A stretch of DNA of 64,000 nucleotides from Kribbella qitaiheensis (GTDB taxonomy: Bacteria; Actinomycetota; Actinomycetes; Propionibacteriales; Kribbellaceae): contig NZ_CP043661.1 of NCBI RefSeq assembly GCF_014217565.1, forward strand, positions 4,092,001-4,156,000. The letters are read 5' to 3'. Shown piece by piece: positions 1 through 64,000 of the stretch (within the stretch, counting starts at the first letter, position 1; each line of letters begins with the position of its first letter). The notes under the pieces were generated by a model. The model had not been told where the DNA came from. It saw nothing but the letters and a program-made list of their open reading frames with translations, and made no database searches. Both the position numbers and the translations under genes were made by a program.

Positions 1-485
1 AACCGGTCGTTCTCGGCGAGCACCGCCGACGACTCTTCCCGCAGTACTGCGAGCAGCTGGTCACGGTCCGGGAACGCGGTCGCGAGCTGCCACCAGTCCG
101 CCTCCAGGCTGTCCCGGGTGACCCCGCCTGCGTGCGCCAGCAACTCGCGCACGGTCAGCTCGCCCAGTGGCGTCCCGACCAACTCGGTGACGTGCAGGCC
201 AGCCTTGTCGTCGAGCCGCAGCCGACCCTGCTCGGCGAGCTGGAACACGGCGGTCGCGGTGAACGTCTTCGAGTGCGACGCGATCCGGAACAGGTGATTT
301 TCGGTCAGCTCGGTGCCCTGCTCGACGTCCGCCAGCCCGTACGCCGAGGAGAGCGCGACCGCGTCCCCGGCGTACACCGCCGCCTGGACCCCGGGGATCC
401 GCTGGTAGCGCTGGTTGAACGCGAGCCAGCTGTCGTAGTACGCGAGTGCTTCTTGCAGGTTCTCAGAATTCAGGGGGTCAGGCAT
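1..485 (-). CDS. Serine hydrolase, beta-lactamase (class C/PBP-like) family, 5' part only
   Basis: The gene reads leftward from an ATG at 485 and runs off the window edge, so only about 161 N-terminal residues are visible. The segment FRIASHSKTFTATAVFQLAE contains the S-x-x-K nucleophile motif (SHSK) of the beta-lactamase/D-Ala-D-Ala-carboxypeptidase fold, followed by the usual LRLDD and TVRELLAHAGG segments. Its start overlaps the end of paaN (stop at 478-480) by 8 nt, so the two are probably translationally coupled. The protein closely resembles the serine hydrolase at 23173-24519, which has the same SHSKTFTA block. The substrate cannot be inferred; such proteins are often esterases or peptidases rather than true beta-lactamases. 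No signal peptide is seen at the start. Confidence 0.85.
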   Translation of the reverse strand, partial: MPDPLNSENLQEALAYYDSWLAFNQRYQRIPGVQAAVYAGDAVALSSAYGLADVEQGTELTENHLFRIASHSKTFTATAVFQLAEQGRLRLDDKAGLHVTELVGTPLGELTVRELLAHAGGVTRDSLEADWWQLATAFPDRDQLLAVLREESSAVLAENDR

Positions 486-2164
486 GACGCCTAGATTGAA
501 TGACGCGGAAGCGACTCGCAACGTAAGCACCGTCGGTGTACGTGGCGTTCGCCGCGGGATTCGCCCCAGTGCCGTGAAAATCACTGAAAGCAGCCGACTG
601 ATTCACGAAAACCTGGCCGGTCAGATTCTCCGACAACGCCACCCCGACCTCGAGCGCCGCGTCGCGCACCTGCTCCAGCTTCGCCGCGTCCGTCGAGTAG
701 ACCCCGGCGGTCATCGCGCCACCCTCGTCGACCGTCTTGCGGAACAGCTCGATCGACTCGTCGGTGTCCGCGGTCCGGACCAGGAACGAGACCGGCCCGA
801 AGCATTCGCGCCCATAGACGCCCTCGTCCTTGGCATCGATCGCGACCAGCAACGGCGTACGGACCACCGCGTCCTCGTACGCCGGGTGCTTGATCGCGCG
901 GGACTCCAGCACGACCTGCCCGTACTCCGGGGCCAGCTCGAGGCGGCTCACCACGGCCTGGTTCACGATGCCGCCGAGCAGCTCGACCGCCCGGGCGTCG
1001 TCGCCGAGGAGCTTGGAGATCGAGTTCGCGATGCCGGCGCCGACCTCGTCGAAGGACTTGTGCCCCTCGTCGGTCTCGATCCCGCCGGCCCGGGACGAAC
1101 AGGTTCTGGGTGGTGGTGCACATCTGGCCGGAGTACAGCGACAGCGTGAAGGCCAGGTTGTTGCAGAGCGCCTTGAACGAGTCGGTCGAGTCGATCAGGA
1201 CCGCGTTCACGCCGGCCTTCTCGGTGAACACCTCGGCCTGGGTCGCGTTCTGCTCGAGCCACTCGCCGAACTCGCTGCCGCCGGTGAAGTCGATCACCTT
1301 CACCTCAGGGCGCAGCGCGAGCGGCTTGGCCAGGCCGTCACCGGTGTGCTCGACGGCCAAGGTGACCAGGTTCGGGTCGAAGCCAGCCTCTGCGAGCACC
1401 TCACGGCAGACCTCGACCGTGATCGCGAGCGGCAGCACGGCGAGCGGGTGCGGCTTCACCACGACGGCGTTGCCGGTCACCAGCGACGCGAACAGGCCGG
1501 GCCACGAGTTCCAGGTCGGGAACGTGTTGCAGCCGATCACCAGCGCGACACCGCGGCCGACGACGGTGAAGTTCTTCTCCAGCCGGATCGGGTCGCCCTT
1601 GGCCGGCTTCTCCCAGATCGCCTGCGCCGGGTAGCGGCTCATCTCCTCGTACGAGTAGGCGATCGCCTCCAGCGCCCGGTCCAGCGCGTGCGCGCCGCCG
1701 GCCTGGAACGCCATCACGAAAGCCTGCCCGCTGGTGTGCTGGACCGCGTTGGCCAGCTCGAAGACGCGCTTGTGCAGCCGGTCGAGGATCTCCAGCGTGA
1801 TGCCGACGCGGGTCTCGATACCGCCCTTTCGCCAGTCGCTGATGCCCTTCTGGGCAGCCGCGAGCAGCTCGTCCAGGCAGTCCTCGACGGTCCGCGGGTA
1901 CTGGATGTCCAGCGAGATCCCGAACGGCGACTCCTCGGTGCTGACCGTGCCGTTCGCCCCGGGCGTCTCCACCGGGTACGCCGTACCGCGATGCGCGTCG
2001 AACGCCGCCTTGCCGTCCTCGGCGGCGGTTTCGCCGTACACGCGCGGGCTGGGCGACTCCGGGAACGCGGAGTAGTAGCCGCGGCTGCGGATCGCGGTCA
2101 GCGCTCCGTCCAGCCGGTCACGGTGAACGGCGAGCCAGTCGGTGCTGGTCGGTGCGGTGGTCAT
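478..2164 (-). pseudogene. paaN: Phenylacetate-degradation aldehyde dehydrogenase PaaN, interrupted by a frameshift
   Basis: The reading frame from ATG 2164 (GGAG 9 nt upstream) encodes an aldehyde-dehydrogenase-superfamily protein: a cofactor-domain segment with VIGCNTFPTWNSWPGLFASL, VKPHPLAVLP, FTGGSEFG and the catalytic cysteine region LYSGQMCTTTQNLFVP. At about 1089-1094 (CCCGGG) the frame is lost. Removing one G/C continues as GGIETDEGHKSFDEVGA and then the C-terminal block with YGRECFGPVSFLV and FHGTGANPAANATY, ending at 478. The corrected length is about 561 aa, normal for PaaN, which is thought to act on the ring-opened semialdehyde in phenylacetyl-CoA catabolism. It is divergent from paaI. 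A sequencing error is as likely as a genuine mutation because no other damage is seen. Confidence 0.85.
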
Positions 2165-2244
2165 CTGCGCGCTCCATGCTGGTTGACGGCTCGTCGGCTT
2201 CAGGCGGACTACTGGACAGCGTAGGCCCGGTCCCGACAGTGATG

Positions 2245-2273
2245 TTACAGTCAATGACCAGATCGCCGATAGA
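2245..2273 (+). promoter_or_regulatory. Possible promoter of the paaI-thiolase-paaK operon
   Basis: TTACAG (2245-2250), a 17-bp spacer and GATAGA (2268-2273) resemble a sigma-70-type promoter in the gap between divergent paaN and paaI. It is assigned by eye only, and no clear operator was recognised. Confidence 0.3.
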
Positions 2274-2310
2274 GTGTCACAACCCTTGAGTGACCGAGTC
2301 TGGGTGGACG

Positions 2311-2745
2311 ATGAGCGACAACCTGGCCGCAGCCGTTGCTGCGGCGATGTGGGCGGAGGATTCCGCCAGTGCTTCCCTCGGCATGCGTCTGGTCCGGGTC
2401 GGTGAGGGTACGGCCGTGCTGGAGATGCCGGTTCGCGACGACATGGTGAACGGCCACGGGATCGCGCACGGCGGGTTCGTCTTCACGCTGGCCGACTCCG
2501 CGTTCGCGTTCGCCTGCAATTCCCGCAACCAGGTCACCGTCGCCCAGGGCGCCGACATCGTCTTCATCGCCCCGGCTCAGCGCGGCGACATCCTGATCGC
2601 CGAGGCGGTCGAGCGTGCGTCGTACGGGCGGAACGGGATCTACGACGTCACGGTCCGGCGCGGCGACGACCTGATCGCGGAATTCCGCGGCCGCAGCCGG
2701 CAACTGCCGGGAACCATCCTGAAGGAGAAGCACGATGGCGCGTGA
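2311..2745 (+). CDS. paaI: Hydroxyphenylacetyl-CoA thioesterase PaaI (hotdog fold)
   Basis: This 144-aa protein has the hotdog thioesterase signature NGHGIAHGGFVFTLADSAFA followed by ACNSRN, with the conserved HGG and the acidic residue of the helix. That is the classic PaaI pattern. PaaI hydrolyses aberrant hydroxylated phenylacetyl-CoA thioesters and so frees CoA when the pathway stalls. ATG 2311 is preferred over GTG 2290 because family members start near MSDNLAAAV, although the upstream GGGTGG is a weak ribosome site. The last 11 nt overlap the thiolase start at 2735, and the order paaI-thiolase-paaK supports one operon. The paaABCDE oxygenase genes are not in the window. Confidence 0.9.
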   Translation: MSDNLAAAVAAAMWAEDSASASLGMRLVRVGEGTAVLEMPVRDDMVNGHGIAHGGFVFTLADSAFAFACNSRNQVTVAQGADIVFIAPAQRGDILIAEAVERASYGRNGIYDVTVRRGDDLIAEFRGRSRQLPGTILKEKHDGA

Positions 2746-3940
2746 GGCTTACCTGGTAGACGGTGTCCGCACCCCGATCGGCCGGTACGGCGGCGCGCTC
2801 GCAACGGTCCGCCCGGACGACCTCGCGGCGCACGCGATCTCGTCCTTGCTGGCCAGGCACAGCGCTCTCGACCCGGCGTTGATCGACGACGTGATCCTGG
2901 GCTGCGCGAACCAGGCCGGCGAGGACAATCGCAACGTCGCCCGGATGGCTCTGCTGCTGGCAGGGGTTCCGGAGAGCGTGCCCGGTACGACGATCAACCG
3001 GCTCTGCGGGTCCGGCCTCGATGCCGTGGCTTCGGCGGCGCGGTCGATCATTGCCGGGGACAACGAGATCGTGCTGGCCGGTGGCGTCGAATCGATGTCC
3101 AGGGCACCTTTTGCGATGCCTAAGGCGACCACTGCCTTCTCCAGGCAGGCGGAGATCTTCGACACCACGATCGGCTGGCGGTTCGTGAATCCCTTGCTGC
3201 AGAAGCAATACGGGATCGACTCGATGCCGGAGACGGCCGAGAACGTCGCCACCGAGTTCGAGATCTCCCGCGAGGATCAGGATCTCTTCGCGCTGCGTAG
3301 CCAGCAGCGCGCGGCCAAGGCGCAGGCCAACGGTCGGCTGGCTGAAGAGATCGTCGCCGTGTCAGTCCCCGGCAAGCGGGGCGCCGTGACGACGGTCGAG
3401 GTCGACGAACACCCGCGCGAGACCTCGCTCGAAGCCCTGGCCGCTCTGAGGACGCCTTTCCGCGACCCCGGCACGGTCACCGCCGGCAACGCGTCCGGCG
3501 TGAACGACGGCGCCGCGGCCCTGCTGGTGATGAGTGGCGCGGCCGTCGAGCGGCTCGGCGTCACCCCGCTGGCCCGGATCGTCGGCACCGCCGCGGCTGG
3601 AGTGCCGCCCCGGATCATGGGGATCGGCCCGGTCCCGGCCACTCGCAAGCTCCTCGCCCGCACCGGTGTCGCACTCGCCGATATCGGGGTGATCGAGCTG
3701 AACGAGGCCTTCGCGGCGCAGTCCCTCGCGGTCTTGCGCGAACTCGGCCTTCCCGACGACGCTGATCACGTCAATCCGAACGGCGGCGCCATCGCCCTGG
3801 GTCACCCCCTGGGCATGTCCGGCGCCCGGCTCGCTCTCACCGCCGCCCTCGAGCTTCGCCACCGCGATGCGGGGTACGCGCTGTCCACGATGTGCATCGG
3901 GGTGGGTCAGGGCATCGCGACCCTGCTGGCCCGGCCTTAG
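2735..3940 (+). CDS. paaJ: Acetyl-CoA acyltransferase, 3-oxoadipyl-CoA thiolase type (PaaJ/PcaF-like)
   Basis: This 401-aa thiolase has all three catalytic segments: nucleophile Cys91 in [11 protein letters not shown], the base His357 in [10 protein letters not shown] and the second Cys387 in MCIGVGQG. The N-terminus [14 protein letters not shown] is typical of 3-oxoadipyl-CoA thiolases, which split 3-oxoadipyl-CoA to succinyl-CoA and acetyl-CoA at the end of phenylacetate and protocatechuate catabolism. GAAGGAG lies 7 nt before ATG 2735, inside the end of paaI. paaK follows after 14 nt. A general beta-ketothiolase role cannot be excluded from sequence alone, but the neighbours favour the phenylacetate pathway. 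Confidence 0.88.
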
Positions 3941-3954
3941 TTTCGGAGGTTTTC

Positions 3955-5265
3955 ATGACCGATCGGTTCCTTGGTGAGCCGTGTCCGGTGGAGCTTCAGG
4001 ACGACGGTGAACGGCTGTCCGTCGACGAGCTGCGCGCGCGGCAACTGGCCGGGCTGCAGGCGACCGTGCGAGCGGCGTACGAGAACGTCCCGCACTATCG
4101 GGCGGCGCTCGACGGCGTGGGGTTCGCGCCGGACGATCTGAAGTCGCTGGCGGACCTGAGCCGGCTGCCGTTCACCAGCAAGCACGACCTGCGCGAGAAC
4201 TACCCATTTGGCATGTTCGCCGTACCGCGGGAGCAGGTTGTCCGGGTGCATGCCTCCTCCGGTACTACGGGGCGGCCGACCGTGGTCGGGTACACGCGTG
4301 GCGACATCGACAACTGGGCGAATCTGATCGCCCGGTCGATCAGGGCCGCGGGTGGTCGCGCGGGAGATGTCTGCCATGTCGCTTATGGATATGGACTTTT
4401 CACCGGTGGGCTCGGCGCGCACTACGGGGCTGAGCGGCTCGGTTGCACGGTCGTTCCGGTCTCGGGTGGGATGACGGAACGCCAGGTCGACCTGATCCGC
4501 GACTTCGGCGCGCGGATCATCATGGTGACGCCGTCGTACTTCCTCTCCATCCTCGACGAGATGGTTGCTCGTGGCATCGACCCGGCGGAGACCTCGTTGC
4601 GGGTCGGGATCTTCGGCGCGGAACCATGGACCGAGCAGATGCGGACCGAGGTGGAATCGCGCACCGGGATGCACGCCGTCGACATCTACGGACTGTCCGA
4701 GGTGATGGGACCGGGCGTCGCGCAGGAGTGCGTCGAGACCAAGGACGGCCTGCACATCTGGGAGGACCACTTCTACCCGGAGGTCATCGACCCGATCACC
4801 GGCGAGGTGCTGCCCGACGGGGAGGTCGGCGAGCTGGTCTTCACCACACTCACCAAGGAAGCCTTCCCCGTACTGCGCTACCGCACCCGCGACCTGACCA
4901 GACTGCTGCCCGGAACCGCCCGGCCCGGGATGCGCCGGATGGAGAAGATCACCGGCCGCACCGACGACCTGATGATCATCCGCGGCGTCAACGTCTTCCC
5001 GACCCAGATCGAAGAACTCATCCTCGGCATCGAAGGCCTGACCCCGCACTACCTCTGCGTCCTCACCCGCCCCGACCGCCTCGACGAACTAACAGTCCAG
5101 GTCGAGGCGGCGCCTGGTGTCACCGACCACGCCGGGGTCGGCGCGGCTCTCTCGAACCTCATCAAGAACCGCATCGGCATCTCCGCCAAGGTCGAGATTC
5201 TGGCCCCGCACGCCCTGGAACGCTCACTGGGCAAGGCGAAGCGCATCAACGATCGCCGCCCCTAA
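3955..5265 (+). CDS. paaK: Phenylacetate--CoA ligase PaaK
   Basis: This 436-aa member of the adenylate-forming superfamily activates phenylacetate to phenylacetyl-CoA with ATP and CoA, the entry step of the pathway. Visible motifs are the phosphate-binding loop HASSGTTGRPTVVGYT (about residues 100-115), YGLSEVMGPGVAQEC, the YRTRDLTRLL segment and the C-terminal GRTDDLMIIRGVNVFPTQIE. These are all diagnostic for PaaK rather than general acyl-CoA synthetases. The length matches the family. ATG 3955 is preceded by GGAGG 5 nt upstream. It is the last gene of the paaI operon, and the downstream tandem repeats with hairpins probably terminate transcription. Confidence 0.93.
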   Translation: MTDRFLGEPCPVELQDDGERLSVDELRARQLAGLQATVRAAYENVPHYRAALDGVGFAPDDLKSLADLSRLPFTSKHDLRENYPFGMFAVPREQVVRVHASSGTTGRPTVVGYTRGDIDNWANLIARSIRAAGGRAGDVCHVAYGYGLFTGGLGAHYGAERLGCTVVPVSGGMTERQVDLIRDFGARIIMVTPSYFLSILDEMVARGIDPAETSLRVGIFGAEPWTEQMRTEVESRTGMHAVDIYGLSEVMGPGVAQECVETKDGLHIWEDHFYPEVIDPITGEVLPDGEVGELVFTTLTKEAFPVLRYRTRDLTRLLPGTARPGMRRMEKITGRTDDLMIIRGVNVFPTQIEELILGIEGLTPHYLCVLTRPDRLDELTVQVEAAPGVTDHAGVGAALSNLIKNRIGISAKVEILAPHALERSLGKAKRINDRRP

Positions 5266-5283
5266 CCAGCCCACCGGCGCCAA

Positions 5284-5620
5284 CCGGGTACTTCCCCCCT
5301 CCTGTGAGGGTTACCCCACTGCCATACCAGTGGGCTAACCCCCACGCCAGGAGCGAACCCCAACACCAATGGGTCTACCCCCGGCATCCGCGCAAACCGG
5401 GTGCTTCCCCCCTCCTGTGAGGGTTACCCCACTGCCATACCAGTGGGCTAACCCCCACGCCAGGAGCGAACCCCAACACCAATGGGTCTACCCCCGGCAT
5501 CCGCGCAAACCGGGTGCTTGGCCCCTCCTGTGAGGGTTAGCCCACTGCTATGCGAGTGGGGTAACCCCCACACGGGGAGGCGAACCCCACTGTCGGTGGG
5601 CCTAGCTCGCGGCGCCACCT
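5284..5620. repeat. Three tandem copies of a 113-bp hairpin-containing repeat
   Basis: Copies begin at 5284, 5397 and 5510. The first two are nearly identical, and the third is diverged and shortened. Each contains a 14-bp stem (GGGTTACCCCACTG with CAGTGGGCTAACCC, one mismatch, 6-nt loop) at 5308-5341, 5421-5454 and 5534-5567. In copy 3 the hairpin matches the others better as a reverse complement (3 differences) than directly (5 differences). The array lies between convergent paaK and the TetR gene and probably acts as a bidirectional terminator or a spreading intergenic repeat. No coding potential was recognised in 5266-5670. Confidence 0.85.
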
Positions 5621-5670
5621 TGGGCAAGCGGTGCAAGTCGGCGGGGGCGGGGCCGGTACGTCGCGCGGGA

Positions 5671-6288
5671 TCAGGTGAGGAATTTGGGGAGGGTTTGTTC
5701 GGTGGCTGTGCGGAGGGTGGGTAGCGCGGACTCGTCGCCGGCGAGGTGGCGGAAGAGGGCCTGTTGGAAGAGGCCGTCCAGGAGGCCGTACGCGGTTGCG
5801 GAGGAGACCGCGAGTTCGCGCTTGGCCAACTCGGCGTAGGTGGTGACGATGCGCCAGATCATCTGCTCGAGTGATCTGTCGATCTCCAGGGCGTCCTCGC
5901 GGAAGGACTCTTCGAACAAGGACTGGTTGCGCAGGTCGTACCAGAGGCGATGCATGTGGGCGTCTTCTTCGCAGGTGACGGCCAGTGCGGCGCCGAAGTC
6001 GACCTTCAGCTGCTCGGCTTCCTCGACGGTCGCGACGATCTGGTCGTACCGCGTGACGCACTCGGCCTTGTAGAGCTTCACGCAGTACGTGATCAGCTCG
6101 ACCTTGTCGCGGAAGTAGTAGTGCAGCACCCCGTGCGAGAACTCCGAGTTCTGCGCGATCTCGCGCAGGCTGGTGCGGGCATAACCGAGCTGGGACAGCG
6201 TCTGCAGCGCCGAGGCGGCCAGCTGGGAGCGACGCTCCGCGAACTTGTCCACCTGCCGGCGCGAGATGCGATCGGTCACCTCGGTCAC
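5671..6288 (-). CDS. TetR-family transcriptional regulator
   Basis: This 205-aa protein starts at GTG 6288, with GGAGG 7 nt upstream. The N-terminal helix-turn-helix is clear: ALQTLSQLGYARTSLREIAQ followed by NSEFSHGVLHYYFRDKVELI, the TetR_N pattern with the HYYF recognition end. The rest is a helical ligand-binding domain without an identifiable ligand. It is divergent from the SDR/saccharopine-like/acyl-CoA ligase operon at 6457, and the gap between them holds a repeated TTGACnnnTGTCC motif. Autorepression and control of that operon are the simplest reading. Control of the paa genes across the repeats is possible but not shown. Confidence 0.9.
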   Translation of the reverse strand: MTEVTDRISRRQVDKFAERRSQLAASALQTLSQLGYARTSLREIAQNSEFSHGVLHYYFRDKVELITYCVKLYKAECVTRYDQIVATVEEAEQLKVDFGAALAVTCEEDAHMHRLWYDLRNQSLFEESFREDALEIDRSLEQMIWRIVTTYAELAKRELAVSSATAYGLLDGLFQQALFRHLAGDESALPTLRTATEQTLPKFLT

Positions 6289-6337
6289 GATCAGGCCTCC
6301 ATCGGTCACCTTCGACTTTACCCCGGCCGGCGATTTC

Positions 6338-6374
6338 TTGACAGTTGTCCAAGGAACTCTTGACGACTGTCCAG
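6338..6374. promoter_or_regulatory. Probable TetR operator pair
   Basis: TTGACAGTTGTCCAA (6338-6352, a near-perfect dyad TTGnACA/TGTnCAA) is followed by TTGACGACTGTCCAG (6360-6374), with starts 22 bp apart. The pair lies in the gap between the divergent TetR gene and the SDR gene, which suits cooperative binding of two dimers on one DNA face. Confidence 0.55.
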
Positions 6375-6456
6375 AAGTCCACAACTCTGTGTCTATCGCC
6401 CGGTCACCGCACCTCACCGGTGATCGGGCACCGCAAACAGCGGGGAGGAGAGGTGC

Positions 6457-7254
6457 ATGTACGACCTGAACGGACGGAAGGCACTGGTGACCGGGGGCGC
6501 TCGCGGCCTCGGTCAGGGAATGGCAGAGGCGCTGGCCAAGGCGGGCGCGTCGGTAGTGATCGCAGATACCGCCGAGGATCTCGGCAAGGCCGCAGCGGAC
6601 AGCCTGAAGGACGCCGGTGCGACCGCCGCCTTCGTGCCGCTGGACGTCACCGACGATGCGAACTGGGAAGCGGCGATCACTGCCACCATCGGTGAGCTCG
6701 GCGGCCTGGACATCGTGGTGAACAACGCCGGTGTCGAACTGTCCGGCCTGGTCGTCGACCTCGATCCGGCCGACATCCGCAAGATGCTGGAGATCAACGT
6801 GCTCGGCACCGCGCTCGGCGTGAAGCACGCGTTCCGGGCGATGCGCCCGGGTGGACCGGCGGGGTCTGGTGGCTCGGTGGTCAACATCTCCAGCGTGGCG
6901 GCGACGATCCCCTTCCCGGGCATCGCCGGGTACTCCGCGACCAAGTCGGCCGTCGACCGGCTGACCCGCGTGGCCGCGATGGAGGCCGGCAAGCTCGGCT
7001 ACGGCGTACGGGTGAACTGTGTCTATCCCGGTCTGGTTCCGACCGAGATGGGGATGAAGCTCGCGGCGGACATGGTCACGCTCGGCCTCTGGCCGTCGGC
7101 CGAGGCCGCCGTGGGCGATGTGATCGGCCTGACCCCGCTGGGCCGGCTCGGCGAGGTCGGCGACATGGCCGACGCGGTCGTGTTCCTGGCCTCCGACGCG
7201 GCCAAGTTCATCACCGGCATCGGGCTGCCGGTCGACGGCGGAATGGGGATGTGA
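6457..7254 (+). CDS. Short-chain dehydrogenase/reductase (FabG-like)
   Basis: This 265-aa classical SDR has the NAD(P) motif TGGARGLGQG near residue 13, NNAGVE, the catalytic serine in NISSVA and the YSATKSA active site with Tyr and Lys four apart. ATG 6457 follows GGGGAGGAGAG. It oxidises or reduces an alcohol/keto group, and the substrate is unknown. It is the first gene of a three-gene set with the saccharopine-like protein (1 nt gap) and an acyl-CoA ligase, transcribed away from the TetR gene. This set resembles actinobacterial operons for degradation of a lipid or other hydrophobic carboxylate, though that role is inferred only from neighbours. Confidence 0.88.
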   Translation: MYDLNGRKALVTGGARGLGQGMAEALAKAGASVVIADTAEDLGKAAADSLKDAGATAAFVPLDVTDDANWEAAITATIGELGGLDIVVNNAGVELSGLVVDLDPADIRKMLEINVLGTALGVKHAFRAMRPGGPAGSGGSVVNISSVAATIPFPGIAGYSATKSAVDRLTRVAAMEAGKLGYGVRVNCVYPGLVPTEMGMKLAADMVTLGLWPSAEAAVGDVIGLTPLGRLGEVGDMADAVVFLASDAAKFITGIGLPVDGGMGM

Positions 7255-7255
7255 G

Positions 7256-8371
7256 ATGACCAAACCCGTCGTCGTCTACGGCGCCTCCGGCTACACCGGA
7301 CGCCTCGTCTGCGAGTACCTGCGCGAGTTCAACGTCCCGTTCATCGCGGCCGGGCGGGACAAGGCCCGGATCCAGGAGGTGCTCGACAAGGTCCCCGGCA
7401 TCGACACCGTCGACCACGAGGTGGTCGAGGTCGAGCACGAGGTGAGCGCGCTGACGGACCTGTTCCGTGGCGCCAAGGTGGTCAGCAACATGGTCGGCCC
7501 GTTCGTGAAGTACGGGCCGGACGTGGTCGAGGCCGCTCTCGCGGCCGGCTGTCACTACCTCGACACCACGGGCGAGCAGGACTGGATGCTCGACGCGCAG
7601 CAGGGCTGGGGCGACAAGTTCGCCGCGCAGGGCCTGCTGCTGTCGCCGGGCGTCGCCCAGATGTACACGACGGGCGAGATCGCGGCGAACATCTGCCTGG
7701 AGACGCCGGGTCTCGACACGCTCGACATTCTCGTGCTGTGGAAGGGTTTCCCGACCTACGCGTCGACCCAGACGATCTTCACCATCCTGAAGGCGGACTG
7801 GCACTACCTCGAGCAGAACGAACTGGTGAAGTGGGACCCACTGACCACCTTCGAGGTGAACGTTCCGGGTCAGCATGCGAGTGCCCTCGCGCTGCCCTGG
7901 GGTGGGACGAGCCACCCGGTGTGGTTCAAGAACGACCCCCGGGTGGCCAACGTCAAGGTGGCCGGCGGCGTCTTCGACCGGGCTGTCATGCAAGGCGTGG
8001 TCGAGGCGGTGAAGATGGTCGAGAGCCAGATCAAGACGCTTCCCCTCGACCAGCAGGATGCCGCGCTCGGTGAGGTCGCGGCCTCGGTCCAGGCCAGCAT
8101 GCCGCCCCGGGAGAACCCCCGGATCAACACCTCGCTCGACTCCGTCCACGCGTCGGGGCCGCTCGGGCGCGCACACTGCGTGATCCACGGCAACAGCAAC
8201 TACAAGCAGACCGGCGCACTCCAGGCGTACGCGGCGTACTCCTTGCTCCAGCAGCCGCCACGTCGCGCCGGACTCGCCTCGGCCTGCCAGGCCTTCGGGC
8301 ACCGCGAACTGCTCGGCGTACTGCGCAGCTTCGGGCTCGTACTCGAACCGGTCGTGACCATCCACCACTGA
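7256..8371 (+). CDS. Saccharopine dehydrogenase NADP-binding-domain protein
   Basis: This 371-aa protein begins with a Rossmann motif, VVYGASGYTGRLVCEYL, followed by FIAAGRDKARI, SNMVGPFVKYGPDVVEA and GCHYLDTTGEQDWM. These are the conserved blocks of the saccharopine-dehydrogenase/trans-acting enoyl-reductase-like family. Members of this group are usually not lysine enzymes but uncharacterised reductases of lipids or polyketides. It starts 1 nt after the SDR stop, so the two are co-translated. The C-terminal domain carries no motif I recognise. Its role with the SDR and the acyl-CoA ligase is inferred to be in the same catabolic pathway. Confidence 0.82.
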   Translation: MTKPVVVYGASGYTGRLVCEYLREFNVPFIAAGRDKARIQEVLDKVPGIDTVDHEVVEVEHEVSALTDLFRGAKVVSNMVGPFVKYGPDVVEAALAAGCHYLDTTGEQDWMLDAQQGWGDKFAAQGLLLSPGVAQMYTTGEIAANICLETPGLDTLDILVLWKGFPTYASTQTIFTILKADWHYLEQNELVKWDPLTTFEVNVPGQHASALALPWGGTSHPVWFKNDPRVANVKVAGGVFDRAVMQGVVEAVKMVESQIKTLPLDQQDAALGEVAASVQASMPPRENPRINTSLDSVHASGPLGRAHCVIHGNSNYKQTGALQAYAAYSLLQQPPRRAGLASACQAFGHRELLGVLRSFGLVLEPVVTIHH

Positions 8372-8427
8372 TCGCCCGCGCCGGGGTCGCCATGGCATAA
8401 GGCGTACCCGGCGCGGGACACCAGGAC

Positions 8428-8471
8428 CAGGTGCGGGAGTTCTACCCACCCCCCGGGCGCTCCCGCACCTG
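8428..8471. terminator. Strong hairpin between the saccharopine-like gene and the acyl-CoA ligase gene
   Basis: CAGGTGCGGGAG (8428-8439) pairs perfectly with CTCCCGCACCTG (8460-8471) around a 20-nt loop. There is no U-run. It lies in the 149-bp gap before the ligase and may reduce read-through or act as a processing site. Confidence 0.5.
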
Positions 8472-8520
8472 CACCTGATCCACCGTTCGGTCTGGGGAAC
8501 TGCGCATTGGGAGAGATGGC

Positions 8521-10053
8521 GTGCGACTGTTCGACTACCTCGACAAGGGGGCTTCGCTCGGGCCGGCCGAGCCCTGCCTGACGATGAACGGCACCAGCCT
8601 GAGCTACGCCGAGGTCCAGGAGTTCTCCTACCAGGTCGCTCACGCTCTGCAGAAGTCCGGGATCTCGGCAGGCGAGAAGGTCGCGATCCTGTCGGCGAAC
8701 AACCCGATCTCCTTCGCCTGCGTCTTCGGGATCTCCCGGGCCGGCGCGATCTGGTGCCCGATCAATCCCCGCAACGAGGCGCCGGAGAACCGTGAACTAC
8801 TGGACTCCTTCGACTGCACCTGCCTGATCTTCCAGCGCGTCTTCCTCCCTCTGGTCGAACGGATCCTGCCCGACCTGCCGAAGCTGACCACGGTGATCTG
8901 CCTGGACGACTCCTTGCCAATAGCAACGAGCCTCGCCGACTGGCTGGACGGCGTACCGGATGACCCGTGGGAGGCCGCGCCGCTCGACGACACGGCCTTG
9001 CTGGTCGGGACCGGTGGGACGACCGGCCGGCCGAAGGGGGTGATGCTGACCGGGCGGAACCTGGAGACCATGTCGGCGATCACCCTGATGGGCTACCCGT
9101 TCGACGGCCGGCCGGTGTATCTCGCGCTGGCGCCGCTGACGCATGCGGCCGGCGTGCTGTGCTTCCCGATCCTCACCCTCGGCGGCGAGGTGGTGATCAT
9201 GCCCGCGCCCGATCTGGCCGACTTCCTCGCCTTGATCGAACGGCACCGGGTCACGCACACGTTCCTGCCGCCGACGCTGATCTACATGCTGCTCTCCCAC
9301 GAGGCCTTACCTGCAACGGATCTGAGCTCCCTGCAGTGTTTCTGGTACGGCGCCGCGCCGATGTCGGCGGCCCGGCTGGAAGAGGCCCTGACCCGGATCG
9401 GCCCGGTGATGGCGCAACTGTTCGGCCAGAGCGAGGCGCCGATGATGATCGCCACGATGGCGCCGGCCGACCATTTCCACGCCGACGGGTCGATGGCCGT
9501 CGAGCGGTTCACCTCCGCCGGCCGGCCGAGTCCGCTCACCCAGGTGGCGATCATGACCGACGACGGACTACTGGCCGAACGTGGTGAGCGGGGCGAGATC
9601 GTCGTCAGGGGGTCGCTGGTGATGGCCGGTTATTACCAGAACCCCGAGGCGACGGCGGCAGCCTCGCAGTACGGATGGCATCACACGGGGGACATCGGGT
9701 TCCTCGACGAGTTCAACTACCTCTACATAGTGGATCGAGCGAAAGACATGATCATCACCGGCGGGTTCAACGTCTATTCGGCCGAGGTCGAGCAGGCGCT
9801 GATGGCATATCCGGCCGTACGCGACTGCGCCGTCATCGGGATGCCCGACGAGAAGTGGGGCGAGCGCGTGACCGCGGTACTGCAGTTGCATCCCGGACTG
9901 ACCGTCACCGAGTCCGAGGTACGGAACTTCGTGAAGAGCCGGCTCGGCGGGGTGAAGACGCCCAAGCAGGTCATCGTCTGGGACGACCTGCCCCGGTCGA
10001 AGGTCGGCAAGGTGCTCAAGAACGAGGTGAAGGCACGCCTGCTAAATCAGTAG
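8521..10053 (+). CDS. AMP-dependent acyl-CoA synthetase/ligase
   Basis: This 510-aa adenylate-forming enzyme starts at GTG 8521 after GGGAGAG. Motifs are the phosphate loop VGTGGTTGRPKGVML, FGQSEAPMM, the A7 segment YGWHHTGDIGFLDEFNYLYI with VDRAKDMIITGGFNVYSAEVE, and the C-terminal catalytic lysine region PRSKVGKVLKNEV. It should activate a fatty or aromatic acid to its CoA ester; the chain length cannot be read from sequence. It follows the SDR and saccharopine-like genes in the same direction, separated by a hairpin, and may be partly independent of them. It differs from PaaK in domain pattern and is closer to FadD/FACL-type ligases. Confidence 0.88.
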   Translation: MRLFDYLDKGASLGPAEPCLTMNGTSLSYAEVQEFSYQVAHALQKSGISAGEKVAILSANNPISFACVFGISRAGAIWCPINPRNEAPENRELLDSFDCTCLIFQRVFLPLVERILPDLPKLTTVICLDDSLPIATSLADWLDGVPDDPWEAAPLDDTALLVGTGGTTGRPKGVMLTGRNLETMSAITLMGYPFDGRPVYLALAPLTHAAGVLCFPILTLGGEVVIMPAPDLADFLALIERHRVTHTFLPPTLIYMLLSHEALPATDLSSLQCFWYGAAPMSAARLEEALTRIGPVMAQLFGQSEAPMMIATMAPADHFHADGSMAVERFTSAGRPSPLTQVAIMTDDGLLAERGERGEIVVRGSLVMAGYYQNPEATAAASQYGWHHTGDIGFLDEFNYLYIVDRAKDMIITGGFNVYSAEVEQALMAYPAVRDCAVIGMPDEKWGERVTAVLQLHPGLTVTESEVRNFVKSRLGGVKTPKQVIVWDDLPRSKVGKVLKNEVKARLLNQ

Positions 10054-10111
10054 GCGGTGCGCTCCGAGGGCGCTATGGTTGCGGTCGAACGACGGAAGGG
10101 AGGTGAGCGCG

Positions 10112-10162
10112 ATGTCGAGTGTTCCCGTCGTGCTGCCTGTCCGTCGCCGCGCCCGCGGCTGA
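10112..10162 (+). CDS. Putative 16-residue leader peptide (MSSVPVVLPVRRRARG)
   Basis: A short frame with a very strong ribosome site (AAGGGAGGTGA ending 5 nt before ATG 10112) encodes 16 residues ending in an arginine cluster (RRRAR), then TGA 10160-10162. It sits 36 nt before the first DinB gene, and the space between holds a hairpin that covers that gene's ribosome site. This arrangement is typical of translational attenuation leaders. The inducing condition is unknown: arginine supply, a stalled ribosome or an antibiotic are all possible. Confidence 0.5.
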   Translation: MSSVPVVLPVRRRARG

Positions 10163-10170
10163 GACCGGGC

Positions 10171-10194
10171 AGCTCCGATCACCTTCTTGGAGCT
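10171..10194 (+). promoter_or_regulatory. Hairpin sequestering the DinB ribosome binding site
   Basis: AGCTCC (10171-10176) pairs with GGAGCT (10189-10194). The GGAG of the second arm is the Shine-Dalgarno of ATG 10199. A ribosome stalled on or near the leader peptide could keep the hairpin open. Confidence 0.45.
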
Positions 10195-10198
10195 TTGA

Positions 10199-10741
10199 AT
10201 GACCGTAGTGAAGCGTCCCCCGCTGACCTCTGACGAGCGGACCCAACTCACCGGCTGGCTGGATCTGCAACGATCCTTCGTCCGGATGAAATGCGAAGAC
10301 CTGAACGAGACCGACGCGCATCGCAGCCTGCTGCCGACCTCGCCGTTGATGACGATGGCCGGCCTGGTGGCCCACCTGCGCTGGAACGAGTACTCCTGGT
10401 TCCAGCTCAACCTCCTCGGCGTACCGGACACCGGCCAGACGCCGTGGACCGAGGACGGCCATCCCGATGTGGAGATGGCCGTCGACGACGTACCGATCGC
10501 TCAGTTGCTGGACGAGTACGACGCCGAGTGCGCGCGCTCGAACGCCGCGATCGCCGATCTGTCCCTGGATGCCGTGGAACAGGGCCTGTACGCCGTGAAG
10601 GGGGAAGCCGCGTCGCTGCGGTACATCCTCTGCCACATGATCGAGGAGACCGCGCGGCACCTGGGCCACCTCGACATCATCCGCGAACTGCTGGACGGCT
10701 CGACCAGCTACGACCGGCTGTCTCCGGAGCAGCCCGCGTGA
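10199..10741 (+). CDS. DinB-family (DUF664) protein, copy 1
   Basis: This 180-aa protein is related to the DinB/YfiT four-helix metal-binding fold. It has TGWLDLQRSFVRMKCEDL, LVAHLRWNEYSWFQ (first His), and RYILCHMIEETARHLGHLDI with the histidines that usually bind a divalent metal. Actinobacterial members are related to mycothiol-dependent S-transferases and hydrolases, so a thiol-linked detoxification role is plausible but unproven. It is followed by a second copy that overlaps it by 4 nt (GTGA). The leader peptide and hairpin upstream suggest translational control. Confidence 0.85.
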   Translation: MTVVKRPPLTSDERTQLTGWLDLQRSFVRMKCEDLNETDAHRSLLPTSPLMTMAGLVAHLRWNEYSWFQLNLLGVPDTGQTPWTEDGHPDVEMAVDDVPIAQLLDEYDAECARSNAAIADLSLDAVEQGLYAVKGEAASLRYILCHMIEETARHLGHLDIIRELLDGSTSYDRLSPEQPA

Positions 10742-11241
10742 CGGCACGGCCGCCGTTGACCGGCGACGAGCGGACTCAACTCACCGGCTGGCTCGACCTG
10801 CAACGGTCTCTCGTTCGCGGCAAGTGCGAGGGACTCGACGAGGCGGCGGCGTACAGGCCGTTACTGCGGACATCGCCGTTGATGACGGTCGCGGGCATCG
10901 TGTCGCATCTGCGCTGGATCGAATACTCCTGGTTCCACGAGGATCTGCTCGGCGTTCCGGACACCGGCCAGACGCCGTGGACCGAGGGCGGTCCCCGGAA
11001 CGAGGAGATGATGGTGGCCGGCGTCCCGCTCGCCCGGCTGCTGGACGAGTATGACGAGGAGTGCGCTCGCTCGAACGAGATCGTCGCCGGATTCTCCCTC
11101 GACGACGTGCAGCGGGCACCTGATCCCCGCGGAGATCAGGCCTCGGTGCGGTACATCCTCTGCCACATGATCGAGGAGACCGCACGGCACGTCGGTCATC
11201 TCGACATCATCCGCGAACTGCTGGACGGCAAGACCGGCTAG
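10738..11241 (+). CDS. DinB-family (DUF664) protein, copy 2
   Basis: The GTG start at 10738 overlaps the stop of copy 1 (GTGA). The 167-aa product repeats the same plan: ERTQLTGWLDLQRSLVRGKC, VSHLRWIEYSWFHEDLLGVP, PDTGQTPWTEGG and RYILCHMIEETARHVGHLDI. The whole protein aligns with copy 1 without long gaps, and the DNA is still clearly similar, so this is a tandem duplication. Both copies keep the metal-binding histidines, so neither looks decayed. Whether they form a heterodimer or have different substrates cannot be told. Confidence 0.83.
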   Translation: MTARPPLTGDERTQLTGWLDLQRSLVRGKCEGLDEAAAYRPLLRTSPLMTVAGIVSHLRWIEYSWFHEDLLGVPDTGQTPWTEGGPRNEEMMVAGVPLARLLDEYDEECARSNEIVAGFSLDDVQRAPDPRGDQASVRYILCHMIEETARHVGHLDIIRELLDGKTG

Positions 11242-11247
11242 CTCCTC

Positions 11248-11290
11248 TTGCGGTTTAGTCTGCGCACGGATAATCTGTGCGCAGACTAAA
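11248..11290. promoter_or_regulatory. Promoter overlapped by a 37-bp palindromic operator
   Basis: TTTAGTCTGCGCAC (11254-11267) and its exact reverse complement (11277-11290) flank a 9-bp centre. A promoter-like TTGCGG (11248-11253), 17-bp spacer and TAATCT (11271-11276) place the -10 in the centre of the palindrome. A bound dimer would block RNA polymerase. The MarR protein encoded two genes downstream is the likely ligand-responsive repressor. Confidence 0.65.
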
Positions 11291-11305
11291 TCTGGAGGAG
11301 CTGAC

Positions 11306-11734
11306 ATGTGGATTCACGAGCACACCGCCGAGACCGCCGTACCGCGGAGCGTTGTCTGGCAGGCCTTGGCCGATATCGACAGCTGGACCGAATGGGACAC
11401 CTCGATGCAGCAGATCAAGCTGGCCGGTCCGTTCGAGGTCGGCAGCACCGTCGCGATGACGCCGATCGGCCAGGACCCGATCACCTCGACGATCGTGGAG
11501 ATCATCGAGAACACCCGGTACGCCGACGAGACATCCTTCGGCGGCGTCACCCTGCGCTTCAGCCACACTCTCTCCGACCTGCCTGACGGCGGGACCCGGA
11601 TCGTCCACCTGCTGGAGATCACCGGCGCTTCCGCGGACGAGATCGGCCCTCAGATCGGCCCCGAGATCACCTCCGACTTCCCGGAAGCAATGGACGGCCT
11701 GATCGCGTACGCCGGCAAGCTCACCCTCGCGTGA
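11306..11734 (+). CDS. SRPBCC (START-like) family protein
   Basis: This 142-aa protein begins MWIHEHTAETAVPRSVVWQAL with ALADIDSWTEWDTSM, the standard opening of polyketide-cyclase/START-like SRPBCC proteins. It continues with a beta-rich middle and a C-terminal helix (SDFPEAMDGLIAYAGKL). Such proteins form a hydrophobic pocket and bind or convert small lipophilic molecules. GGAGGAG lies 5 nt before ATG 11306. It overlaps the MarR gene by 4 nt, and the pair is preceded by a palindromic operator, suggesting a small ligand-responsive unit. Confidence 0.85.
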   Translation: MWIHEHTAETAVPRSVVWQALADIDSWTEWDTSMQQIKLAGPFEVGSTVAMTPIGQDPITSTIVEIIENTRYADETSFGGVTLRFSHTLSDLPDGGTRIVHLLEITGASADEIGPQIGPEITSDFPEAMDGLIAYAGKLTLA

Positions 11735-12162
11735 CCCGCTATGCGGGCGGCCCCGCCGAAAGCCCCGGCTTCCTCCTCTGGCACGTAACCCTCCGCTGGC
11801 AACGCGCAGTAACAGCCGCCCTCGCCCCACTGGACCTAACCCACGTCCAGTTCGTCCTCCTGGCCTGCACCTGGTGGCTGACCGAACAGGGCCACACCCC
11901 CAACCAGCAAGACCTCGCCACCCAGGCCGGCACCGACATCAAAATGACCTCCCAGGTCCTGAAAACCCTGGAATCCAAGGGCCTCCTGGAACGCCACCCC
12001 TCCCCCACCGACGCCCGAGCCAAAACCGTCCACCCCACCCCCACCGGCAAATCCCTGGCCCGCCAGGCAATAACCCTCGTCGAATCCACCGACGAATCCT
12101 TCTTCACGCCGATCAATACGCCCAGCCTTCTCACCACCCTCACCGCTCTGACAGAGCCCTAG
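11731..12162 (+). CDS. MarR-family transcriptional regulator
   Basis: This 143-aa protein starts at GTG 11731 inside the SRPBCC stop (GTGA). The winged helix-turn-helix is visible as QDLATQAGTDIKMTSQVLKT with LESKGLLERHPSPTDARAKT, including the DxRAK wing typical of MarR. The N-terminal helix LTHVQFVLLACTWWL is the usual dimer/ligand part. Translational coupling to the SRPBCC gene and the dyad at 11254-11290 point to autoregulation in response to a small hydrophobic effector. Confidence 0.88.
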   Translation: MTRYAGGPAESPGFLLWHVTLRWQRAVTAALAPLDLTHVQFVLLACTWWLTEQGHTPNQQDLATQAGTDIKMTSQVLKTLESKGLLERHPSPTDARAKTVHPTPTGKSLARQAITLVESTDESFFTPINTPSLLTTLTALTEP

Positions 12163-12177
12163 CCGGGGAAACCCCGG
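12163..12177. terminator. Short hairpin after the MarR gene
   Basis: CCGGGG (12163-12168) and CCCCGG (12172-12177) form a tight stem with an AAA loop directly after the stop codon. There is no U-tract, so efficiency is uncertain. Confidence 0.4.
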
Positions 12178-12283
12178 GCATCCCGGGGCAGTTCGGCGGA
12201 TCGGGGATCGTTGTCCACAAGGCGTCCGCGTGAGACGCCTTCCGGGGGCTACCATCGTCAGGACGACCAAGGGGGTGGAACGG

Positions 12284-12910
12284 GTGGCTTACAAGACACG
12301 GATGGCGGCGGCTCTTTCGGGCGCCTCCATCCGGCAGCTCGCCTACTGGCGACGACCTGCCGGTCCGATCCTCGTTCCCGAGGTGTCCGCTCGCCCGGTG
12401 CGCTATTCGTTCCGCGATGTGGTGGCGCTGCGAACCACGGTCTATCTGCGCCAGGAGCAGATCTCCTTGCAGCGCATCCGGCGTGCACTCGAGACCTTGG
12501 CCGAGCTCGGCGAGTTCGGCCATCTCTCGCAGTACCGATTGGTGGCTCAGGGCAACAGCGTGGTGCTGGTGGACGCGGAGGAGACCGTCGACCTGGTCGG
12601 GCGGCCCGGCCAGCGGGTGACGACTGTCCTGATGGCGGCGGTACTGCGATCGTTCCCTACCGACGCCACCGTCGTCCCTGATCTACTGCGTCCACGCCAG
12701 AATCTCCTCATCGACCCTGAGATCCGGGGCGGTCATCCGGTGGTGTCCGGGACCCGAGTGCCGTTCGACCTGATCGCCGGCCTGGTGCGATCCGGAGTGC
12801 CGGCAGCCGAGATCGCCGACTACTACCCAGCCGTCAACGCACCGGCCGCCCACGACGCTGCCGACTTCGCCGGCTACCTCGACCGCTTCAACAGGCGCCG
12901 CCCAGCCTGA
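12284..12910 (+). CDS. MerR-like HTH plus DUF433 protein, antitoxin-like
   Basis: The 208-aa product from GTG 12284 has an N-terminal MerR-type DNA-binding segment (AAALSGASIRQLAYWRRP, then YSFRDVVALRTTVYLRQEQI) and a C-terminal DUF433 domain (PEIRGGHPVVSGTRVPFDLI with GVPAAEIADYYPAV). This is the usual antitoxin of DUF433/DUF5615 (VapB/VapC-like PIN fold) pairs. The stop overlaps the start of the DUF5615 gene at 12910. A longer start at 12230 is in frame but less like the family. The toxin partner carries a frameshift, so this gene may now be an orphan regulator. Confidence 0.75.
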   Translation: MAYKTRMAAALSGASIRQLAYWRRPAGPILVPEVSARPVRYSFRDVVALRTTVYLRQEQISLQRIRRALETLAELGEFGHLSQYRLVAQGNSVVLVDAEETVDLVGRPGQRVTTVLMAAVLRSFPTDATVVPDLLRPRQNLLIDPEIRGGHPVVSGTRVPFDLIAGLVRSGVPAAEIADYYPAVNAPAAHDAADFAGYLDRFNRRRPA

Positions 12911-13348
12911 TGCGCGTCCTGCTCGACGAAGACGTTGCATCGCAAAGCCTGGAGCCCTTGCAACGCGTCCTCCGCAACCACCAGGTCCACCACGTCCACA
13001 GCCTGGGCTGGAGCAGCAAGAAAGACTTGCTTCGTACTACGCGACGCCGCCACCCGGGGCTTCGAGGTGCTGGTCACGAACGACGCCAGCCAGCTCGACG
13101 ATCCTGATGAGACGGACGCCATCAAGAAGAGCGGCCTGCACCACGTCCGCTACGGCCAACGCTACGACCTGGGACTGTCAGGCCTGGCTCTTGCGCTCGG
13201 CGCACTGATCGCCTCGATGCCGCTGGTGATGGCAGATCTCACCAAAGCAACCGGCCAACGGCTGGTCCGGATCAACGGCCTCGATCCGCGCGGCCGCCAC
13301 GAAGTCACAGACCCAGCCAAGTCCCCACCACGCTACTGGCCCCGCTGA
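12910..13348 (+). pseudogene. DUF5615 PIN-like toxin, frameshifted
   Basis: ATG 12910 opens MRVLLDEDVASQSLEPLQRV and VHHVHSLGWSSKKDLL, the DUF5615 N-terminus with its acidic PIN residues. At about 13029-13033 (gacttgcttcgtac) one extra T breaks the frame. The +1 frame continues VLRDAATRGFEVLVTNDASQ and LALALGALIASMPLV to a stop at 13348. Corrected, the protein is about 145 aa, normal for the family. The second half retains the TND motif of the predicted active site, so the damage is minimal and could be a base-call error, or loss of a toxin that is no longer needed. Confidence 0.72.
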
Positions 13349-13357
13349 CAAAGACAG

Positions 13358-13393
13358 GAGCCAGGGGGTCCTGGGCGGAGGGCCCCCTGGCTC
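13358..13393. terminator. Bidirectional terminator between convergent genes
   Basis: GAGCCAGGGGG (13358-13368) pairs with CCCCCTGGCTC (13383-13393). It lies between the end of the DUF5615 gene (+) and the end of the subtilase gene (-). Confidence 0.75.
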
Positions 13394-13398
13394 AGCTT

Positions 13399-14859
13399 TC
13401 AGTGGCGGGTTACCGCGTCGAGCGCGTCTGCGATGCCTTCGCCGTAGAAGGCGTTGTTGGCGGTGGTGCCGGTGCAGCGGGCGTCCGGGGTGGTCGGGCA
13501 GGCGGTGTCGTCGGCTTCCTTGCGGAGCGCCTTCTCCAGGTCGCGCGGGGTCCACCACGGGTGGGTCGACTTCATCAGGGCGGCCACGCCGGTGACGTGC
13601 GGCGATGCCATCGACGTACCGCTCATGGTGCCGTAGCCGCCACCCGGGAGGGTGGACAGGATGCCGCTACCGGGAGCCGCCACGTCGATCTTGTTCAGGC
13701 CGAAGTTGGAGAAGCTGCTCCGTGCCTTCGCCTGGGTGGTGCTGGCGACCGTGATCACGCCGGGGAGCTCGGTCGGCATGTCGAGGCAGCTGTTGTCGAG
13801 CTGCCGCGGTGCCGGGGTGCTGTCGTCCGGGCTGCCGTTGTCGGTGGTCTTGTTGGCCAGGTCGTAGTTGGAGTTACCGGCCGCCGCGACGGACAGCACG
13901 CCCTTCTTGGTGGCGAATTCGACCGCGCGCCGGACCGACTCCTGGACCGCGCCCTGGTCGCCGCTGTCCTTGCACCAGAATTCCCACGGGTCGATGTAGT
14001 AGCTGTGGTTCGTCACGTCCATGTGGTGCTGAGCGGCCCAGATCCAACCGCAGATCGCGTACTCCGGGTAGATGAACCCATCGTCGTTGACGACCTTCAC
14101 CGACGCGATCCGCACACCCGGGGCGACCCCGACGATGCCGACGCCGTTGCGGGCCGCGGCCACCGTGCCGGCCACGTGCGTGCCGTGCGAGCTGGTTGTC
14201 GGCCGCCAGGCGCCGGCGGTGGTGTCGGGCACACCGTTGTTGATGCAGTTGACCGAGTCGCTGGCGTCGAAGTTCGGCGCCAGGTCCGGGTGGGTGTCGT
14301 CCACACCGGAGTCGTTGATCCCGACCAGGACGCGGCGGGAGCCGTCGGTGACGTTGTGGGCCAGGTCAGCTTTGATCTGCTTCATGTCCCACTGCTCGGC
14401 CTCGCGCGGATCCGCGACCGGAGCGGCCTCGCCGGCCATCAGCCCCTTGGCCGAAGTCAGCTTGACGCCGGCAGCGGAGCCGACCGGGCCTTCGCTGACA
14501 GCGGCAGTCCGGGTGGCACCGACCGACTGGACCTCGCGGCCGTTGCGGCCGACCCGTACGTCGGTACGGAAGTCCGGGTTGGTCGATTGCGCGATCACGA
14601 CGCCGATCTGGGCGTACGACTGGACCACGGTGCCGCCGGCGGCCTTGACCGCCTGCTCGACGCGCTTCACGTGCGGGTAACTGGCCTTCGTGTTGACCGC
14701 GTAGTTCATCAGCGGACCGGGCTCGGCCGCTGCCGTAGTGGATCCGGCCGGCGCGTACGGCGCGGCCTGTGCGGCGGTTGCGGCGCCGGCCGTGGTGAAC
14801 GCCAACGCGAGCACAGCCAGTCCGGCACTCAGCCGGCGGGTACCAAAACTTCGGGACAC
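13399..14859 (-). CDS. Secreted S8 family serine peptidase (subtilisin-like)
   Basis: This 486-aa protein begins with a typical signal peptide (RRLSAGLAVLALAFTTAGAA, then ATAAQAAP). A prosequence of about 120 residues precedes the catalytic domain. The catalytic triad is plain: Asp in VGINDSGVDDTHPDL, His in SSHGTHVAGTVAA and Ser in GTMSGTSMASPHVTGVAAL, with the oxyanion Asn region SVAAAGNSNYD. It is an extracellular protease, probably for protein scavenging or processing. No sorting motif or added C-terminal domain is present. It is monocistronic, with ATG 14859 upstream of a short gap to the GntR gene. Confidence 0.93.
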   Translation of the reverse strand: MSRSFGTRRLSAGLAVLALAFTTAGAATAAQAAPYAPAGSTTAAAEPGPLMNYAVNTKASYPHVKRVEQAVKAAGGTVVQSYAQIGVVIAQSTNPDFRTDVRVGRNGREVQSVGATRTAAVSEGPVGSAAGVKLTSAKGLMAGEAAPVADPREAEQWDMKQIKADLAHNVTDGSRRVLVGINDSGVDDTHPDLAPNFDASDSVNCINNGVPDTTAGAWRPTTSSHGTHVAGTVAAARNGVGIVGVAPGVRIASVKVVNDDGFIYPEYAICGWIWAAQHHMDVTNHSYYIDPWEFWCKDSGDQGAVQESVRRAVEFATKKGVLSVAAAGNSNYDLANKTTDNGSPDDSTPAPRQLDNSCLDMPTELPGVITVASTTQAKARSSFSNFGLNKIDVAAPGSGILSTLPGGGYGTMSGTSMASPHVTGVAALMKSTHPWWTPRDLEKALRKEADDTACPTTPDARCTGTTANNAFYGEGIADALDAVTRH

Positions 14860-15132
14860 ACTCTCTCCTTGGGGCGACAGCGAGTGGACGGAAACGCTCT
14901 CGCGACTCTAGAGCGCTTCGTCGGCACCGACGTCGCCACCCTCCGAACACACGGGAAACCCTGCACCAACCACTACCCACAGTCCCGACCGTCACCCTCC
15001 GCAGTGACCTCCTTGCCCACAGCTGTGGACGGCCCTGTGGACAACCTGTGGAGTCAACAGCCTCGCCGGGCACCATGGGGTTGCGTGTAAGATAGATACA
15101 ACAGAGATACCAGATGCATATGTGAGGGTGAG

Positions 15133-15864
15133 TTGAGTAACGGGGTGCCGGAACAAGTGCCGGCGAAGGTGGTGCTGGGGGACGAGACGATCGAGATCGC
15201 GCGGATCGTCGCGGAGGCGGGACCGGCCGTGGAGCGGATTCCGGCCGCCGAGCGGGTTTACGCGTTCGTGAAGGCAGCGATCCTGGACCGGGTCTACCCC
15301 GGCGGCGAGCTGCTGACCGAGGGAGAGCTGGCCACCGCGGTGGGAGTCTCCCGTACTCCGGTCCGCGAGGCGCTGCTGCGGCTGGAGGAGTCCGGCCTGG
15401 TCAAGCTGTACCCGAAGAAGGGCGCGCTGGTCCTGCCGGTGCTGCCGCAGGAGATCAACGACGTCCTCGAGGCGCGCGAGCTGATCGAGACGCACGCCGC
15501 CGCGAAGGTCTGGCCGCGGCGCAAGCAGCTGGTCGAGAAGCTGGTCCCGCTGGTCCAGGAGATGCGCAAGTACAAGAAGGCCGGCGACGCGAAGAGCTTC
15601 CTGGAGGCCGACCGGGCCTTCCACGAGGCCATCGTCGGTGCCGCCGGCAACGAGATCCTGGCCAGGCTGTACAACAGCCTCCGCGACCGGCAGGTCCGGA
15701 TGGGCGTACCCGGTATCGAGGTCCAGCCGGCCCGGATGGACAAGTCCATCGCCGCGCACCAGGAGATGATCGACGCCCTCTGCGGGAACAGCCCCAAGCG
15801 GTTCCGCGAGCTCGTCATCGCGCACATCCACGTCGCCGCGGCGGATCTGCGGAGCCTGCAGTGA
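15133..15864 (+). CDS. GntR-family regulator with FCD domain
   Basis: This 243-aa protein probably starts at TTG 15133 after GAGGGTGAG. The winged HTH is AERVYAFVKAAILDRVYPGG followed by LLTEGELATAVGVSRTPVRE and ALLRLEESGLVKLYPKKGAL. The FCD effector domain follows (EARELIETHAAAK, DRAFHEAIVGAAGNEILA, HQEMIDAL). It overlaps the downstream MFS gene by 4 nt (GTGA), so it most likely controls that transporter in response to the transported acid or its metabolite. The upstream gap is AT-richer than its surroundings and may hold its operator, but no clear dyad was found. Confidence 0.88.
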   Translation: MSNGVPEQVPAKVVLGDETIEIARIVAEAGPAVERIPAAERVYAFVKAAILDRVYPGGELLTEGELATAVGVSRTPVREALLRLEESGLVKLYPKKGALVLPVLPQEINDVLEARELIETHAAAKVWPRRKQLVEKLVPLVQEMRKYKKAGDAKSFLEADRAFHEAIVGAAGNEILARLYNSLRDRQVRMGVPGIEVQPARMDKSIAAHQEMIDALCGNSPKRFRELVIAHIHVAAADLRSLQ

Positions 15865-17177
15865 CCGAGCTCCTCTTCCCCCTGGGCGGTCGTCGGGCCT
15901 GGGCGGTGTGGGCGACGGCTGTCTTCACCTACCTCGTCACCGTCCTCCACCGCGGCTCGATGAGCGTCGCCGGTCTGCAGGCGGCCGAGCGGTTCCACAT
16001 CTCCGCCTCCGCGCTCGCCAGCTTCACCGTCGTCCAGCTGACCGTGTACGCCGCCATGCAGGTGCCCGTCGGCATTCTCCTGGACCGCTACGGATCCAGG
16101 CGACTGCTGATCGCCGCGTCCGGGCTGCTCTTCGTCGCCCAGTCCGCATTCAGCCTGGTCGACTCGTACCCCGCAGCGCTCGCGGCCCGCGCAGTACTGG
16201 GTGTCGGCGATGCACTCGTGTTCATCAGCGTCCTCCGCGTCGTGATGTCCTGGTTCCCGGCGCTCCGGCAGCCGGTGATGTCGCAGGCGACCGGAATGCT
16301 CGGCGGTATCGGCGCGATCGTGTCGACCGTGCCGATGGCCGCCGCGTTCAGCGCGTTCGGCTGGACCGCCACCTTCGCCGGCGCGAGCGTGCTCAGCCTG
16401 GTCACAGGGCTGGCGGTGATTTTCCTGCTGAGGAACAGCCCGTACGACGAGCCGCTGCACCGCACGAAGCAGTCGCTGTCGGAGGTGCGCCACAACCTGC
16501 GCAGGGCCTGGAGGGAGCCGGGCACACGACTCGGCCTCTGGACGCACTTCACCACCAGCTTCTCCGGCTCCACGTTCGGCCTGCTCTGGGGCTACCCGTT
16601 CCTCGTCCGGGGCGAAGGCCTCGCTCCGACGACTGCGGCGTCCCTGCTGATCCTGCCCGTGCTGGCCGGCCTCTGTTACGGCCCGCTGGTCGGCCGGTAC
16701 GCCGCGAAGTTCCCCTTCTACCGGTCCTGGATCGTCCTCGCGGTGATCGCGGGATCCGTGACGATGTGGACCGTAGTACTGGCGTGGCCCGGGCGGGCTC
16801 CGATGCCGGTGCTGCTCCTGCTGATCGTCGTACAGGCAGCCGGTGGCCCCGGCTCGATGCTCGGGCTGGACTACGCGCGGACCTTCAACCCGTCGACCCG
16901 CTTCGGCGCCGCCAACGGGATGGTCAACACCGGCGGGTTCATCGCGACGCTGATCTGCATCGGCATGGTCGGCGTACTGCTGGACGCATCGTCGGGCGGA
17001 GCGACGCAGACCATCGGCGACTTCAAGTGGGCGCTTACCTTCCAGTACGTGCTGTGGGCGATCGGGACGGTGCAGATCCTGCGGTACCGCCGCCGCGCCC
17101 GCGCCACGCTGGCCAGGTACAACCCGGAGGTCTACGAGGCGCTCCGCGCCAATCAGGTCGTCCCCCTCACCAGCTGA
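15861..17177 (+). CDS. MFS transporter
   Basis: This 438-aa protein has about 12 hydrophobic segments and the MFS loop-2/3 motif LLDRYGSRRLLIAASGLLF. AVWATAVFTYLVTVLHRGSM, VGILLDRYGSRR and VTGLAVIFLLRNSPYDEPL resemble GlpT/NarK-type organic-anion or sugar-phosphate carriers. It is translationally coupled to the GntR regulator. The substrate is unknown. The gene ends before a long hairpin at 17187-17224. Confidence 0.85.
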   Translation: MTELLFPLGGRRAWAVWATAVFTYLVTVLHRGSMSVAGLQAAERFHISASALASFTVVQLTVYAAMQVPVGILLDRYGSRRLLIAASGLLFVAQSAFSLVDSYPAALAARAVLGVGDALVFISVLRVVMSWFPALRQPVMSQATGMLGGIGAIVSTVPMAAAFSAFGWTATFAGASVLSLVTGLAVIFLLRNSPYDEPLHRTKQSLSEVRHNLRRAWREPGTRLGLWTHFTTSFSGSTFGLLWGYPFLVRGEGLAPTTAASLLILPVLAGLCYGPLVGRYAAKFPFYRSWIVLAVIAGSVTMWTVVLAWPGRAPMPVLLLLIVVQAAGGPGSMLGLDYARTFNPSTRFGAANGMVNTGGFIATLICIGMVGVLLDASSGGATQTIGDFKWALTFQYVLWAIGTVQILRYRRRARATLARYNPEVYEALRANQVVPLTS

Positions 17178-17186
17178 TATCAGCCG

Positions 17187-17224
17187 CTGGCATCGGCTGA
17201 GACGGGTTCTCAGCCGAGTGCCAG
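17187..17224 (+). terminator. Terminator after the GntR-MFS operon
   Basis: CTGGCATCGGCTGAGA (17187-17202) pairs with TCTCAGCCGAGTGCCAG (17208-17224) with one bulged base and a 5-nt loop. Confidence 0.65.
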
Positions 17225-17282
17225 GCCGGTACCAGCGGCAAGGCGCACGGTTGTCCCGGAAACAGTCATCTGGGAGGAACCG

Positions 17283-18266
17283 ATGTCCACTACGAACCAG
17301 GTCGCCATCTCGGCCGAAGGTCTGGTCAAGAAATATGGCACCACCACTGCGCTGGACGGCGTGGACCTGACCGTGCCGACCGGCACCGTGCTCGGTGTCC
17401 TCGGTCCGAACGGCGCCGGCAAGACCACGGCGGTCCGGATCCTCGGCACGCTGCTGCGGCCGGACGCCGGGCACGCGACGGTCGGCGGGTTCGACGTCGT
17501 CCGCGAGGCCTCCCGGGTCCGCGAGATCATCGGCCTGACCGGCCAGTACGCGTCGGTCGACGAGGACATGTCCGGCCGGCGCAACCTGGCCATGATCGGC
17601 CGCTTGCTCGGGATGCCCCGGGCCCAGGCCAAGGCCCGGGCGGGCGAACTGCTGGAGCGGTTCGAGCTCTCCGACGCCGGTGACCGGATCGCCAAGACCT
17701 ACTCCGGCGGGATGCGGCGCCGCCTCGACCTGGCCGCGAGCCTGGTCGGTAACCCGAGCATCCTGTACCTCGACGAGCCAACCACGGGTCTCGACCCGCA
17801 CGCCCGCAACGGGGTGTGGGAGACCATCCGCAACCTGGTCCTCGATGGAACCACCGTGCTGCTGACCACGCAGTACCTGGAAGAGGCCGATGCGCTGGCC
17901 GACTCGATCATGGTGTTCGACAAGGGCAAGGTGGTGGCCTCCGGCCGTCCGGCCGAGCTCAAGGCGCAGGCGGGCCGGCAGACCCTCGACGTACGACCGG
18001 CCGAGCCGGGTCACCTCGAGCGGGTCGCCGCGATCGTCGCCGAGTCGGTCGGGGTTCGTCCGAAGGTCGACGTGGTGAACGCCCTGGTCAGCGTGCCGGT
18101 CCCGGACGGCACCTCGATGCCGGTGGTGGTTCGCCGGCTCGACGAGGCCGGGATCGCCGTCACCGAACTGTCCCTGCGGCTGCCCAGCCTCGACGAGGTG
18201 TTCCTCGCCCTGGTCGGCCACGCCGCCGTCCAAGACACCGTAGTACTGGAAGGAGCGGTCCGATGA
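17283..18266 (+). CDS. ABC transporter ATP-binding protein, DrrA type
   Basis: This 327-aa ATPase has Walker A GPNGAGKTTAVR, the Q-loop GLTGQYASVDEDMSG, the signature YSGGMRRRLDLAASL, Walker B ILYLDEPTTGLDP and an H-loop in TTQYLEEADAL. The C-terminal DUF4162 region (RQTLDVRPAEPGHLERVA) is typical of the DrrA daunorubicin-resistance subfamily. GGGAGGA precedes ATG 17283. It overlaps the permease gene by 4 nt, and a TetR gene follows. Together they form a drug- or lipid-exporter cassette; the substrate is not predictable. Confidence 0.92.
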   Translation: MSTTNQVAISAEGLVKKYGTTTALDGVDLTVPTGTVLGVLGPNGAGKTTAVRILGTLLRPDAGHATVGGFDVVREASRVREIIGLTGQYASVDEDMSGRRNLAMIGRLLGMPRAQAKARAGELLERFELSDAGDRIAKTYSGGMRRRLDLAASLVGNPSILYLDEPTTGLDPHARNGVWETIRNLVLDGTTVLLTTQYLEEADALADSIMVFDKGKVVASGRPAELKAQAGRQTLDVRPAEPGHLERVAAIVAESVGVRPKVDVVNALVSVPVPDGTSMPVVVRRLDEAGIAVTELSLRLPSLDEVFLALVGHAAVQDTVVLEGAVR

Positions 18267-19081
18267 GCACCGCCACGTTGGAACCGGCCGCCACCCGACC
18301 GGAGCACCGGAGCAGGCCGTTCGCCTGGGCCCAGCAGAGCCTGACGCTGGCCTGTCGCAACATCGTCCGGATCAAGCAGAACCCCGAAGCGCTGGCGGAC
18401 GTGACGTTCCAGCCGATCATCTTCCTGGTGCTGTTCCTGTTCGTCTTCGGTGGGGCGATCGCCAACGGCGGCACCTGGCACGACTACCTGCCGTACCTGT
18501 TGCCGGGCCTGCTGGTCCAGACCGTGGTCTTCTCGACCATGGGCACCGGCGTCGGGCTGAACGACGACTTCGCCAAGGGAGTCTTCGACCGGTTCCGGAG
18601 CCTGCCGATCGCCCGGGTCGCGCCACTGATCGGCGCAGTCCTCGGTGACGCGGTCCGCTACACGCTGTCGATCGTGATCTTGATGACCACCGGTTTCGTG
18701 CTCGGCTTCCGGTTCGAGAACGGCGTCGCGAACGGGCTGCTCGCCTGCTTGATCGTGCTCGGGTTCGCGCTGTCGATGTGCTGGATCTGGGTCTGGCTCG
18801 GCCTGACGCTGAAGACCGCGCAGGGTGTCCAGGGGGTCGCGTTCCTGGTGATGTTCCCGCTCACCTTCGGCAGCAATGTGTTCGTCCAGACCGACACGCT
18901 GCCGGGCTTCCTGAAGGCCTTCGTGAACGTGAACCCGGTCAAGTACCTGGTCGACACGATGCGCGGCCTGATGCTCGGCGGAGACGTCCAGAAGCCGCTG
19001 CTGATCACGTTCGCCTGGATGATCGGGCTGATCGCGGTGTTCGCCCCCCTGGCGATCCGCGCCTACCGCCGCCGTACCTGA
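18263..19081 (+). CDS. ABC transporter permease, DrrB/ABC-2 type
   Basis: This 272-aa protein starts at ATG 18263, overlapping the ATPase stop (ATGA). It has about six membrane segments, for example PIIFLVLFLFVFGGAIANGG, YTLSIVILMTTGFVLGF and LLACLIVLGFALSMCWIWVW. The ABC-2 signature NPVKYLVDTMRGLMLGG lies near the C-terminus. It pairs with the DrrA-type ATPase to form an exporter. A 94-bp gap separates it from the TetR gene downstream. Confidence 0.9.
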   Translation: MSTATLEPAATRPEHRSRPFAWAQQSLTLACRNIVRIKQNPEALADVTFQPIIFLVLFLFVFGGAIANGGTWHDYLPYLLPGLLVQTVVFSTMGTGVGLNDDFAKGVFDRFRSLPIARVAPLIGAVLGDAVRYTLSIVILMTTGFVLGFRFENGVANGLLACLIVLGFALSMCWIWVWLGLTLKTAQGVQGVAFLVMFPLTFGSNVFVQTDTLPGFLKAFVNVNPVKYLVDTMRGLMLGGDVQKPLLITFAWMIGLIAVFAPLAIRAYRRRT

Positions 19082-19175
19082 CATCCCTTGCACTTCTTTC
19101 TCATCATCTGAATGTCCAGAGCCGATCTGGCTAAGATGACAAGGGTTCAGGCACGGGGTATCGACAAGAGGTGCA

Positions 19176-19802
19176 ATGAGCGAACCCTCCGTACGCCGCT
19201 ACTCCGGGCGCTCGGTCGACGAGTGGAAGGCGGCACGACGGGAGCGTCTGCTGGACGCGGCGCTGGAGCTGTTCGGGACCGACGGCTACCCGGCGACCTC
19301 GGTGGAACGCCTGTGTGCACAGGCGAAAGTGTCGACCCGGCACTTCTACCACGAGTTCCAGAACAAGGAAGCCGTGCTGCTCGCGGTGCACGCCCAGCTG
19401 ATCGAGGTCGGCGTCCGTAGTACCGGCGAGGCGCTGGCCGCGACCGCCGGCGCGCCGGTCCGGAAACGGATCGTCGCGGCTGTCGACGGCTACCTCGAGA
19501 CCATCATGAGCGACCCGCGCCGGGCCCGGATCTCGTTCGTCGAAGTGGTCGGCATCAGCCCCGCGGTGGAGGAGCAGCGGATCGCCTTCCGCGAACTGCT
19601 GATCTCCAGCATCGTCCAGGTCGGTGACTCCGCCGTCGCCCGGCAGGAGATCGGGCCGAAGGACTTCCGGTTCCTCGGCCTGTGCTTCATCGGCGCGGTC
19701 AACACCGTCGTCTACGACTGGATGCTCGCCGACCCGCGCCCGCCGGAGACCGGCGTACAGGAGGCACTCCGCAACCTGGCCGTCGCGCTGATGGTGAGCT
19801 GA
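19176..19802 (+). CDS. TetR-family regulator, probable regulator of the ABC exporter
   Basis: This 208-aa protein has the TetR_N helix-turn-helix RRERLLDAALELFGTDGYPA followed by TSVERLCAQAKVSTRHFYHE with the FYHEF end. The C-terminal domain is helical. AAGAGG lies close before ATG 19176. It is downstream of and co-oriented with the DrrAB-type genes, so it likely controls the exporter. It converges with the BTAD regulator gene, leaving only 4 bp between the stop codons. Confidence 0.88.
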   Translation: MSEPSVRRYSGRSVDEWKAARRERLLDAALELFGTDGYPATSVERLCAQAKVSTRHFYHEFQNKEAVLLAVHAQLIEVGVRSTGEALAATAGAPVRKRIVAAVDGYLETIMSDPRRARISFVEVVGISPAVEEQRIAFRELLISSIVQVGDSAVARQEIGPKDFRFLGLCFIGAVNTVVYDWMLADPRPPETGVQEALRNLAVALMVS

Positions 19803-19806
19803 CCGC

Positions 19807-22800
19807 TCAGGCCGGCGCGACCCGGGCCCGCAGCTCGGCCTTCACCTCGTCGCGGCTCAACGCGGCGCCGACCGCATAAGCGGCCTCGAAACCATCCTCG
19901 CCGAGCGCCTCGCGCAGCCGCTCGTGACTGCGGCGGACATCGGAGTCCGGGATGGTCCGCATCCCCCGCAACACAGCAGCCTGCCCCAGCGTCCGGGCGG
20001 CCAGCTCGGGATCGCCCGCCAGCAGCCCGACGTCGGCGAAGGCCTCCACCGTCACGGCGACCAGCGGCATGTCGTCGGTCCCGAACGCGAGTCCGACCGC
20101 CTGCTCGATGTACGCGCGGGCCTCGGTGAGGCCACCGCGATCCACCCAGACCCGGCTCAACTGACTGAGCATCATCACCTGCCCGTGCGGGGCCACCCGC
20201 TCGGCCTGCAGATCCAGCGACGCGTACGCCGCGTCGGCCAGCTTCAGCGCCTCGTCCAGCCGGCCGGCCCGGCGGGCGAGCGCGGACAGGCCGATGTCCG
20301 CCATCCCCTCACCGCCCCGGCTGCCGGTCTCCTCGGCCAGCCGGCGCGCCTGCTGCAGAGCCTGGACGGCTCCCTCCTCGTCTCCGAGCTCGGCCTTGCT
20401 CAACGCGATCTGGGCGAGCAGTTGCGCCACCCCCTCGCTGGTACCGAGTTCGCCGGTCAGCCTGAGTGCCTCGAGCAGGGAGTCATGGGCGTCTTGGTGG
20501 TCGCCACGGGTGCCCTGGAAGCTGGCCAGGCCGCGGAGCGCCAGCGAGGTCCCCCACCGATCGCCGAGCGCGCGGAACCCTTCGAGCGCGGAGGCCAGAT
20601 CGGCGCCCATCTGATCGACGTCGCCCTCGTTCTCGCGGAACATCGCCGACATCATCACGGCCATGTTCCGGGTCCACGGGTCGTCGTGGCTGCGGGCCTC
20701 GTCGAGCTCACGGAAGGAGGCGGCCTTGTCCCGGCGGAACGCCGCCCAGGCGGCGTTGGTGAACCGGCCGACGCCGGCCTCGGCGACCTCGGAGTACCGG
20801 CGGCCGAGCAGCCGGACCTGAGCCAGTCCACGGATCGCCTTGGGGAAGGACACGGTCATGTCGCCACCGGCGGACAAGGTGCCGAGCGAGTACATCATCA
20901 GCGTGTGCGCACGGATGACCGGATCGGTCGGGCCGGGCACATTCAAGGCGGCCTCGAACCAGGTAACCGCCTCCGCCGGGCGGCCGCGCATGTTCCAGTA
21001 CTCACCGAGCACGGAGACCAGACCGATCGACGTGTCGGCTTCCCCCAGGTCGATCGCGGTCCGGAGCGCGTCGAGCAGGTTCTCGTTGTCCGCGTCGAAC
21101 CTGGCGATCCACTGCAGTTGCGACCCGGTCCGGAGTTCCTTGCTGCCTTGGCGAACCAGGTCAGCGAAGTACCGCGTGTGTGCCTGCCGCACCTGGTCCA
21201 GCTCACCTGACGCTGCTAGTTGCTCAGCGCTGTACGCCTTGACGGTTTCGAGCATGCGGTAGCGGACCGAGCGTTCACCGGCGGCCGCCTCGACCAGCGA
21301 CTTGTCGACGAGGGACGCGAGCACGCCGAGCACTGCTTCTGGTGGGATGTCGGGACCGCTGCAGACCTGTTCGGCGGCTTCGAGGGTGGCTCCGCCGGAG
21401 AAGCGCGAGAGTCGACGGGCGACGGCTTGCTCGTCGCAGTCGAGCAACTCCCAGCTCCACTCCACGACCGCGCGCAGGGTCTGGTGCCGCGGCAAGGCTG
21501 TCCTGGAACCGCTTGTCAGCAAGCGAAAACGGTCCGCGAGCCGCTCGACGATCTGCATCGGCGTCAACGCGCGCAACCGAGCCGCGGCCAGCTCGATCGC
21601 CAGTGGCATCCCGTCCAGCCGGCGGCAGATCTCCCCGATGGCCTGCCTGTTCCCGTCGGTGACGGCGAAGTCCGGCCGTACTGCGCGGGCGCGGTCCACG
21701 AACAGCTGGATCGAAGGGTAGGCGTCGGTCTCGCTGTCTTCGGGTGGCAGCCCGAGTGGGCCGACCTGGTGCAAGTGCTCGCCGGGAATGCTGAGCGGCT
21801 CGCGACTGGTGGTCAGCACGCGAAGCCGCGGGCAGACGGCCAGCAGGGAATCGACCAGGGCGGCCACTTCCTGAACCAGGTGCTCGCAGTTGTCCAGCAC
21901 CAGCAGCACACGGCGATCCGCGATCACCTCGACCAGCCGTTCGGTCGCCGCGCGGCTGGGCGGAAGGTGGGTCGGCGCCAGCGAGGTCTTGATGCTGTCG
22001 ACGAACTCGCTGGCGCCCAGCGCGCTCAGCATCGCCGGTGCGACATCGGCCGCATCGCCCAGCGGAGCCAGTTCGACGAACCAGATACCGTCGCCGCCGT
22101 GTTCCAGCAGCGACCGCCCGGTCTCGGTCGCCAGGCGGGTCTTACCCGCTCCGCCCGGACCGACCATGGTGACGAGTCGCGTGCCATTGCTGAGCAGCCT
22201 GGTCAGCTCGGCGACGTCATCCGACCGGCCGACGAAGCTGGTCAGCGGCGCCCGGAGGTTGCTCCGCGGCACCGACGCCACCGGGCTCGGCGCGGAGACG
22301 ACCGCCGCCGGATCGATCGCGTCCCCTCGCAGTACGGCGATATGCAGGTCTCGCAGCCTGGTCCCGGGATCCGCGCCGAGCTCGTCGGCGAGGGTCGTCC
22401 GGACCCGCTCGTAAGCCGACAACGCTTCCGCCTGCCGGCCATCGGCGTAAAGGGCTCTCATCAGCAGTTCGTGCAACCGTTCGCGCAGCGGCTGGGCGAG
22501 GGCGAGCCTTTCCAACTCGGCGATCACGTCGCGCGCGTGGCCGCTGGTGACGGCGGCTTCGGCCAGATCCTCGGCCGCACCCAGCCTCAGCTCGGCCAGT
22601 CGATCGGCCTCGATGCCCGCGAAGGGGAGATCGCGCAGATCCGTGAGCGCGTCACCACGCCAGAGGCGCTCGGCCTGGGTGAGCAGGGCCCTGGCCTGGT
22701 CGGGATCGCTCGTGAGAAGCCGGCGGCCGCGGCGTACGAGGTCTTGGAACTGGAGCGCGTCGACGGACTCTGGCGGGATCGTCAGGGTGTAGCCGGCCGG

Positions 22801-23052
22801 ACCGGACTGCACCGAGATGCTCGATTCGGTGGCGGGTAGGCCGGCGCGCAGACGTGACACCAGCGACTGCAGGGCGTTGGCGCTCGGAGGCTCGCTGCCC
22901 CACAAACCGTCGACCAGAGTGTCGATCCCGACCGGGCGGCCGGCGTCCAGCGCCAGGCGCGCGAGCAGCCCGCGCAGGCGGAGACCGCGGACGTCCAGCG
23001 GGTTACCGTCGGCCGCCCACATCGCAAGAGGCCCAAGCACCGCTATGCGCAC
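19807..23052 (-). CDS. AfsR/SARP-like regulator with BTAD, NB-ARC-type ATPase and TPR domains
   Basis: This 1081-aa protein begins with an OmpR-type winged helix (MRIAVLGPLAMWAADGNPL, WGSEPPSANALQSLVSRLR), then a BTAD helical domain to about residue 250 (ALSAYERVRTTLADELGADP). A STAND/NB-ARC ATPase follows, with P-loop VGPGGAGKTRLATE, Walker B RRVLLVLDNCEHL and LPLAIELAAARLRAL. The C-terminal half is TPR-like. Such proteins switch pathway genes on ATP binding. The start is GTG 23052. No biosynthetic cluster is adjacent, so the target is unknown. The divergent serine hydrolase at 23173 is a possible one. Confidence 0.9.
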   Translation of the reverse strand: MRIAVLGPLAMWAADGNPLDVRGLRLRGLLARLALDAGRPVGIDTLVDGLWGSEPPSANALQSLVSRLRAGLPATESSISVQSGPAGYTLTIPPESVDALQFQDLVRRGRRLLTSDPDQARALLTQAERLWRGDALTDLRDLPFAGIEADRLAELRLGAAEDLAEAAVTSGHARDVIAELERLALAQPLRERLHELLMRALYADGRQAEALSAYERVRTTLADELGADPGTRLRDLHIAVLRGDAIDPAAVVSAPSPVASVPRSNLRAPLTSFVGRSDDVAELTRLLSNGTRLVTMVGPGGAGKTRLATETGRSLLEHGGDGIWFVELAPLGDAADVAPAMLSALGASEFVDSIKTSLAPTHLPPSRAATERLVEVIADRRVLLVLDNCEHLVQEVAALVDSLLAVCPRLRVLTTSREPLSIPGEHLHQVGPLGLPPEDSETDAYPSIQLFVDRARAVRPDFAVTDGNRQAIGEICRRLDGMPLAIELAAARLRALTPMQIVERLADRFRLLTSGSRTALPRHQTLRAVVEWSWELLDCDEQAVARRLSRFSGGATLEAAEQVCSGPDIPPEAVLGVLASLVDKSLVEAAAGERSVRYRMLETVKAYSAEQLAASGELDQVRQAHTRYFADLVRQGSKELRTGSQLQWIARFDADNENLLDALRTAIDLGEADTSIGLVSVLGEYWNMRGRPAEAVTWFEAALNVPGPTDPVIRAHTLMMYSLGTLSAGGDMTVSFPKAIRGLAQVRLLGRRYSEVAEAGVGRFTNAAWAAFRRDKAASFRELDEARSHDDPWTRNMAVMMSAMFRENEGDVDQMGADLASALEGFRALGDRWGTSLALRGLASFQGTRGDHQDAHDSLLEALRLTGELGTSEGVAQLLAQIALSKAELGDEEGAVQALQQARRLAEETGSRGGEGMADIGLSALARRAGRLDEALKLADAAYASLDLQAERVAPHGQVMMLSQLSRVWVDRGGLTEARAYIEQAVGLAFGTDDMPLVAVTVEAFADVGLLAGDPELAARTLGQAAVLRGMRTIPDSDVRRSHERLREALGEDGFEAAYAVGAALSRDEVKAELRARVAPA

Positions 23053-23172
23053 CCCTCAAGCCTCCCACACCACCCCGCTCATCTCCCCTGTCTTTTGTCA
23101 TCTCTCCGGGACACCTCAGGGTCGGCAGAACTGCCGGGCCAGGATGCACCTCGGTGTATTACTGTCGGCCGG

Positions 23173-24519
23173 GTGACCGAGATCGCCGCCAGGACCCAGT
23201 CCGATCTGAGCCGGATCATCGCCGAGCGTCAGAGCAAGCATCGAGTGCCCGGGCTGGTGGGCGCCGTCGTACGGGACGGTGGGCTGGCCTGGTCCGGCGG
23301 TGCGGGATCCGCCGATCTCGCGACGCCCGGAGTGACGCCGACCGCCGACACGCAGTACCTGATCGCCTCGCACAGCAAGACCTTCACCGCGGTCGCGATC
23401 ATGGCGCTGCGCGACGAGGGCAAGCTCAGCCTCGACGACCGGCTCGAGCAGTTCATCGGTGAGAGCAAGCACGAGGGCATCACCGTGCGGCAGATGCTCA
23501 GCCACATCAGCGGGATGCAGCGCGAGCCCGTCGGCGATGTCTGGGACACGATGAAGTTCCCGGACCGCGAGGAACTGATCGCGGGCTGGAACGAGGCCGA
23601 GCGGATCGGCAAGCCGCATCACCGGTTCCACTACTCGAACCTGGTCTACTCACTGCTCGGCGAGGTCGTCGCCCGGCTCGACGGCCGGTCCTGGTACGAG
23701 TCGATCCAGGCCCGGATCCTGCGGCCGCTGGAGATGCGCCGGACGACGGTCGGCATGGACGGCGGACCCGCGGCCACCGGGTACTACGTTCCGCCGTTCT
23801 CCGATGTGCCGGAACTGGAAGGCCTGCTCGACCTCGGTGCGATGAACGCCTGCGGCGGGCTCGCGAGTACCGCGGAAGACCTGGCGAAGTGGATGGCGTT
23901 CATCGCCGGGCCGGTCGAGGAGGTGCTCTCGAAGGACACGATCGACGAGATGTGCCAGCCGCAGATCATGGCGGATCTGGACCGTTGGCAGCTCGGCTTC
24001 GGGCTCGGATTCATGCTGCTCCGGCTCGGCGAGCGCGTCTTCGTCGGCCATACCGGCGGGATGCCCGGTCACATCACCGGCAGCTTCGTGCACCGCCCGT
24101 CCGGTACGGCGGGAATCGCGCTGATGAACTCCACCTCGGCTCCCGACCCGGCCGGACTCGCCACCGACCTGGCGATCAAGGTGCTCGACGACGATCCGGC
24201 CCTGCCGGCCGCGTGGGTCCCCGGCACCTCGGTCCCCGACGAACTGGTCGCCGTCCTCGGCACCTGGTTCTCCGAAGGCGCGCCCTTCGTCTTCTCGGTC
24301 CGCGAAGGCCACCTCGAGGCAACCGCCCCCGGCGCCCCCGCCCACAAGGCCCCCGCCGTCTTCGAACGCATCTCCGCCGACCTCTACCGCACCGCCTCGG
24401 GCCGCGAGGTAGGCGAACTCCTCCGCATCACCCGAGACACCACCGGCACCCCCACCACCCTCCACTGGGCCACCTACCTCTGCACCCGCCAACCCCTCAC
24501 CTTCGGCCCCCGCTCCTGA
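23173..24519 (+). CDS. Serine hydrolase, beta-lactamase (class C/PBP-like) family
   Basis: This 448-aa protein starts at GTG 23173. The nucleophile motif is in YLIASHSKTFTAVAIMAL (S-x-x-K), the second motif is the YSN of FHYSNLVYSLLGEVV, and the third is HTGG in FVGHTGGMPGHITG. It therefore has the complete class C/esterase active site. No signal peptide is evident, so it is probably a cytoplasmic esterase or peptidase. The C-terminal domain (after about residue 350) may be a small lipocalin-like segment. It is divergent from the BTAD regulator and closely related to the partial gene at the window start. Confidence 0.88.
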   Translation: MTEIAARTQSDLSRIIAERQSKHRVPGLVGAVVRDGGLAWSGGAGSADLATPGVTPTADTQYLIASHSKTFTAVAIMALRDEGKLSLDDRLEQFIGESKHEGITVRQMLSHISGMQREPVGDVWDTMKFPDREELIAGWNEAERIGKPHHRFHYSNLVYSLLGEVVARLDGRSWYESIQARILRPLEMRRTTVGMDGGPAATGYYVPPFSDVPELEGLLDLGAMNACGGLASTAEDLAKWMAFIAGPVEEVLSKDTIDEMCQPQIMADLDRWQLGFGLGFMLLRLGERVFVGHTGGMPGHITGSFVHRPSGTAGIALMNSTSAPDPAGLATDLAIKVLDDDPALPAAWVPGTSVPDELVAVLGTWFSEGAPFVFSVREGHLEATAPGAPAHKAPAVFERISADLYRTASGREVGELLRITRDTTGTPTTLHWATYLCTRQPLTFGPRS

Positions 24520-24529
24520 CCGGGCGACG

Positions 24530-25363
24530 CTAGCCCAGGCTGAGGAGGAGGATGCCGACTACTACTACGGCGGCGGCTATGGCTCGTTTGGGGCCGAAGC
24601 GTTCGCCGAAGAAGAGGGCGCCGATGATGGCGCCGAAGATGATGCTGGTTTCGCGGAGGGCTGCGATGGCTGCGAGGGCGCCACGGGTTTGGGCCCAGAG
24701 GACCAGGCCGTAGGCGGCTAGCGAGACGAGGCCGCCACCGAGGCCGGCGTACAGGTAGCGCTTCTCGACGCGCAGGAAGCTGAAGCCGCGGCGCCAGAGG
24801 ACGAACAGGATGAGGATCAGGTTCTGCAGGGTGAAGGTCCAGCCCATGTAGGAGGCGAGCGGGATCTTGCGGACAGCGATGCCGTCGACCACCGTGTACG
24901 CCGCGATCACGAGGCCGGTGCCGAAGGCCGCCAGTAGCGCCGGCGCCTGGCTCCGGGTCGGGCGGCCGCCGATGAAGACCAGAGCGATCAGACCCGCCGA
25001 GATGAGCAGTACGCCGGCCAGCTCCAAGCGGACCAGGTGCTGGTTCAGGAGCAGGATCGCGACCAAGGCGACCACCCAGGGCGACGTACCGCGCGCCAGC
25101 GGGTAGACCTGGCTGAACTGGCCGAAGTTGTACGACGCCACCAAGCCCGAGTAGTACACGATGTGCAGCACGACCGACGCGACGATGTACGGCCAAGCGT
25201 TCGAAGGCGGCAGACCGGTCACCGTCACTGCGACAATCGCGCACGTCCCGGATGACAACCCGAGCAGCGCGAACCCACCAAGCCGGTCCGGTACGCCGTG
25301 CGCCATCGCGTTCCACGCCGCATGCAGCACAGCCGCTCCGAGTACCGCCAGCAACACCACCAC
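24530..25363 (-). CDS. EamA/DMT-superfamily permease
   Basis: The protein of about 277 aa has ten hydrophobic segments in two EamA repeats (VVLLAVLGAAVLHAAWNAM; ASYNFGQFSQVYPLARGTSP; WVVALVAILLLNQHL; RGALAAIAALRETSIIFGAI; IIGALFFGERFGPKRAIAAA). The RETS and GERF motifs are typical of the second repeat. The start is uncertain: GTG 25363 begins just before the first membrane segment, while GTG 25399 is further upstream in frame. It converges with the serine hydrolase gene. The substrate is unknown; DMT carriers often export amino acids or metabolites. Confidence 0.82.
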   Translation of the reverse strand: MVVLLAVLGAAVLHAAWNAMAHGVPDRLGGFALLGLSSGTCAIVAVTVTGLPPSNAWPYIVASVVLHIVYYSGLVASYNFGQFSQVYPLARGTSPWVVALVAILLLNQHLVRLELAGVLLISAGLIALVFIGGRPTRSQAPALLAAFGTGLVIAAYTVVDGIAVRKIPLASYMGWTFTLQNLILILFVLWRRGFSFLRVEKRYLYAGLGGGLVSLAAYGLVLWAQTRGALAAIAALRETSIIFGAIIGALFFGERFGPKRAIAAAVVVVGILLLSLG

Positions 25364-25406
25364 CTCGCCACCCTCTCCCGACTCGGGTCCACCCACCACC
25401 GAGTTT

Positions 25407-25594
25407 CTAGGAGTGGACTCCTCGGACTGGCCGACGGTTTGCGGTGGGAATGGGACGGGTGCCGTCGTGGTCGACGTGGAACAGGTACCCGTGGGGACTG
25501 GTCCATTCCAAGGTGTTGGCGTCGACGCGACGGACCGACCAGCCGCCGTGGGTCTTGACGCGATGACTGAAGCGGCGCAGTGGCGCGAGGTTGC
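25407..25594 (-). pseudogene. C-terminal fragment of a DUF222/HNH (13E12-type) protein, cut off by the integrated element
   Basis: The minus strand encodes NLAPLRRFSHRVKTHGGWSV followed by RRVDANTLEWTSPHGYLFHV and a stop at 25407. This is the end of an HNH nuclease domain, whose usual form is GNLxPLCRxHHRxKTHGGW. It has no start, and an in-frame TGA lies just upstream inside the element. Joined to the fragment at 32200-33729 through the shared heptamer GCAACCT, it restores one uninterrupted frame of 566 codons reading QTSTGNLAPLRRFSHRVKTH across the joint. It is therefore the chromosomal right half of the insertion target. Confidence 0.88.
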
Positions 25595-25618
25595 TTGTTC
25601 CTCACAAGTTGGTAACTT
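25588..25618. other. Attachment site at the left end (attL-type)
   Basis: The core AGGTTGC (25588-25594) is followed by the element half-arm CTTGTTCCTCAC (25594-25605) and a small dyad AAGTT-ggt-AACTT (25606-25618). Bases left of the core are target-gene sequence. Confidence 0.75.
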
Positions 25619-26001
25619 TCGCCCAGCGAAGCGCGGATGCAGAAAAACACGACCCCGACCGGCCGCCTACTGGGAGTATCCGAGTGATTACGGAATGTCC
25701 CAGTGGGTTGCGGCCACGGAATCGCGCTACATGAAAGCTATTCAGTTGTCAGGCCCGACATTCCCCGTGCGCTCGGAGTCGCGCACGGAGGATGCCGGGG
25801 TGTTCACAATCCCCCGCCCACTATGGGGGCTCACACAGGGGCAGGCGGAGGATTGCGTCTTGGATACGGCGGGGGCATGCGGTTCTCTTTCCCGTCGGGC
25901 GGAATGGTCACACCACACGCGCCCCGCCGAAGTCAGGAATGATCGAGTAACAAGGCGGAAGGCTCGCCCCTTCCCCAAGCACATCAACCACCCTGACCGG
26001 T
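25619..26001. other. Stretch without a confident gene at the element's left end
   Basis: Several overlapping short frames exist on both strands, but none has a convincing start, codon pattern or recognisable domain. It may hold decayed sequence or a site for an excision factor. Confidence 0.5.
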
Positions 26002-26358
26002 CTACTCGACGTGTCCGGCAATCAGGATTTCTATACCGTAACTATGGAAGGCTGCTAGAACTTCCATCGGGTGATTTCCGAGGCCGGTGAGATGGTGCAC
26101 ACCGGGAATGATCAACACGTTTCCTTTGACGGCCTGAAGCTTTGCAATCATCTGAGTGAATGCGTCGGGCACACTTTCTAGCTTCTCTTCGAAAATGTCA
26201 TCTACCTTCAAGCCGCGTGACTGGCCGAAGCGAATCAGACCGTCCCGGGCGCGTCGGAAGTCGCTAGCGCTCATCATTGGCAATTCCCGTATGTAGACGG
26301 CGACATACGGCTTCTGCTTCTCTCTAATTTCCATGATATCCCCGTGTACTAGCTTCAT
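26002..26358 (-). CDS. Small protein resembling a degenerate serine-recombinase catalytic fold
   Basis: This 118-aa protein starts at ATG 26358 after AAAGGA. The pattern YVAVYIRELPMMSASDFRRA, then GLKVDDIFEEKLESVPDAF, LQAVKGNVLIIPGVHHLTGL and FHSYGIEILIAG follows the strand/helix order of resolvase catalytic domains (YxRVS, DxxSG, LxVxRLDRL, GIxxxxx). The nucleophile serine after the first strand is absent, so recombination activity is unlikely. It may be a recombination directionality or regulatory factor, or a repurposed fold. It is the last of three leftward genes in the cargo segment. The assignment is by pattern only. Confidence 0.5.
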   Translation of the reverse strand: MKLVHGDIMEIREKQKPYVAVYIRELPMMSASDFRRARDGLIRFGQSRGLKVDDIFEEKLESVPDAFTQMIAKLQAVKGNVLIIPGVHHLTGLGNHPMEVLAAFHSYGIEILIAGHVE

Positions 26359-26410
26359 TCGCCGGTTCCTTTTCGGTGGAAAGCTCGTTTATCGGGTTCC
26401 GTAAAACAGT

Positions 26411-26524
26411 CTATTGACTATCGCGTTTGTAATGCACCCAGGCGGCTGCTAGAAGAAACCCTGCCCCGCAACAAGCGAGAAATATGGCAATGTGGATTAG
26501 ATTCGCGGTGATCTCGTTACTCAC
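26411..26524 (-). CDS. 37-residue single-span membrane peptide
   Basis: The start GTG 26524 overlaps the stop of the upstream 63-aa gene (GTGA). The product MSNEITANLIHIAIFLACCG continues AGFLLAAAWVHYKRDSQ: a short polar N-terminus, about 21 hydrophobic residues with a CC pair, and a basic C-terminal tail. The layout fits a tiny membrane protein such as a toxin, holin-like peptide or membrane anchor. No homologue is recognised. The translational coupling and clean topology argue that it is real. Confidence 0.5.
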   Translation of the reverse strand: MSNEITANLIHIAIFLACCGAGFLLAAAWVHYKRDSQ

Positions 26525-26712
26525 GACAACGGAAGCAGAGTGCTGGGGTCCGGCAAGTCAGGCAGGGGATCAGACGTAATCCGTAGCGAAGGGAAACGTC
26601 GACGCATGGCAATCACGTACTCGCTCGCTAGGTCTCCGCAGGCGACATGATCAGCGATTGTTGACCTGCCGAACCACACGCGAACTCGCCGCCTGTCTGT
26701 GATCGTCGTCAT
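26521..26712 (-). CDS. Small conserved-type hypothetical protein
   Basis: This 63-aa protein starts at ATG 26712 with GAGG close upstream. The sequence VRVWFGRSTIADHVACGDLA with YVIAMRRRFPSLRITSDPLP resembles a group of short actinomycete hypothetical proteins with a WxGxxxADH opening and an AMRRRF segment. No function is known. It is divergent from the large HTH-TPR-YdcF gene, with a 75-bp gap that must carry both promoters, and is coupled to the 37-aa membrane peptide. Confidence 0.6.
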   Translation of the reverse strand: MTTITDRRRVRVWFGRSTIADHVACGDLASEYVIAMRRRFPSLRITSDPLPDLPDPSTLLPLS

Positions 26713-26787
26713 TGGCCTCGTCGCACCCTTTCCAGTCTCGAAGGTTGTTGGTGTCTCGCGGTTCTGGAAACAGCTTGGCTCGCGGAC

Positions 26788-28680
26788 TTGTGGCGCATAA
26801 CGGCCGTCTGCCGCCCTTCCGTCGCCCTTTGGTCGCCCTCAAGCGGACTGACCTGCCAGAATGGGAGTGACCCAGAGAGGTGGAGCGAGCTGCACGAGCA
26901 GTGGACAGGCCAGTCAGCAAGGCTGCTGCGGACACGCGCCTTGCGCCTTAGCGTGCGCGAATTCGCGGCCCTGCTGGGCGTGCCTGACAGGACGGTGTCC
27001 AAGTGGGAGGCCGCCGGGGAAAGCCGGACGCCGCGACCGCACATGCAGGCCATCTTGGACACGGCGCTTCATCTGGCCGATGCAGAAGCTCAGGCGCGCT
27101 TTGAAAACGCTCTTGGTTCAACAGGCTCGATTGATTCGCCTAGTACCGGAATATTCTTACCCTCTGGCAATGGCGTCGATGTTAATTCTTGGGCGGACGA
27201 CGTTGATCGGGCTCGGCTTTATGCTGACCGACAGGATTTCCAGTTTGCATCACGCTTAATGCAGCGGTGGCTCGTCCGAGCGGAAGATGCCCGAATGGAC
27301 GAAAGTACTATTTACCTCAAAGGTCAAAGTCTCGTGGTGTTGGGAAATGTTCAACGGGATCAGGGGATTCTGCGAGGCCCCCATTCGGCAGACTCGGTGT
27401 ACCGGCAGGCTCTGGCCTGTTTCAAGTCATTGCATGCGGACCGGCGGCACGCTCAGGTTGAGCTTTTGACCACTGTTCTTGCTGAGATGTCAGGCGGACT
27501 AGAGGTGTCCGCCCGGCAATATCAACTTTTGGCCGATGACGAACGTTTGGGCGCGCTTGATCGTGCAAGGGCAAGGCTCTGGATTGGCACTGCTCTTTCT
27601 AAGAAATCTCGCCTGACTGAGGATCGGTCGGACGCGACAGTTCAGGCTATCGTGCGTGCAATTCAGGATTTCGAGACTCTAGATGAACCTGATGAGTGGA
27701 GCGTCTCTCATCAGAAGTTGGCACTTGCATATCTTGCCGCTGGTGATCCAATCAAAGCCGCCGAGGCGATCGATATCGCTGCGACTGGACACCATTTGGG
27801 TTCTCCCTTGCAACAAGTTCGCTTGAGTACCGCGCAAGCTCATATCTTATGCTCGGATCCTGCAAGTCGTGACAGCGGATTTGCACTCCTAGACCAGACT
27901 TACGAATTGGCTGAGAAATTCGGTCTAGCTCATCAGATGGTCAGCATTAGGCGTATCCGCGCCGACGTTGAATCGACACCAAAGCAGAAGAATTCTAACT
28001 CCCCCGGAAGGAAACCTCTAGCCGTGGCCGCCTTACCCACCAGCGAACAACTCGAAGATGCCCTGCTTATCTGGAAGTATCACCAGATGGGCCATGAGTT
28101 AAAGTCGGTAGACGCTGCGATCGGACTTGGGAGTCATGACCTAGGCGTTGCTGACTACGCGGCCGAACTGTATCGCCGAGAGTTCTTCCCCGTGGTTGTT
28201 TTCAGCGGTGGGAACAGTCCGACGACTAAGGCTAAATTCCCGCGAGGTGAGGCCGTTCATTATAAGGAACATGCCGTGTCGCTCGGGATTCCGGAGACGT
28301 CTATTCTGGTCGATGTTGAGGCCACGAACACGGGTCAGAACATCACATTGTCGAAAAGGGTCCTCGCGCAAGAGAGCATTCTGCCGGACAGCGTAATGCT
28401 CATCTCGAAGCCGTACATGGAACGGCGAGCATACGCAACGTGTCGCAAAATGTGGCCGGAAGTGCAGGTCGTGTGCGCATCCGAGCCCTTGAAGTTTGAC
28501 GACTACATTTCGAACATTGGCAACGCAAAGCTCGTTATCGATATGCTTGTCGGCGACTTGCAGCGTGTTATCGAGTATCCGAAGATGGGCTTTGCCGTAG
28601 AACAAGTGGTCCCGGAGGAAATTCAAGGCGCGTTCCAACGCCTTATCGAGGCCGGATACACCTCGCGGCTCATGAGTTAG
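26788..28680 (+). CDS. HTH-TPR-YdcF (DUF218) fusion protein, cargo of the integrative element
   Basis: The frame of 630 codons opens at TTG 26788; no ATG or GTG occurs in frame before the conserved part, so the true start is uncertain. About residues 35-95 form an XRE-like helix-turn-helix (LRLSVREFAALLGVPDRTVS, KWEAAGESRTPRPHMQAILD). About 120-400 are helical TPR-like repeats (DEWSVSHQKLALAYLAAGDP). About 415-630 are a YdcF/SanA/ElyC-type DUF218 domain (DAAIGLGSHDLGVADYAAEL, FFPVVVFSGGNSPTT, VDVEATNTGQNITLSKRVL). YdcF-fold proteins bind nucleotide-like ligands and act in envelope or unknown reactions. The WbqC gene starts directly after its stop. GC is near 50-55%, well below the chromosome. 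Confidence 0.75.
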   Translation: MWRITAVCRPSVALWSPSSGLTCQNGSDPERWSELHEQWTGQSARLLRTRALRLSVREFAALLGVPDRTVSKWEAAGESRTPRPHMQAILDTALHLADAEAQARFENALGSTGSIDSPSTGIFLPSGNGVDVNSWADDVDRARLYADRQDFQFASRLMQRWLVRAEDARMDESTIYLKGQSLVVLGNVQRDQGILRGPHSADSVYRQALACFKSLHADRRHAQVELLTTVLAEMSGGLEVSARQYQLLADDERLGALDRARARLWIGTALSKKSRLTEDRSDATVQAIVRAIQDFETLDEPDEWSVSHQKLALAYLAAGDPIKAAEAIDIAATGHHLGSPLQQVRLSTAQAHILCSDPASRDSGFALLDQTYELAEKFGLAHQMVSIRRIRADVESTPKQKNSNSPGRKPLAVAALPTSEQLEDALLIWKYHQMGHELKSVDAAIGLGSHDLGVADYAAELYRREFFPVVVFSGGNSPTTKAKFPRGEAVHYKEHAVSLGIPETSILVDVEATNTGQNITLSKRVLAQESILPDSVMLISKPYMERRAYATCRKMWPEVQVVCASEPLKFDDYISNIGNAKLVIDMLVGDLQRVIEYPKMGFAVEQVVPEEIQGAFQRLIEAGYTSRLMS

Positions 28681-29382
28681 GTGCATACGTTGAATCGAAT
28701 TTGCGCCATTCATCAGCCGAACTTTCTTCCGCGTCTAAGCACGATAGCCAAGATCTTATCTGCGGATGTTTGGATCATCCTTGATGATGTGCAGTTCTGC
28801 CGACGTGACTACCAGAACCGCGCAAAGCTCGCCTCACTCGCAACTCCTGAAATGTGGCACTGGCTTACCCTGCCGGTGCATCTGCCCGATGGACAGCGCA
28901 CTGAGATTCGACGGGTGGAGTTTGCCGACACTTACAAACTCGCGAGACGCGTTCGCCGGATACTCGCACAGAACCTTAGGACTGGCCCACAATGGGACGC
29001 GCTTGAGCATGCTTTAAGGCCGGTTCTGACCCAAATTGAAGAATCCAAGCAACTTCACGAAGTGGCAGAGCTATCGACTCGCGTTCTGCTAGAGATGGTC
29101 GGATGGCATGGACAGATAGTCCGAAGCAGTGACTTTGAAGTGAGGCAGGACCGCTCATCGCGATTGGCTGACCTAACGCAGGCCGTACAGGCTGAGACGT
29201 ACTTGTGCGGTACCGGCGGAAGACGCTACCTAGACGAATCGCCTTTCACACAAGCTGGTCTCACCGTTGAATACTTTGAAAGTCCGCACTGGCTCAGTTC
29301 TGAGATTTGGCACTCTGGCAAAGGCCTCAGCGCCGTCTGCACGCTCTCGGAGCACTCCCTCCAGCCTCCACACGCATGCTGA
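28681..29382 (+). CDS. WbqC-family protein
   Basis: This 233-aa protein begins at GTG 28681, immediately after the TAG of the upstream gene. It shows the WbqC hallmarks: AIHQPNFLPRLSTIAKILSA, DVWIILDDVQFCRRDYQNRA, WLTLPVHLPDGQRTEIRRVE and YLCGTGGRRYLDESPF. WbqC proteins occur in O-antigen and other glycan or unusual metabolite clusters. Their reaction is not established, and a transfer or ligase role is suspected. The last residues (LSEHSLQPPHAC) look shortened, and the same frame continues past the stop into high-GC sequence from another gene, so the 3' end may have been rearranged. Zero spacing to the YdcF fusion implies a shared function. Confidence 0.78.
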   Translation: MHTLNRICAIHQPNFLPRLSTIAKILSADVWIILDDVQFCRRDYQNRAKLASLATPEMWHWLTLPVHLPDGQRTEIRRVEFADTYKLARRVRRILAQNLRTGPQWDALEHALRPVLTQIEESKQLHEVAELSTRVLLEMVGWHGQIVRSSDFEVRQDRSSRLADLTQAVQAETYLCGTGGRRYLDESPFTQAGLTVEYFESPHWLSSEIWHSGKGLSAVCTLSEHSLQPPHAC

Positions 29383-29889
29383 GCCCCCGGCAAGTTCCTG
29401 CTGTCGGCACCCGGTCACGACACCGCCCGCAAAGCCCGCGCCTACTGGATCACAGACAAGGAGATCACCCGCACCGCCACACGCAACGCACGCCCCACCG
29501 ACCGGCCCCAGGACCAGTCGCGCGACGGCTCGGCGAACGTCCCCGGGACCCACGCCGGCCACAACCCTCGCGACGGCTCACAGACCCCGTCAGGAGCCGC
29601 ACAGGCGGGACCGGGACAGACCGCGACCTCAGCGACCACACGAAAGGACGACCGGCCGACCAGCCCTGACATGGTGCTGTGGCAGGCACTGACCACCGCA
29701 CCACCCGAAGGGCTCAGCCCGGCCCAGCTACGCGACCTCACCGGCATCTCCGCCCGGACCATCACCCGACGGCTCAGCACCGCTCACGCTGCCGGAGTCA
29801 TCACCCAAGTCAGTAAAGGCAGGTGGCGGGCGACCCGCCCCGGAAAACCCGCCGACCCACCCACCCCGAGAAACAGTGACGTTACGTGA
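29383..29889 (+). pseudogene. C-terminal remnant of a high-GC gene with a winged-helix end
   Basis: Directly after the WbqC stop and in the same frame, 168 codons are open: APGKFLLSAPGHDTARKARA, a low-complexity linker, then LRDLTGISARTITRRLSTAH with AAGVITQVSKGRWRATRPG, a winged helix-turn-helix. There is no start codon with a ribosome site at the beginning; a 72-aa frame from ATG 29671 would cover only the helix-turn-helix. The abrupt GC rise at about 29340 suggests a joint between imported cargo and the original backbone of the element. It was perhaps a replication or regulatory gene. Confidence 0.5.
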
Positions 29890-30020
29890 TCGTCCCCGGA
29901 TCGTCCCGTCGTCCCGAAATCCCGGCCTCGCCCGCACGTTAAGGGCACACGTCCATCCGCACCGGGACAAACGGACACGCCCCCGCGCCAATCACTCACG
30001 GTGATCGAAAGGCAGTGCAT

Positions 30021-30058
30021 GGGCCGAGCGCTGAATGGGGGTTTTCAGCGCCCGGCCC
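30021..30058. terminator. Long hairpin upstream of the small element ORF
   Basis: GGGCCGAGCGCTGAA (30021-30035) pairs with TTCAGCGCCCGGCCC (30044-30058) with one mismatch. It may be a terminator of the fragment at 29889 or a structural element. Confidence 0.5.
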
Positions 30059-30135
30059 GTTCCACGCGAGCCGGGGTGACCCGGCTCATGGATGCGCGCA
30101 ACACCCGGAAACCTACCCACCGGAGGTGAGCCACC

Positions 30136-30396
30136 ACGACACAGCCGAACCATCACGCCAACCGCGCCGCACAACCGGCGAGAAAGGAGCCACAAGCAAC
30201 CACCACCCGCACCAACCAGCGCACCGGACCCGACGAGTCCGGCCGCTGGCCAACCGCCGAACAAACCGCCGCGCAGGAAGGATCAGCCCTCACCATCGAA
30301 CGAGCCGATGAACTGGTCGCGCCCGTCGTCGCCGCAGCACCCGCACCGACCCCAGAACTCATCGAGCTACTCGCCCGGCTTCTCGGCCACCGCTAA
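30136..30396 (+). CDS. Small hypothetical ORF, apparently with an ACG in place of a start codon
   Basis: An open frame of 87 codons runs from ACG 30136 to TAA 30394-30396 (TTTRTNQRTGPDESGRWPTA, ALTIERADELVAPVVAAAPA, PELIELLARLLGHR). GGAGG lies 9 nt upstream of the ACG, and no ATG, GTG or TTG occurs at the expected place, so the start may have mutated from ATG or the gene is dead. The C-terminal amphipathic helix looks like real protein. It ends just before a strong terminator facing the integrase gene. Confidence 0.35.
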   Translation, partial: TTQPNHHANRAAQPARKEPQATTTRTNQRTGPDESGRWPTAEQTAAQEGSALTIERADELVAPVVAAAPAPTPELIELLARLLGHR

Positions 30397-30414
30397 CCCC
30401 ATCCGCACCAACAA

Positions 30415-30458
30415 ACGCCGTGCCCGCAACCCCTTCTCAGGGATTGCGGGCACGGCGT
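30415..30458. terminator. Bidirectional terminator
   Basis: ACGCCGTGCCCGCAA (30415-30429) is exactly complementary to TTGCGGGCACGGCGT (30444-30458), with an inner CCC/GGG. It lies between the small ORF (+) and the end of the integrase gene (-). Confidence 0.85.
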
Positions 30459-30476
30459 CTTGGCGTCCGCTTCTGG

Positions 30477-32180
30477 TCACTGCGCCTTGCGGCTAGTCCG
30501 TGGCTTGGTCGGCGTCTTCTCAGCCGCTGCCGCCTTCTGTGACGCGGTCGGCCGCTGCTGACGCTTCGGCGGGGCCGGGATGCTGTCGGGGTCCCAGTCG
30601 GTCAGGAACTTGACCCGGTCCTCCGGCTCGCACCGGGGACCCGGTGACGGGGCAGGCAGCACGGCCAGATACCCCAGCCACTCCGGCACCAGCAGATACC
30701 GCGCCACCAGACGGCGAGTGGACATCGGAGCGTCTTCCCACCACTGGTCAACGTCTTGCCCCGGATCGAGAATGCCCGCCATCTCCGCAGGCGTCGTCAA
30801 CTCCTTCTCCCGCCCTTCCGCCGCGAGCAGACGGGCAAGAATGCCGGGCTCTGCACCGGCCGCGAGCATCGGAGAGATTTCACCCCTACCCAGCTTGTCG
30901 GCAAGGTCACGATGCTCGGCGCGGATATCCGCGATCTCGTCACGAACCGCTTTCAGCGCCTTGCCATTCCCGGACCGCTGCGCGAACTTGCTGTAAACAT
31001 CCTTACGCTTCACGAAGCCCTTGATAGCGCGCTCCGCCAAAACATCAACCTCAGCCTTACCGATCCTGACACAGCCCCGCTTATGGCAGGTGTACTCGGC
31101 ACGCTCATTCTTGAACCTGACCGCGATACACCCACCACACTTCCCACACCTACCGATCATCGACACAAGATGAATGCCCCGGCCCGGTCGCGTGGTGCTG
31201 CGCGTCTTGTCGGCCAAGATCTCCTGAACCGCGAAGAACTGGTCCCGCGACACCAACGCATCCCACTGGCCGGGAAGGTACTGCACAGTTTCCTTGTTCG
31301 GCAGGCCACCTTTACGGCCCGGATCGTAAACCCGCTCCCCGATATAGACACGATTCAAGGCAAGAGCGCGCAAATGCTCAGAAGTCCACGGCTTCCCCGA
31401 CCGGGTCCGGTATCCCTCACGATCGAACTCTGCGGCGATCTCCCGCAACGAATGCCGTGCCTCCAACCGCGCGAACAGTTTCGCCACAATCGGCGCTTCG
31501 TTCGGGTCCGGTTCCTGCGCCACGAACTTTCGCGTCAGCCCGTCATACTGACGACGGTAACCGAACGGCACCCGGCCATGCGGCTTACCCGCCCGGGCAT
31601 CCGCAGCAATAGCACGTAAAGACCGCTGAGAAATCTTCCAGGCGTCATACTCGGAATCTGTCGCGTCTTCGATCAGCGAACGACGATCCCGGCCGTTCGC
31701 CGGATCATAAGTGCGGTGATGCGTCGTGACGTGAATCAAAACGCCGCGCGACTCGCACAAATCAATGAGATAAACCCATTCGCCGACCTCACGGCTACCC
31801 CGCGACGATTCCCACAACATCAAAACCTGAGCACCGAAAGTATCCGCCTCAAGATCCGCAATCAGCCGCTCGAAATCCTCACGCTCACGCTGCTTGTACC
31901 GCGACGCCGAACGGTTGTCATCACGGTACGGCTTCCCCAGAACAAACCCGACCCGCGACGCCTCCTCAGCGTTCTCATCGTGCTGCTCCTCCGGCGAACG
32001 AGCAACCCCGGACTTGTCCGACGACACCCGCAGATACTCACGCGCACCCAACCCACCACCCGCAGCACCCACCCCAGCCACCCCAGGTGCCATCACCAGC
32101 GCGGCAACAGCAGCCTGTTTCGCCTTACCTGCTTGAAGATTCGCACTCCTGCGCCTCGGTCCCGCCGTAGACTTCGTCAT
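30477..32180 (-). CDS. int: Large serine recombinase (integrase) of the 6.6-kb element
   Basis: The 567-aa product starts at ATG 32180 and has the three parts of a large serine integrase. The resolvase catalytic domain has AREYLRVSSDKSGVARSPEE with the nucleophile Ser and VLMLWESSRGSREVGEWV. The Recombinase domain runs through GKPHGRVPFGYRR and RTRSGKPWTSEHLRAL. A zinc-ribbon region has CGKCGGCIAVRF and YTCHKRGC, followed by a coiled region. The C-terminus is lysine/arginine rich. It would catalyse attP x attB recombination; the attachment core is 33 bp from its start. Excision would need a directionality factor, not identified here. Confidence 0.95.
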   Translation of the reverse strand: MTKSTAGPRRRSANLQAGKAKQAAVAALVMAPGVAGVGAAGGGLGAREYLRVSSDKSGVARSPEEQHDENAEEASRVGFVLGKPYRDDNRSASRYKQREREDFERLIADLEADTFGAQVLMLWESSRGSREVGEWVYLIDLCESRGVLIHVTTHHRTYDPANGRDRRSLIEDATDSEYDAWKISQRSLRAIAADARAGKPHGRVPFGYRRQYDGLTRKFVAQEPDPNEAPIVAKLFARLEARHSLREIAAEFDREGYRTRSGKPWTSEHLRALALNRVYIGERVYDPGRKGGLPNKETVQYLPGQWDALVSRDQFFAVQEILADKTRSTTRPGRGIHLVSMIGRCGKCGGCIAVRFKNERAEYTCHKRGCVRIGKAEVDVLAERAIKGFVKRKDVYSKFAQRSGNGKALKAVRDEIADIRAEHRDLADKLGRGEISPMLAAGAEPGILARLLAAEGREKELTTPAEMAGILDPGQDVDQWWEDAPMSTRRLVARYLLVPEWLGYLAVLPAPSPGPRCEPEDRVKFLTDWDPDSIPAPPKRQQRPTASQKAAAAEKTPTKPRTSRKAQ

Positions 32181-32196
32181 ACCCACACACTAACGC

Positions 32197-32219
32197 CACT
32201 TAGTGAGGTACAAGGTTGC
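32197..32219. other. Attachment site at the right end (attR-type)
   Basis: The element half-arm GTGAGGTACAAG (32203-32214) runs into the core AGGTTGC (32213-32219); DUF222/HNH coding sequence continues to the right. Joined with the left arm it gives a dyad with 11 of 12 paired positions around GTTG. Confidence 0.75.
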
Positions 32220-33729
32220 CGGTGCTGGTCTGGCCCGGTGGGCCGCCTGGCCGGTAGGGCCGAATGTGGTCGAGGTCGGTGGAGGTAGTGGTTTCACCGG
32301 TGCCGTAGGGGAACTGTTCGACCGGGTAGCGCAGCTTGTTGTGGTCGCGGATCCGGCCGGGGATCTCGTAGGCGTGAACGCTGAGGGCAGTGCCGAGGTC
32401 GATCACCGGCCGAAGAACGATCCGGTGATGCCCGAGGAGTTCTTCAAGCTTGCCGGTGTAGACGGGTCCGTAGCCTTCGACGCGTGCTGTCCCGGCACCG
32501 GCCAGCAGGGTTTCGTCGGTGATGTGCAGGTTGACCACGGTCTGATAGATCCGCCGCCGGTCGGGGTGATCGCCTCGGACGGCCTCGATCCTGCGTCGCA
32601 GTTCGAGACGCGCGACAGCGTCCATCCCCGCGGAGACAGGGACATCCGCCGGCGCGGATACCTCATCCGAGCCGGGCTTGCTGCGCGGTGGCTGATCCGG
32701 TCGAGACGGCTCGCCGCGCGTTGCAGGCGTGGCGGACCGCTCATGGTCAGTCAGGGTCCTTTGTGGGTGGTGGTCGAGCGGGTGGTTCGGTGTGTTCGGG
32801 TGTGGAGTGTCGCGGTCGGCGTCGTCCGGGCCGGGCTCGGCGAGACCGTCGCCGGACTGGGTCGCTGGGTGGCGGGCAGGATCAGGGATCGACCGCACGA
32901 TGGCGAGTTCGTTGTCTTCGTCGACCGGAAGACGGTCCGGTCCGGCCGCGGTGGTGGAGAGGTGGCGGGCGGCCGCTGCGAGGAGGTCGGCGGCCAGGCC
33001 GGGGTCGGACAGGAGGCCGGCGGCCTTGGCGCGGCGCTGGTCGAGCGGATCGGTGTCGCCGACAGCGGCCAATGCGTCGGCGAGCTGGGCGATCGTCGCG
33101 TTCAACGCGATGATGTCGCCGGTCGCGCCCTTCACGAACAAGGTGGTCGTGCCGTGATCATCGGTCCGCCCGACCCACACACCACGCTCCTTCGCTCTCG
33201 CCTCGGCCTTCGCCTTCGCATCCCCGGCATCGGCTTCCCACATCGCCGCCTTGATGATCGCCTTCAACTGGATCAAGGTCACCGAGTCGATGATGTCGGC
33301 GACCCGCCGGTCCACGATCGCCGCGACCGCCAGCGACAACGTCACGCAGTCCTGGACAACCTGGAGGGCTTTCCAGCCCGTCGCGGCACCGGACTGGACT
33401 CGTTCCCAGGTGAGCGGGAAGCGGTAGGGCAACGCGACTGCCTGTCCGATGAAACGCGCCGCCGACGCGGACGACCGGCCGATGACCGCGCCGAACTCGG
33501 CGACGGCGAACTCCGCGATCTCCGGGCACCCCTCACCGCCATAGACCCGGGCCTGTTCACCACCCGGCAGGCCGTCATCGCGGACCCGCGACGGTGCGGG
33601 ATGGAGCTCGGCGTAGTGCTGAGCGAGGAGGATCAACTCGAGTTCGCTTTCGCGCTGCCGCTCGTGCGCGGCAGCGGCCAAAGACAGCGTCTCGGCCGTG
33701 TCACACCCAGCAAGATCGATGGCGAACAT
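32200..33729 (-). pseudogene. N-terminal 9/10 of a DUF222/HNH endonuclease-like protein (13E12 family), split by the element
   Basis: From ATG 33729 the frame encodes a DUF222 domain (EFGAVIGRSSASAARFIGQA, VALPYRFPLTWERVQSGAAT, LAVAAIVDRRVADIID), a variable proline/aspartate-rich linker, and the first half of an HNH nuclease (STDLDHIRPYRPGGPPGQTS). It then ends after TGNLVPH at a stop contributed by the element (32200). The lost C-terminus lies at 25407-25594. The rebuilt protein would be 565 aa. This family is repeated in many actinobacterial genomes, including REP13E12 of mycobacteria, and its function is unknown. The truncated form keeps the DH of the HNH motif but lacks the last helix. 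Confidence 0.88.
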
Positions 33730-33946
33730 GTGTTCGACTATACGGCAGATGCTAACCCCGGCCAAATCGAAGGACAGCCGCTTTTCCCTTATCCACAAGG
33801 GGAAACCTCACATCCACGCCTCGACCTCGAACATGTATGCAAGCTGGGGTCGCCGGCTGTGGCGAGGCGGAGGTCCAGTACGACGACGCCGGTGACTGCG
33901 GTGCACGGATAGTGAATCTCTGACAAGACATCAATCACCTTGAAAA

Positions 33947-33982
33947 CAACAGAAAGCCCCGATCGCTCGGGGCTTTCTGTTG
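33947..33982. terminator. Strong terminator
   Basis: CAACAGAAAGCCCCGA (33947-33962) pairs perfectly with TCGGGGCTTTCTGTTG (33967-33982) around a 4-nt loop. It directly follows the E2 gene (stop 33991, minus strand) and ends the bkd operon. Confidence 0.9.
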
Positions 33983-33990
33983 AGAACAGG

Positions 33991-35361
33991 TCAGAACATC
34001 AGTGCGCGGGCGGGGTCCTCGAGGATGCCGGCGACGTCGGCGAGGAAGGTGGAACCCTTCTCGCCGTCGATCAGGCGGTGGTCGAAGGACAGCGCCAGAG
34101 TGGTGATCCAGCGCGGCACGATCTCGTCGTTGACCACCCACGGCTGCTTGCGGACCGCACCGAAGGCGAGGATCGCGGCCTCGCCAGGGTTGATGATCGG
34201 CGTACCGGCATCGACGCCGAACACCCCGACGTTGGTGATCGTGAACGAACCGCCGGCCTGGTCGGCCGGTTGGGTCTTGCCTTCACGAGCCACCGCCACC
34301 AGGTTGTTCAGCGCGGCACACAGGTCGGTCAGGCTGAGCGACTCCGCAGCCTTGATGTTCGGCACGATCAGCCCGCGCGGAGTGGCCGCGGCGATGCCGA
34401 GGTTGACCGAGCCCTTGAGCACGATCTCCTGAGCAGCCTCGTCCCACGCCGCGTTGATGATCGGCGTCCGGCGAGCAGCCAGCGTGACCGCCTTCATGAG
34501 GATCAGCAGCGGCGACACCCGCAGGTCCCGGAACGCCTTGTCCTGCTTGAGCCGATCGACGAGCTCCATGGTGGCGCTGACGTCGACGGTGATCCACTCG
34601 GTCACATGCGGCGCGGTGAACGCGCTGCTCACCATCGCCTGCGCCATCACCTTCTGCACACCCTTGATCGGAATCCGGGTGTCGCCCTGAACGCTGACCA
34701 CAGGAGCAGCAGCCCGTACTACGGCCGCCGGCGCGCTGTGGTTCTCGACGTCCGCCCGGGTGATCACTCCACCCGGCCCGGTCGCCGTCACCACGCCAAG
34801 ATCGATCCCCAGGTCCTTGGCCAGCTTCCGCACCGGCGGCTTCGCCAGCACCTGCACGGATCCTGAGGTCTCATTGCTCTGGGCAACTACAGGTTCGGGT
34901 GCCGGAGCAACTACTTCTTCGACCACCAAAGGAGCAGCGCCACCCTTGCGGGGCCGGCGCTTTGCCTCGGTCGTCTTCGGGCCGTAGCCGACCAGGACCG
35001 CGGTGCGTCCGCCAGGAGCGGCGCCACCGATCTTGCCGGCTTCGATCTCCTCGCCGTCCGGGAGCGACGGGACCATGTCCTCGGCACCCGTTCCGGTCGG
35101 CACCGGAGCACCGGCCGCGTCGGCCGTCTGGACGGAGATGATCGGCGTACCGACGTCGACCGTCTCGCCTTCCGGCACGAGCAGCTCGGTGACGACACCG
35201 GCGTACGGGACCGGGAGCTCGACCAGCGACTTGGCCGTCTCGATCTCGACGATCGTGTCGTTCAGCTTGACCGTGTCGCCGACCTTGACCTTCCAGCTGA
35301 CGATCTCGGCCTCGACCAGGCCTTCTCCCACATCCGGGAGGCGGAACTGCTGGATCCCCAT
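33991..35361 (-). CDS. bkdC: Branched-chain 2-oxoacid dehydrogenase E2 (dihydrolipoamide acyltransferase)
   Basis: This 456-aa protein has an N-terminal lipoyl domain with the lipoylated lysine in VEIETAKSLVELPVP, an alanine/proline linker, a peripheral-subunit-binding domain (VRKLAKDLGIDLGVVTATGP) and a C-terminal catalytic domain ending in the active-site ALSFDHRLIDGEKG. It transfers acyl groups from E1 to CoA to give branched-chain acyl-CoAs, used in catabolism and as starters for branched fatty acids. ATG 35361 overlaps the E1-beta stop by one base (TGATG). One lipoyl domain and the E1a/E1b neighbours favour a branched-chain or pyruvate-type complex; no E3 gene is adjacent. Confidence 0.93.
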   Translation of the reverse strand: MGIQQFRLPDVGEGLVEAEIVSWKVKVGDTVKLNDTIVEIETAKSLVELPVPYAGVVTELLVPEGETVDVGTPIISVQTADAAGAPVPTGTGAEDMVPSLPDGEEIEAGKIGGAAPGGRTAVLVGYGPKTTEAKRRPRKGGAAPLVVEEVVAPAPEPVVAQSNETSGSVQVLAKPPVRKLAKDLGIDLGVVTATGPGGVITRADVENHSAPAAVVRAAAPVVSVQGDTRIPIKGVQKVMAQAMVSSAFTAPHVTEWITVDVSATMELVDRLKQDKAFRDLRVSPLLILMKAVTLAARRTPIINAAWDEAAQEIVLKGSVNLGIAAATPRGLIVPNIKAAESLSLTDLCAALNNLVAVAREGKTQPADQAGGSFTITNVGVFGVDAGTPIINPGEAAILAFGAVRKQPWVVNDEIVPRWITTLALSFDHRLIDGEKGSTFLADVAGILEDPARALMF

Positions 35362-36339
35362 CAGTACTCCATCACCCGGTCGACACCTTCGAGCACCCGG
35401 TCCAGGTCGGGCAGGTACTCCTCCTCCATCCGCGACGGCGGGTAGGGGGTGTCGTAGCCGGCGACCCGCAGTACGGGCGCTTCCAGGTGGTAGAAGCACT
35501 CCTCGGTCACCCGGGCGGCGAGCTCCGAGCCGGTACCGAGTGACAGCGGCGCCTCGTGCACGACGACCGCGCGCCGGGTCTTCTTGACCGACGCGAAGAT
35601 CGTCGCCAGGTCCAGCGGCGCGATCGAGCGCAGGTCGATGACCTCCAGGTTGCGGCCGTCCTCGACCGCGGGCCTCGGCCGCCTGCAGACAGGTCTTCAC
35701 CATCGGGCCGTAACAGAACAGCGTGGCGTCGGTGCCCTCGCGGACCACCTTCGCCTGGTACAGCGAACTGCTCGGGCCGGCGGTCTCGTCCAGCTCCGCC
35801 TTCTCGTGGTAGCGCCGCTTGGGCTCGAAGAACACCACCGGGTCATCGGAGGCGATCGCCTGCTGGATCATCCAGTACGCGTCGACCGGATCGCCACAGG
35901 CGACCACCTTGAGGCCGGCGACGTGCGCGAACAGCGTCTCCGGGGACTCCGAGTGGTGCTCGACCGCGCCGATGCCGCCGCCGAACGGGATCCGGATCAC
36001 GATCGGCATCTTCAGCTTGCCCATCGACCGGTAGTGCATCTTGGCGACCTGGTTGATGATCTGGTCGTAGGCCGGGAAGACGAACCCGTCGAACTGGATC
36101 TCGCAGACCGGCCGGTAGCCGCGCAGCGCCAGACCGACAGCGGTGCCGATGATGCCGGACTCGGCCAGCGGGGTGTCGATCACCCGGTCCTCGCCGAAGT
36201 CCTTCTGCAGACCCTCGGTGACCCGGAAGACACCGCCGAGCTTGCCGATGTCCTCACCCATCATGATGACCTTCGGGTCCTTGTCCATGGCCGCCCGCAG
36301 GCCCATGTTGATGCCCTTGCCGAGGCTGATCTTCGCCAT
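35361..36339 (-). pseudogene. bkdB: Branched-chain 2-oxoacid dehydrogenase E1 beta subunit, frameshifted
   Basis: ATG 36339 opens MAKISLGKGINMGLRAAMDK, then VIMMGEDIGKLGGVFRVTEG, DTPLAESGIIGTAVGLALRG and YRPVCEIQFDGFVFPAYDQI, the normal E1-beta sequence. At about 35670-35672 (a GGG run on the plus strand) one extra base shifts the frame. In the corrected frame VEDGRNLEVIDLRSIAPLDL continues to the C-terminal VHEAPLSLGTGSELAARVTE and ends at 35361. The corrected length of 325 aa is normal. The single fault in an essential-looking operon makes an assembly error quite possible. The gene starts 1 nt after the E1-alpha stop. Confidence 0.88.
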
Positions 36340-36340
36340 C

Positions 36341-37504
36341 TCAGTTCTCCCCTTCGAAAGAGGCGGCATAGGCGGCGAACTGCGCCTGCTGCTCCACCAG
36401 TTGCGGGGTCTGCTCGACGTAGGCGTACTGGAAGAAGTCGGTCAGCGTCGGATCGGGCATCGACAGGCATCCCTCGCGCAGCCGGGCCGCGATCTGGTCG
36501 CCCTCGGCCTCGATCTCGTCGAAGAACTCGTGCTCCACGCCGAGCGAGCGGGTCAGATAGGCCTTCACCCGCTCGATCGGGTCCTTGAGCTTCCAGTACT
36601 CCAGGTCCTCGGACAGCCGGTACTTCGTCGGGTCGTCCGACGTCGTGTGGGCGCCCATCCGGTAGGTGTAGGCCTCGACGAAGGTCGGGCCACTGCCTTC
36701 GCGGGCCCGCTTCAGCGCCTGCTGGGTGACGGCGTACGTCGCGAGGACGTCGTTGCCGTCGACGCGGATGCCGGGGAAACCGAAGCCGGCGGCGCGCTGG
36801 TACAGCGGGATCCGGGTCTGCCGGTCGATCGGCTCCGAGATGGCCCACTGGTTGTTCTGGCAGAAGAAGACCACCGGCGCGTTGAAGACCGAGGCGTAGA
36901 TGAAGGCCTCGTTCACGTCGCCCTGGCTGCTCGCGCCGTCGCCGAAGTACGCGATCGTCGCCTCGCCGTTGTCGGCGTCGCCGACCGCGTGGTCACGCTG
37001 CTGGCCCATCGCGTAACCGGTCGCGTGCAGCGTCTGAGCGCCGATCACGATCGTGTACAGGTGGAAGTTGTTGTCGCGCGGGTCCCAGGCGCCCTGGTCG
37101 ACGCCGCGGAACAGGCCGAGCAGATTCAGCGGGTCGACGCCCTGGCACCAGGCCACGCCGTGCTCGCGGTACGTCGGGAAGACCATGTCCTTCTTGTTCA
37201 GCGCGCGGGCGGAGCCGATCTGGGCGGCCTCCTGACCGAGCAGGGAGGCCCAGATGCCGAGCTCACCCTGACGCTGCAGCGCAGTCGCCTCGGTGTCGAT
37301 CCGGCGGACCAGGGTCATGTCCCGGTAGAACCCCTTGATCGCCTCGTCGTCGAGGTCGAACGAGTAGTCCGGGTGCTCGACGCGCTCACCTTCGGGCGTC
37401 AGCAACTGGACGAACTCGACCTCCTCGGAGGCCTGGGACGGACTGACCGGCGCCTCGACGGGCGCGAACACTTCCGGGGCAAGGCCCGGCACCGACTCAC
37501 TCAC
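36341..37504 (-). CDS. bkdA: Branched-chain 2-oxoacid dehydrogenase E1 alpha subunit
   Basis: This 387-aa protein probably starts at GTG 37504, with GAGGAG about 6 nt upstream. It has the thiamine-diphosphate motif GDGASSQGDVNEAFIYASVF ending in VFFCQNNQWAIS, plus VFPTYREHGVAWCQGVD and the phosphorylation-loop-like YRMGAHTTSDDPTKYR. With E1-beta it decarboxylates branched-chain (or related) 2-oxoacids and acylates the E2 lipoyl arm. It is the first gene of the operon bkdA-bkdB-bkdC. An Lrp/AsnC regulator lies 11 kb away; bkd operons are often Lrp controlled, but no link is shown here. Confidence 0.93.
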   Translation of the reverse strand: MSESVPGLAPEVFAPVEAPVSPSQASEEVEFVQLLTPEGERVEHPDYSFDLDDEAIKGFYRDMTLVRRIDTEATALQRQGELGIWASLLGQEAAQIGSARALNKKDMVFPTYREHGVAWCQGVDPLNLLGLFRGVDQGAWDPRDNNFHLYTIVIGAQTLHATGYAMGQQRDHAVGDADNGEATIAYFGDGASSQGDVNEAFIYASVFNAPVVFFCQNNQWAISEPIDRQTRIPLYQRAAGFGFPGIRVDGNDVLATYAVTQQALKRAREGSGPTFVEAYTYRMGAHTTSDDPTKYRLSEDLEYWKLKDPIERVKAYLTRSLGVEHEFFDEIEAEGDQIAARLREGCLSMPDPTLTDFFQYAYVEQTPQLVEQQAQFAAYAASFEGEN

Positions 37505-38046
37505 ATGCACTCCTCGGGTTCGAGCGCGGGATCGCCGCGACCGCAACGTTGCACGGGTCCCGGCCCATCCAGCCGGGTGAGGCTACGAGGGGAAGGACCA
37601 CGTGGATCCAGGGCTGATGCACACCGCATGGCAGTGAACCTCCTCACTGGTATCACTGCCTATCTTGCCGGACACCGTACCGAGCAGGTTGCTGATCCGC
37701 TAACTGTCTGGACGCGGACTTGTACGCCGGTACCGAAACCCGTCCAGCCCTGAGACACCAGTCCATCAGGTGGTCCTGTCCAAGCCCGGCCGCACGCTCG
37801 AATCACCCCGGTGTAACACCAGCGCGGTGATTCGTGCGAGATGCGTCACAGCTTCGTACCGGTAGCGCGAAGCCCCGGGTCAATACCAGTTCGACGCTGG
37901 TCTCAGGCCGATCCGTACGGCTGGCCGGATCTGGTCGGTCCTGTGGCCGGATATCTGCTTGTGGCCGGTTCGGCCCGCGCGTTAGTGTCAGCATCGTCGA
38001 TGCATTACACCCATGACACCAGGCTCTTGCCGCCGAAAGGATGCCG
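37505..38046. promoter_or_regulatory. 542-bp gap between divergent bkdA and the EamA gene
   Basis: No convincing gene is seen. It holds GCAACGTTGC (37543-37552), a perfect 10-bp dyad upstream of bkdA, and GCATCG-T-CGATGC (37991-38003), a 13-bp dyad close to the start of the EamA gene. Both could be operators; neither has an assigned regulator. Confidence 0.4.
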
Positions 38047-38988
38047 ATGGCCACCGCTTCCGCTCCCGTAGTACTGCCCGAGACCGGGCCGCGGAGCGCG
38101 TCGGCAGCGATGATCTGGTCGGCACTCGCGGTGGTCTACGTGGTCTGGGGCTCGACCTACCTGGCGATCCGGATCGTCGTCGACGCCCACATCCCGCCGA
38201 TGCTCGGGATGTCGTCACGCTTCCTGGTCGCCGCGGTCCTGCTGGCGGCATTCCTGGCGTTCAGGTCCGGCGTCAGCCGGCTGCGGGTCACTGCTCGTGA
38301 GCTGGCCGGTTCGGCCGTGGTCGGTCTGCTGCTGCTTGCCTTCGGTAACGGCGCGGTCGCGATCGCCGAGCAGACCGTGCCGTCCGGCCTCGCCGCGCTG
38401 CTGGTCGCCGCGGTCCCGCTGTGGTTGATGCTGCTGCGCGTCGGCAGCGGCGAACGTCCGCGCCCACTGACCTGGCTCGGCGTGCTGATCGGCTTCGGCG
38501 GCGCCGCGCTGCTGTCCCTGTCCGGTGGCGACACCAGCGCGAAGCCGTGGTCGGTGGCCATCCTCGTCCTCGGCACGATCAGCTGGGCCGTGGGCTCCCG
38601 CTTCTCCCCGCGGCTCGGACTGCCGAAGGACCCGCTGGTCGCGACGCTCTACGAGATGGCGATCGGCGGTACGGCGATGGTGCTGATCGGCGTACTAAGA
38701 GGAGAGCCCGGCCGGCTCCACCTCGGCGCGGTCGAGACCAAGGGCTGGCTCGCGCTCGCCTATCTGGTCGTCTTCGGTTCACTGCTCGCGTACAGCGCCT
38801 ATTCGTACCTGCTCGCGAACGCCCCGATCTCGCTGATCGGCACCTACGCCTATGTGAACCCGGTGGTCGCCGTGTTCCTCGGCTGGCTGATCCTCGACGA
38901 GCACGTCACCACGAAGATCATGCTCGGCGGCCTGGTCGTCGTCCTCGGCGTGGCCCTGGTGGTCACTGCCGAACGCCGCCGCTCCTAA
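38047..38988 (+). CDS. EamA/DMT-superfamily permease
   Basis: This 313-aa protein has ten hydrophobic segments in two EamA halves: VVYVVWGSTYLAIRIVVDAH, the first-half end SGLAALLVAAVPLWLMLLRV, and the second-half YLLANAPISLIGTYAYVNPV with VVAVFLGWLILDEHVTTK. The pattern is close to RhaT/YedA-type exporters of amino acids or metabolites. The start is ATG 38047, with AAAGGA at good distance, rather than ATG 38041, which lies inside the ribosome site. It appears monocistronic, with a terminator at 39013. Confidence 0.87.
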   Translation: MATASAPVVLPETGPRSASAAMIWSALAVVYVVWGSTYLAIRIVVDAHIPPMLGMSSRFLVAAVLLAAFLAFRSGVSRLRVTARELAGSAVVGLLLLAFGNGAVAIAEQTVPSGLAALLVAAVPLWLMLLRVGSGERPRPLTWLGVLIGFGGAALLSLSGGDTSAKPWSVAILVLGTISWAVGSRFSPRLGLPKDPLVATLYEMAIGGTAMVLIGVLRGEPGRLHLGAVETKGWLALAYLVVFGSLLAYSAYSYLLANAPISLIGTYAYVNPVVAVFLGWLILDEHVTTKIMLGGLVVVLGVALVVTAERRRS

Positions 38989-39012
38989 CCGGGCCGCCGC
39001 TTAAAAGGAAGA

Positions 39013-39039
39013 ACCCGGGCCCCCATGGGGTGCCCGGGT
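39013..39039 (+). terminator. Terminator after the EamA gene
   Basis: ACCCGGGC (39013-39020) pairs with GCCCGGGT (39032-39039), with an inner CCCC/GGGG. Confidence 0.65.
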
Positions 39040-39479
39040 CTCCCACCGCTGCCGATGCGCGCGGCAGCGGGTCCGTGTTGCCAGGCCTGCGCCTTGCCCC
39101 GAAAAAACAAGGCGCGAAACTCCGGCAATATCGCGTCGACATTCCGGCATGCCGTGGTAATACCCGTTCGGCGACCACCGAGACCGCCGAAATTACCCCT
39201 TCGCATACCCGGGTCATCCGTCACCCGCGCACAGACAACGACGAAGTCCCCGATCAGTTACGGGCCCATGGCAACGAAATGCCTGACCCGTCCAGGACCG
39301 GCAATTCGCCTGGTCAGAGGCACCTTGTTGCCGAGTCAGCGATCTCATCACCGGCCAGTTATGTCCCCGCCTGAATCACACGGCGACGAAAAACTTGCCG
39401 AAGAAATCTGTAACCGACGCCATCAGGTGTCGTTACTCCCTAAGACGAATCCGTCAAACCCGAAAGGAAACCTCGCATA
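39040..39479. other. Gap upstream of the secreted repeat protein gene
   Basis: About 440 bp without a recognisable gene. The part after about 39100 is noticeably AT-richer than the chromosome and probably carries the promoter and leader of the 39480 gene. The ribosome site AAAGGA lies near 39463. Confidence 0.4.
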
Positions 39480-40070
39480 ATGCAGGTAACACGCAAGATC
39501 GCCGCTGCAGCGGCAGTGGCGACCGTTGCCACGCTGGGCCTGGCCACCGTCGTCTCGGCGAACGTGCTGGACAACTCGACGGCCAACACCGGCCTTGCCA
39601 ACGCGGCCTCCGCGGCCAGCAAGGGCTACGGCCACGGCGGCACCCAGTGGTACGCCGCGCACCACGACGGCGGTCTCGTTGCGCTGGATGGCAACGCAAT
39701 CGGCCCGTTCCAGGCCTGCCACAACTTCATCCCGGTGAACGCTGTCGGCGGCCAGGTGCCCATCAAGGACATCACCGCGATCGTCGGCTTCAACCAGTTC
39801 GGCAACTCGGCCACCGCGGTGAAGACGTGTGAGATGACGTCGAAGAACAACGGCGGCAAGGGCAAGTGGTACCGCGCCGGCAGCGACGGCCTCATCTCCG
39901 TCAGCGACAACGCGGTCGGCCCGTTCCAGGTCTGCCACAACGACGTTCCGGTCAACGCGGTGGGCGCCCAGGTTCCGGTCTCCGACCTCACTGGGCTGCT
40001 GGGCTTCAACCAGGCCGGCAACGCTGTCGACTCGCTGGAGACCTGCGAGATGGACTCCACGAACAACTGA
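39480..40070 (+). CDS. Secreted protein with two chaplin-like cysteine repeats
   Basis: This 196-aa protein has a clear signal peptide (VTRKIAAAAAVATVATLGLA then TVVSANV). After a glycine/histidine-rich stretch come two repeats of about 60 residues, each GPFQxCHNxxPVNAVGxQVP - xDxTxxxGFNQxGN - TCEM, with two cysteines per repeat. The spacing of Cys, PVN, G and GN...C recalls chaplin domains of aerial-hyphae surface proteins, but the sequence is not a standard chaplin. It is likely an exported, disulfide-stabilised surface or matrix protein. It stands alone between terminators. Confidence 0.7.
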   Translation: MQVTRKIAAAAAVATVATLGLATVVSANVLDNSTANTGLANAASAASKGYGHGGTQWYAAHHDGGLVALDGNAIGPFQACHNFIPVNAVGGQVPIKDITAIVGFNQFGNSATAVKTCEMTSKNNGGKGKWYRAGSDGLISVSDNAVGPFQVCHNDVPVNAVGAQVPVSDLTGLLGFNQAGNAVDSLETCEMDSTNN

Positions 40071-40147
40071 CCTCTCTCCCTGGTCAGTGATGCAGGACAC
40101 CGGAGACCAGTCGCCTCGGTGGGGCGATTGAACCGGTAGCACCATCG

Positions 40148-40191
40148 AAGCGGCATCGGGAAGTAAGCCTCACTCCTTCCCGGTGCCGCTT
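40148..40191. terminator. Bidirectional terminator
   Basis: AAGCGGCATCGGGAAG (40148-40163) pairs with CTTCCCGGTGCCGCTT (40176-40191) with one mismatch. It separates the secreted-protein gene from the convergent SDR gene. Confidence 0.75.
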
Positions 40192-40241
40192 CACCCTTTA
40201 GCAGCGTTTGGCGTCCCAGCCGGGGCCTGGCGTTTCGGCGT

Positions 40242-40964
40242 CTAGGGCAATTTGCGGAGATCCAGCACGGACCCGTTGGGAAACTCCCGCTCGAAGAGTG
40301 ACCAGATACCCTGGGCGGCCTGCTCCGGGCTGATCAGCGAGCCGGAGTCCTTGAGCTCCCGGAAGCGTTCGACCGCCGGGAACGCCAGCTCGTCCACCGC
40401 CCGGATCTCGCCCTGCATCGCGGTGTCCACCACTCCCGGAGCCACCGCGATCACCCGGCACCCGACCGACCCCAACGGCGGTTGCTCAGCCCCGATCGTC
40501 CGGACCCAGTGATCGACCGCGGCCTTGCCTGCGTTGTACGCCGACCACCCCGGGTACGCCGTGGTCGCGGCTCCCGAGGACAGCATCACCAAGTGCTTCT
40601 CGCAGGTCAGCCCGGCCGTCGCACGCAGGAACGCCCCGCCGAGAACCTGAGGCGCCGCGGAGTTGAGCAGCACGGCCCGGGCATAGGCCCCGGCATCGAC
40701 CGAGTCCGCGGGACCGATCGGGACCACCGTGCCCGCGTTGTGCACGAACACGACCCGCTCTCCCGCGAAGCCGGCCAGCTCAGCCTCGAAGTGCTCCTCG
40801 ACCCGGACCCAGTCCGCGGGATCGGACAGGTCCGCCCGGAAGTGCTCGGCCGCCCCACCGCTGCGCGACAGGTCGACCACGCGCGCGTCGGGGAACGGTA
40901 CGGTCGCGGCCAGCGCCGCTCCGATCCCGGCCGAGGCGCCGGAGATCCAGACCAGCGACGTCAC
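40242..40964 (-). CDS. Short-chain dehydrogenase/reductase
   Basis: This 240-aa protein from GTG 40964 has [20 protein letters not shown] (nucleotide motif GASAGIG), [32 protein letters not shown] with the Ser and the YxxxK active site (YNAGK), and [10 protein letters not shown]. It resembles sepiapterin reductase/benzil reductase-type SDRs. The start overlaps the stop of the aminotransferase gene (GTGA), so the two are co-translated. A joint role in aromatic amino or keto acid metabolism is possible, but only the coupling supports it. Confidence 0.85.
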
Positions 40965-42076
40965 CGGGCGGTCGGCGTACCGGCGACCTCGGACTGCCGC
41001 CAGGCGCACGCGACCTCGAGGAACAGGTCGTTCGCCGCCCGCTCGCCGATCGTCACCCGCGCGCCCTCGCCGGGGAACGGCCGGACCGAGACCCCTTCGG
41101 CCTGGACGGCCTCCGAGAACGCCACGGTCTCATCGCCGAGCGGCATCCAGACGAAGTTCGCATGGCTCTCCGGCACGTCCCAGCCGGACGCTCGCAACTC
41201 CTGGACCACCCGGGTCCGCTCGGTCACCAGTGCCTCGACGCGCTCCAGCAGTTCGTCCTCGGCCCGCAGTGAGGCGAGCGCGGCCGCCTGCGCGATCTGG
41301 CTGACCCCGAACGGCAGAGCGCACTTGCGGATCGCGGCGACCATCGGCGGATGCGCGATCGCGTACCCGATCCGGAACCCGGCCAGCCCGTACGCCTTGG
41401 AGAAGGTCCGCAGTACGACGACGTTCGGCCGGTCCCGGTAGACCTCGACGCCGTCGAAGGCCTCGGGGTCGCGGATGAACTCGTAGTACGCCTCGTCGAG
41501 GACGACGATCACATCCGCCGGCACCGCGTCGAGGAAGGTGAGCAGTTCGTCGCGGTGGACCACCGGCCCGGTCGGGTTGTTCGGCGAACAGACCAGGACC
41601 GCCCGAGTCCGCTCGGTCAGCGCGGCTTCCATCGCCTTGAAGTCGTGGCGCGCGTCCGCGGTCAGCGGGACCTGGACCGAGGTGGCTCCGGTCAACTGAA
41701 CGGCGATCGGGTACGCCTCGAAGGACCGCCAGGCATAGACGACCTCGTCGCCTTCGCTGACCGACGCCTGCAGCAGGTGATAGAGCACCGCCACCGATCC
41801 GGTCCCGAGGGCCAGGTCGCTCACCGGCACACCGAGCTTCTCGGACAGAGCTTCGAGCAGGTCGAACGCGCCCATGTCCGGGTAGCGGTTCATGTCCGCG
41901 GCAGCCTCGGTCGCCGCGGCCAGCACGCCTGGCAGCGGCGGGTACGGGTTCTCGTTGCTGGACAACTTGTACGTCGGCCGGCCGTCGGTGCGCTCCGGCG
42001 GTCTGCCCGGCTTGTACGCGGCGACGTCGTCCAGGCAGGAACGGAACCGGACTCGGACCTCATCTTGGGCGGTCAT
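40961..42076 (-). CDS. Histidinol-phosphate/aromatic aminotransferase (PLP, HisC-type fold I)
   Basis: This 371-aa protein has the fold-type I PLP pattern: [49 protein letters not shown] and the PLP lysine in [17 protein letters not shown]. The N-terminal [20 protein letters not shown] matches actinobacterial HisC2/Pat-type enzymes, which transaminate aromatic amino acids. No other his genes are nearby, so aromatic aminotransferase activity is more likely than a histidine-biosynthesis role. It is the first gene of a two-gene unit with the SDR. Confidence 0.88.
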
Positions 42077-42203
42077 GCCCGCAGATTAATCGCTGCGCCG
42101 CCGGTGTAGAACCCCATCGCTCTGGATCCTACAAATTGTCGTCTTCTGCAGGTACTGCGGTGAGCCATCGACCGCAGTACCTGGCAGAAGCTGGACAATC
42201 TGA

Positions 42204-43094
42204 TCAGCTCGGGAGAACGACCTCGCCGCCGACAACGCTGGCGGCGGCAAGGTCGAAATCGAGGGGGTTGGTCATGCAGCGCACCGAACCGCCGCCCTTG
42301 TGGAACTCCGACAGGTCCAGCACGACGACCCGCAGGCCGAGGCCGGTCAGGATGTCGTGCAGCCGCGTCGAGCAGGCCGGCATGATCACGGTGTCGTTCA
42401 CGACCACGGAGTTGCCGCTGAACGCAAACGCCTCCTCGTCGGTGAGCACGATCGGGTCCGGCACGATGCCGAACAGCTCGGCCTGGCTCGCCGCGTCGAG
42501 CGCGGGCGGGTAGACCAGCGCATGAGTGCTGTCGATCGGGCAGAACGGCAGGTCGAGGTGGTACATCCCCTCGTGCGTGATCCGCAGGCCGCGAACCCGG
42601 ATGTTCCAGCCGGTGGCGAGATGCTTGAGCGCGTCCTCCTCGGTGCGCGGCCCGTACCCGACCACCAGGCTGTCGCCGAAGAAGAAGGCGTCACCGGACT
42701 CGAAGTGCGGGCCGACACCTTCGCCGCCGGTCCGGTCCAGCGCGAACCCGTGCCCGGTGAACCAGGCGGCCGCGGTCAGCGACTCCTTGCGGCGGGGCTC
42801 GAACCGCATGTGCGAGAGCATCGCCCGGCCGCCGGGCGCCTCCTCGGTCGGCGCGGTGGCCAGGCCGAGGTTCATCGCGTAGACCATGTCGGGTGAGTCC
42901 GGCCGCTGGTCGAGCACCTCGACCTCACCGCCGGCGTCGATGATCGCGAGCCGCAGCGAACTCCACTGCCGCATCGCCAGCTCGGGGTCGGGCTGATCCT
43001 GGGTCGACATGTACGGGTTGATCACGTAGTCGATCCGGAAGTGGTCCGGCCGGACCATCAGATACCGGCGACCCCACCCCAGCTGTTGTCCCAT
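42204..43094 (-). CDS. Dimethylargininase-like (DDAH/amidinotransferase superfamily) hydrolase
   Basis: This 296-aa protein from ATG 43094 shows the guanidino-group-modifying fold: YLMVRPDHFRIDYVINPYMS, FEPRRKES, EGVGPHFESGDAFFFGDSLV, the active-site His region GLRITHEGMYHLDLPFCPID and the nucleophilic Cys in FHKGGGSVRCMTNPLD. It should hydrolyse N-methylated arginine or a related guanidine to citrulline. A palindrome GATTGTCCGACAATC lies 42 bp upstream of the start. A GntR/FadR-type regulator is encoded at 45605, but no direct link is shown. Confidence 0.87.
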   Translation of the reverse strand: MGQQLGWGRRYLMVRPDHFRIDYVINPYMSTQDQPDPELAMRQWSSLRLAIIDAGGEVEVLDQRPDSPDMVYAMNLGLATAPTEEAPGGRAMLSHMRFEPRRKESLTAAAWFTGHGFALDRTGGEGVGPHFESGDAFFFGDSLVVGYGPRTEEDALKHLATGWNIRVRGLRITHEGMYHLDLPFCPIDSTHALVYPPALDAASQAELFGIVPDPIVLTDEEAFAFSGNSVVVNDTVIMPACSTRLHDILTGLGLRVVVLDLSEFHKGGGSVRCMTNPLDFDLAAASVVGGEVVLPS

Positions 43095-43136
43095 GAACCA
43101 CCCCTGCACACTCGGTCCGTCATTGACGGATTCTCT

Positions 43137-43151
43137 GATTGTCCGACAATC
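43137..43151. promoter_or_regulatory. Palindromic operator GATTGTCCGACAATC
   Basis: A perfect 15-bp dyad 42 bp upstream of the DDAH-like gene. Its core TTGTCCGACAA matches the general TnGTnnnACnA plan of GntR/FadR-type operators. Confidence 0.5.
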
Positions 43152-43226
43152 AGTCAGTGTGCAGGTCGGCCCGGGCCGAGTCAACACGAGCCGGATCACA
43201 CCGGGCCGCGCTGAGTCAGACCGGGG

Positions 43227-43829
43227 TCACTTCGTGTAGATGAGCTCCAGCTTCGACGGGTCGTAGCCGTGGCCGACCAGCCAGTCCATCGAGGCCTTCT
43301 TGCCGTCGGAGAAGGTGATCTTGATGTAGAAGGCAAGCTTCTCCGGGTTGCCCGGGTCGGCCTTAGAGGCGCCGTAGTTGACCGTGAATCCCGGCCCGAC
43401 GTACGGCAGTTCCTGCAGGATCGGGTAGTTCTGGGTGAGCCGGTCGGTGCGCTCCTGGTACCGGCGGCCTTCCTCTGCCTCGGTCTCCAGCACCTGGTCC
43501 GGGTGATCCTTCTCCCAGGCCCGGCCGACGTCGCCGTTCGAGAACAGGAACACCTTCACCTCGGTGTCCCCGCGGACATCGAGGGTCTGGGTGAAACTCT
43601 GGAATCCGCGCCGATCGCCGGTCAGGGTGTGCTTGCCCTGTTTGACCTTGAGGTCACCGTTGGCCGCGACCGGCTTGCCGTCCAGGGTCAGCGTCAGGTC
43701 GTTCGGGATCGACTGGACCGACACGTTGTGTTCGGGGCTGCCCCGGAAGGCCAGGTAGCCGCCGAGCACGACCAGCACGATCACCACGACCGTGCCGCTC
43801 AGCACCCACAACCGCCTGCTCTCGTCCAT
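43227..43829 (-). CDS. Membrane-anchored PEGA-like domain protein
   Basis: This 200-aa protein has one N-terminal membrane span (LWVLSGTVVVIVLVVLGGYL) and an extracytoplasmic part. Residues 35-95 look like a PEGA/carboxypeptidase-regulatory beta-sandwich (IPNDLTLTLDGKPVAANGDL, VKQGKHTLTGDRRGF). The C-terminal half (YVGPGFTVNYGASKADPGNP, FSDGKKASMDWLVGHGYDPS) is unassigned. It follows the cell-wall hydrolase by 3 nt and is surely co-expressed with it. It may anchor or guide the hydrolase at the cell surface. Confidence 0.75.
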   Translation of the reverse strand: MDESRRLWVLSGTVVVIVLVVLGGYLAFRGSPEHNVSVQSIPNDLTLTLDGKPVAANGDLKVKQGKHTLTGDRRGFQSFTQTLDVRGDTEVKVFLFSNGDVGRAWEKDHPDQVLETEAEEGRRYQERTDRLTQNYPILQELPYVGPGFTVNYGASKADPGNPEKLAFYIKITFSDGKKASMDWLVGHGYDPSKLELIYTK

Positions 43830-43832
43830 CGA

Positions 43833-45437
43833 CTACCCCTGTTTCTTGATCCGGGCCACTGTGTACTGGCCGTGTCCGTCGACGAATTGGACGATGGACG
43901 GTTGTGGCACCCGGCCGTTGCCGGCGCTCGACCCCAAGGATGCCGACAATGCGTTCCAGGTCATGCCGTCGGTGCCCTTGAAGGTCCCGACATAGATGTA
44001 GGTATGGCCGTCGTTGACGAAGATGTCGCCCGGTTGCAACTGACTGACGTTGTTGAGGTTCTCGAACACCTGGTACTTGCTCGAGCCCTGGACGTAGTCG
44101 CGCTGCCCGCCGGTCCCCCGTTTGACATAGGTCTTGTCGACGCCACTCATCACCATCACCGTAGCGACATAGACGCCACAGTCACTGAACGGCCAGGTAC
44201 CGGTGGACCCGTTGAACTGCGGCATCGCCTTCTGGTACGCCTCGGTGGCGTCCGCCTCCTCCTGCCCGTGACCGCGGTCCCGCCAGGCCAGGCCGAACGC
44301 GGTCTCGACGATGCTCCCGTTCCCCGCGCCGGCGCAGCCGCCACTCGCGCCACCACCGCCGGCGGCATTGCCGAAGTTGGCCAGGACCTCCTTGGCCGAC
44401 GCCTTGCTCTTGGCATAGCGCGGATGGTTCGGGTCCTCGTTGCCGCCGAAGCGCTCGTAGTACCGGGCGAAGGCGACCGCGGCGTCCTCGACGCTCTTCG
44501 TGGCCCGCAGCATGGTCCCGGCCTGGCCTTCGGCGGCCGGGCCCTTGCCGGTCAGCTGGACCTTCAGGAACTCGAGCTGGAACTCGAGGGTCTCGATCTG
44601 CTCGTCCTTGGCGCCCGACGACCTGGACGGCGTGATCATCTTGCTGGGCGGCGTCCACTGGACGATGCCCCAACCGCCGCCGTAGTCGTTCGCGGTACCG
44701 GGCTTGTCGACGTCGGCCGCCGGGGTCTTCGTGCCCGGCAGGGTGTTCTGCATCCGCATCGGCTCGACCGACGACTCGTCGATCATGTTGCCGACGATGC
44801 CGGCCGCCTGCTCCTTGGAGTAGCCGTTGGAGACGAAGTAGTTGAAGGCCTTCTGCTGGTTGTTCGAGCCGCTCAGCGGGCCGCCGCAGCTGCAGCCACC
44901 CGTGGACGCCGGCGCGGCGTTGTCGCCGACCTGCTCCTGGGGGTCGACCGACTGGAGCGCGCCCTTGCCGTCCGGGGACGCCCACAGCTCGAAGTGCAGG
45001 TGCTCACCGCTCACGCCCGGCTCGTCCTCGGTGCCCGAGCCGGACTTGCCGATCTCGTCGCCCCGCTTGACCTTCTGGCCCTTCTTGACGGCCTTGGAGC
45101 TGAAGAACTTGTACCGGGTCTCGATGCGCTTGTCGTGCTGGATCGTGATCCAGTCGCCGTCGACCGCAGTGACCTCGCCGTCCTCGGCAGCCAGCACCGG
45201 GCTGTCCTTGGCGACGTTGTAGTCGACGCCTTTGTGTTGGTCACTCCAGTCCGCCGCCTGATCGTGCGAAGACGTCGGCCAGCCGAATGCGGCACCCTGG
45301 GTCTCCGAGCCCGCGTCGCCGCACGAGTCGGAACCGAGCGCGCCCATCGCGCCGCCGAGCATGGCCAGCACGATCAGCAGTGGGAGCACCAGGACAAGGC
45401 CGATGACGCCGAGCGCCGGTAACGCCTTGCCTTCCAT
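43833..45437 (-). CDS. Multidomain cell-wall hydrolase: M23 peptidase, phage-tail-type lysozyme and CHAP-like end
   Basis: This 534-aa protein from ATG 45437 (GAGGAGAGG upstream) has an N-terminal membrane/signal segment (LGVIGLVLVLPLLIVLAML). An M23 LytM-like domain follows (HKGVDYNVAKDSPVLAAEDG, SGEHLHFELW with the metal HxH). The middle is a phage-tail lysozyme domain (QKAFNYFVSNGYSKEQAAGI, VGNMIDESSVEP, GWGIVQWTPPSK). The C-terminal part resembles a CHAP/NlpC-type cysteine fold (FSDCGVYVATVMVMSGVDKT, PGDIFVNDGHTYIYVGTFKG). Such proteins occur in conjugation and type-IV-like systems, for example VirB1/TcpG-like peptidoglycan enzymes. The first His of the M23 site is in a changed context, so metallopeptidase activity is uncertain. 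Confidence 0.8.
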   Translation of the reverse strand: MEGKALPALGVIGLVLVLPLLIVLAMLGGAMGALGSDSCGDAGSETQGAAFGWPTSSHDQAADWSDQHKGVDYNVAKDSPVLAAEDGEVTAVDGDWITIQHDKRIETRYKFFSSKAVKKGQKVKRGDEIGKSGSGTEDEPGVSGEHLHFELWASPDGKGALQSVDPQEQVGDNAAPASTGGCSCGGPLSGSNNQQKAFNYFVSNGYSKEQAAGIVGNMIDESSVEPMRMQNTLPGTKTPAADVDKPGTANDYGGGWGIVQWTPPSKMITPSRSSGAKDEQIETLEFQLEFLKVQLTGKGPAAEGQAGTMLRATKSVEDAAVAFARYYERFGGNEDPNHPRYAKSKASAKEVLANFGNAAGGGGASGGCAGAGNGSIVETAFGLAWRDRGHGQEEADATEAYQKAMPQFNGSTGTWPFSDCGVYVATVMVMSGVDKTYVKRGTGGQRDYVQGSSKYQVFENLNNVSQLQPGDIFVNDGHTYIYVGTFKGTDGMTWNALSASLGSSAGNGRVPQPSIVQFVDGHGQYTVARIKKQG

Positions 45438-45604
45438 GGCCTCTCCTCGTGCGATCAGTGACTGGCCCGTTGCCGGGACAGGGGCGGACACCAAGGAACA
45501 GACTGCCCGAAAACCAGGTCATTATGTCGAAAGTTATCCACAGCCTGATGTCTACCCGGGTGCGCCCGCGCGACAACGGCCCCGGACTAGACGAGAATCG
45601 GTCC

Positions 45605-46273
45605 ATGTACGAACGGCTGCGCGTGGACCGCTCGACCACTGTGGACCGGGTGGTCGACGCTTTGCGCTCCGCCCTGTTCGCCGGCGACCTGGAGCCCGGG
45701 ACCCCGTTGCGGGAGCAGCCGCTGGCCGAGGCGCTCGGCGTCGCCCGCAGTACGGTCCGCGAAGCGATGACCATGCTCGTCACCGAGGGCCTCGCGGTCC
45801 GCGAGCCGAACAAGGGCGTCAGCGTCGCGATCCTGCACCCCGCGGCGGTGGCGGACATCTGCAAGGCCAGGTTCGTGCTGGAGTCGGCCGGCATCCAGGC
45901 CTGGTTCGACGCCGACGACCTCGCCCGCGAGCGGGTCCGTACCGCGATGCGCACCTTCGCCGCCACTGCCAAGGAAGGCGCCGACCCGGAGGCGATGACC
46001 GAGACCCACCTGGCGATCCACCGCAGCCTGGTCGCACTCACCGGCAGCGCCCGGCTGATCGCCACCGCCGACTCGATCACCGGCGAGGCCAGACTCGCCC
46101 TCGCCCGGGTGGACGCCCTCCGGCGGGACGCGAAGCAGCAGGTCGCCTCGCACCGCAAGCTCGTCCGACTCCTGGAGAAGGGCGAGCTGGACGAATGTGT
46201 CGAAGAGTTGCGCCGCCACCTGGCCGGTGCCGAGGAGTCGCTCCTCGAAGCCATCGCCACCCCGCCGACCTAG
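45605..46273 (+). CDS. GntR-family regulator with FCD domain
   Basis: This 222-aa protein has the winged helix-turn-helix RVVDALRSALFAGDLEPGTP, LREQPLAEALGVARSTVREA and MTMLVTEGLAVREPNKGVSV, then an FCD domain (ARFVLESAGIQAWFDAD, LAIHRSLVALTGSARLI). ATG 45605 is chosen because the domain starts directly after it; earlier in-frame ATGs at 45524 and 45548 have no better ribosome sites. It is divergent from the cell-wall hydrolase gene. The FadR-like palindrome before the DDAH-like gene is a possible target. Confidence 0.84.
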   Translation: MYERLRVDRSTTVDRVVDALRSALFAGDLEPGTPLREQPLAEALGVARSTVREAMTMLVTEGLAVREPNKGVSVAILHPAAVADICKARFVLESAGIQAWFDADDLARERVRTAMRTFAATAKEGADPEAMTETHLAIHRSLVALTGSARLIATADSITGEARLALARVDALRRDAKQQVASHRKLVRLLEKGELDECVEELRRHLAGAEESLLEAIATPPT

Positions 46274-46304
46274 CCCCTGTGGATGTCCACGGACGAGGCC
46301 ATCT

Positions 46305-46751
46305 TCAGCGGGCCAGGTGGTCGACCCAGCGGTCCGCGGCCTTCTCGATCTGGTCGAGGACCTCGGCGAAGCCGGTGTCGTCGCCGTAGTACGGGTCAGG
46401 TACGTCGGCTTCCGCGAAGAGCTCGACCGGTACTGCGAGGTCGGGGCCGCCCTGTCGGCGGAGGATCGCCAGGTGCCCGGAGTCCATCGCGAGCACCAGG
46501 TCGCGACCGGCGAACCCTTCGAACACGCAGGCCCGGTGCGCGCTTCCGTCGTACCCGCTTCGCGCCAGGACCGCGGCGGCGCGGGAGTCCATCGGGTCAC
46601 CCTGGTGCCAGCCGCCGGTGCCCGAGCTGGTCACCACCACGTCGTCGATCCCAGCCTCGGCGAGCTTGGCGCGCAGCACCACCTCGCCGATCGGCGACCG
46701 GCAGATGTTGCCGGTGCATACCACCTCGACGTGCCTCACGGAACGGGTCAC
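46305..46751 (-). CDS. Low-molecular-weight protein-tyrosine phosphatase
   Basis: This 148-aa protein has the P-loop VCTGNICRSPIGE with catalytic Cys12 and Arg18 and the general-acid DP motif in ADVPDPYYGDD, complete for LMW-PTP. SSGTGGWHQGDPMDSRAAAV is the typical second segment. It dephosphorylates tyrosine-phosphorylated proteins or related substrates. ATG 46751 lies 8 bp from the stop of the neighbouring membrane protein on the same strand, which suggests an operon with it. Confidence 0.93.
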   Translation of the reverse strand: MTRSVRHVEVVCTGNICRSPIGEVVLRAKLAEAGIDDVVVTSSGTGGWHQGDPMDSRAAAVLARSGYDGSAHRACVFEGFAGRDLVLAMDSGHLAILRRQGGPDLAVPVELFAEADVPDPYYGDDTGFAEVLDQIEKAADRWVDHLAR

Positions 46752-46758
46752 GCAGACG

Positions 46759-47145
46759 TCAGCCGATCTCGGCCTCGTCCGGCAGCAGCAGGTTCAGCAG
46801 CATGCCGACCAGGGTGATCACCAGCGACCCGAGCAGGGCGGCGCCGAACCCGGTGACGTGGAACTGGACGTCCAGCTTGCCGGTGATCCAGGAGGTGAGC
46901 AGCAGCATCAACGCGTTGATCACGAAGATCAGCAGTCCCAGCGTCAGGATGATGAACGGCAGCGACAGCAGCTTCGCGATCGGCTTCACCACCGCGTTCA
47001 CGATGCCGAAGATCGCCGCGACGATCAGCAGGGTCAGGATCCGGCGGCTGGTGGTCGCGCCCTGGAGCGTGATCCCGCCGACGACCCAGCTCGCGACGGC
47101 CAGCGCCACGGCGTTGGCCAGCAACTTGATGATCAAGTTCTTCAT
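46759..47145 (-). CDS. Four-span membrane protein of the phage-holin (PF04020-like) family
   Basis: This 128-aa protein from ATG 47145 opens MKNLIIKLLANAVALAVASW and has four hydrophobic segments, with the family signature NAVVKPIAKLLSLPFIILTL and NALMLLLTSWITGKLDVQFH. Despite the name it is a common chromosomal membrane protein of unknown function in actinobacteria. It precedes the tyrosine phosphatase gene by 7 nt. Confidence 0.85.
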   Translation of the reverse strand: MKNLIIKLLANAVALAVASWVVGGITLQGATTSRRILTLLIVAAIFGIVNAVVKPIAKLLSLPFIILTLGLLIFVINALMLLLTSWITGKLDVQFHVTGFGAALLGSLVITLVGMLLNLLLPDEAEIG

Positions 47146-47211
47146 GCCACGATCCTGCCACCTTCGCCGGTGCAAGTGCTGGACCTCGCCTAGGTGGCTC
47201 GGACAAGGAGC

Positions 47212-47247
47212 GGGACCTCGGACAGGTTATTTACTGTCCGAGGTCCC
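47212..47247. terminator. Terminator after the phosphofructokinase gene
   Basis: GGGACCTCGGACAG (47212-47225) pairs perfectly with CTGTCCGAGGTCCC (47234-47247) around an 8-nt loop. Confidence 0.8.
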
Positions 47248-47284
47248 CGCTTGGTGTTCTGGGTGACCGCTTCCGGCTGCTAGC

Positions 47285-48499
47285 TCAGCTGGTCTGGCCG
47301 ATCTCCGTCAGCAGCTCGGCGAACCACTCCACGGACGGGTCGAATTCCTTGCCGCCCGCGATGCGGGGGAACTCGATGGCGCGGAGCTCGTCGCCCTGCT
47401 CCTCGTCGTGGCCGACCACGCCGCTCTCACCGCGCAGGGCCGCGTCGACCGCGTAGTCGGTGCACTGCTTGATCAGCTCGAGGTCGCGCTCGTTGGCTGC
47501 CGCCGACCGGCTGAAGTAGCCGCTCTTCTGCACCATCGTCTTCTCCGCGCCGATCCGCTCCGCGAACTGCTTAGCGAACCAGGCGCCCGGGTTGATCGTG
47601 TCCAGCTTGACGTGCCCGAACGGGTCCCGCGGCACCTCCTCGCCGCGCGCCTCCATCTCGGCCACGATCGACGGTACGCCGGCGCCCTCGGACAAGAAGA
47701 TGGTGACGCAGTCGTTCTCGTCCATCACCGCCTTCAGCCGCTCCGCCTCGGCGTCCAGGTCGATCGTTGCCTCCGGCACGTAAACCGCGTGCACGTCCCA
47801 GCCGCCCGCGTCGAGCCCGATGCCCGGGTTCCACTCCTGCGCGGTGACCCACTTCCGGTACTCCGCCGCGGTCGCCGCCGTCAACCAACCGCAGTTACGG
47901 CCCATCACCTCGTGGACTACGAGCATCCGCGGGTTCGAGCTGTGCTCGGCGATCACGTTGCGGGCGAACAGCGCGCCCTGCTCGGCCGCGGTCCAGGCAC
48001 CCAGGCTCTGCCGGATCGGGATCACGTCGTTGTCGATCGTCTTCGGCAGGCCGACCACGGTCAGGTCGTAGTCGTGCTCGTGCAGGTACGCCGCCAGGTC
48101 GGCCGCCGTCGTGTTGGTGTCGTCGCCGCCGATCGTGTGCAGCACGTCGACGCCGTCCGCGACCAGCCGCTCGGCCGCCACCTGGAGAGCGTTCTGGCCG
48201 TCGGCGATCAGGCCGCGCTTGACCAGGTCGGCGGTGTTGGTCAGCTTCACCCGGCTGTTGCCGATCGGGCTGCCGCCGAACTTGTGCAGCAGGCCGGCCT
48301 TGGCACGCACGTCGGGTGTCACCTCGACGTACCGGCCGCTGAGCAGCCCGTGGTACCCGTTCAGGTAGGCGATGATCTCCACCTCGGGCGCCACCGCGCT
48401 GTAGCGCTCGATCAGTCCACCGACCGCGGAGGACAGGCAGGGCGCGAGGCCACCGGCGGTGAGCAGGGCAACTCTGCGGACAGACTTGTCGGCAGCCAT
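47285..48499 (-). CDS. pfp: Phosphofructokinase, pyrophosphate-dependent type
   Basis: This 404-aa protein from ATG 48499 has the PFK signature with an aspartate in the phosphate-donor loop, TIGGDDTNTTAADLAAYLHE (GGDD instead of the GGDG of ATP enzymes), then VVGLPKTIDNDVIP and VHEVMGRNCGWLTAATAAEY. These features favour pyrophosphate as phosphoryl donor. The N-terminus VALLTAGGLAPCLSSAVGGL is also typical of this clade. It reversibly makes fructose-1,6-bisphosphate. It is monocistronic, with a terminator downstream and the divergently unrelated Lrp gene upstream on the same strand. Confidence 0.88.
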   Translation of the reverse strand: MAADKSVRRVALLTAGGLAPCLSSAVGGLIERYSAVAPEVEIIAYLNGYHGLLSGRYVEVTPDVRAKAGLLHKFGGSPIGNSRVKLTNTADLVKRGLIADGQNALQVAAERLVADGVDVLHTIGGDDTNTTAADLAAYLHEHDYDLTVVGLPKTIDNDVIPIRQSLGAWTAAEQGALFARNVIAEHSSNPRMLVVHEVMGRNCGWLTAATAAEYRKWVTAQEWNPGIGLDAGGWDVHAVYVPEATIDLDAEAERLKAVMDENDCVTIFLSEGAGVPSIVAEMEARGEEVPRDPFGHVKLDTINPGAWFAKQFAERIGAEKTMVQKSGYFSRSAAANERDLELIKQCTDYAVDAALRGESGVVGHDEEQGDELRAIEFPRIAGGKEFDPSVEWFAELLTEIGQTS

Positions 48500-48597
48500 G
48501 GTCAGGGTCCTTCCAGAGGTCGCTGAAGTCGCCCCCAGCGTAGTGAAACAGACCACCCTCGGCGCTGGTCGGGGTTCCCCTTCCGGACACGAGGCGC

Positions 48598-49095
48598 TCA
48601 GAGCGGGGGTAGCGGGACGCTGCGCGGCTCGACGGTGGTGGAGACGATGAACGAACTGGTGGTCTGGCCGTGCACGATGAACTTGTCGAGCAGCGTCTCC
48701 AGGCCGCCGATCGAATCGACCTGGACGCGGATCAGGAAGCAGTCCTCACCGGAGATGCGGTGGCACTCGACGACCTCCGGAGTACGGCCGGCCAGCTCGA
48801 TGATCCGGGGAATCTGGCCGGGACCCGGCCGGAGCCGGACCCAGGCGCCGACCGGCAGCCCGAGCGCGGCGGGGTCGAGCTCTAGGCGGTACCCACGGAT
48901 CACCCCGGACTCTTCCAGCCGGGCCAGCCGCTCACGCACGGTCGGAGCCGAGACGCCCAGCCGCCGCGCCAGCTCGCTGGTCCTCAATCGCGGATCGGCC
49001 CGCAACTCGATCAGCAACCGGAGGTTGATCTCATCCAGCGGTGGTTTCTCGATTCGAAGGCTAGCCGCTTCTCCTGCGTTCGTACTGGAAACCAT
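48598..49095 (-). CDS. Lrp/AsnC-family regulator
   Basis: This 165-aa protein has the Lrp helix-turn-helix DEINLRLLIELRADPRLRTS with ELARRLGVSAPTVRERLARL and EESGVIRGYRLELDPAALGL. A RAM effector domain follows (VECHRISGEDCFLIRVQVDS, GLETLLDKFIVHGQTTSSFI). It is divergent from the EamA permease gene (62-bp gap), a classic Lrp/amino-acid-exporter pairing, so it probably controls that transporter in response to an amino acid. Confidence 0.9.
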   Translation of the reverse strand: MVSSTNAGEAASLRIEKPPLDEINLRLLIELRADPRLRTSELARRLGVSAPTVRERLARLEESGVIRGYRLELDPAALGLPVGAWVRLRPGPGQIPRIIELAGRTPEVVECHRISGEDCFLIRVQVDSIGGLETLLDKFIVHGQTTSSFIVSTTVEPRSVPLPPL

Positions 49096-49157
49096 CAGGC
49101 ACCTCTTTGCTTCATTCCGTCATGTGAAGTTCAAGAATCTGTTTCTAGCCTAGAGGA

Positions 49158-50159
49158 GTGAATCCCCGCCTCGAAACCCCGAAGAATCTGCAGGCTGCCG
49201 GAGCGGCGGCCGTGACCGTGCTGCTGTGGGCGTCGGCCTTCGTGGCGATCCGGCACGTCGGCACCGAGTTCTCCGCCGGCGCTCTGGCGCTCGCCCGGCT
49301 GCTGGTCGGCAGCGTCGTACTCGGCGCTCTCCTCTTCATCCGACCGGCTCGATTCATCCGACCCGCTCGCTTCATCCGGCCCACTCGCTCCGCCCGGACC
49401 ACCGCTCCGGCGACACGCAGGTGGCCGGCCAAACGGGATTGGCCACAACTGCTGGCTTGCGGCCTGCTCTGGTTCGGCGTCTACAACGTCGCTCTGAACG
49501 CCGCCGAGCGCCGCCTCGACGCCGGGACCGCCGCGATGGTCGTCCACATCGCGCCGCTGCTGATCGCCGTACTGGCCGGCCTGACCCTCGGCGAAGGCTT
49601 CCCCCGCCAACTCGTCATCGGCAGTCTGGTCGCGTTCGGCGGGGTCGTCCTGATCGGGACGTCGACCTCGACCGGCGGCGCTGAAACCTGGGGAGTCGTC
49701 CTCTGCGTCGTCGCCGCCGTGTCGTACGCCGTCGGCGTGGTCAGCCAGAAGCCGCTCCTAGATCGGCTCCCAGCAGCTCAGGTCACCTGGCTCGCCTGCA
49801 CCATCGGGGCCATCAGCTGCCTCCCCTTCGCACCGACCTTGGTCCGCGAGCTGCGGACGGCAAGCGCGACGACGGTCTGGTGGGTGGTCTACCTCGGCGC
49901 TGTCCCGACCGCACTCGGCTTCACCACCTGGGCATTCGCTCTGCGTCGCACGACCGCAGGCCGGCTGGGCGCAACGACGTACCTGGTCCCGGTGGTAGCG
50001 ATCGGGCTCGCCTGGCTGTTCCTCGGCGAGGTACCGGCGGTGCTCGCCCTCATCGGAGGAGCTGTCTGCCTCGTCGGCGTCGGCATCTCCCGCCACCGCC
50101 CCAGAGCCGAACGCCTCGCGGCAGCACGCACTACGACCGAAGCTCCGGCGCTGCGATGA
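49158..50159 (+). CDS. EamA/DMT permease with an inserted repeat in the first cytoplasmic loop
   Basis: This 333-aa protein, GTG start at 49158, has ten membrane segments (AAAVTVLLWASAFVAIRHVG, WLACTIGAISCLPFA, GAVPTALGFTTWAFALRRTT, GRLGATTYLVPVVAIGLAWL). Between the second and third segments a basic loop carries the hexapeptide FIRPAR repeated (FIRPARFIRPARFIRPTR), encoded by three 18-bp repeats (49335-49388). This lengthens the loop compared with usual EamA proteins. It is paired with the divergent Lrp gene and probably exports an amino acid or related metabolite. Confidence 0.86.
   Translation: MNPRLETPKNLQAAGAAAVTVLLWASAFVAIRHVGTEFSAGALALARLLVGSVVLGALLFIRPARFIRPARFIRPTRSARTTAPATRRWPAKRDWPQLLACGLLWFGVYNVALNAAERRLDAGTAAMVVHIAPLLIAVLAGLTLGEGFPRQLVIGSLVAFGGVVLIGTSTSTGGAETWGVVLCVVAAVSYAVGVVSQKPLLDRLPAAQVTWLACTIGAISCLPFAPTLVRELRTASATTVWWVVYLGAVPTALGFTTWAFALRRTTAGRLGATTYLVPVVAIGLAWLFLGEVPAVLALIGGAVCLVGVGISRHRPRAERLAAARTTTEAPALR
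49335..49388 (+). repeat. Three tandem 18-bp repeats inside the EamA gene
   Basis: Units start at 49335, 49353 and 49371 (TTCATCCGACCGGCTCGA and variants). They are in frame and add FIRPAR per unit. Confidence 0.85.
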
Positions 50160-50161
50160 GC

Positions 50162-51154
50162 TCAGGTAGTTGAGCTGCGGAGGTGGGCGTGGATGCCGCT
50201 GTAGACCTCTGCGGTTGGTAGTAGGCGCTTGGGGACTTTGGTGACGACGCTGTAGTTGGCGTCGACCACGTTGGCGAGTGGGACCTCGCTGATCTGGCTC
50301 AGGAGCTGGTAGGCGTCCAGTTTGTCGAGGCCGTAGAGGTCGCCGAGCCAGCCGACCATGTCCACCTGGCCTGCCCGCCACGCGTCCTCCAGTGGGCGAC
50401 TGGAGCCGACCACTGCCAGGTAGTCGTCGTTCTCGATCCGCGGCCAAGCCGGGCCTGGCGTCTTGAGCAGATCAACCACCAGTACTACGTTCATCGCGCC
50501 CTCGACAGCAGTACCGCAGGACTCGCCCTCGCCCTGCCGATAGTGGCCGTCGCCGACAGAGAACAAGGCGCCCTCCACGTTGACGCGGAGGTAGCAGGTG
50601 GCGCCTGCTTTCATCTCCGGCGTGTCCATGTTGCCGCCGAAGGTGTCGGGCACCAGGGACGAACGCACCTCCCCCGCTGCCGGGGCCAGTCCCACTGTTC
50701 CGAGCATCGGCTCGATCGGCAGGGCCACCTCCAGGTCGCTTCCCTGGGCGCGGAAGCCGACGGTCTGCTTGGCGCTGTCGACCTCGTAGATCCAGGTCCG
50801 CTCCGGCAGCGGCTCCTGCAGAGTCGCCGTACGGTCGGTGCTGGTGAGGCCGCCGAAGAACGGGATGGTTGCCGATGCTCCCCAGCTGCGCGCCGGGGTC
50901 AGGTCGACGAAATGCAGCACCAGGGTGTCGCCCGGTTCGGCGCCCTCGACGTAGAAGGGCCCGGTCTGCGGGTTGACGAACGGCATCGTCAGCGACGCGC
51001 TGGCCAGGTCCGCCGTACTGCGAAGTCGCCCGCAGAAGGCGTCCTCGGTCCACAGCCGCAGCATGGTTCCGGGCTTCACCCGACGGATCGGGGCCACGCC
51101 GCCGAAGGTCCAGGCGTACTGCTCGGGCTCAGGGGAGAACTCGACGATGTCCAC
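50162..51154 (-). CDS. Acetamidase/formamidase family protein
   Basis: This 330-aa protein has the family blocks [37 protein letters not shown] with [34 protein letters not shown] and [20 protein letters not shown]. The last two are the metal/active-site region of FmdA/AmdA-like amidases. It should hydrolyse a short amide such as formamide or acetamide to the acid and ammonia. It converges with the EamA gene (2 bp between stops) and is monocistronic. Confidence 0.88.
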
Positions 51155-51201
51155 GCCGGAAAACTACGCCCGGTAGCGCTCTTTCGCGACTGATCAGCGG
51201 G

Positions 51202-51218
51202 TTCTCAGCCGATTCTCA
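51202..51218. promoter_or_regulatory. Direct repeat TTCTCA x2, probable response-regulator box
   Basis: TTCTCA at 51202-51207 and 51213-51218, 11 bp apart, about 85 bp before the response-regulator gene. OmpR-type regulators bind such phased direct repeats, so autoregulation is likely. Confidence 0.5.
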
Positions 51219-51303
51219 AACAGACGGCATAACCTCGACAGGCAGCGGCATTGCCGCGACAGATGCCGGAGCCGGACGACCGGCCGGCGAACGGGAGCGC
51301 GAG

Positions 51304-51996
51304 ATGCGAGTACTGGTGGTGGACGACGACCGGGCGGTCCGGGATTCGTTGCGCCGTTCGCTGGAGTTCAACGACTTCGAGGTGGTGACGGCCTCCGACG
51401 GCGCCGAGGCGCTCGCGGTGATCGGCAACGTCGAGCCGGACGTGGTCGTGATGGACGTGATGATGCCGCGCCTGGACGGCCTGGAGACCACCAAGGCACT
51501 ACGGGCCGCGGGCAACAACATCCCGATCCTGGTGCTCACCGCCCGTGACGCTGTCGCCGACAGGGTGGACGGACTCGATGCCGGCGGCGACGACTACCTG
51601 ACCAAGCCGTTCGCGCTGGAGGAGTTGCTGGCCCGCCTGCGCGCGCTGCTCCGCCGCAGTACGACGCCGGGCGAAGGCGGCCCACGCGGCGAGGTGCTGC
51701 AGTACGCCGATCTCGTGGTGGACGTGGACGCCCACGAGGTCCACCGCGGCATCACCCCGATCCCGCTGACCCGCACCGAGTTCTCCCTGCTCGAGCTGCT
51801 GATCCGCAACCCGCGCCGGGTGCTCGAGCGCGCGGTGATCCTGGACGCGGTCTGGGGCTACGACTTCCCGACCACGGCGAACTCCCTCGAGGTCTACATC
51901 GGCTACCTGCGCCGCAAGACCGAGGTTGACAACCTGCCTCGCCTGATCCACACGGTCCGCGGCATCGGCTACGTGCTGAGAGACACCCCACCGTGA
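51304..51996 (+). CDS. mprA: OmpR/PhoB-type response regulator, MprA-like
   Basis: This 230-aa protein has a receiver domain with [12 protein letters not shown] (acidic pocket), phospho-acceptor Asp51 in [13 protein letters not shown], the switch Thr in LVLTARD and Lys in YLTKPF. The C-terminal winged helix is [20 protein letters not shown] to [20 protein letters not shown]. It overlaps the sensor kinase gene by 4 nt (GTGA), and an HtrA-type protease gene follows, the same order as mycobacterial mprA-mprB-pepD. An envelope-stress role is therefore inferred. Confidence 0.88.
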
Positions 51997-53681
51997 CCAC
52001 GCAACCCCCCGCCGACAACTTCCCGAAGTACACCGGCCCAGCTCCGGAAGACGAAACCCTCCACCTCGGCGGCCCCCAAAACCCACACACCAACCGCCAC
52101 CGCACACCGGTCGGCCACAGCACCGGAGTGGGCAGTACCCAAGGCGGGCCGGGGCAGTCGTCAGGCAACGGGGACGGGAACAACCGAGGTGTAGCTGCTA
52201 CCGCGACGCGGACGCAGGCCTGGTGGCAGGAGAAGCTGCACGAGCTGAGCCTCCACGCCCGGGTAACGCTGCTCGCGGCTGTCGCCGTCGGCCTGGCAGT
52301 CGCGTTCGTGAGCGTCGCCGCCTATGCCACCGTCCGGCAGCAGATGTACCGCAACCTGGACGACAGTCTGGTCCTTCGCGCCTCCCAGGCCGCGAAGAGC
52401 GGAGTGCTGACGAGGTTGGACAACCTTCAGGGTGTCGCCCCGGAGGCGCTCGGTCTGAGTGATATCCGGCTCGGCGTCTACACCGCTGAGGGGCAACGGA
52501 TCGGCGCCATATCCAGCGTCTATCCCCCGATGGAAGAACCCGAGCTCGCGATCGCACAGTCTCAGGAGGCTGGGGTCTACAGCCTCCGTACTGTTGGCGT
52601 TCGCAACGGCGAGCACTACCGGGTGGTTGCTGTACCGGCCCAGTTCTGTCCGCTGCTGCATGGTTGCGATGAAAACGGCAATGAAACCGTCCCGTCGGCG
52701 CTCGTGGTCGCGCAGTCGTTGACGCCGATCGACCGGACCTTGCACAACCTGGGGATCGTGTTGTGGGCGGTCGGCCTGCTTGGCGTGATCGGGGCGGCGC
52801 TGGCTGGGAACGCGATCGCTCAGTCCGGACTGCGGCCGCTTGCGCGGCTGACCGGCGAGGCCGAGCGGATCGCGCGGACCGAGGAGCTGAAGCCGATCGC
52901 TGTCAGCGGGTCGGACGAGATCTCGCGACTAGCGCTCGCGTTCAATGCGATGCTCGCGGCGTTGGCCAGATCTCAGGACAGGCAGCGGCGGCTGGTCGGG
53001 GATGCGGGGCACGAGCTGCGTACGCCGCTGACGAGTATCCGGACCAATCTCGATCTGCTCGCCCAGGCGGACAAGAAGGGCGGGCTCCGGCCCGATGATC
53101 GCCAGCAGTTGCTGGATGACGTCCGCGCCCAGATGGACGAGCTGACCAACTTGATCGGTGACCTGACCGAGCTCGCCCGCGATACCCCGCAGGTTCGCAA
53201 CGCCGAGCTGATCGAGCTGTCGAACGTCGTCGAGGACGCGGTGATCAAGGTCCGTCGCCGGGCCCAGTCGCTGGAGTGGGATGTGCAGTTGACCCCGTTC
53301 CCGGTCTGGGGCGACGAGCGGTTGCTCGGCCGGGCGGTGACGAACCTGCTCGACAACGCCGCGAAGTACAGCGCGCCCGACGCGGCGGACCGGAGTACGG
53401 GCGAAGGCGAACCGGCAGGACGGGTCAGCGTGCACCTGCTTGACGGCGTACTGACCGTCACGGACAGCGGCCCAGGAATCGCCGAGGCGGACCTGCCGCA
53501 CGTCTTCGAGCGGTTCTACCGGTCCAGCGAGGCGCGCAGCCGCCCGGGATCCGGACTTGGCCTCGCGATCGTCAAGCACGCCGCCGAGCAGCACGGCGGC
53601 ATGATCTACGCCCGCAACGCGCCCACGGGCGGGGCCCAATTCACGCTCTGGCTCCCGCACGCAGCCACTCAGTCCCGCTGA
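51993..53681 (+). CDS. mprB: Sensor histidine kinase, MprB-like
   Basis: This 562-aa kinase has a long disordered N-terminus (about 65 residues, Pro/Thr/Gly rich), membrane span one ([20 protein letters not shown]), an extracellular sensor of about 130 residues, span two ([20 protein letters not shown]), a HAMP domain, the phospho-acceptor His in [20 protein letters not shown], the N-box in [14 protein letters not shown] and G-boxes [19 protein letters not shown] and [11 protein letters not shown]. It is complete and should phosphorylate the MprA-like regulator. Its sensor loop has two cysteines (FCPLLHGC) that might form a disulfide. Confidence 0.9.
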
Positions 53682-53739
53682 CCTCCCGTACTGCGGGTCG
53701 CCGGCTGAGGTGCGCAGTTATGTGAGCCTGCTGACAGCT

Positions 53740-53800
53740 TCTTCAGGGGATCTTCACAGAGTTCTTCGGGAGCTCTGACGGGATCTTCAGGGCTCTCTCA
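53740..53800. promoter_or_regulatory. Array of about six phased TCTTCA-like direct repeats before the htrA-type gene
   Basis: TCTTCA or close variants start at 53740, 53751, 53763, 53774, 53784 and 53795, a period of 10-12 bp, ending about 25 bp before ATG 53825. The motif resembles the TTCTCA pair before the response-regulator gene, so this is a likely high-occupancy MprA-like binding array that controls the protease. Confidence 0.6.
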
Positions 53801-53824
53801 GGTGGATCCGCCAAGGTTCTACTC

Positions 53825-55273
53825 ATGACCGAGAACCAGCCGCACCAGCCGCAGAACCAGCCGGGGCACGACGCGCCGGCCTCGGGTTCGACGTACGGGA
53901 ACCAGCCCCAGCAGGGCGCATCACCGGCGTACGGCTCGAGTCCGCAGGAGCGGGAGCGCACTCAGCAGTTGCCGGTGCAGGGCTACGGCCAGCACCAGCA
54001 CCAGCAGTACGCGCCGCAGGGCGGACAGCCGCGGATCGGTCAGCACCCCTCAGGTGGGAGTGCTTATCCACAAAGCGGGCAGTTCGGGACGGCCGGGACG
54101 CATCAGGGGACGTCACCGGGCCCGAACTGGCCTTTCGACCCGCAGCCGGCCCAGCCGGAGCCCCCGAAGCCCAAGCGGCGCGGTCTGGCTCTGGTGGCAG
54201 CTACCGCGCTGCTGGTCGGCACCGCCGGCGGTGTGGGTGGTGCGGCTGTGTACTCGGCGACCAACGACTCCAGCAGCTCGGCCCCGTCGGTGACGGCACC
54301 GCTGAACGGAGGCCAGGCCGCACCGGTGTCCGCGCCGGACGGTTCGGTCCAGGCAGCGGCCGCGAAGGTGCTGCCGAGTGTGGTGAAGATCGGCGTGGCC
54401 ACGTCGCAGGGCGCGGCCACCGGTTCGGGCATCGTGATCAGCCAGGACGGCCTGATCGTCACCAACAACCACGTCGTCGCCGGAGCGGGGAGCGGCGGCA
54501 AGATCTCGGTGATGCTCAACGACGGCCGGACCCTATCGGCCACTGTCGTCGGCACCGACCCGCTGACCGACCTCGCGGTGATCCGCGCCGACGCCAAGGA
54601 CCTGAAGCCCGCCGTACTCGGCAAGAGCGGCACGCTCGGCGTCGGTCAGGGCGTGGTCGCGATCGGTTCACCGTTCGGGCTGGAGGCGACCGTCACGAGC
54701 GGTATCGTCTCGGCCCTCAACCGCCCCGTCACTTCCGGTGACGCGCAGCAGGACAGCACGACAGTCTTCCCAGCAATCCAGACAGACGCCGCCATCAACC
54801 CCGGAAACTCCGGCGGCGCATTGATCGACCTCGCCGGCCAGGTGGTCGGAATCAACTCCGCGATCAAGACCGCCGGCGGATCGGGACAATCCGAAGGCGG
54901 AAATATCGGCCTGGGCTTCGCAATCCCGATCGACCAGGCCAAGCCGATCATCGACGAGCTGGTGGCCAAGGGCAAGGCCACACATGCACGGCTCGGCGTA
55001 CAGGTCGGCGACGCGCAGTCTTCCGACGGGCTCCAGCAGGGAGCGACCCTCGGCGAGGTGACGGTGGGCGGTGCGGCGGACAAAGCCGGTCTCAAGAAGG
55101 GTGACGTAGTCACCTCGGTAGACGGTAAGGCGATTGCGTCAGGGGACGCGTTGGTCGCCGCAGTTCGTTCGCACCGCCCCGACGACGAGGTGAGCATCAC
55201 CCTCACCCGAGCCGGCAAACCCCAGACAATCAAGGCCACCCTGGGCTCCGACAACGGCAACCCCACCGGCTGA
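53825..55273 (+). CDS. Membrane-anchored HtrA-family trypsin-like serine protease with PDZ domain (PepD-like)
   Basis: This 482-aa protein has a glutamine/proline-rich cytoplasmic N-terminus (about 115 residues), one membrane span (GLALVATALLVGTAGGVGG), an S1C protease domain with His near 216 (VTNNHVVAGA), Asp near 247 (DPLTDLAVIRAD) and Ser near 327 (NPGNSGGALIDLAG), and a C-terminal PDZ domain (VGGAADKAGLKKGDVVTSVD). It degrades or refolds damaged proteins outside the membrane. It follows the MprA/MprB-like genes and the repeat array, as in mycobacterial mprAB-pepD. A terminator follows. Confidence 0.93.
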   Translation: MTENQPHQPQNQPGHDAPASGSTYGNQPQQGASPAYGSSPQERERTQQLPVQGYGQHQHQQYAPQGGQPRIGQHPSGGSAYPQSGQFGTAGTHQGTSPGPNWPFDPQPAQPEPPKPKRRGLALVAATALLVGTAGGVGGAAVYSATNDSSSSAPSVTAPLNGGQAAPVSAPDGSVQAAAAKVLPSVVKIGVATSQGAATGSGIVISQDGLIVTNNHVVAGAGSGGKISVMLNDGRTLSATVVGTDPLTDLAVIRADAKDLKPAVLGKSGTLGVGQGVVAIGSPFGLEATVTSGIVSALNRPVTSGDAQQDSTTVFPAIQTDAAINPGNSGGALIDLAGQVVGINSAIKTAGGSGQSEGGNIGLGFAIPIDQAKPIIDELVAKGKATHARLGVQVGDAQSSDGLQQGATLGEVTVGGAADKAGLKKGDVVTSVDGKAIASGDALVAAVRSHRPDDEVSITLTRAGKPQTIKATLGSDNGNPTG

Positions 55274-55299
55274 CCCAAGCCTTCCCTCCGCCCAAGACC

Positions 55300-55334
55300 A
55301 GAACTGCGACCGCCCACCGAGCGGCCGCAGTTCT
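55300..55334 (+). terminator. Intrinsic terminator of the htrA-type gene
   Basis: AGAACTGCG (55300-55308) and CGCAGTTCT (55326-55334), with inner CCGC/GCGG, followed by GTTTTC. Confidence 0.85.
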
Positions 55335-55427
55335 GTTTTCGGGGCCTATAGCCACCGCGATCTCCGGACTTGCCAATGCCGGTGTTTATGCAGGTCAGAG
55401 GCCACTTTCGACAGTCGGCCTGACCGA

Positions 55428-55470
55428 GCAGAGATGCCCCGCCAGCAACTCGCGGGAGGGGCATCTCTGC
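55428..55470. terminator. Terminator downstream of the integrase gene
   Basis: GCAGAGATGCCCC (55428-55440) pairs perfectly with GGGGCATCTCTGC (55458-55470). Confidence 0.7.
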
Positions 55471-55473
55471 GTT

Positions 55474-55495
55474 GGGTCTCAACGAGGGTCTCAAC
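55474..55495. repeat. Two 10-bp direct repeats GGGTCTCAAC near the element end
   Basis: GGGTCTCAAC at 55474-55483 and 55486-55495, start to start 12 bp, just outside the integrase stop. They could be integrase arm-type sites. Related TCTCATC repeats occur at 63911, 63941 and 63952. Confidence 0.4.
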
Positions 55496-55506
55496 AGCGC
55501 CATAGA

Positions 55507-56808
55507 TCAGGCCGAAACGAGCGCTCCGGCAGCTCCGTCGCCGTCCTCACCCTTCCCCGGTGGCTTCTCTACCGGAGGCGCCCACAGGAGCCCGCCGACA
55601 CGGTTCGCGATGTCGCGTCGTACCGGTGTGGTGATGTGCTGGTATCGCTTGGCCATTGCGGTAGTTGCCCAGCCCATCGCATCCATCACCGCACGCTCGG
55701 GGATCCCGAGCAACAACATCACCGTCGCTGCCGTGTGCCTGGCGTCGTGTAGTCGCCCCTTGCGGATCCCGGCCGCCTTCAGCAGGTCCTTCCACTCCTG
55801 GTGATCAGTGCGCGCGTTCAGCGGCTTCCCTGTGCGACTCGCGAACAACCACCCCTCGTCCGTCCAGAGCTGCCGAGCAGCTTCCTTCTCCCCCGCCTGT
55901 TGCTTCTGATGGGTGCGCAAGATCAACACCAGCTCGTCGGGCAGTCCAATGGTTCGCCGTCCCGCTCGGGACTTCGTTGGTGCGGCATCCGGCCGCGTGG
56001 ACACACGCTCTGGGCAGTGGCCCGGAATCTTCCGGCCGCAAGGCTTGTCCCCGCAGCCGTGGACATAGTGCGGCTTGTTCCGACTACGCCGGACTTGCAG
56101 AATCCCGCCGTCAAGATCGACATCCGACCACTTGAGACCGAGCGCCTCGCCCTGGCGGAGACCGAGCGCAAGGGCGATTGCCCAGCGAGCACTATTCCGC
56201 CCCCTGTCCGCCTCGCGAAGAATGGCCTGAATTTCCTTCACCGTGTAGGGCTCGATCTCCTCCTCTTGCTCGATATCGGATCGAGGCGACTTCGCCTTGG
56301 TGGCCGGGTTGCTTTTGATGTGACCTCTTGCCTCAGCCACGCCAAGCGCGGTCCGGATCGTTCTGTGAACCTGATGCGCAGTGCCCGGTCTAGCTCCCGC
56401 ATCCTGCATTCGGGTGTAGAGCCGTTCGAGGTGTTCGGGTTGGAGCTTGTCCAGCTTGTGCTTCCCAATCCCGGGAATGAGGTGAATTCGTGCGGCGCTC
56501 TCATATGCCCTATATGCACCGAATCGAAGGTTTGGTTGGACAATCGTCAACCAGTGCAGGAGCCAGGTCTCGACCGTCCACTTCTTCTCGCCGACCGGCC
56601 GGACTTTGCCGGAGTCTCGCTCTATCTCCAATTGCTTCACGCGCGCCACCACGTCTTCCTTCTTCTTCCGCTTGACGTGCGGCCGATCTGGCGAGCCGTC
56701 GTCCTTCAGCCCCATCGTGACGCGGCCGTGCCAGTAGCCATCCGAGCCGAGGTAGATGGACGACCGACCATCAGGATTCTTGTGACGCTTCTCAGTCTCT
56801 TCACTCAT
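55507..56808 (-). CDS. int: Tyrosine-type site-specific integrase of the AICE
   Basis: This 433-aa protein has an N-terminal AP2-like arm-binding part (SSIYLGSDGYWHGRVTMGLK), a SAM-like core-binding domain (WTVETWLLHWLTIVQPNLRF) and a catalytic domain with Arg in ALALGLRQGEALGLKWSDVD, the H-x-x-R box LHDARHTAATVMLLLGIPE and the nucleophile Tyr in TTAMAKRYQHITTPV. It is complete and should integrate and excise the element with Xis. It lies at the left end of the element, 14 bp after the Xis gene in the same direction. Confidence 0.95.
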   Translation of the reverse strand: MSEETEKRHKNPDGRSSIYLGSDGYWHGRVTMGLKDDGSPDRPHVKRKKKEDVVARVKQLEIERDSGKVRPVGEKKWTVETWLLHWLTIVQPNLRFGAYRAYESAARIHLIPGIGKHKLDKLQPEHLERLYTRMQDAGARPGTAHQVHRTIRTALGVAEARGHIKSNPATKAKSPRSDIEQEEEIEPYTVKEIQAILREADRGRNSARWAIALALGLRQGEALGLKWSDVDLDGGILQVRRSRNKPHYVHGCGDKPCGRKIPGHCPERVSTRPDAAPTKSRAGRRTIGLPDELVLILRTHQKQQAGEKEAARQLWTDEGWLFASRTGKPLNARTDHQEWKDLLKAAGIRKGRLHDARHTAATVMLLLGIPERAVMDAMGWATTAMAKRYQHITTPVRRDIANRVGGLLWAPPVEKPPGKGEDGDGAAGALVSA

Positions 56809-56821
56809 TGGGAACTCCTTC

Positions 56822-57106
56822 CTAGGCAGCCTGTCGGCCTTCGCGGGCGGTGGTCCGAAGACGATCGATGTATTCGGTCAAGCACTCGGCGGGGATCCGC
56901 CGTAGGCGACCGAGCGGCACGGACTCGATCTCCCCGGCCGTCATGAGTGCGTAGAAGGTGGTGCGCCCGATGCCGAGCCGCTTGGCGGCCTGCTCGACCG
57001 TAAGCAACAGCGGAGCGGCTGACGTGGCCTCTGTAACTGACATTCGCTCTGAACTCCCTTGCTCGGCAGTGCGGCCTTGATAGGTGCTGACAGCGGCAAC
57101 GTTCAT
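56822..57106 (-). CDS. xis: Excisionase-type helix-turn-helix protein (Xis)
   Basis: The 94-aa frame starts at ATG 57106, overlapping the stop of the DUF3631 gene (ATGA); a shorter start at ATG 57043 would give a 73-aa protein closer to the usual Xis length. The domain LLLTVEQAAKRLGIGRTTFY with ALMTAGEIESVPLGRLRRIP is the MerR-like excise/HTH_17 fold of AICE excisionases. It should bend DNA at the attachment sites to favour excision by Int. Confidence 0.88.
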   Translation of the reverse strand: MNVAAVSTYQGRTAEQGSSERMSVTEATSAAPLLLTVEQAAKRLGIGRTTFYALMTAGEIESVPLGRLRRIPAECLTEYIDRLRTTAREGRQAA

Positions 57107-58461
57107 GCGGTCTCGCAGGTGGGATGGGTGTGCGTGCCGTCATCGAAGGTGAGGGGCTGACGGCAACTAATGCAGGTGGCCTGGTTGGGGAGCTGGGGGT
57201 GATCCGTCCCATCCGTCCCAACCGTCCCTTCGCAGGTCAGAGCGGGGACGGATGGATTGCTGGGACGGTTCGATCCGTCCCACGGAACTGATCCGTCCCC
57301 GGCGTGACCTGCGAAGGGACGGTTGGGACGATTCGGTACGGCTCCCCCCTTGGAGGTGGCTTCGGCCTCGGTTGGGCAGTACCTCGCCCAGGTGTCTGCG
57401 AAGTCGTCGCGGACGTATCCCTTCGACTGGGTGCCGTCTTCCCACCGATGGTTCTTCGGGGTGATGTCGTACTCACGAAGCAGCGCGGCGAGCCGTCGAA
57501 CAGTGAGCCCGCCCGGCGCGGGCTGCTCGGCCCACGGCGATTCCTCGTCGGCCCGCAGCCGCTGCACGATCACGGCCGACGGCAACGCCCGTGCTGCGCC
57601 GAACGCATCCCGGCAATCACTCAGAAGCCGGATCGACTGAGAGGCCTCCGTCGAGTCCTGAAGCTCTGCAATCAGCGTCAGGGCAGCGTTTCTAGCCCGG
57701 CGCGGCCAGAGCCCGCCTGCGAGATCCGCAAGAGCAATCAGGGGCTCCCAGGTGTCGGCCGCGCGGTCTTCCAACGGCATGTTCGGCGCGGCGTTGGTGA
57801 GATCGTCCAGGTGGGCCGTGACCCATGCGTGTAGGCGTTCCCGCAGTTCGGCTAGGACGGGAGCGTCACGGCGTACGCGATAGGGCTGGACCGATTCGCC
57901 CTTGGTGCGGCGGCGCATCCGGATCACGGCTGCCCGGTCCTCGATCGTGTCGGGCATCATCCCGATACCAGCAAGGGCGGCCATGGCGAACGTCTCGATC
58001 TTCTCGACCGACCGCGATCCGGCGTCGTAGCGCAGGGTTGGGCGTCCTCGCTGGTGTCCGGCGTTGAGCAGTCCGCGTAGGTCCTCGTTGTCGCCTGCCT
58101 TCGGCCCGAAGATCGTGTCTGCCTCATCGATCAGCAGCGTCGGCGGATCTGACGGCGTGAGGCCGATCGACCGGTACACGGCTGACGGGGATGCGTTGGT
58201 GGTCATCAGCGGCCGGTGCGACAACCCATCGGCCATGTCCAGCAACCGCGACTTCCCACAGCGCTTCTCAGGTGCCCGAATCACCAGCCGGGGCGCACAG
58301 TTCCACGCCGAGACCGCATGCGTAGCAGCGATCCACAGCACCACGGCAACCCCCGCCGCATCGCTCGGCAATACGACGTACCGGCCGATAACGGCGCGTA
58401 CCTCGTCCAGCAGGTCGGCACCGTCGACCGCGTCGACCTGGTCGTTGTTGTCGTCGGTCAT
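57103..58461 (-). CDS. DUF3631 protein (ATPase-like replication partner)
   Basis: The 452-aa protein contains an AAA-like region: VIRAPEKRCGKSRLLDMADG as a P-loop-like segment (EKRCGKS), LLIDEADTIF as Walker B and GHQRGRPTLRYDAGS, followed by a DUF3631 domain to about residue 370. The last 80 residues are low complexity (PNRPNRPF, DGSNRPSNPS) and end in a CxxC...C segment (CISCRQPLTFDD). In AICEs and plasmids DUF3631 proteins follow a prim-pol and are thought to be helicases or loaders. The prim-pol overlaps it by 4 nt. Its 3' coding part is overlaid by GGGACGG iterons and a long inverted repeat. Confidence 0.85.
   Translation of the reverse strand: MTDDNNDQVDAVDGADLLDEVRAVIGRYVVLPSDAAGVAVVLWIAATHAVSAWNCAPRLVIRAPEKRCGKSRLLDMADGLSHRPLMTTNASPSAVYRSIGLTPSDPPTLLIDEADTIFGPKAGDNEDLRGLLNAGHQRGRPTLRYDAGSRSVEKIETFAMAALAGIGMMPDTIEDRAAVIRMRRRTKGESVQPYRVRRDAPVLAELRERLHAWVTAHLDDLTNAAPNMPLEDRAADTWEPLIALADLAGGLWPRRARNAALTLIAELQDSTEASQSIRLLSDCRDAFGAARALPSAVIVQRLRADEESPWAEQPAPGGLTVRRLAALLREYDITPKNHRWEDGTQSKGYVRDDFADTWARYCPTEAEATSKGGAVPNRPNRPFAGHAGDGSVPWDGSNRPSNPSVPALTCEGTVGTDGTDHPQLPNQATCISCRQPLTFDDGTHTHPTCETA
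57204..57331. repeat. GGGACGG iteron array with a 26-bp inverted repeat
   Basis: Eight exact GGGACGG/CCGTCCC heptamers lie at 57204, 57213, 57222, 57245, 57262, 57275, 57293 and 57316, plus one variant at 57325. A perfect 26-bp inverted repeat (57214-57239 with 57305-57330) encloses further nested inverted copies, so the whole block could fold into one long hairpin. Such arrays are typical of replication origins or initiator-binding sites. Here it overlaps the variable C-terminal coding part of the DUF3631 gene. Confidence 0.75.
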
Positions 58462-59336
58462 GCGGCAATCCCTTCGTCGCGGAAACCGCCAGCGATGGCA
58501 GCTCTGATGTCTCGGTCGGTCTGGGCTGCTTGATGTCCTGCGTAGGTCAGAGCAGCGAGTGCAGCGGCACGGTCGATAGCTCCGGCCGCGACCATCCGCG
58601 CAGCACCCCTAGCAGCGCCGTAGAGGGTCGTGCGTCGCTTCCCCTGCGGCGCTTGGCGTACGGCGTCTAGCAGGCTGCCGAGGAGCTTGTCGGGGTGGGA
58701 GATGCCCCCGCCCGGTTGTGTCGTCGTTGGGCTGATTGGCGGGGCCGACGAATCGGCCGGCCTAGGCGGCAGGCATGCGGCGACGAGAGCGGGGGGCATC
58801 TCCACCGGGTCCAGGCCACCAGTGCTCGACCACCGATAGCGCAGTCCGGTTCGGTGGTGGATCGATGGCGGCAGTACGACGTATCCGCCGTCAGCCTTGA
58901 TATCGATGCCGGGCCGTCCTGGCATCGGCCGTGACGGGACCGACTGCCCGGGGTGGCGGTAGTACAGGTGAGCGCCGCCCGATCCGGTGACGACGTGGAG
59001 GGTGCGCGGAACGAGCTGGTCAACGACCATCCTTGAGAGGCTGACGTTGCCACCGTGCGCAGGGTCAACATCGACCACCAGGAGCCCGGACACCGCTCCG
59101 GTACGAACGGCGAGCTGTCCACGCGGTACAGCCGCGACAATCGCGGCGATACGGGCCGGATCGGTCGTGGCCGCATAGAAGCCGTGGCAGGTCAGGTGTC
59201 CACAGGTTGCCGGGTCGTGGTCAGTGGCGGTGCGGCAGGTGTCGCAGTTGGCTACGGGACGCTTAGAGCGGCCGAGCATGAACACCCGCCAGCCACGTTC
59301 GGCGGTCTTTAGTGCGGCGGTCAGGATCTCGTTCAT
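58458..59336 (-). CDS. Bifunctional DNA primase/polymerase (prim-pol), AICE RepPP type
   Basis: This 292-aa protein has the prim-pol fold: AERGWRVFMLGRSKRPVANC, the zinc-like CDTCRTATDHDPATCGH, the metal-binding LLVVDVDPAHGG, VTGSGGAHLYYRHPGQSV and GIDIKADGGYVVLPPSIHH. It would synthesise primers and extend DNA for the replicative phase of the excised element. A C-terminal helical region (residues 215-290) resembles the usual primase C-terminal domain. It overlaps the DUF3631 gene by 4 nt. Together they are the replication module. Confidence 0.9.
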   Translation of the reverse strand: MNEILTAALKTAERGWRVFMLGRSKRPVANCDTCRTATDHDPATCGHLTCHGFYAATTDPARIAAIVAAVPRGQLAVRTGAVSGLLVVDVDPAHGGNVSLSRMVVDQLVPRTLHVVTGSGGAHLYYRHPGQSVPSRPMPGRPGIDIKADGGYVVLPPSIHHRTGLRYRWSSTGGLDPVEMPPALVAACLPPRPADSSAPPISPTTTQPGGGISHPDKLLGSLLDAVRQAPQGKRRTTLYGAARGAARMVAAGAIDRAAALAALTYAGHQAAQTDRDIRAAIAGGFRDEGIAA

Positions 59337-59389
59337 CGGTGGATCTCCCCTCGAGGGATTTCAGGCAGCGGTCAAGCGATGAGCGGTGG

Positions 59390-59722
59390 TCACTTGCTCT
59401 TGCTGGTGGACTTGGTTCCAGCGCCCCTGGTGGCGCGGATGTGGTTGATGACGTGCCGTCCGATCCGGACCCGCAGGCCACTCCCCTGGCATTTGCCGCA
59501 GTGGCGATACGCCTTGCCGAGCGGGTACTTGAACTTGCCCGCGCCCTTGCAGCGGCGGCACTTCCCGAACGGCCAGATCAGGCAGGTGAGCAGGTAGAAG
59601 CCGATGCTCACGGTGACGATGAGCGCGACCGTGGCGGCCTGAGCGAGGGTGTGGACGGTGGCAGCGAGCCCGCTACCGTGGGTAGCGGCGGTCAAGAGGG
59701 TGGTAGCGGCAGCGATGGGCAC
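59390..59722 (-). CDS. Small membrane protein with a DnaJ-type zinc ribbon
   Basis: This 110-aa protein has a hydrophobic N-terminal span (AATVALIVTVSIGFYLLTCL) and a cytoplasmic zinc ribbon with CxxCxGxG repeats (GKCRRCKGAGKF and HCGKCQGSGLRV). The C-terminus is strongly basic (RATRGAGTKSTSKSK). Similar proteins sit between rep and tra genes of many AICEs, but their role is unknown. The upstream part of the gene overlaps three of the GGTAGCGG repeats. Confidence 0.75.
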   Translation of the reverse strand: MPIAAATTLLTAATHGSGLAATVHTLAQAATVALIVTVSIGFYLLTCLIWPFGKCRRCKGAGKFKYPLGKAYRHCGKCQGSGLRVRIGRHVINHIRATRGAGTKSTSKSK

Positions 59723-59866
59723 GGGAAGCCTCCATTGGGCTGTTTTTGGGCGTGAGGAGCCGTGGCCGCTACCCGCTACGCGTGGATGAACGGCCTGGTC
59801 AGGTTTGGGTTGCGGGGTAGCGGGACGGGTAGCGCAGCCGCTACCGGTAGCGGTCCAGCCGCTACC
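59670..59866. repeat. GGTAGCGG octamer array downstream of traB, candidate clt/transfer locus
   Basis: Eight exact copies of GGTAGCGG/CCGCTACC occur at 59670, 59681, 59702, 59766, 59816, 59838, 59846 and 59859, with one-mismatch copies at 59773 and 59828. Two adjoin as the 16-bp palindrome CCGCTACCGGTAGCGG (59838-59853). The array covers the non-coding gap 59723-59918 immediately after the traB stop and the start of the next gene. Streptomyces TraB translocases recognise 8-bp repeats in the clt locus near traB, so this is a strong candidate for the transfer site. Confidence 0.7.
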
Positions 59867-59918
59867 TAGACCGGCCCGCCACCCCTATCGAGTTAGTAAC
59901 TCTCTGTGCAGCCGCGGC

Positions 59919-62117
59919 TTACGTGTCGCGGCGGCCGATCGCTTGGCGGATGTCGTCGGCACGAGCGCCCTTGCGGGTCGCCCCGTCGCGTTTGATGTTC
60001 ACGCTCGGCACCCGCAGCGCCCGGGCCTGAGCCGAGATCGCCTCGGCGGTGGTGCCGTCGTACTGCTCGGGCATCTGGTCGGCCAGCCGTCCGGCGATCG
60101 CCTCCCAGTGCGCAGCCGTGTCGGCACCGAGCACGGTGAGGATGTCGGCCAGCACATCCCTGGCATTCCGCTCGACCTCCTCACCAGCCGCCATGCCGGT
60201 CAGCAGGCCCATGCGTTCGCGGTGCGCCCTTGCTGCGGTGAGGATCTTTTCGGCGTCGCTGTGGTCGGCCAGGAACGTCCGCACGGTCGGTGTCGCGTCT
60301 GCTGCGCCGTAGAGGTAGCCGACGCCTCGGTACTCGTCGCCGACCGGGAGGGTCGCGGCATCGAACCCTTCCGCATACGCATCGCCACCCAACACCGCCT
60401 CAGAGACGACGCGGTTGCCGCACTTCAGCGCGAACCGGACAGCGTGGTTATCCCTGTACCGGTTGAACAAACGGGCCACATCACCCGCACCGACACCAGA
60501 GGGCTTCTGCGAGCACGACACGATCACCACGCCCGCCGACGGCCCAACAGCCTGGATACGCGAGAGCTTGGCGGCGATCTGCTTGTTCACCTCCTGGTCC
60601 TCGGTCTCGAAGTAGACCTGGAACTCCTCCATCACCATCACCAGCACCCGCAGATCCGGATACCGCGCATCCCGCGCGAGTTCCTCGGTCAGCTTGCCTT
60701 CTGGGCATACCGACACGGGCAGGGCGGCGAGTTGGGTGTTGACACGGTCGATGTGGGCGAGGACTTCGTCGAGGATGGCCATCAGGTTGGCGATCGGGTC
60801 CGGGTCGTTCGGCGAGGGGTGGGTGCCGAACACGATGCGGTGGGCAACCAACTTGAACTTCAGCCAGTCCGGGGAGTTCTTTCCGTCGACCACGATCAAC
60901 TTCACGTACGGGTCCAGCGCGGCATGCAACGCGATCAGCCGGGCCGCGAACGTCTTACCCTTGCGCGGCTGGGCACCAACCAGGAGCGAGATCCACATCA
61001 GCAGCAGCGACACCGGCGCGTCGCGCTCGTCCTTACCGAACTTCGCCGGACGCCAGATCGAGCGCGGCTTGCAGTCGAGCATGTCCGTCCGGCCCACCGG
61101 AACGGCAAGCGGGTCACTGTCGGCCACGAACAGCGTGTGGCGGCGCGAGCTGGACTTGTCCGGCGATAGGAACACCTGATTCATGTGCACATCCAGGCCG
61201 GACGCGATCTTCTCCCGCGCGCCTTGCACGTCGGACCAGCCCTTGCCGTACGGGAGATCCACCAGCACCTGCGACCCGGTGTTGCGGGCGTCCCTGGACA
61301 TCTGCGACCCGAACCGGATCTCCTGGTCGGTCTTGTCCGGCTTGCCGAGTCCGGCCGCGTAGTAGGCGCGCAGGACGATGTCCGAGTTCAGCTTCCGGAA
61401 CCGAGGCGCGACCACCGCAGTACCGACCAGTGTCTGACCGGCCGGGCGGCCGTAGTGCGCGAGCGCAGCGACCGCACCGACACCCGCAGCCGCTAGAAGC
61501 CCTGCGGGAGCAGCGTTCCAGGCGATCGGTGCACTGATCATCAGGCCGAGGTTCTGCGCCGTCAGAACGCAGCCCCTCCACAGACGGGTTGCCTTGAGCT
61601 GACGGTGGATCTTCTCCCACTCCTTCAGCTCCCGATCGTCGGCCGCTGCCTGCTCAAGGGCGACCGAGTTCGGGACCCACCACCAGGCGATCTGCTTGCC
61701 TACCAGGCGAAACAGGCCACGACCGGCGAACCAGGACAGCTTGGCTCCGTACCAGGGCGACCGGACACCGTGGTACGCGGCGACATGCGCCGAACGAGCC
61801 AGCGCACGGCGTGCGGTGGCGGGCAGGTTTTCGGGGCGCAGGTGCACCGGGATAATCGGCAGCCGCTCCCCCGGCGCGACCGCTACCGGCATGCCCAGCT
61901 GGTCCACCGGCACGAGCACCTTGCCCGCGCCCGGCGTCGTGTCGGTCTCGTCGTCCAAGGCGACTTCGTACGCGGTGTCCATGCGCTCGACGTCACCCGT
62001 CGACAGCGGGACGGTTTGGCCGGCATCGGTAGCCGATCCCTGCGGAGCCTCGTCGCGGCGGGCACGGCGGGCATCCAAATCGATCGGCTCAGGAACCTCG
62101 TTCGGAAGCTCAGTCAT
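59919..62117 (-). CDS. traB: FtsK/SpoIIIE-type DNA translocase TraB
   Basis: The 732-aa product from ATG 62117 (GGAGGG upstream) has an N-terminal region with two membrane-like segments (MISAPIAWNAAPAGLLAAAG, GVGAVAALAHYGRP), then an FtsK motor domain with Walker A LVGAQPRKGKTFAARLIALH, VDGKNSPDW, Walker B LVMVMEEFQVYFE and VSCSQKPSG. The C-terminal winged helix region (PEQYDGTTAEAISAQARALR, VPSVNIKRDGATRKGARADD) corresponds to the gamma-type DNA-recognition domain. It forms a hexameric pore that moves double-stranded DNA between cells and should read the octamer array downstream. Confidence 0.92.
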   Translation of the reverse strand: MTELPNEVPEPIDLDARRARRDEAPQGSATDAGQTVPLSTGDVERMDTAYEVALDDETDTTPGAGKVLVPVDQLGMPVAVAPGERLPIIPVHLRPENLPATARRALARSAHVAAYHGVRSPWYGAKLSWFAGRGLFRLVGKQIAWWWVPNSVALEQAAADDRELKEWEKIHRQLKATRLWRGCVLTAQNLGLMISAPIAWNAAPAGLLAAAGVGAVAALAHYGRPAGQTLVGTAVVAPRFRKLNSDIVLRAYYAAGLGKPDKTDQEIRFGSQMSRDARNTGSQVLVDLPYGKGWSDVQGAREKIASGLDVHMNQVFLSPDKSSSRRHTLFVADSDPLAVPVGRTDMLDCKPRSIWRPAKFGKDERDAPVSLLLMWISLLVGAQPRKGKTFAARLIALHAALDPYVKLIVVDGKNSPDWLKFKLVAHRIVFGTHPSPNDPDPIANLMAILDEVLAHIDRVNTQLAALPVSVCPEGKLTEELARDARYPDLRVLVMVMEEFQVYFETEDQEVNKQIAAKLSRIQAVGPSAGVVIVSCSQKPSGVGAGDVARLFNRYRDNHAVRFALKCGNRVVSEAVLGGDAYAEGFDAATLPVGDEYRGVGYLYGAADATPTVRTFLADHSDAEKILTAARAHRERMGLLTGMAAGEEVERNARDVLADILTVLGADTAAHWEAIAGRLADQMPEQYDGTTAEAISAQARALRVPSVNIKRDGATRKGARADDIRQAIGRRDT

Positions 62118-62119
62118 GG

Positions 62120-62371
62120 TTAGTTCCCTCCACGGTCGAAGACGATCCGGAACGGCCCGACCCACAGGTAGGTGAGATCGGCTTCCTCCAAAGTGCTGAC
62201 GGTGGTCATGGCGAGCGCCTTGCTTACGGCGTCTTGGTATTCATCCGGCCATCCGGCCATCGCTATCCGGACGCACGGTGTCATCGCGGCGATTGCGCCG
62301 ATGAGGCTTGCGATCTCATCGATGTTGAAGTCGGTTGGCTCAGCCGGGGGCACGTCGTTGGGATTGGGCAT
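62120..62371 (-). CDS. Small hypothetical AICE protein
   Basis: This 83-aa protein starts at ATG 62371, 1 nt after the stop of the upstream gene, and ends 2 nt before the traB start. Its sequence has no recognised domain: FNIDEIASLIGAIAAMTPCV, RIAMAGWPDEYQDAVSKALA, YLWVGPFRIVFDRGGN. It is slightly acidic and probably a small globular accessory protein of transfer. The tight spacing on both sides shows that it belongs to the tra operon. Confidence 0.7.
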   Translation of the reverse strand: MPNPNDVPPAEPTDFNIDEIASLIGAIAAMTPCVRIAMAGWPDEYQDAVSKALAMTTVSTLEEADLTYLWVGPFRIVFDRGGN

Positions 62372-62372
62372 G

Positions 62373-63179
62373 TCAGTTGTCCCCCTTCTGGGCGGGGCGG
62401 GCGTGGATGAGGTGGGCCAGGGCTGCGCCCATCCCGAGCACGGCGACGGGCAGGCAGGCGACAACGGTGGTGATCTGCCAGGGCGCTCGGGTGACGCCAG
62501 CGGCCTCTAGCAGGTGATAGGCGACCTGACCGAGCGCACCCAGAAGCAGGGCGCTCAGTGCGGACCACTTCGCGAACCGGCGAGCCGAGATCGGGACTCG
62601 GCCGGACAGCCATACCCGCAGTGCGAATGCCGCATAGGTCTCCACGCCGATTGGCAACGTGATTGCGGAGTTGATTGTGAAGCCGTCCGCGATGCCGGGC
62701 AGCGGGTGCACGACTCCGAAGCCGGTGAGTTCACCGAGCCCGACCCAGCCGGACCAGACCGCGACGAACGCAGGCAATGCCAGCAAGAGGACTGGCCAGG
62801 AACGAACTAGTCGAACCTCCGATGGGGAAGCCGCGGGGACCTCCGCAGACAGGGTGAGTTCGGCAACCATCCCTAGGTCTGCGGGTGCCGTGACCTGCGG
62901 AGATGCCCCCTCATCGACTGCGGCGGGAGTCTGAGCCGCCGCATCGTCGCGTCCGGCGTCGCCCGGGTCTGGCACCGAGCGCAGGTGAGGCTCGGCCGGT
63001 CCCGAGGTGGGTTCGGTGAGAGCGTCCAGGATGGTCCGGGCCTTGTCGGCGCCGATCCGGTATTCCTTCATGATCCGGTTGCGCGAGGGGAGGTTGCCCA
63101 GCTCGGCCGTGAGCTCGCGGGCGGCAGGGATCAGGTCCTCAACCGGCACCGGATAAGTGCTGCGGACCGGGGTGCTCAC
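62373..63179 (-). CDS. HTH-membrane protein of the AICE (DUF2637/SpdB-like)
   Basis: This 268-aa protein has an N-terminal helix-turn-helix (LPSRNRIMKEYRIGADKART), a variable proline/alanine linker and four membrane spans (VLLLALPAFVAVWSGWVGLG, INSAITLPIGVETYAAFALR, WSALSALLLGALGQVAYHLL, TTVVACLPVAVLGMGAALAH). The layout matches spread or DUF2637 proteins that accompany TraB in Streptomyces elements and help intramycelial spread. It is coupled to the next gene by a 4-nt overlap at its start. Confidence 0.78.
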   Translation of the reverse strand: MSTPVRSTYPVPVEDLIPAARELTAELGNLPSRNRIMKEYRIGADKARTILDALTEPTSGPAEPHLRSVPDPGDAGRDDAAAQTPAAVDEGASPQVTAPADLGMVAELTLSAEVPAASPSEVRLVRSWPVLLLALPAFVAVWSGWVGLGELTGFGVVHPLPGIADGFTINSAITLPIGVETYAAFALRVWLSGRVPISARRFAKWSALSALLLGALGQVAYHLLEAAGVTRAPWQITTVVACLPVAVLGMGAALAHLIHARPAQKGDN

Positions 63180-63433
63180 GATGCCACCCGCTCACTGCCG
63201 GTACGCGTGGCGTTGTCGTCGGCCAGGTCGCGGGCGACAGCCAACACTCGGCGTTCGGCGCGGCGTACCCGTCGACGGTCCAGCACAGACACCGACTCCC
63301 CCAGCGTGATGCAGGCGATCTCGGCGTTGAGCAGATCCAGCTCGGCCGCGATCAGCGGCCATTCGTACTCGATCTCGGCCAGCTCAGCGGCGGTTGGTTC
63401 GTGGTCTTCGGCCTGAAAGGCGATGATGTTCAC
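63176..63433 (-). CDS. DUF6284-type small protein
   Basis: This 85-aa protein has the pattern EPTAAELAEIEYEWPLIAAE, LDLLNAEIACITLGESVSVL and DRRRVRRAERRVLAVARDLA, a helical hairpin found as a small accessory protein at the start of AICE tra/rep operons. Its function is unknown. Its last 4 nt overlap the DUF2637-type gene. It is the first gene of the leftward operon, next to the palindromic control region. Confidence 0.72.
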   Translation of the reverse strand: MNIIAFQAEDHEPTAAELAEIEYEWPLIAAELDLLNAEIACITLGESVSVLDRRRVRRAERRVLAVARDLADDNATRTGSERVAS

Positions 63434-63524
63434 GGGGTTGTACTCCTGTTCTCAGCGGACTAGTTCGACCCCTGACACCTCGGCGGCTACAACCGCCGGG
63501 GTGTCCCTTTCGGGATCCGATCTC

Positions 63525-63568
63525 GTGTTGCGCAACACTGTAGCGATACATGTATGAGTTGCGCAACT
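63525..63568. promoter_or_regulatory. Control region with three palindromes between divergent operons
   Basis: GTGTTGCGCAACAC (63525-63538), ATACATGTAT (63546-63555) and AGTTGCGCAACT (63557-63568). The two GTTGCGCAAC boxes have centres 31 bp apart, about three helical turns. They lie between the leftward transfer/replication operon and the rightward small regulator gene, a likely site for the element's master repressor. Confidence 0.65.
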
Positions 63569-63589
63569 GTGGCGCGGTATTCTGGGTTT

Positions 63590-63826
63590 GTGACTGACTT
63601 ACGTGATGACTTGGCAGCGGCCACCCGCCGCTACGAACGAACAGACGCGGCCCACGAAGCCGCCCGGCAAGAGGTGATGGCGGCCGTGCTCGCAGCGTTG
63701 CGAGCTGGCGTCCCGCCAACCGAGGTCGAGCGGCTCTCGCCGTTCACATCGGCGTACATCCGCAAGATGGCTCGGGCGGAGGGCATCCCCCCGGCCGCAC
63801 CGGGGCCCAAGCGCTCGACCAACTGA
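63590..63826 (+). CDS. Small helix-turn-helix protein, candidate AICE regulator
   Basis: The 78-aa product from GTG 63590 has a helical N-terminus (DLAAATRRYERTDAAHEAAR) and a helix-turn-helix-like second half (LRAGVPPTEVERLSPFTSAY, IRKMARAEGIPPAAPGPKR). An in-frame upstream start at 63554 would overlap the palindromes and is unlikely. Similar small proteins with a TSAYIRK recognition-like helix occur beside AICE operons. It is divergent from the leftward operon and may bind the GTTGCGCAAC boxes. The DNA-binding role is inferred. Confidence 0.65.
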   Translation: MTDLRDDLAAATRRYERTDAAHEAARQEVMAAVLAALRAGVPPTEVERLSPFTSAYIRKMARAEGIPPAAPGPKRSTN

Positions 63827-64000
63827 GTGTGTTCGGCGGGTTGTGCTGATGAGCTGTTCGGCATGACTTGAGTCTTAGCGAGATCCAGTCTCGATCTAGC
63901 CCCGCGTGTATCTCATCTCCACCGTCCGTGACCCATCTGGTCTCATCCGTGTCTCATCGCGTTGATACGCTCGCGGCTCCAACGACCTCTGGGGGAGGCA
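63827..64000. other. Window end, no gene recognised
   Basis: No frame with a start is convincing. It holds TCTCATC repeats at 63911, 63941 and 63952. It may be upstream control for the next gene or the right end of the element. Confidence 0.4.

Follow-up and report, generated by a model that had tools for sequence, protein, structure and literature searches.

What kind of cargo is an HTH-TPR-YdcF fusion gene that is followed directly by a WbqC-family gene? The original prediction for this locus, in the 64,000-nucleotide stretch of Kribbella qitaiheensis DNA analysed here (the window), described an undescribed pair on a mobile element without transfer genes, with the profile of a defence, competition or modification module. 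Our analysis points, with a probability of about 0.5, to a mobile, self-regulated and inducible two-enzyme cassette for the synthesis or modification of a small molecule with an amide linkage.

The integrative element and the fusion gene

The cargo lies in an integrative element of 6,625 bp (25595–32219). An identical 7-bp core, AGGTTGC, is present at both junctions (attL, 25588–25594; attR, 32213–32219) and once in the uninterrupted copy of the target. The target is a duplicated gene whose intact copy has a frame of 591 codons and to which a Pfam search assigned no family; the name DUF222/HNH (13E12) protein was dropped for want of such a Pfam match. The empty site is found in the same genome (G000:C1:1911498-1913515), where the counterparts of window positions 25202–25594 and 32213–33844 are joined directly, with identities of 99.7% and 99.6%, respectively. 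At two other loci, the outer flanks of the element lie 56 bp apart (L136) or are separated by 2.6 kb of other sequence (L137), and the intervening sequence matches neither the target gene nor the element. The probable integrase is a large serine recombinase encoded on the minus strand (30477–32186; PF00239 and PF07508; phrog_95 integrase, E 3.4e-63), with its 5′ end 26 bp from the attR core. Recombinase, att core repeats and empty site, the marks of a serine-recombinase integrative element, are therefore all present, and the proposed mobility is borne out. The low GC content noted originally is also seen, at 0.54–0.57 in the three kilobases 26001–29000 against 0.60–0.72 in every other kilobase of the window. 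The claim that transfer genes are lacking holds in that no intact one was identified, but a plus-strand open stretch of 168 codons (29383–29886), which has weak, below-cut-off winged-helix matches in Pfam (best HVO_A0261_N, E 7.5e-5), may be what is left of a longer gene of the element.

The element also encodes a small serine-recombinase-like protein of 118 residues (26002–26358, minus strand; PF00239, E 4.3e-5), in which no DNA-binding domain was seen and whose relatives are divergent to the regulator gene. Active serine recombinases carry YxRxS. The alignment places YIREL at this active-site motif, and the catalytic serine appears to have been replaced.

The fusion gene occupies 26788–28680 on the plus strand (630 codons from a TTG; stop TAG at 28678–28680). 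Its frame is open as first described, but the TTG at 26788 is doubtful as a start because conserved repeats (26810–26839) fall inside the N-terminus that it would give. The true start is probably near 26890, where a CTG is a candidate alternative. In the relative L067, an in-frame TGA at 7471 lies directly ahead of the conserved region. Loss of the window start through an 8-bp deletion was considered and rejected, the alignment having no gap near the start.

All three predicted parts of the protein were recovered. The helix-turn-helix region (26917–27090; HTH_31, residues 44–101, E 1.1e-4) falls below the Pfam cut-off and is poorly modelled in the predicted structure. Pfam gives no TPR in the fusion protein; the TPR-like superhelix (27181–27975) is assigned from the model of 26878–28677, in which residues 102–366 form a stack of helical hairpins with many TPR proteins among its structural matches (Rap, 8RTC, Z 21.4; NprR, 5DBK, Z 19.1). 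The profile of the regulator gave weak matches alone against the PDB (best E 0.046). The YdcF (DUF218) domain (28042–28650) matches PF02698 above the gathering score at fusion residues 443–561 (E 1.8e-17; 63.9 bits, cut-off 27.6). The only PDB sequence match of its profile is E. coli YdcF (3CA8, E 7.7e-12), which also matches in fold (Foldseek E 1.8e-5; Z 17.6 over 212 residues at 3.1 Å). The WbqC-family gene (28681–29382, plus strand) starts with a GTG at 28681, on the base after the fusion stop, exactly as predicted.

A recurrent operon and its tandem repeats

The pairing noticed in one genome recurs in a neighbourhood survey, so that the lack of conserved association named as refuting the original prediction was not seen. 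WbqC lies downstream of HTH-TPR/YdcF in 49 of 51 loci, in keeping with a conserved mobile cargo in which an HTH-TPR protein is tied to both enzymes. The divergent serine-recombinase-like gene is present in 48 of the 51, a count that includes the four loci that supplied queries (the window, L004, L068 and L087). The idea that the fusion itself is the essential feature is not supported: HTH-TPR and YdcF are fused only in the window and L067 (2/51) and are separate genes in most copies. The HTH-TPR, YdcF and WbqC genes abut one another. Supposed YdcF fusions in other genera, seen as open frames of 440–500 codons, were discarded, the five that were fetched being out-of-frame, arginine-rich stretches. 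Among 345 sampled genomes of the class, YdcF comes immediately after each of the nine full-length HTH-TPR genes and after one of the two partial matches. The cassette is carried by Streptomyces chromosomes and linear plasmids, and it also occurs in the genus of the window and in a handful of further families of the class.

Between the window and its nearest relative, dN/dS (NG86) is 0.05 for the HTH-TPR part, 0.07 for YdcF and 0.15 for WbqC, and judged by these ratios the cassette genes are under purifying selection. With dozens of genomes sharing the operon and with dN/dS low, the pairing is more than chance. The divergences of the three proteins are correlated across 46 loci (Mantel r 0.77–0.91), which may reflect host phylogeny only. 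Members of the YdcF subfamily also occur at loci that lack WbqC, in many cases preceded by a GntR gene, and WbqC is therefore not needed by every YdcF. The description of the pair as undescribed stands within the literature searched, in which no publication was found to name WbqC together with YdcF. The only publication found that combines YdcF and Streptomyces is a study of Bacillus whiA.

Three tandem 11-bp repeats, the third partial, lie at 26810–26839 (plus strand) and form a putative operator of the regulator. Ahead of the regulator gene lies the divergent promoter region of the operon, and 44 of the 48 such regions analysed carry a period-11 repeat, compared with 37 of 960 random 200-bp windows, and the control periods 9, 10, 12 and 13 were found in 1 to 4 of the 48. 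The repeat region is identical at 29 of 30 bases in the window and L067. The window's own genome contains a single repeat site at up to three mismatches; nine of ten Streptomyces genomes likewise have one site, which a manual comparison of positions places upstream of the regulator, and the reversed repeat gave no site in these ten genomes. Because the repeats occur once per genome in 10 of the 11 genomes searched, control by the regulator is probably confined to its own cassette. The HTH would bind the repeats and turn expression of the cassette, together with that of the divergent recombinase-like gene, on or off; a peptide or small molecule would be sensed as input by the TPR superhelix.

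The WbqC model and the proposed chemistry

The second gene product matches PF08889 well above the gathering score (E 2.7e-36; 125.9 bits, cut-off 21.3), and alignments show that it keeps the HQP motif and the LDDVQF block, which supports its assignment to the WbqC family. The predicted model (pLDDT 92.7) has a BshC/HUP-like fold. Its best structural match is bacillithiol synthase BshC (4WBD; Z 13.2, 217 residues, 3.8 Å), with the next tier of matches at Z 7.8, and on this model the two proteins have a common fold. A relation by sequence was sought and rejected: profile–profile comparison (hhalign) gave a probability of 0.4%, with a non-significant local pairing of CAIHQPNFL with VAGQQPGIF, PF10079 is absent from all 20 WbqC members searched, and a profile search found no PDB relative of WbqC. 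Foldseek returned no match at E < 0.001 for the model, and BshC was absent from its best 50 matches. The window's own genome has no PF10079 match.

Because the model best matches BshC, it suggests that WbqC is an ATP-dependent amide ligase. BshC joins cysteine to an amino sugar; WbqC would similarly activate a carboxylate with ATP and join it to an amine. YdcF, which has a nucleotide/SAM-type fold, would act on the substrate or product of WbqC, and the overall outcome would be an amide-linked small molecule made or modified on signal. WbqC genes elsewhere have neighbours that fit the expectation for an amide-forming enzyme: the WbqC gene of a Streptomyces plasmid (L133) is part of a sugar cluster and has aminotransferase, nucleotidyltransferase and mutase genes next to it, and at L134 it adjoins NRPS, PIG-L deacetylase and ATP-grasp genes. 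The available text of PMC3879167, citing Chao 2008, reports that E. coli YdcF binds S-adenosylmethionine. On the other side, the same text describes a sanA, ygjQ, ydcF triple mutant of E. coli that grew like wild type. On predicted fold, both proteins lend support to the early suggestion of a pair that produces a small modified molecule or attaches it. In the literature searched we found no report on the reaction of WbqC, though the family is common, and the literature found on BshC, bacillithiol synthase and cysteine-adding enzyme does not mention WbqC. Our guess is that actinobacteria most probably gain in chemical competition, for example by inactivating an amine-bearing antibiotic, or in signalling.

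A bolder version of this scheme, which we think rather unlikely, is mobile immunity or communication by amide conjugation: the TPR part would sense an invader or neighbour, and a BshC-type WbqC ligase and YdcF, under a single-purpose regulator, would couple an amino acid to a nucleotide, sugar or antibiotic that has an amine group. If it were true, WbqC proteins at large, including those at 22 loci on contigs of a viral collection, would be amino-acid ligases.

Alternative readings and known systems

Anti-phage or anti-plasmid defence, with the TPR part sensing infection and YdcF/WbqC making a nucleotide-like signal or modifying a target, is an unlikely alternative to the self-regulated amide cassette. 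The mobility, dedicated regulator and low GC content of the cassette suit it, as do a GajB-like gene in L067 (E 4e-159) beside an ATPase-type ORF judged GajA-like on visual inspection, a type IV restriction gene in L071 and LmuB in L088. (The 570-residue gene of L067 had been considered as the same integrase; it is the GajB-like helicase.) The cassette's own proteins argue otherwise: PADLOC gave a single weak match for the fusion and WbqC, mad1 to the HTH alone (E 0.0064), and the fusion has no match in phage records. Nor is there a defence-island excess above control loci. Strong defence matches (E below 1e-40) include at least three proteins among 85 neighbours of the trio (best 25 of 87 families) and at least five family names among 107 neighbours of YdcF loci without WbqC (best 25 of 78 families); by this rough test they are no rarer beside the WbqC-less loci. 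The trio set comprised up to five nearest called genes at 27 loci, of which 85 of 135 were kept by hand, those dropped being mostly repeats of families already included, and a one-by-one scan covered 10 of the 85; the control set comprised up to four nearest genes at 27 loci. Defence, as read from the profile of the locus, is a part of the original prediction that is not supported.

A module for element behaviour, serving conjugal immunity or cell–cell communication among carriers in the manner of Pif of pSAM2 or the Rap-type conjugation regulators, comes next and has a small probability. Pif is a Nudix protein. At 15 loci the retrieved sequence includes relaxase genes, and among the TPR proteins that match the TPR part structurally are the Rap proteins of pLS20 and phi3T, NprR and AimR. 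The AICE-like plasmid L129 lists GntR-YdcF and no NUDIX gene in an incomplete gene table, and the available text of PMC3218068 and PMC11706625 counts Pif and GntR/XRE/NUDIX genes among the usual components of AICEs. L129 suggested YdcF in the conjugal-immunity (kor-pif) position, but 16 of 18 other GntR-YdcF loci lack the tested AICE genes, any of the eight being found in only two, within stretches of 7–16 kb, many of only 7–9 kb. Moreover, a DUF3631 gene accompanies 11 of 50 trio loci and an integrase only one of 50, and the window element, as noted, yielded no intact transfer gene.

Envelope or glycan tailoring is improbable. Here the regulator would respond to envelope stress, and WbqC would aminoacylate an amino sugar in a surface polymer. 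The name WbqC derives from O-antigen clusters, and the L133 plasmid copy lies in a sugar cluster. A role in envelope biogenesis is reported for the DUF218 protein ElyC, but the same text, as available, predicts YdcF to be cytoplasmic and gives an envelope phenotype for ElyC only (PMC3879167). No glycosyltransferase family appears in the best 25 of 65 Pfam families of the 85 trio neighbours. Least probable of all is that the fusion is fortuitous, decaying and functionless in this genome with a damaged start, as the want of an obvious ATG, GTG or TTG near the expected start and the overlap of the mechanical ORF with the repeats might suggest, against which stand the same fusion and open frame in L067, the low dN/dS and the shared repeat region.

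Read as a self-regulated amide cassette, the odd fusion turns into a clearly delimited unit that has a candidate operator of its own. The tie between a DUF218 protein and a dedicated regulator opens a genetic way in, through an inducer screen or the binding site, and WbqC gains a testable biochemical guess.

Compared with known systems, the C-terminal domain of the fusion resembles E. coli YdcF by Pfam, profile, Foldseek and fold, but 3CA8 is a stand-alone domain without HTH-TPR. The window WbqC shares PF08889, the HQP motif and the LDDVQF block with its family and lies in a regulator cassette, unlike the named members, which are located in O-antigen or polysaccharide clusters. BshC is its closest fold without significant profile similarity, and the 4WBD chain has 540 residues compared with 233. 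The RRNPP-type HTH-TPR regulators (Rap, NprR, PlcR, AimR) are among the best structural matches of the regulator and have the same order of HTH and TPR superhelix, which is found here with the HTH below the Pfam threshold and poorly modelled. Within the operon, whose genes abut, no cognate pro-peptide gene was recognised; the window-type regulator differs in being fused or tied to a YdcF enzyme and in having tandem direct repeats as its candidate site. The main text of PMC3218068 does not contain the words YdcF and DUF218. The AICE cargo described there (mdp-nud-xre; Pif of pSAM2) uses enzymes that differ from YdcF and WbqC, but it likewise combines a regulator with a nucleotide-type enzyme on actinobacterial integrative elements.

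The cassette and the element that carries it

Both predicted reading frames are present in the window: the HTH-TPR-YdcF fusion at 26788–28680 (+) and, directly after it, the WbqC-family gene at 28681–29382 (+). Pfam DUF218 covers residues 443–561 of the fusion (E = 1.8e-17), and Pfam WbqC spans most of the second protein (E = 2.7e-36), in agreement with the original prediction. For the HTH, a Pfam match exists, with a score slightly under the cut-offs. GC content falls as predicted, to 0.54–0.57 across 26001–29000 versus 0.60–0.72 in all remaining kilobases of the window.

The proposed mobile element could be delimited by comparison with another copy of the flanking gene, which a DNA search located elsewhere in the same genome (G000:C1:1911498-1913515, L135 999-3016). 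This uninterrupted copy joins window 25202–25594 directly to 32213–33844, with identities of 99.7% and 99.6%. AGGTTGC is single in the uninterrupted copy and present at each junction in the window; the element therefore spans 25595–32219 (6,625 bp). A large serine recombinase gene (30477–32186; phrog_95 integrase, E = 3.4e-63) begins 26 bp from the right core, and an open stretch at 29383–29886 gave only weak winged-helix matches. No intact transfer gene was identified in the element, and ARAGORN found no tRNA gene in the window. A related genome, L136, has 56 bp between the outer flanks (window 25418 and 33990), and L137 has 2.6 kb there without match to the window. The gene split by the element, a 591-codon frame in its near-identical intact copy, belongs to no Pfam family; judging from further partial or whole copies at 71–77% identity in the same genome, it is a member of a duplicating gene family. 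Nearby, 33991–36369 (−) is a single 792-codon frame with, by eye, a dehydrogenase E1 beta-like start, an Arg-rich middle and an E2-like end, probably two genes joined by a frameshift.

Conservation of the HTH-TPR, YdcF and WbqC genes

A first scan of genome contigs yielded two loci, both in Streptomyces, where separate HTH-TPR and YdcF genes precede WbqC. Across the phylum, 12 of 396 genomes had a WbqC match; within Streptomyces the figure was 89 of 392, with many of the weaker matches there partial or about 30% identical. The survey drew on 40 Streptomyces stretches, chosen mostly as the strongest matches on longer contigs, together with 20 YdcF stretches from the window's order. Once plasmids and a class sample taken later were added, 51 loci carried both HTH-TPR and YdcF. 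L089 (at a contig edge) and L118, neither with an HTH-TPR match, were left out. HTH-TPR and YdcF are separate genes in 49 of the 51 and fused in two, the window and its closest relative, L067. The neighbourhood survey that the original prediction called for thus finds a conserved association, with WbqC next in 49/51 loci (exceptions L068 and L174). A divergent recombinase-like gene, for which the queries came from 4 of the positive loci, is found in 48 of the 51 (absent from L074, L094 and L176); its product lacks the recombinase serine in alignments, and for the products from L004 and L068 Pfam gives no hit.

HTH-TPR was matched in 11 of 345 genomes sampled evenly across the class. Nine are full-length, all with YdcF directly downstream, as it also is of a C-terminal remnant in G1101; in G1109 the match is limited to the HTH and lies elsewhere. 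YdcF itself is found in 46/345 (E ≤ 1e-30). Among 72,556 plasmid records, 27 match the fusion and 29 WbqC; the three trio plasmids examined are linear Streptomyces plasmids, with the genes annotated as hypothetical protein, YdcF family and WbqC family. Phage records contain no match to the fusion and three to WbqC, all partial. WbqC relatives are also encoded on 22 IMG/VR viral contigs (L139–L160).

Between the window and L067 (NG86), dN and dS are 0.11 and 2.30 for HTH-TPR, 0.11 and 1.71 for YdcF, and 0.21 and 1.41 for WbqC. Distances of the three proteins correlate across 46 loci (Mantel r 0.84, 0.91 and 0.77; 0/2,000 permutations as high), a pattern that shared host descent would also yield.

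Other neighbours are optional. A PF02441 flavoprotein gene lies downstream of WbqC at eight Streptomyces loci (directly 3′ at L004 8469–9020 and similar loci), partial or fragmentary in some. Genes for a SAHH-like protein (373 aa, named by reading of the sequence) and a NUDIX protein (183 aa) lie 3–5.5 kb upstream of YdcF at 12 loci (L090, L092, L096, L098, L099, L101, L107, L108, L110–L113) plus L174. A radical SAM gene occurs at eight Streptomyces loci, five with a kinase-like gene, also named from its sequence. At L067 the cassette is flanked on one side by an MvdD-type ATP-grasp (graspetide-like) gene (5198–6142) and on the other by a GajB-like gene (12013–13725), which adjoins a frame that is GajA-like by eye (13718–15697).

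Outside the trio, YdcF genes in Actinomycetes repeatedly have a GntR gene upstream, in most cases with no AICE genes close by. GntR is directly upstream in 6 of the first 20 YdcF stretches (L076, L078, L080, L081, L082, L085); among 20 picked from the class sample, the queries used placed GntR there in 11 (L163–L166, L170, L172, L173 and L177–L180), HTH-TPR in three and neither in six. Further pairs are on plasmid L129 (11920–13379), and at L130 with one small gene in between.

A candidate operator

Streptomyces upstream alignments contain a tandem GTTNYACTTCC about 90 bp ahead of conserved QWTG codons. The window counterpart, GCCGCCCTTCC-GTCGCCCTTTG-GTCGCCCT at 26810–26839, has 29 of 30 bases in common with L067. 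Because this repeat falls inside the predicted frame, and L067 has an in-frame TGA immediately ahead of the conserved coding region, the true start of the fusion is probably near 26890. Tandems of period 11 (at least 9 of 11 matching) occur in 44/48 upstream regions versus 37/960 random windows; control periods of 9, 10, 12 and 13 gave 1 to 4 of 48. In 10 cassette-carrying Streptomyces genomes searched with up to two mismatches, the pattern has exactly one site in nine, each just upstream of the regulator, and none in the tenth (G653); the reversed pattern has no site in the same genomes. The window repeat is the sole site in its own genome at up to three mismatches. One repeat site per genome, upstream of the regulator, suggests that the HTH-TPR protein is dedicated to a single promoter, that of its own cassette, where it would bind the repeats.

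Predicted structures and possible function

The AlphaFold2 model of WbqC has a pLDDT of 92.7 and a pTM of 0.89. Foldseek returned nothing at E < 0.001, the most probable rows being a cytidylyltransferase (0.90), a tyrosyl-tRNA synthetase (0.77) and a universal stress protein (0.60). When its candidates were ranked with VIA-align 2, BshC came first (4WBD; Z 13.2, 217 residues, 3.8 Å, 15% identity), followed by phosphopantetheine adenylyltransferases and tyrosyl-tRNA synthetases (Z about 7.8) and PanC (6.7), all of them HIGH/HUP-type folds. Sequence profiles give no support for descent from BshC. The fusion model (pLDDT 73.5, pTM 0.52) was built on a five-row alignment, with the HTH poorly modelled. 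Its YdcF part matches 3CA8 (Z 17.6). Its TPR part matches Rap (8RTC, Z 21.4), NprR (5DBK, 19.1) and AimR (5XYB, 16.5) among many TPR proteins; because helical repeats often reach Z values of this size and the best-ranked matches are eukaryotic proteins, the modelled likeness to these bacterial peptide receptors is a resemblance only.

In the proposed mechanism, a dedicated, putatively DNA-binding HTH-TPR switch would control the YdcF and WbqC enzymes. WbqC would probably form an amide using ATP, as its predicted fold and its neighbours at two other loci (L133, L134) suggest, and YdcF, from the operon and the fusion, would probably act on WbqC's compound. The product may serve in protection, signalling or defence. 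That the cassette is a defence system, one of the profiles originally proposed, appears unlikely: a GajB-like gene does lie beside its closest relative, but the PADLOC match of the two proteins is a weak one, to the HTH, and among the families listed defence-gene neighbours are not in excess over YdcF loci without WbqC. Also unlikely is a conjugal immunity or communication module of the mobile element, since the tested AICE genes occur at only 2 of 18 GntR-YdcF loci within the fetched stretches.

None of the papers searched paired WbqC with YdcF. By sequence, both enzymes of the switch-controlled cassette are members of known families, and regulator-plus-enzyme cargo is already described for actinobacterial integrative elements (PMC3218068).
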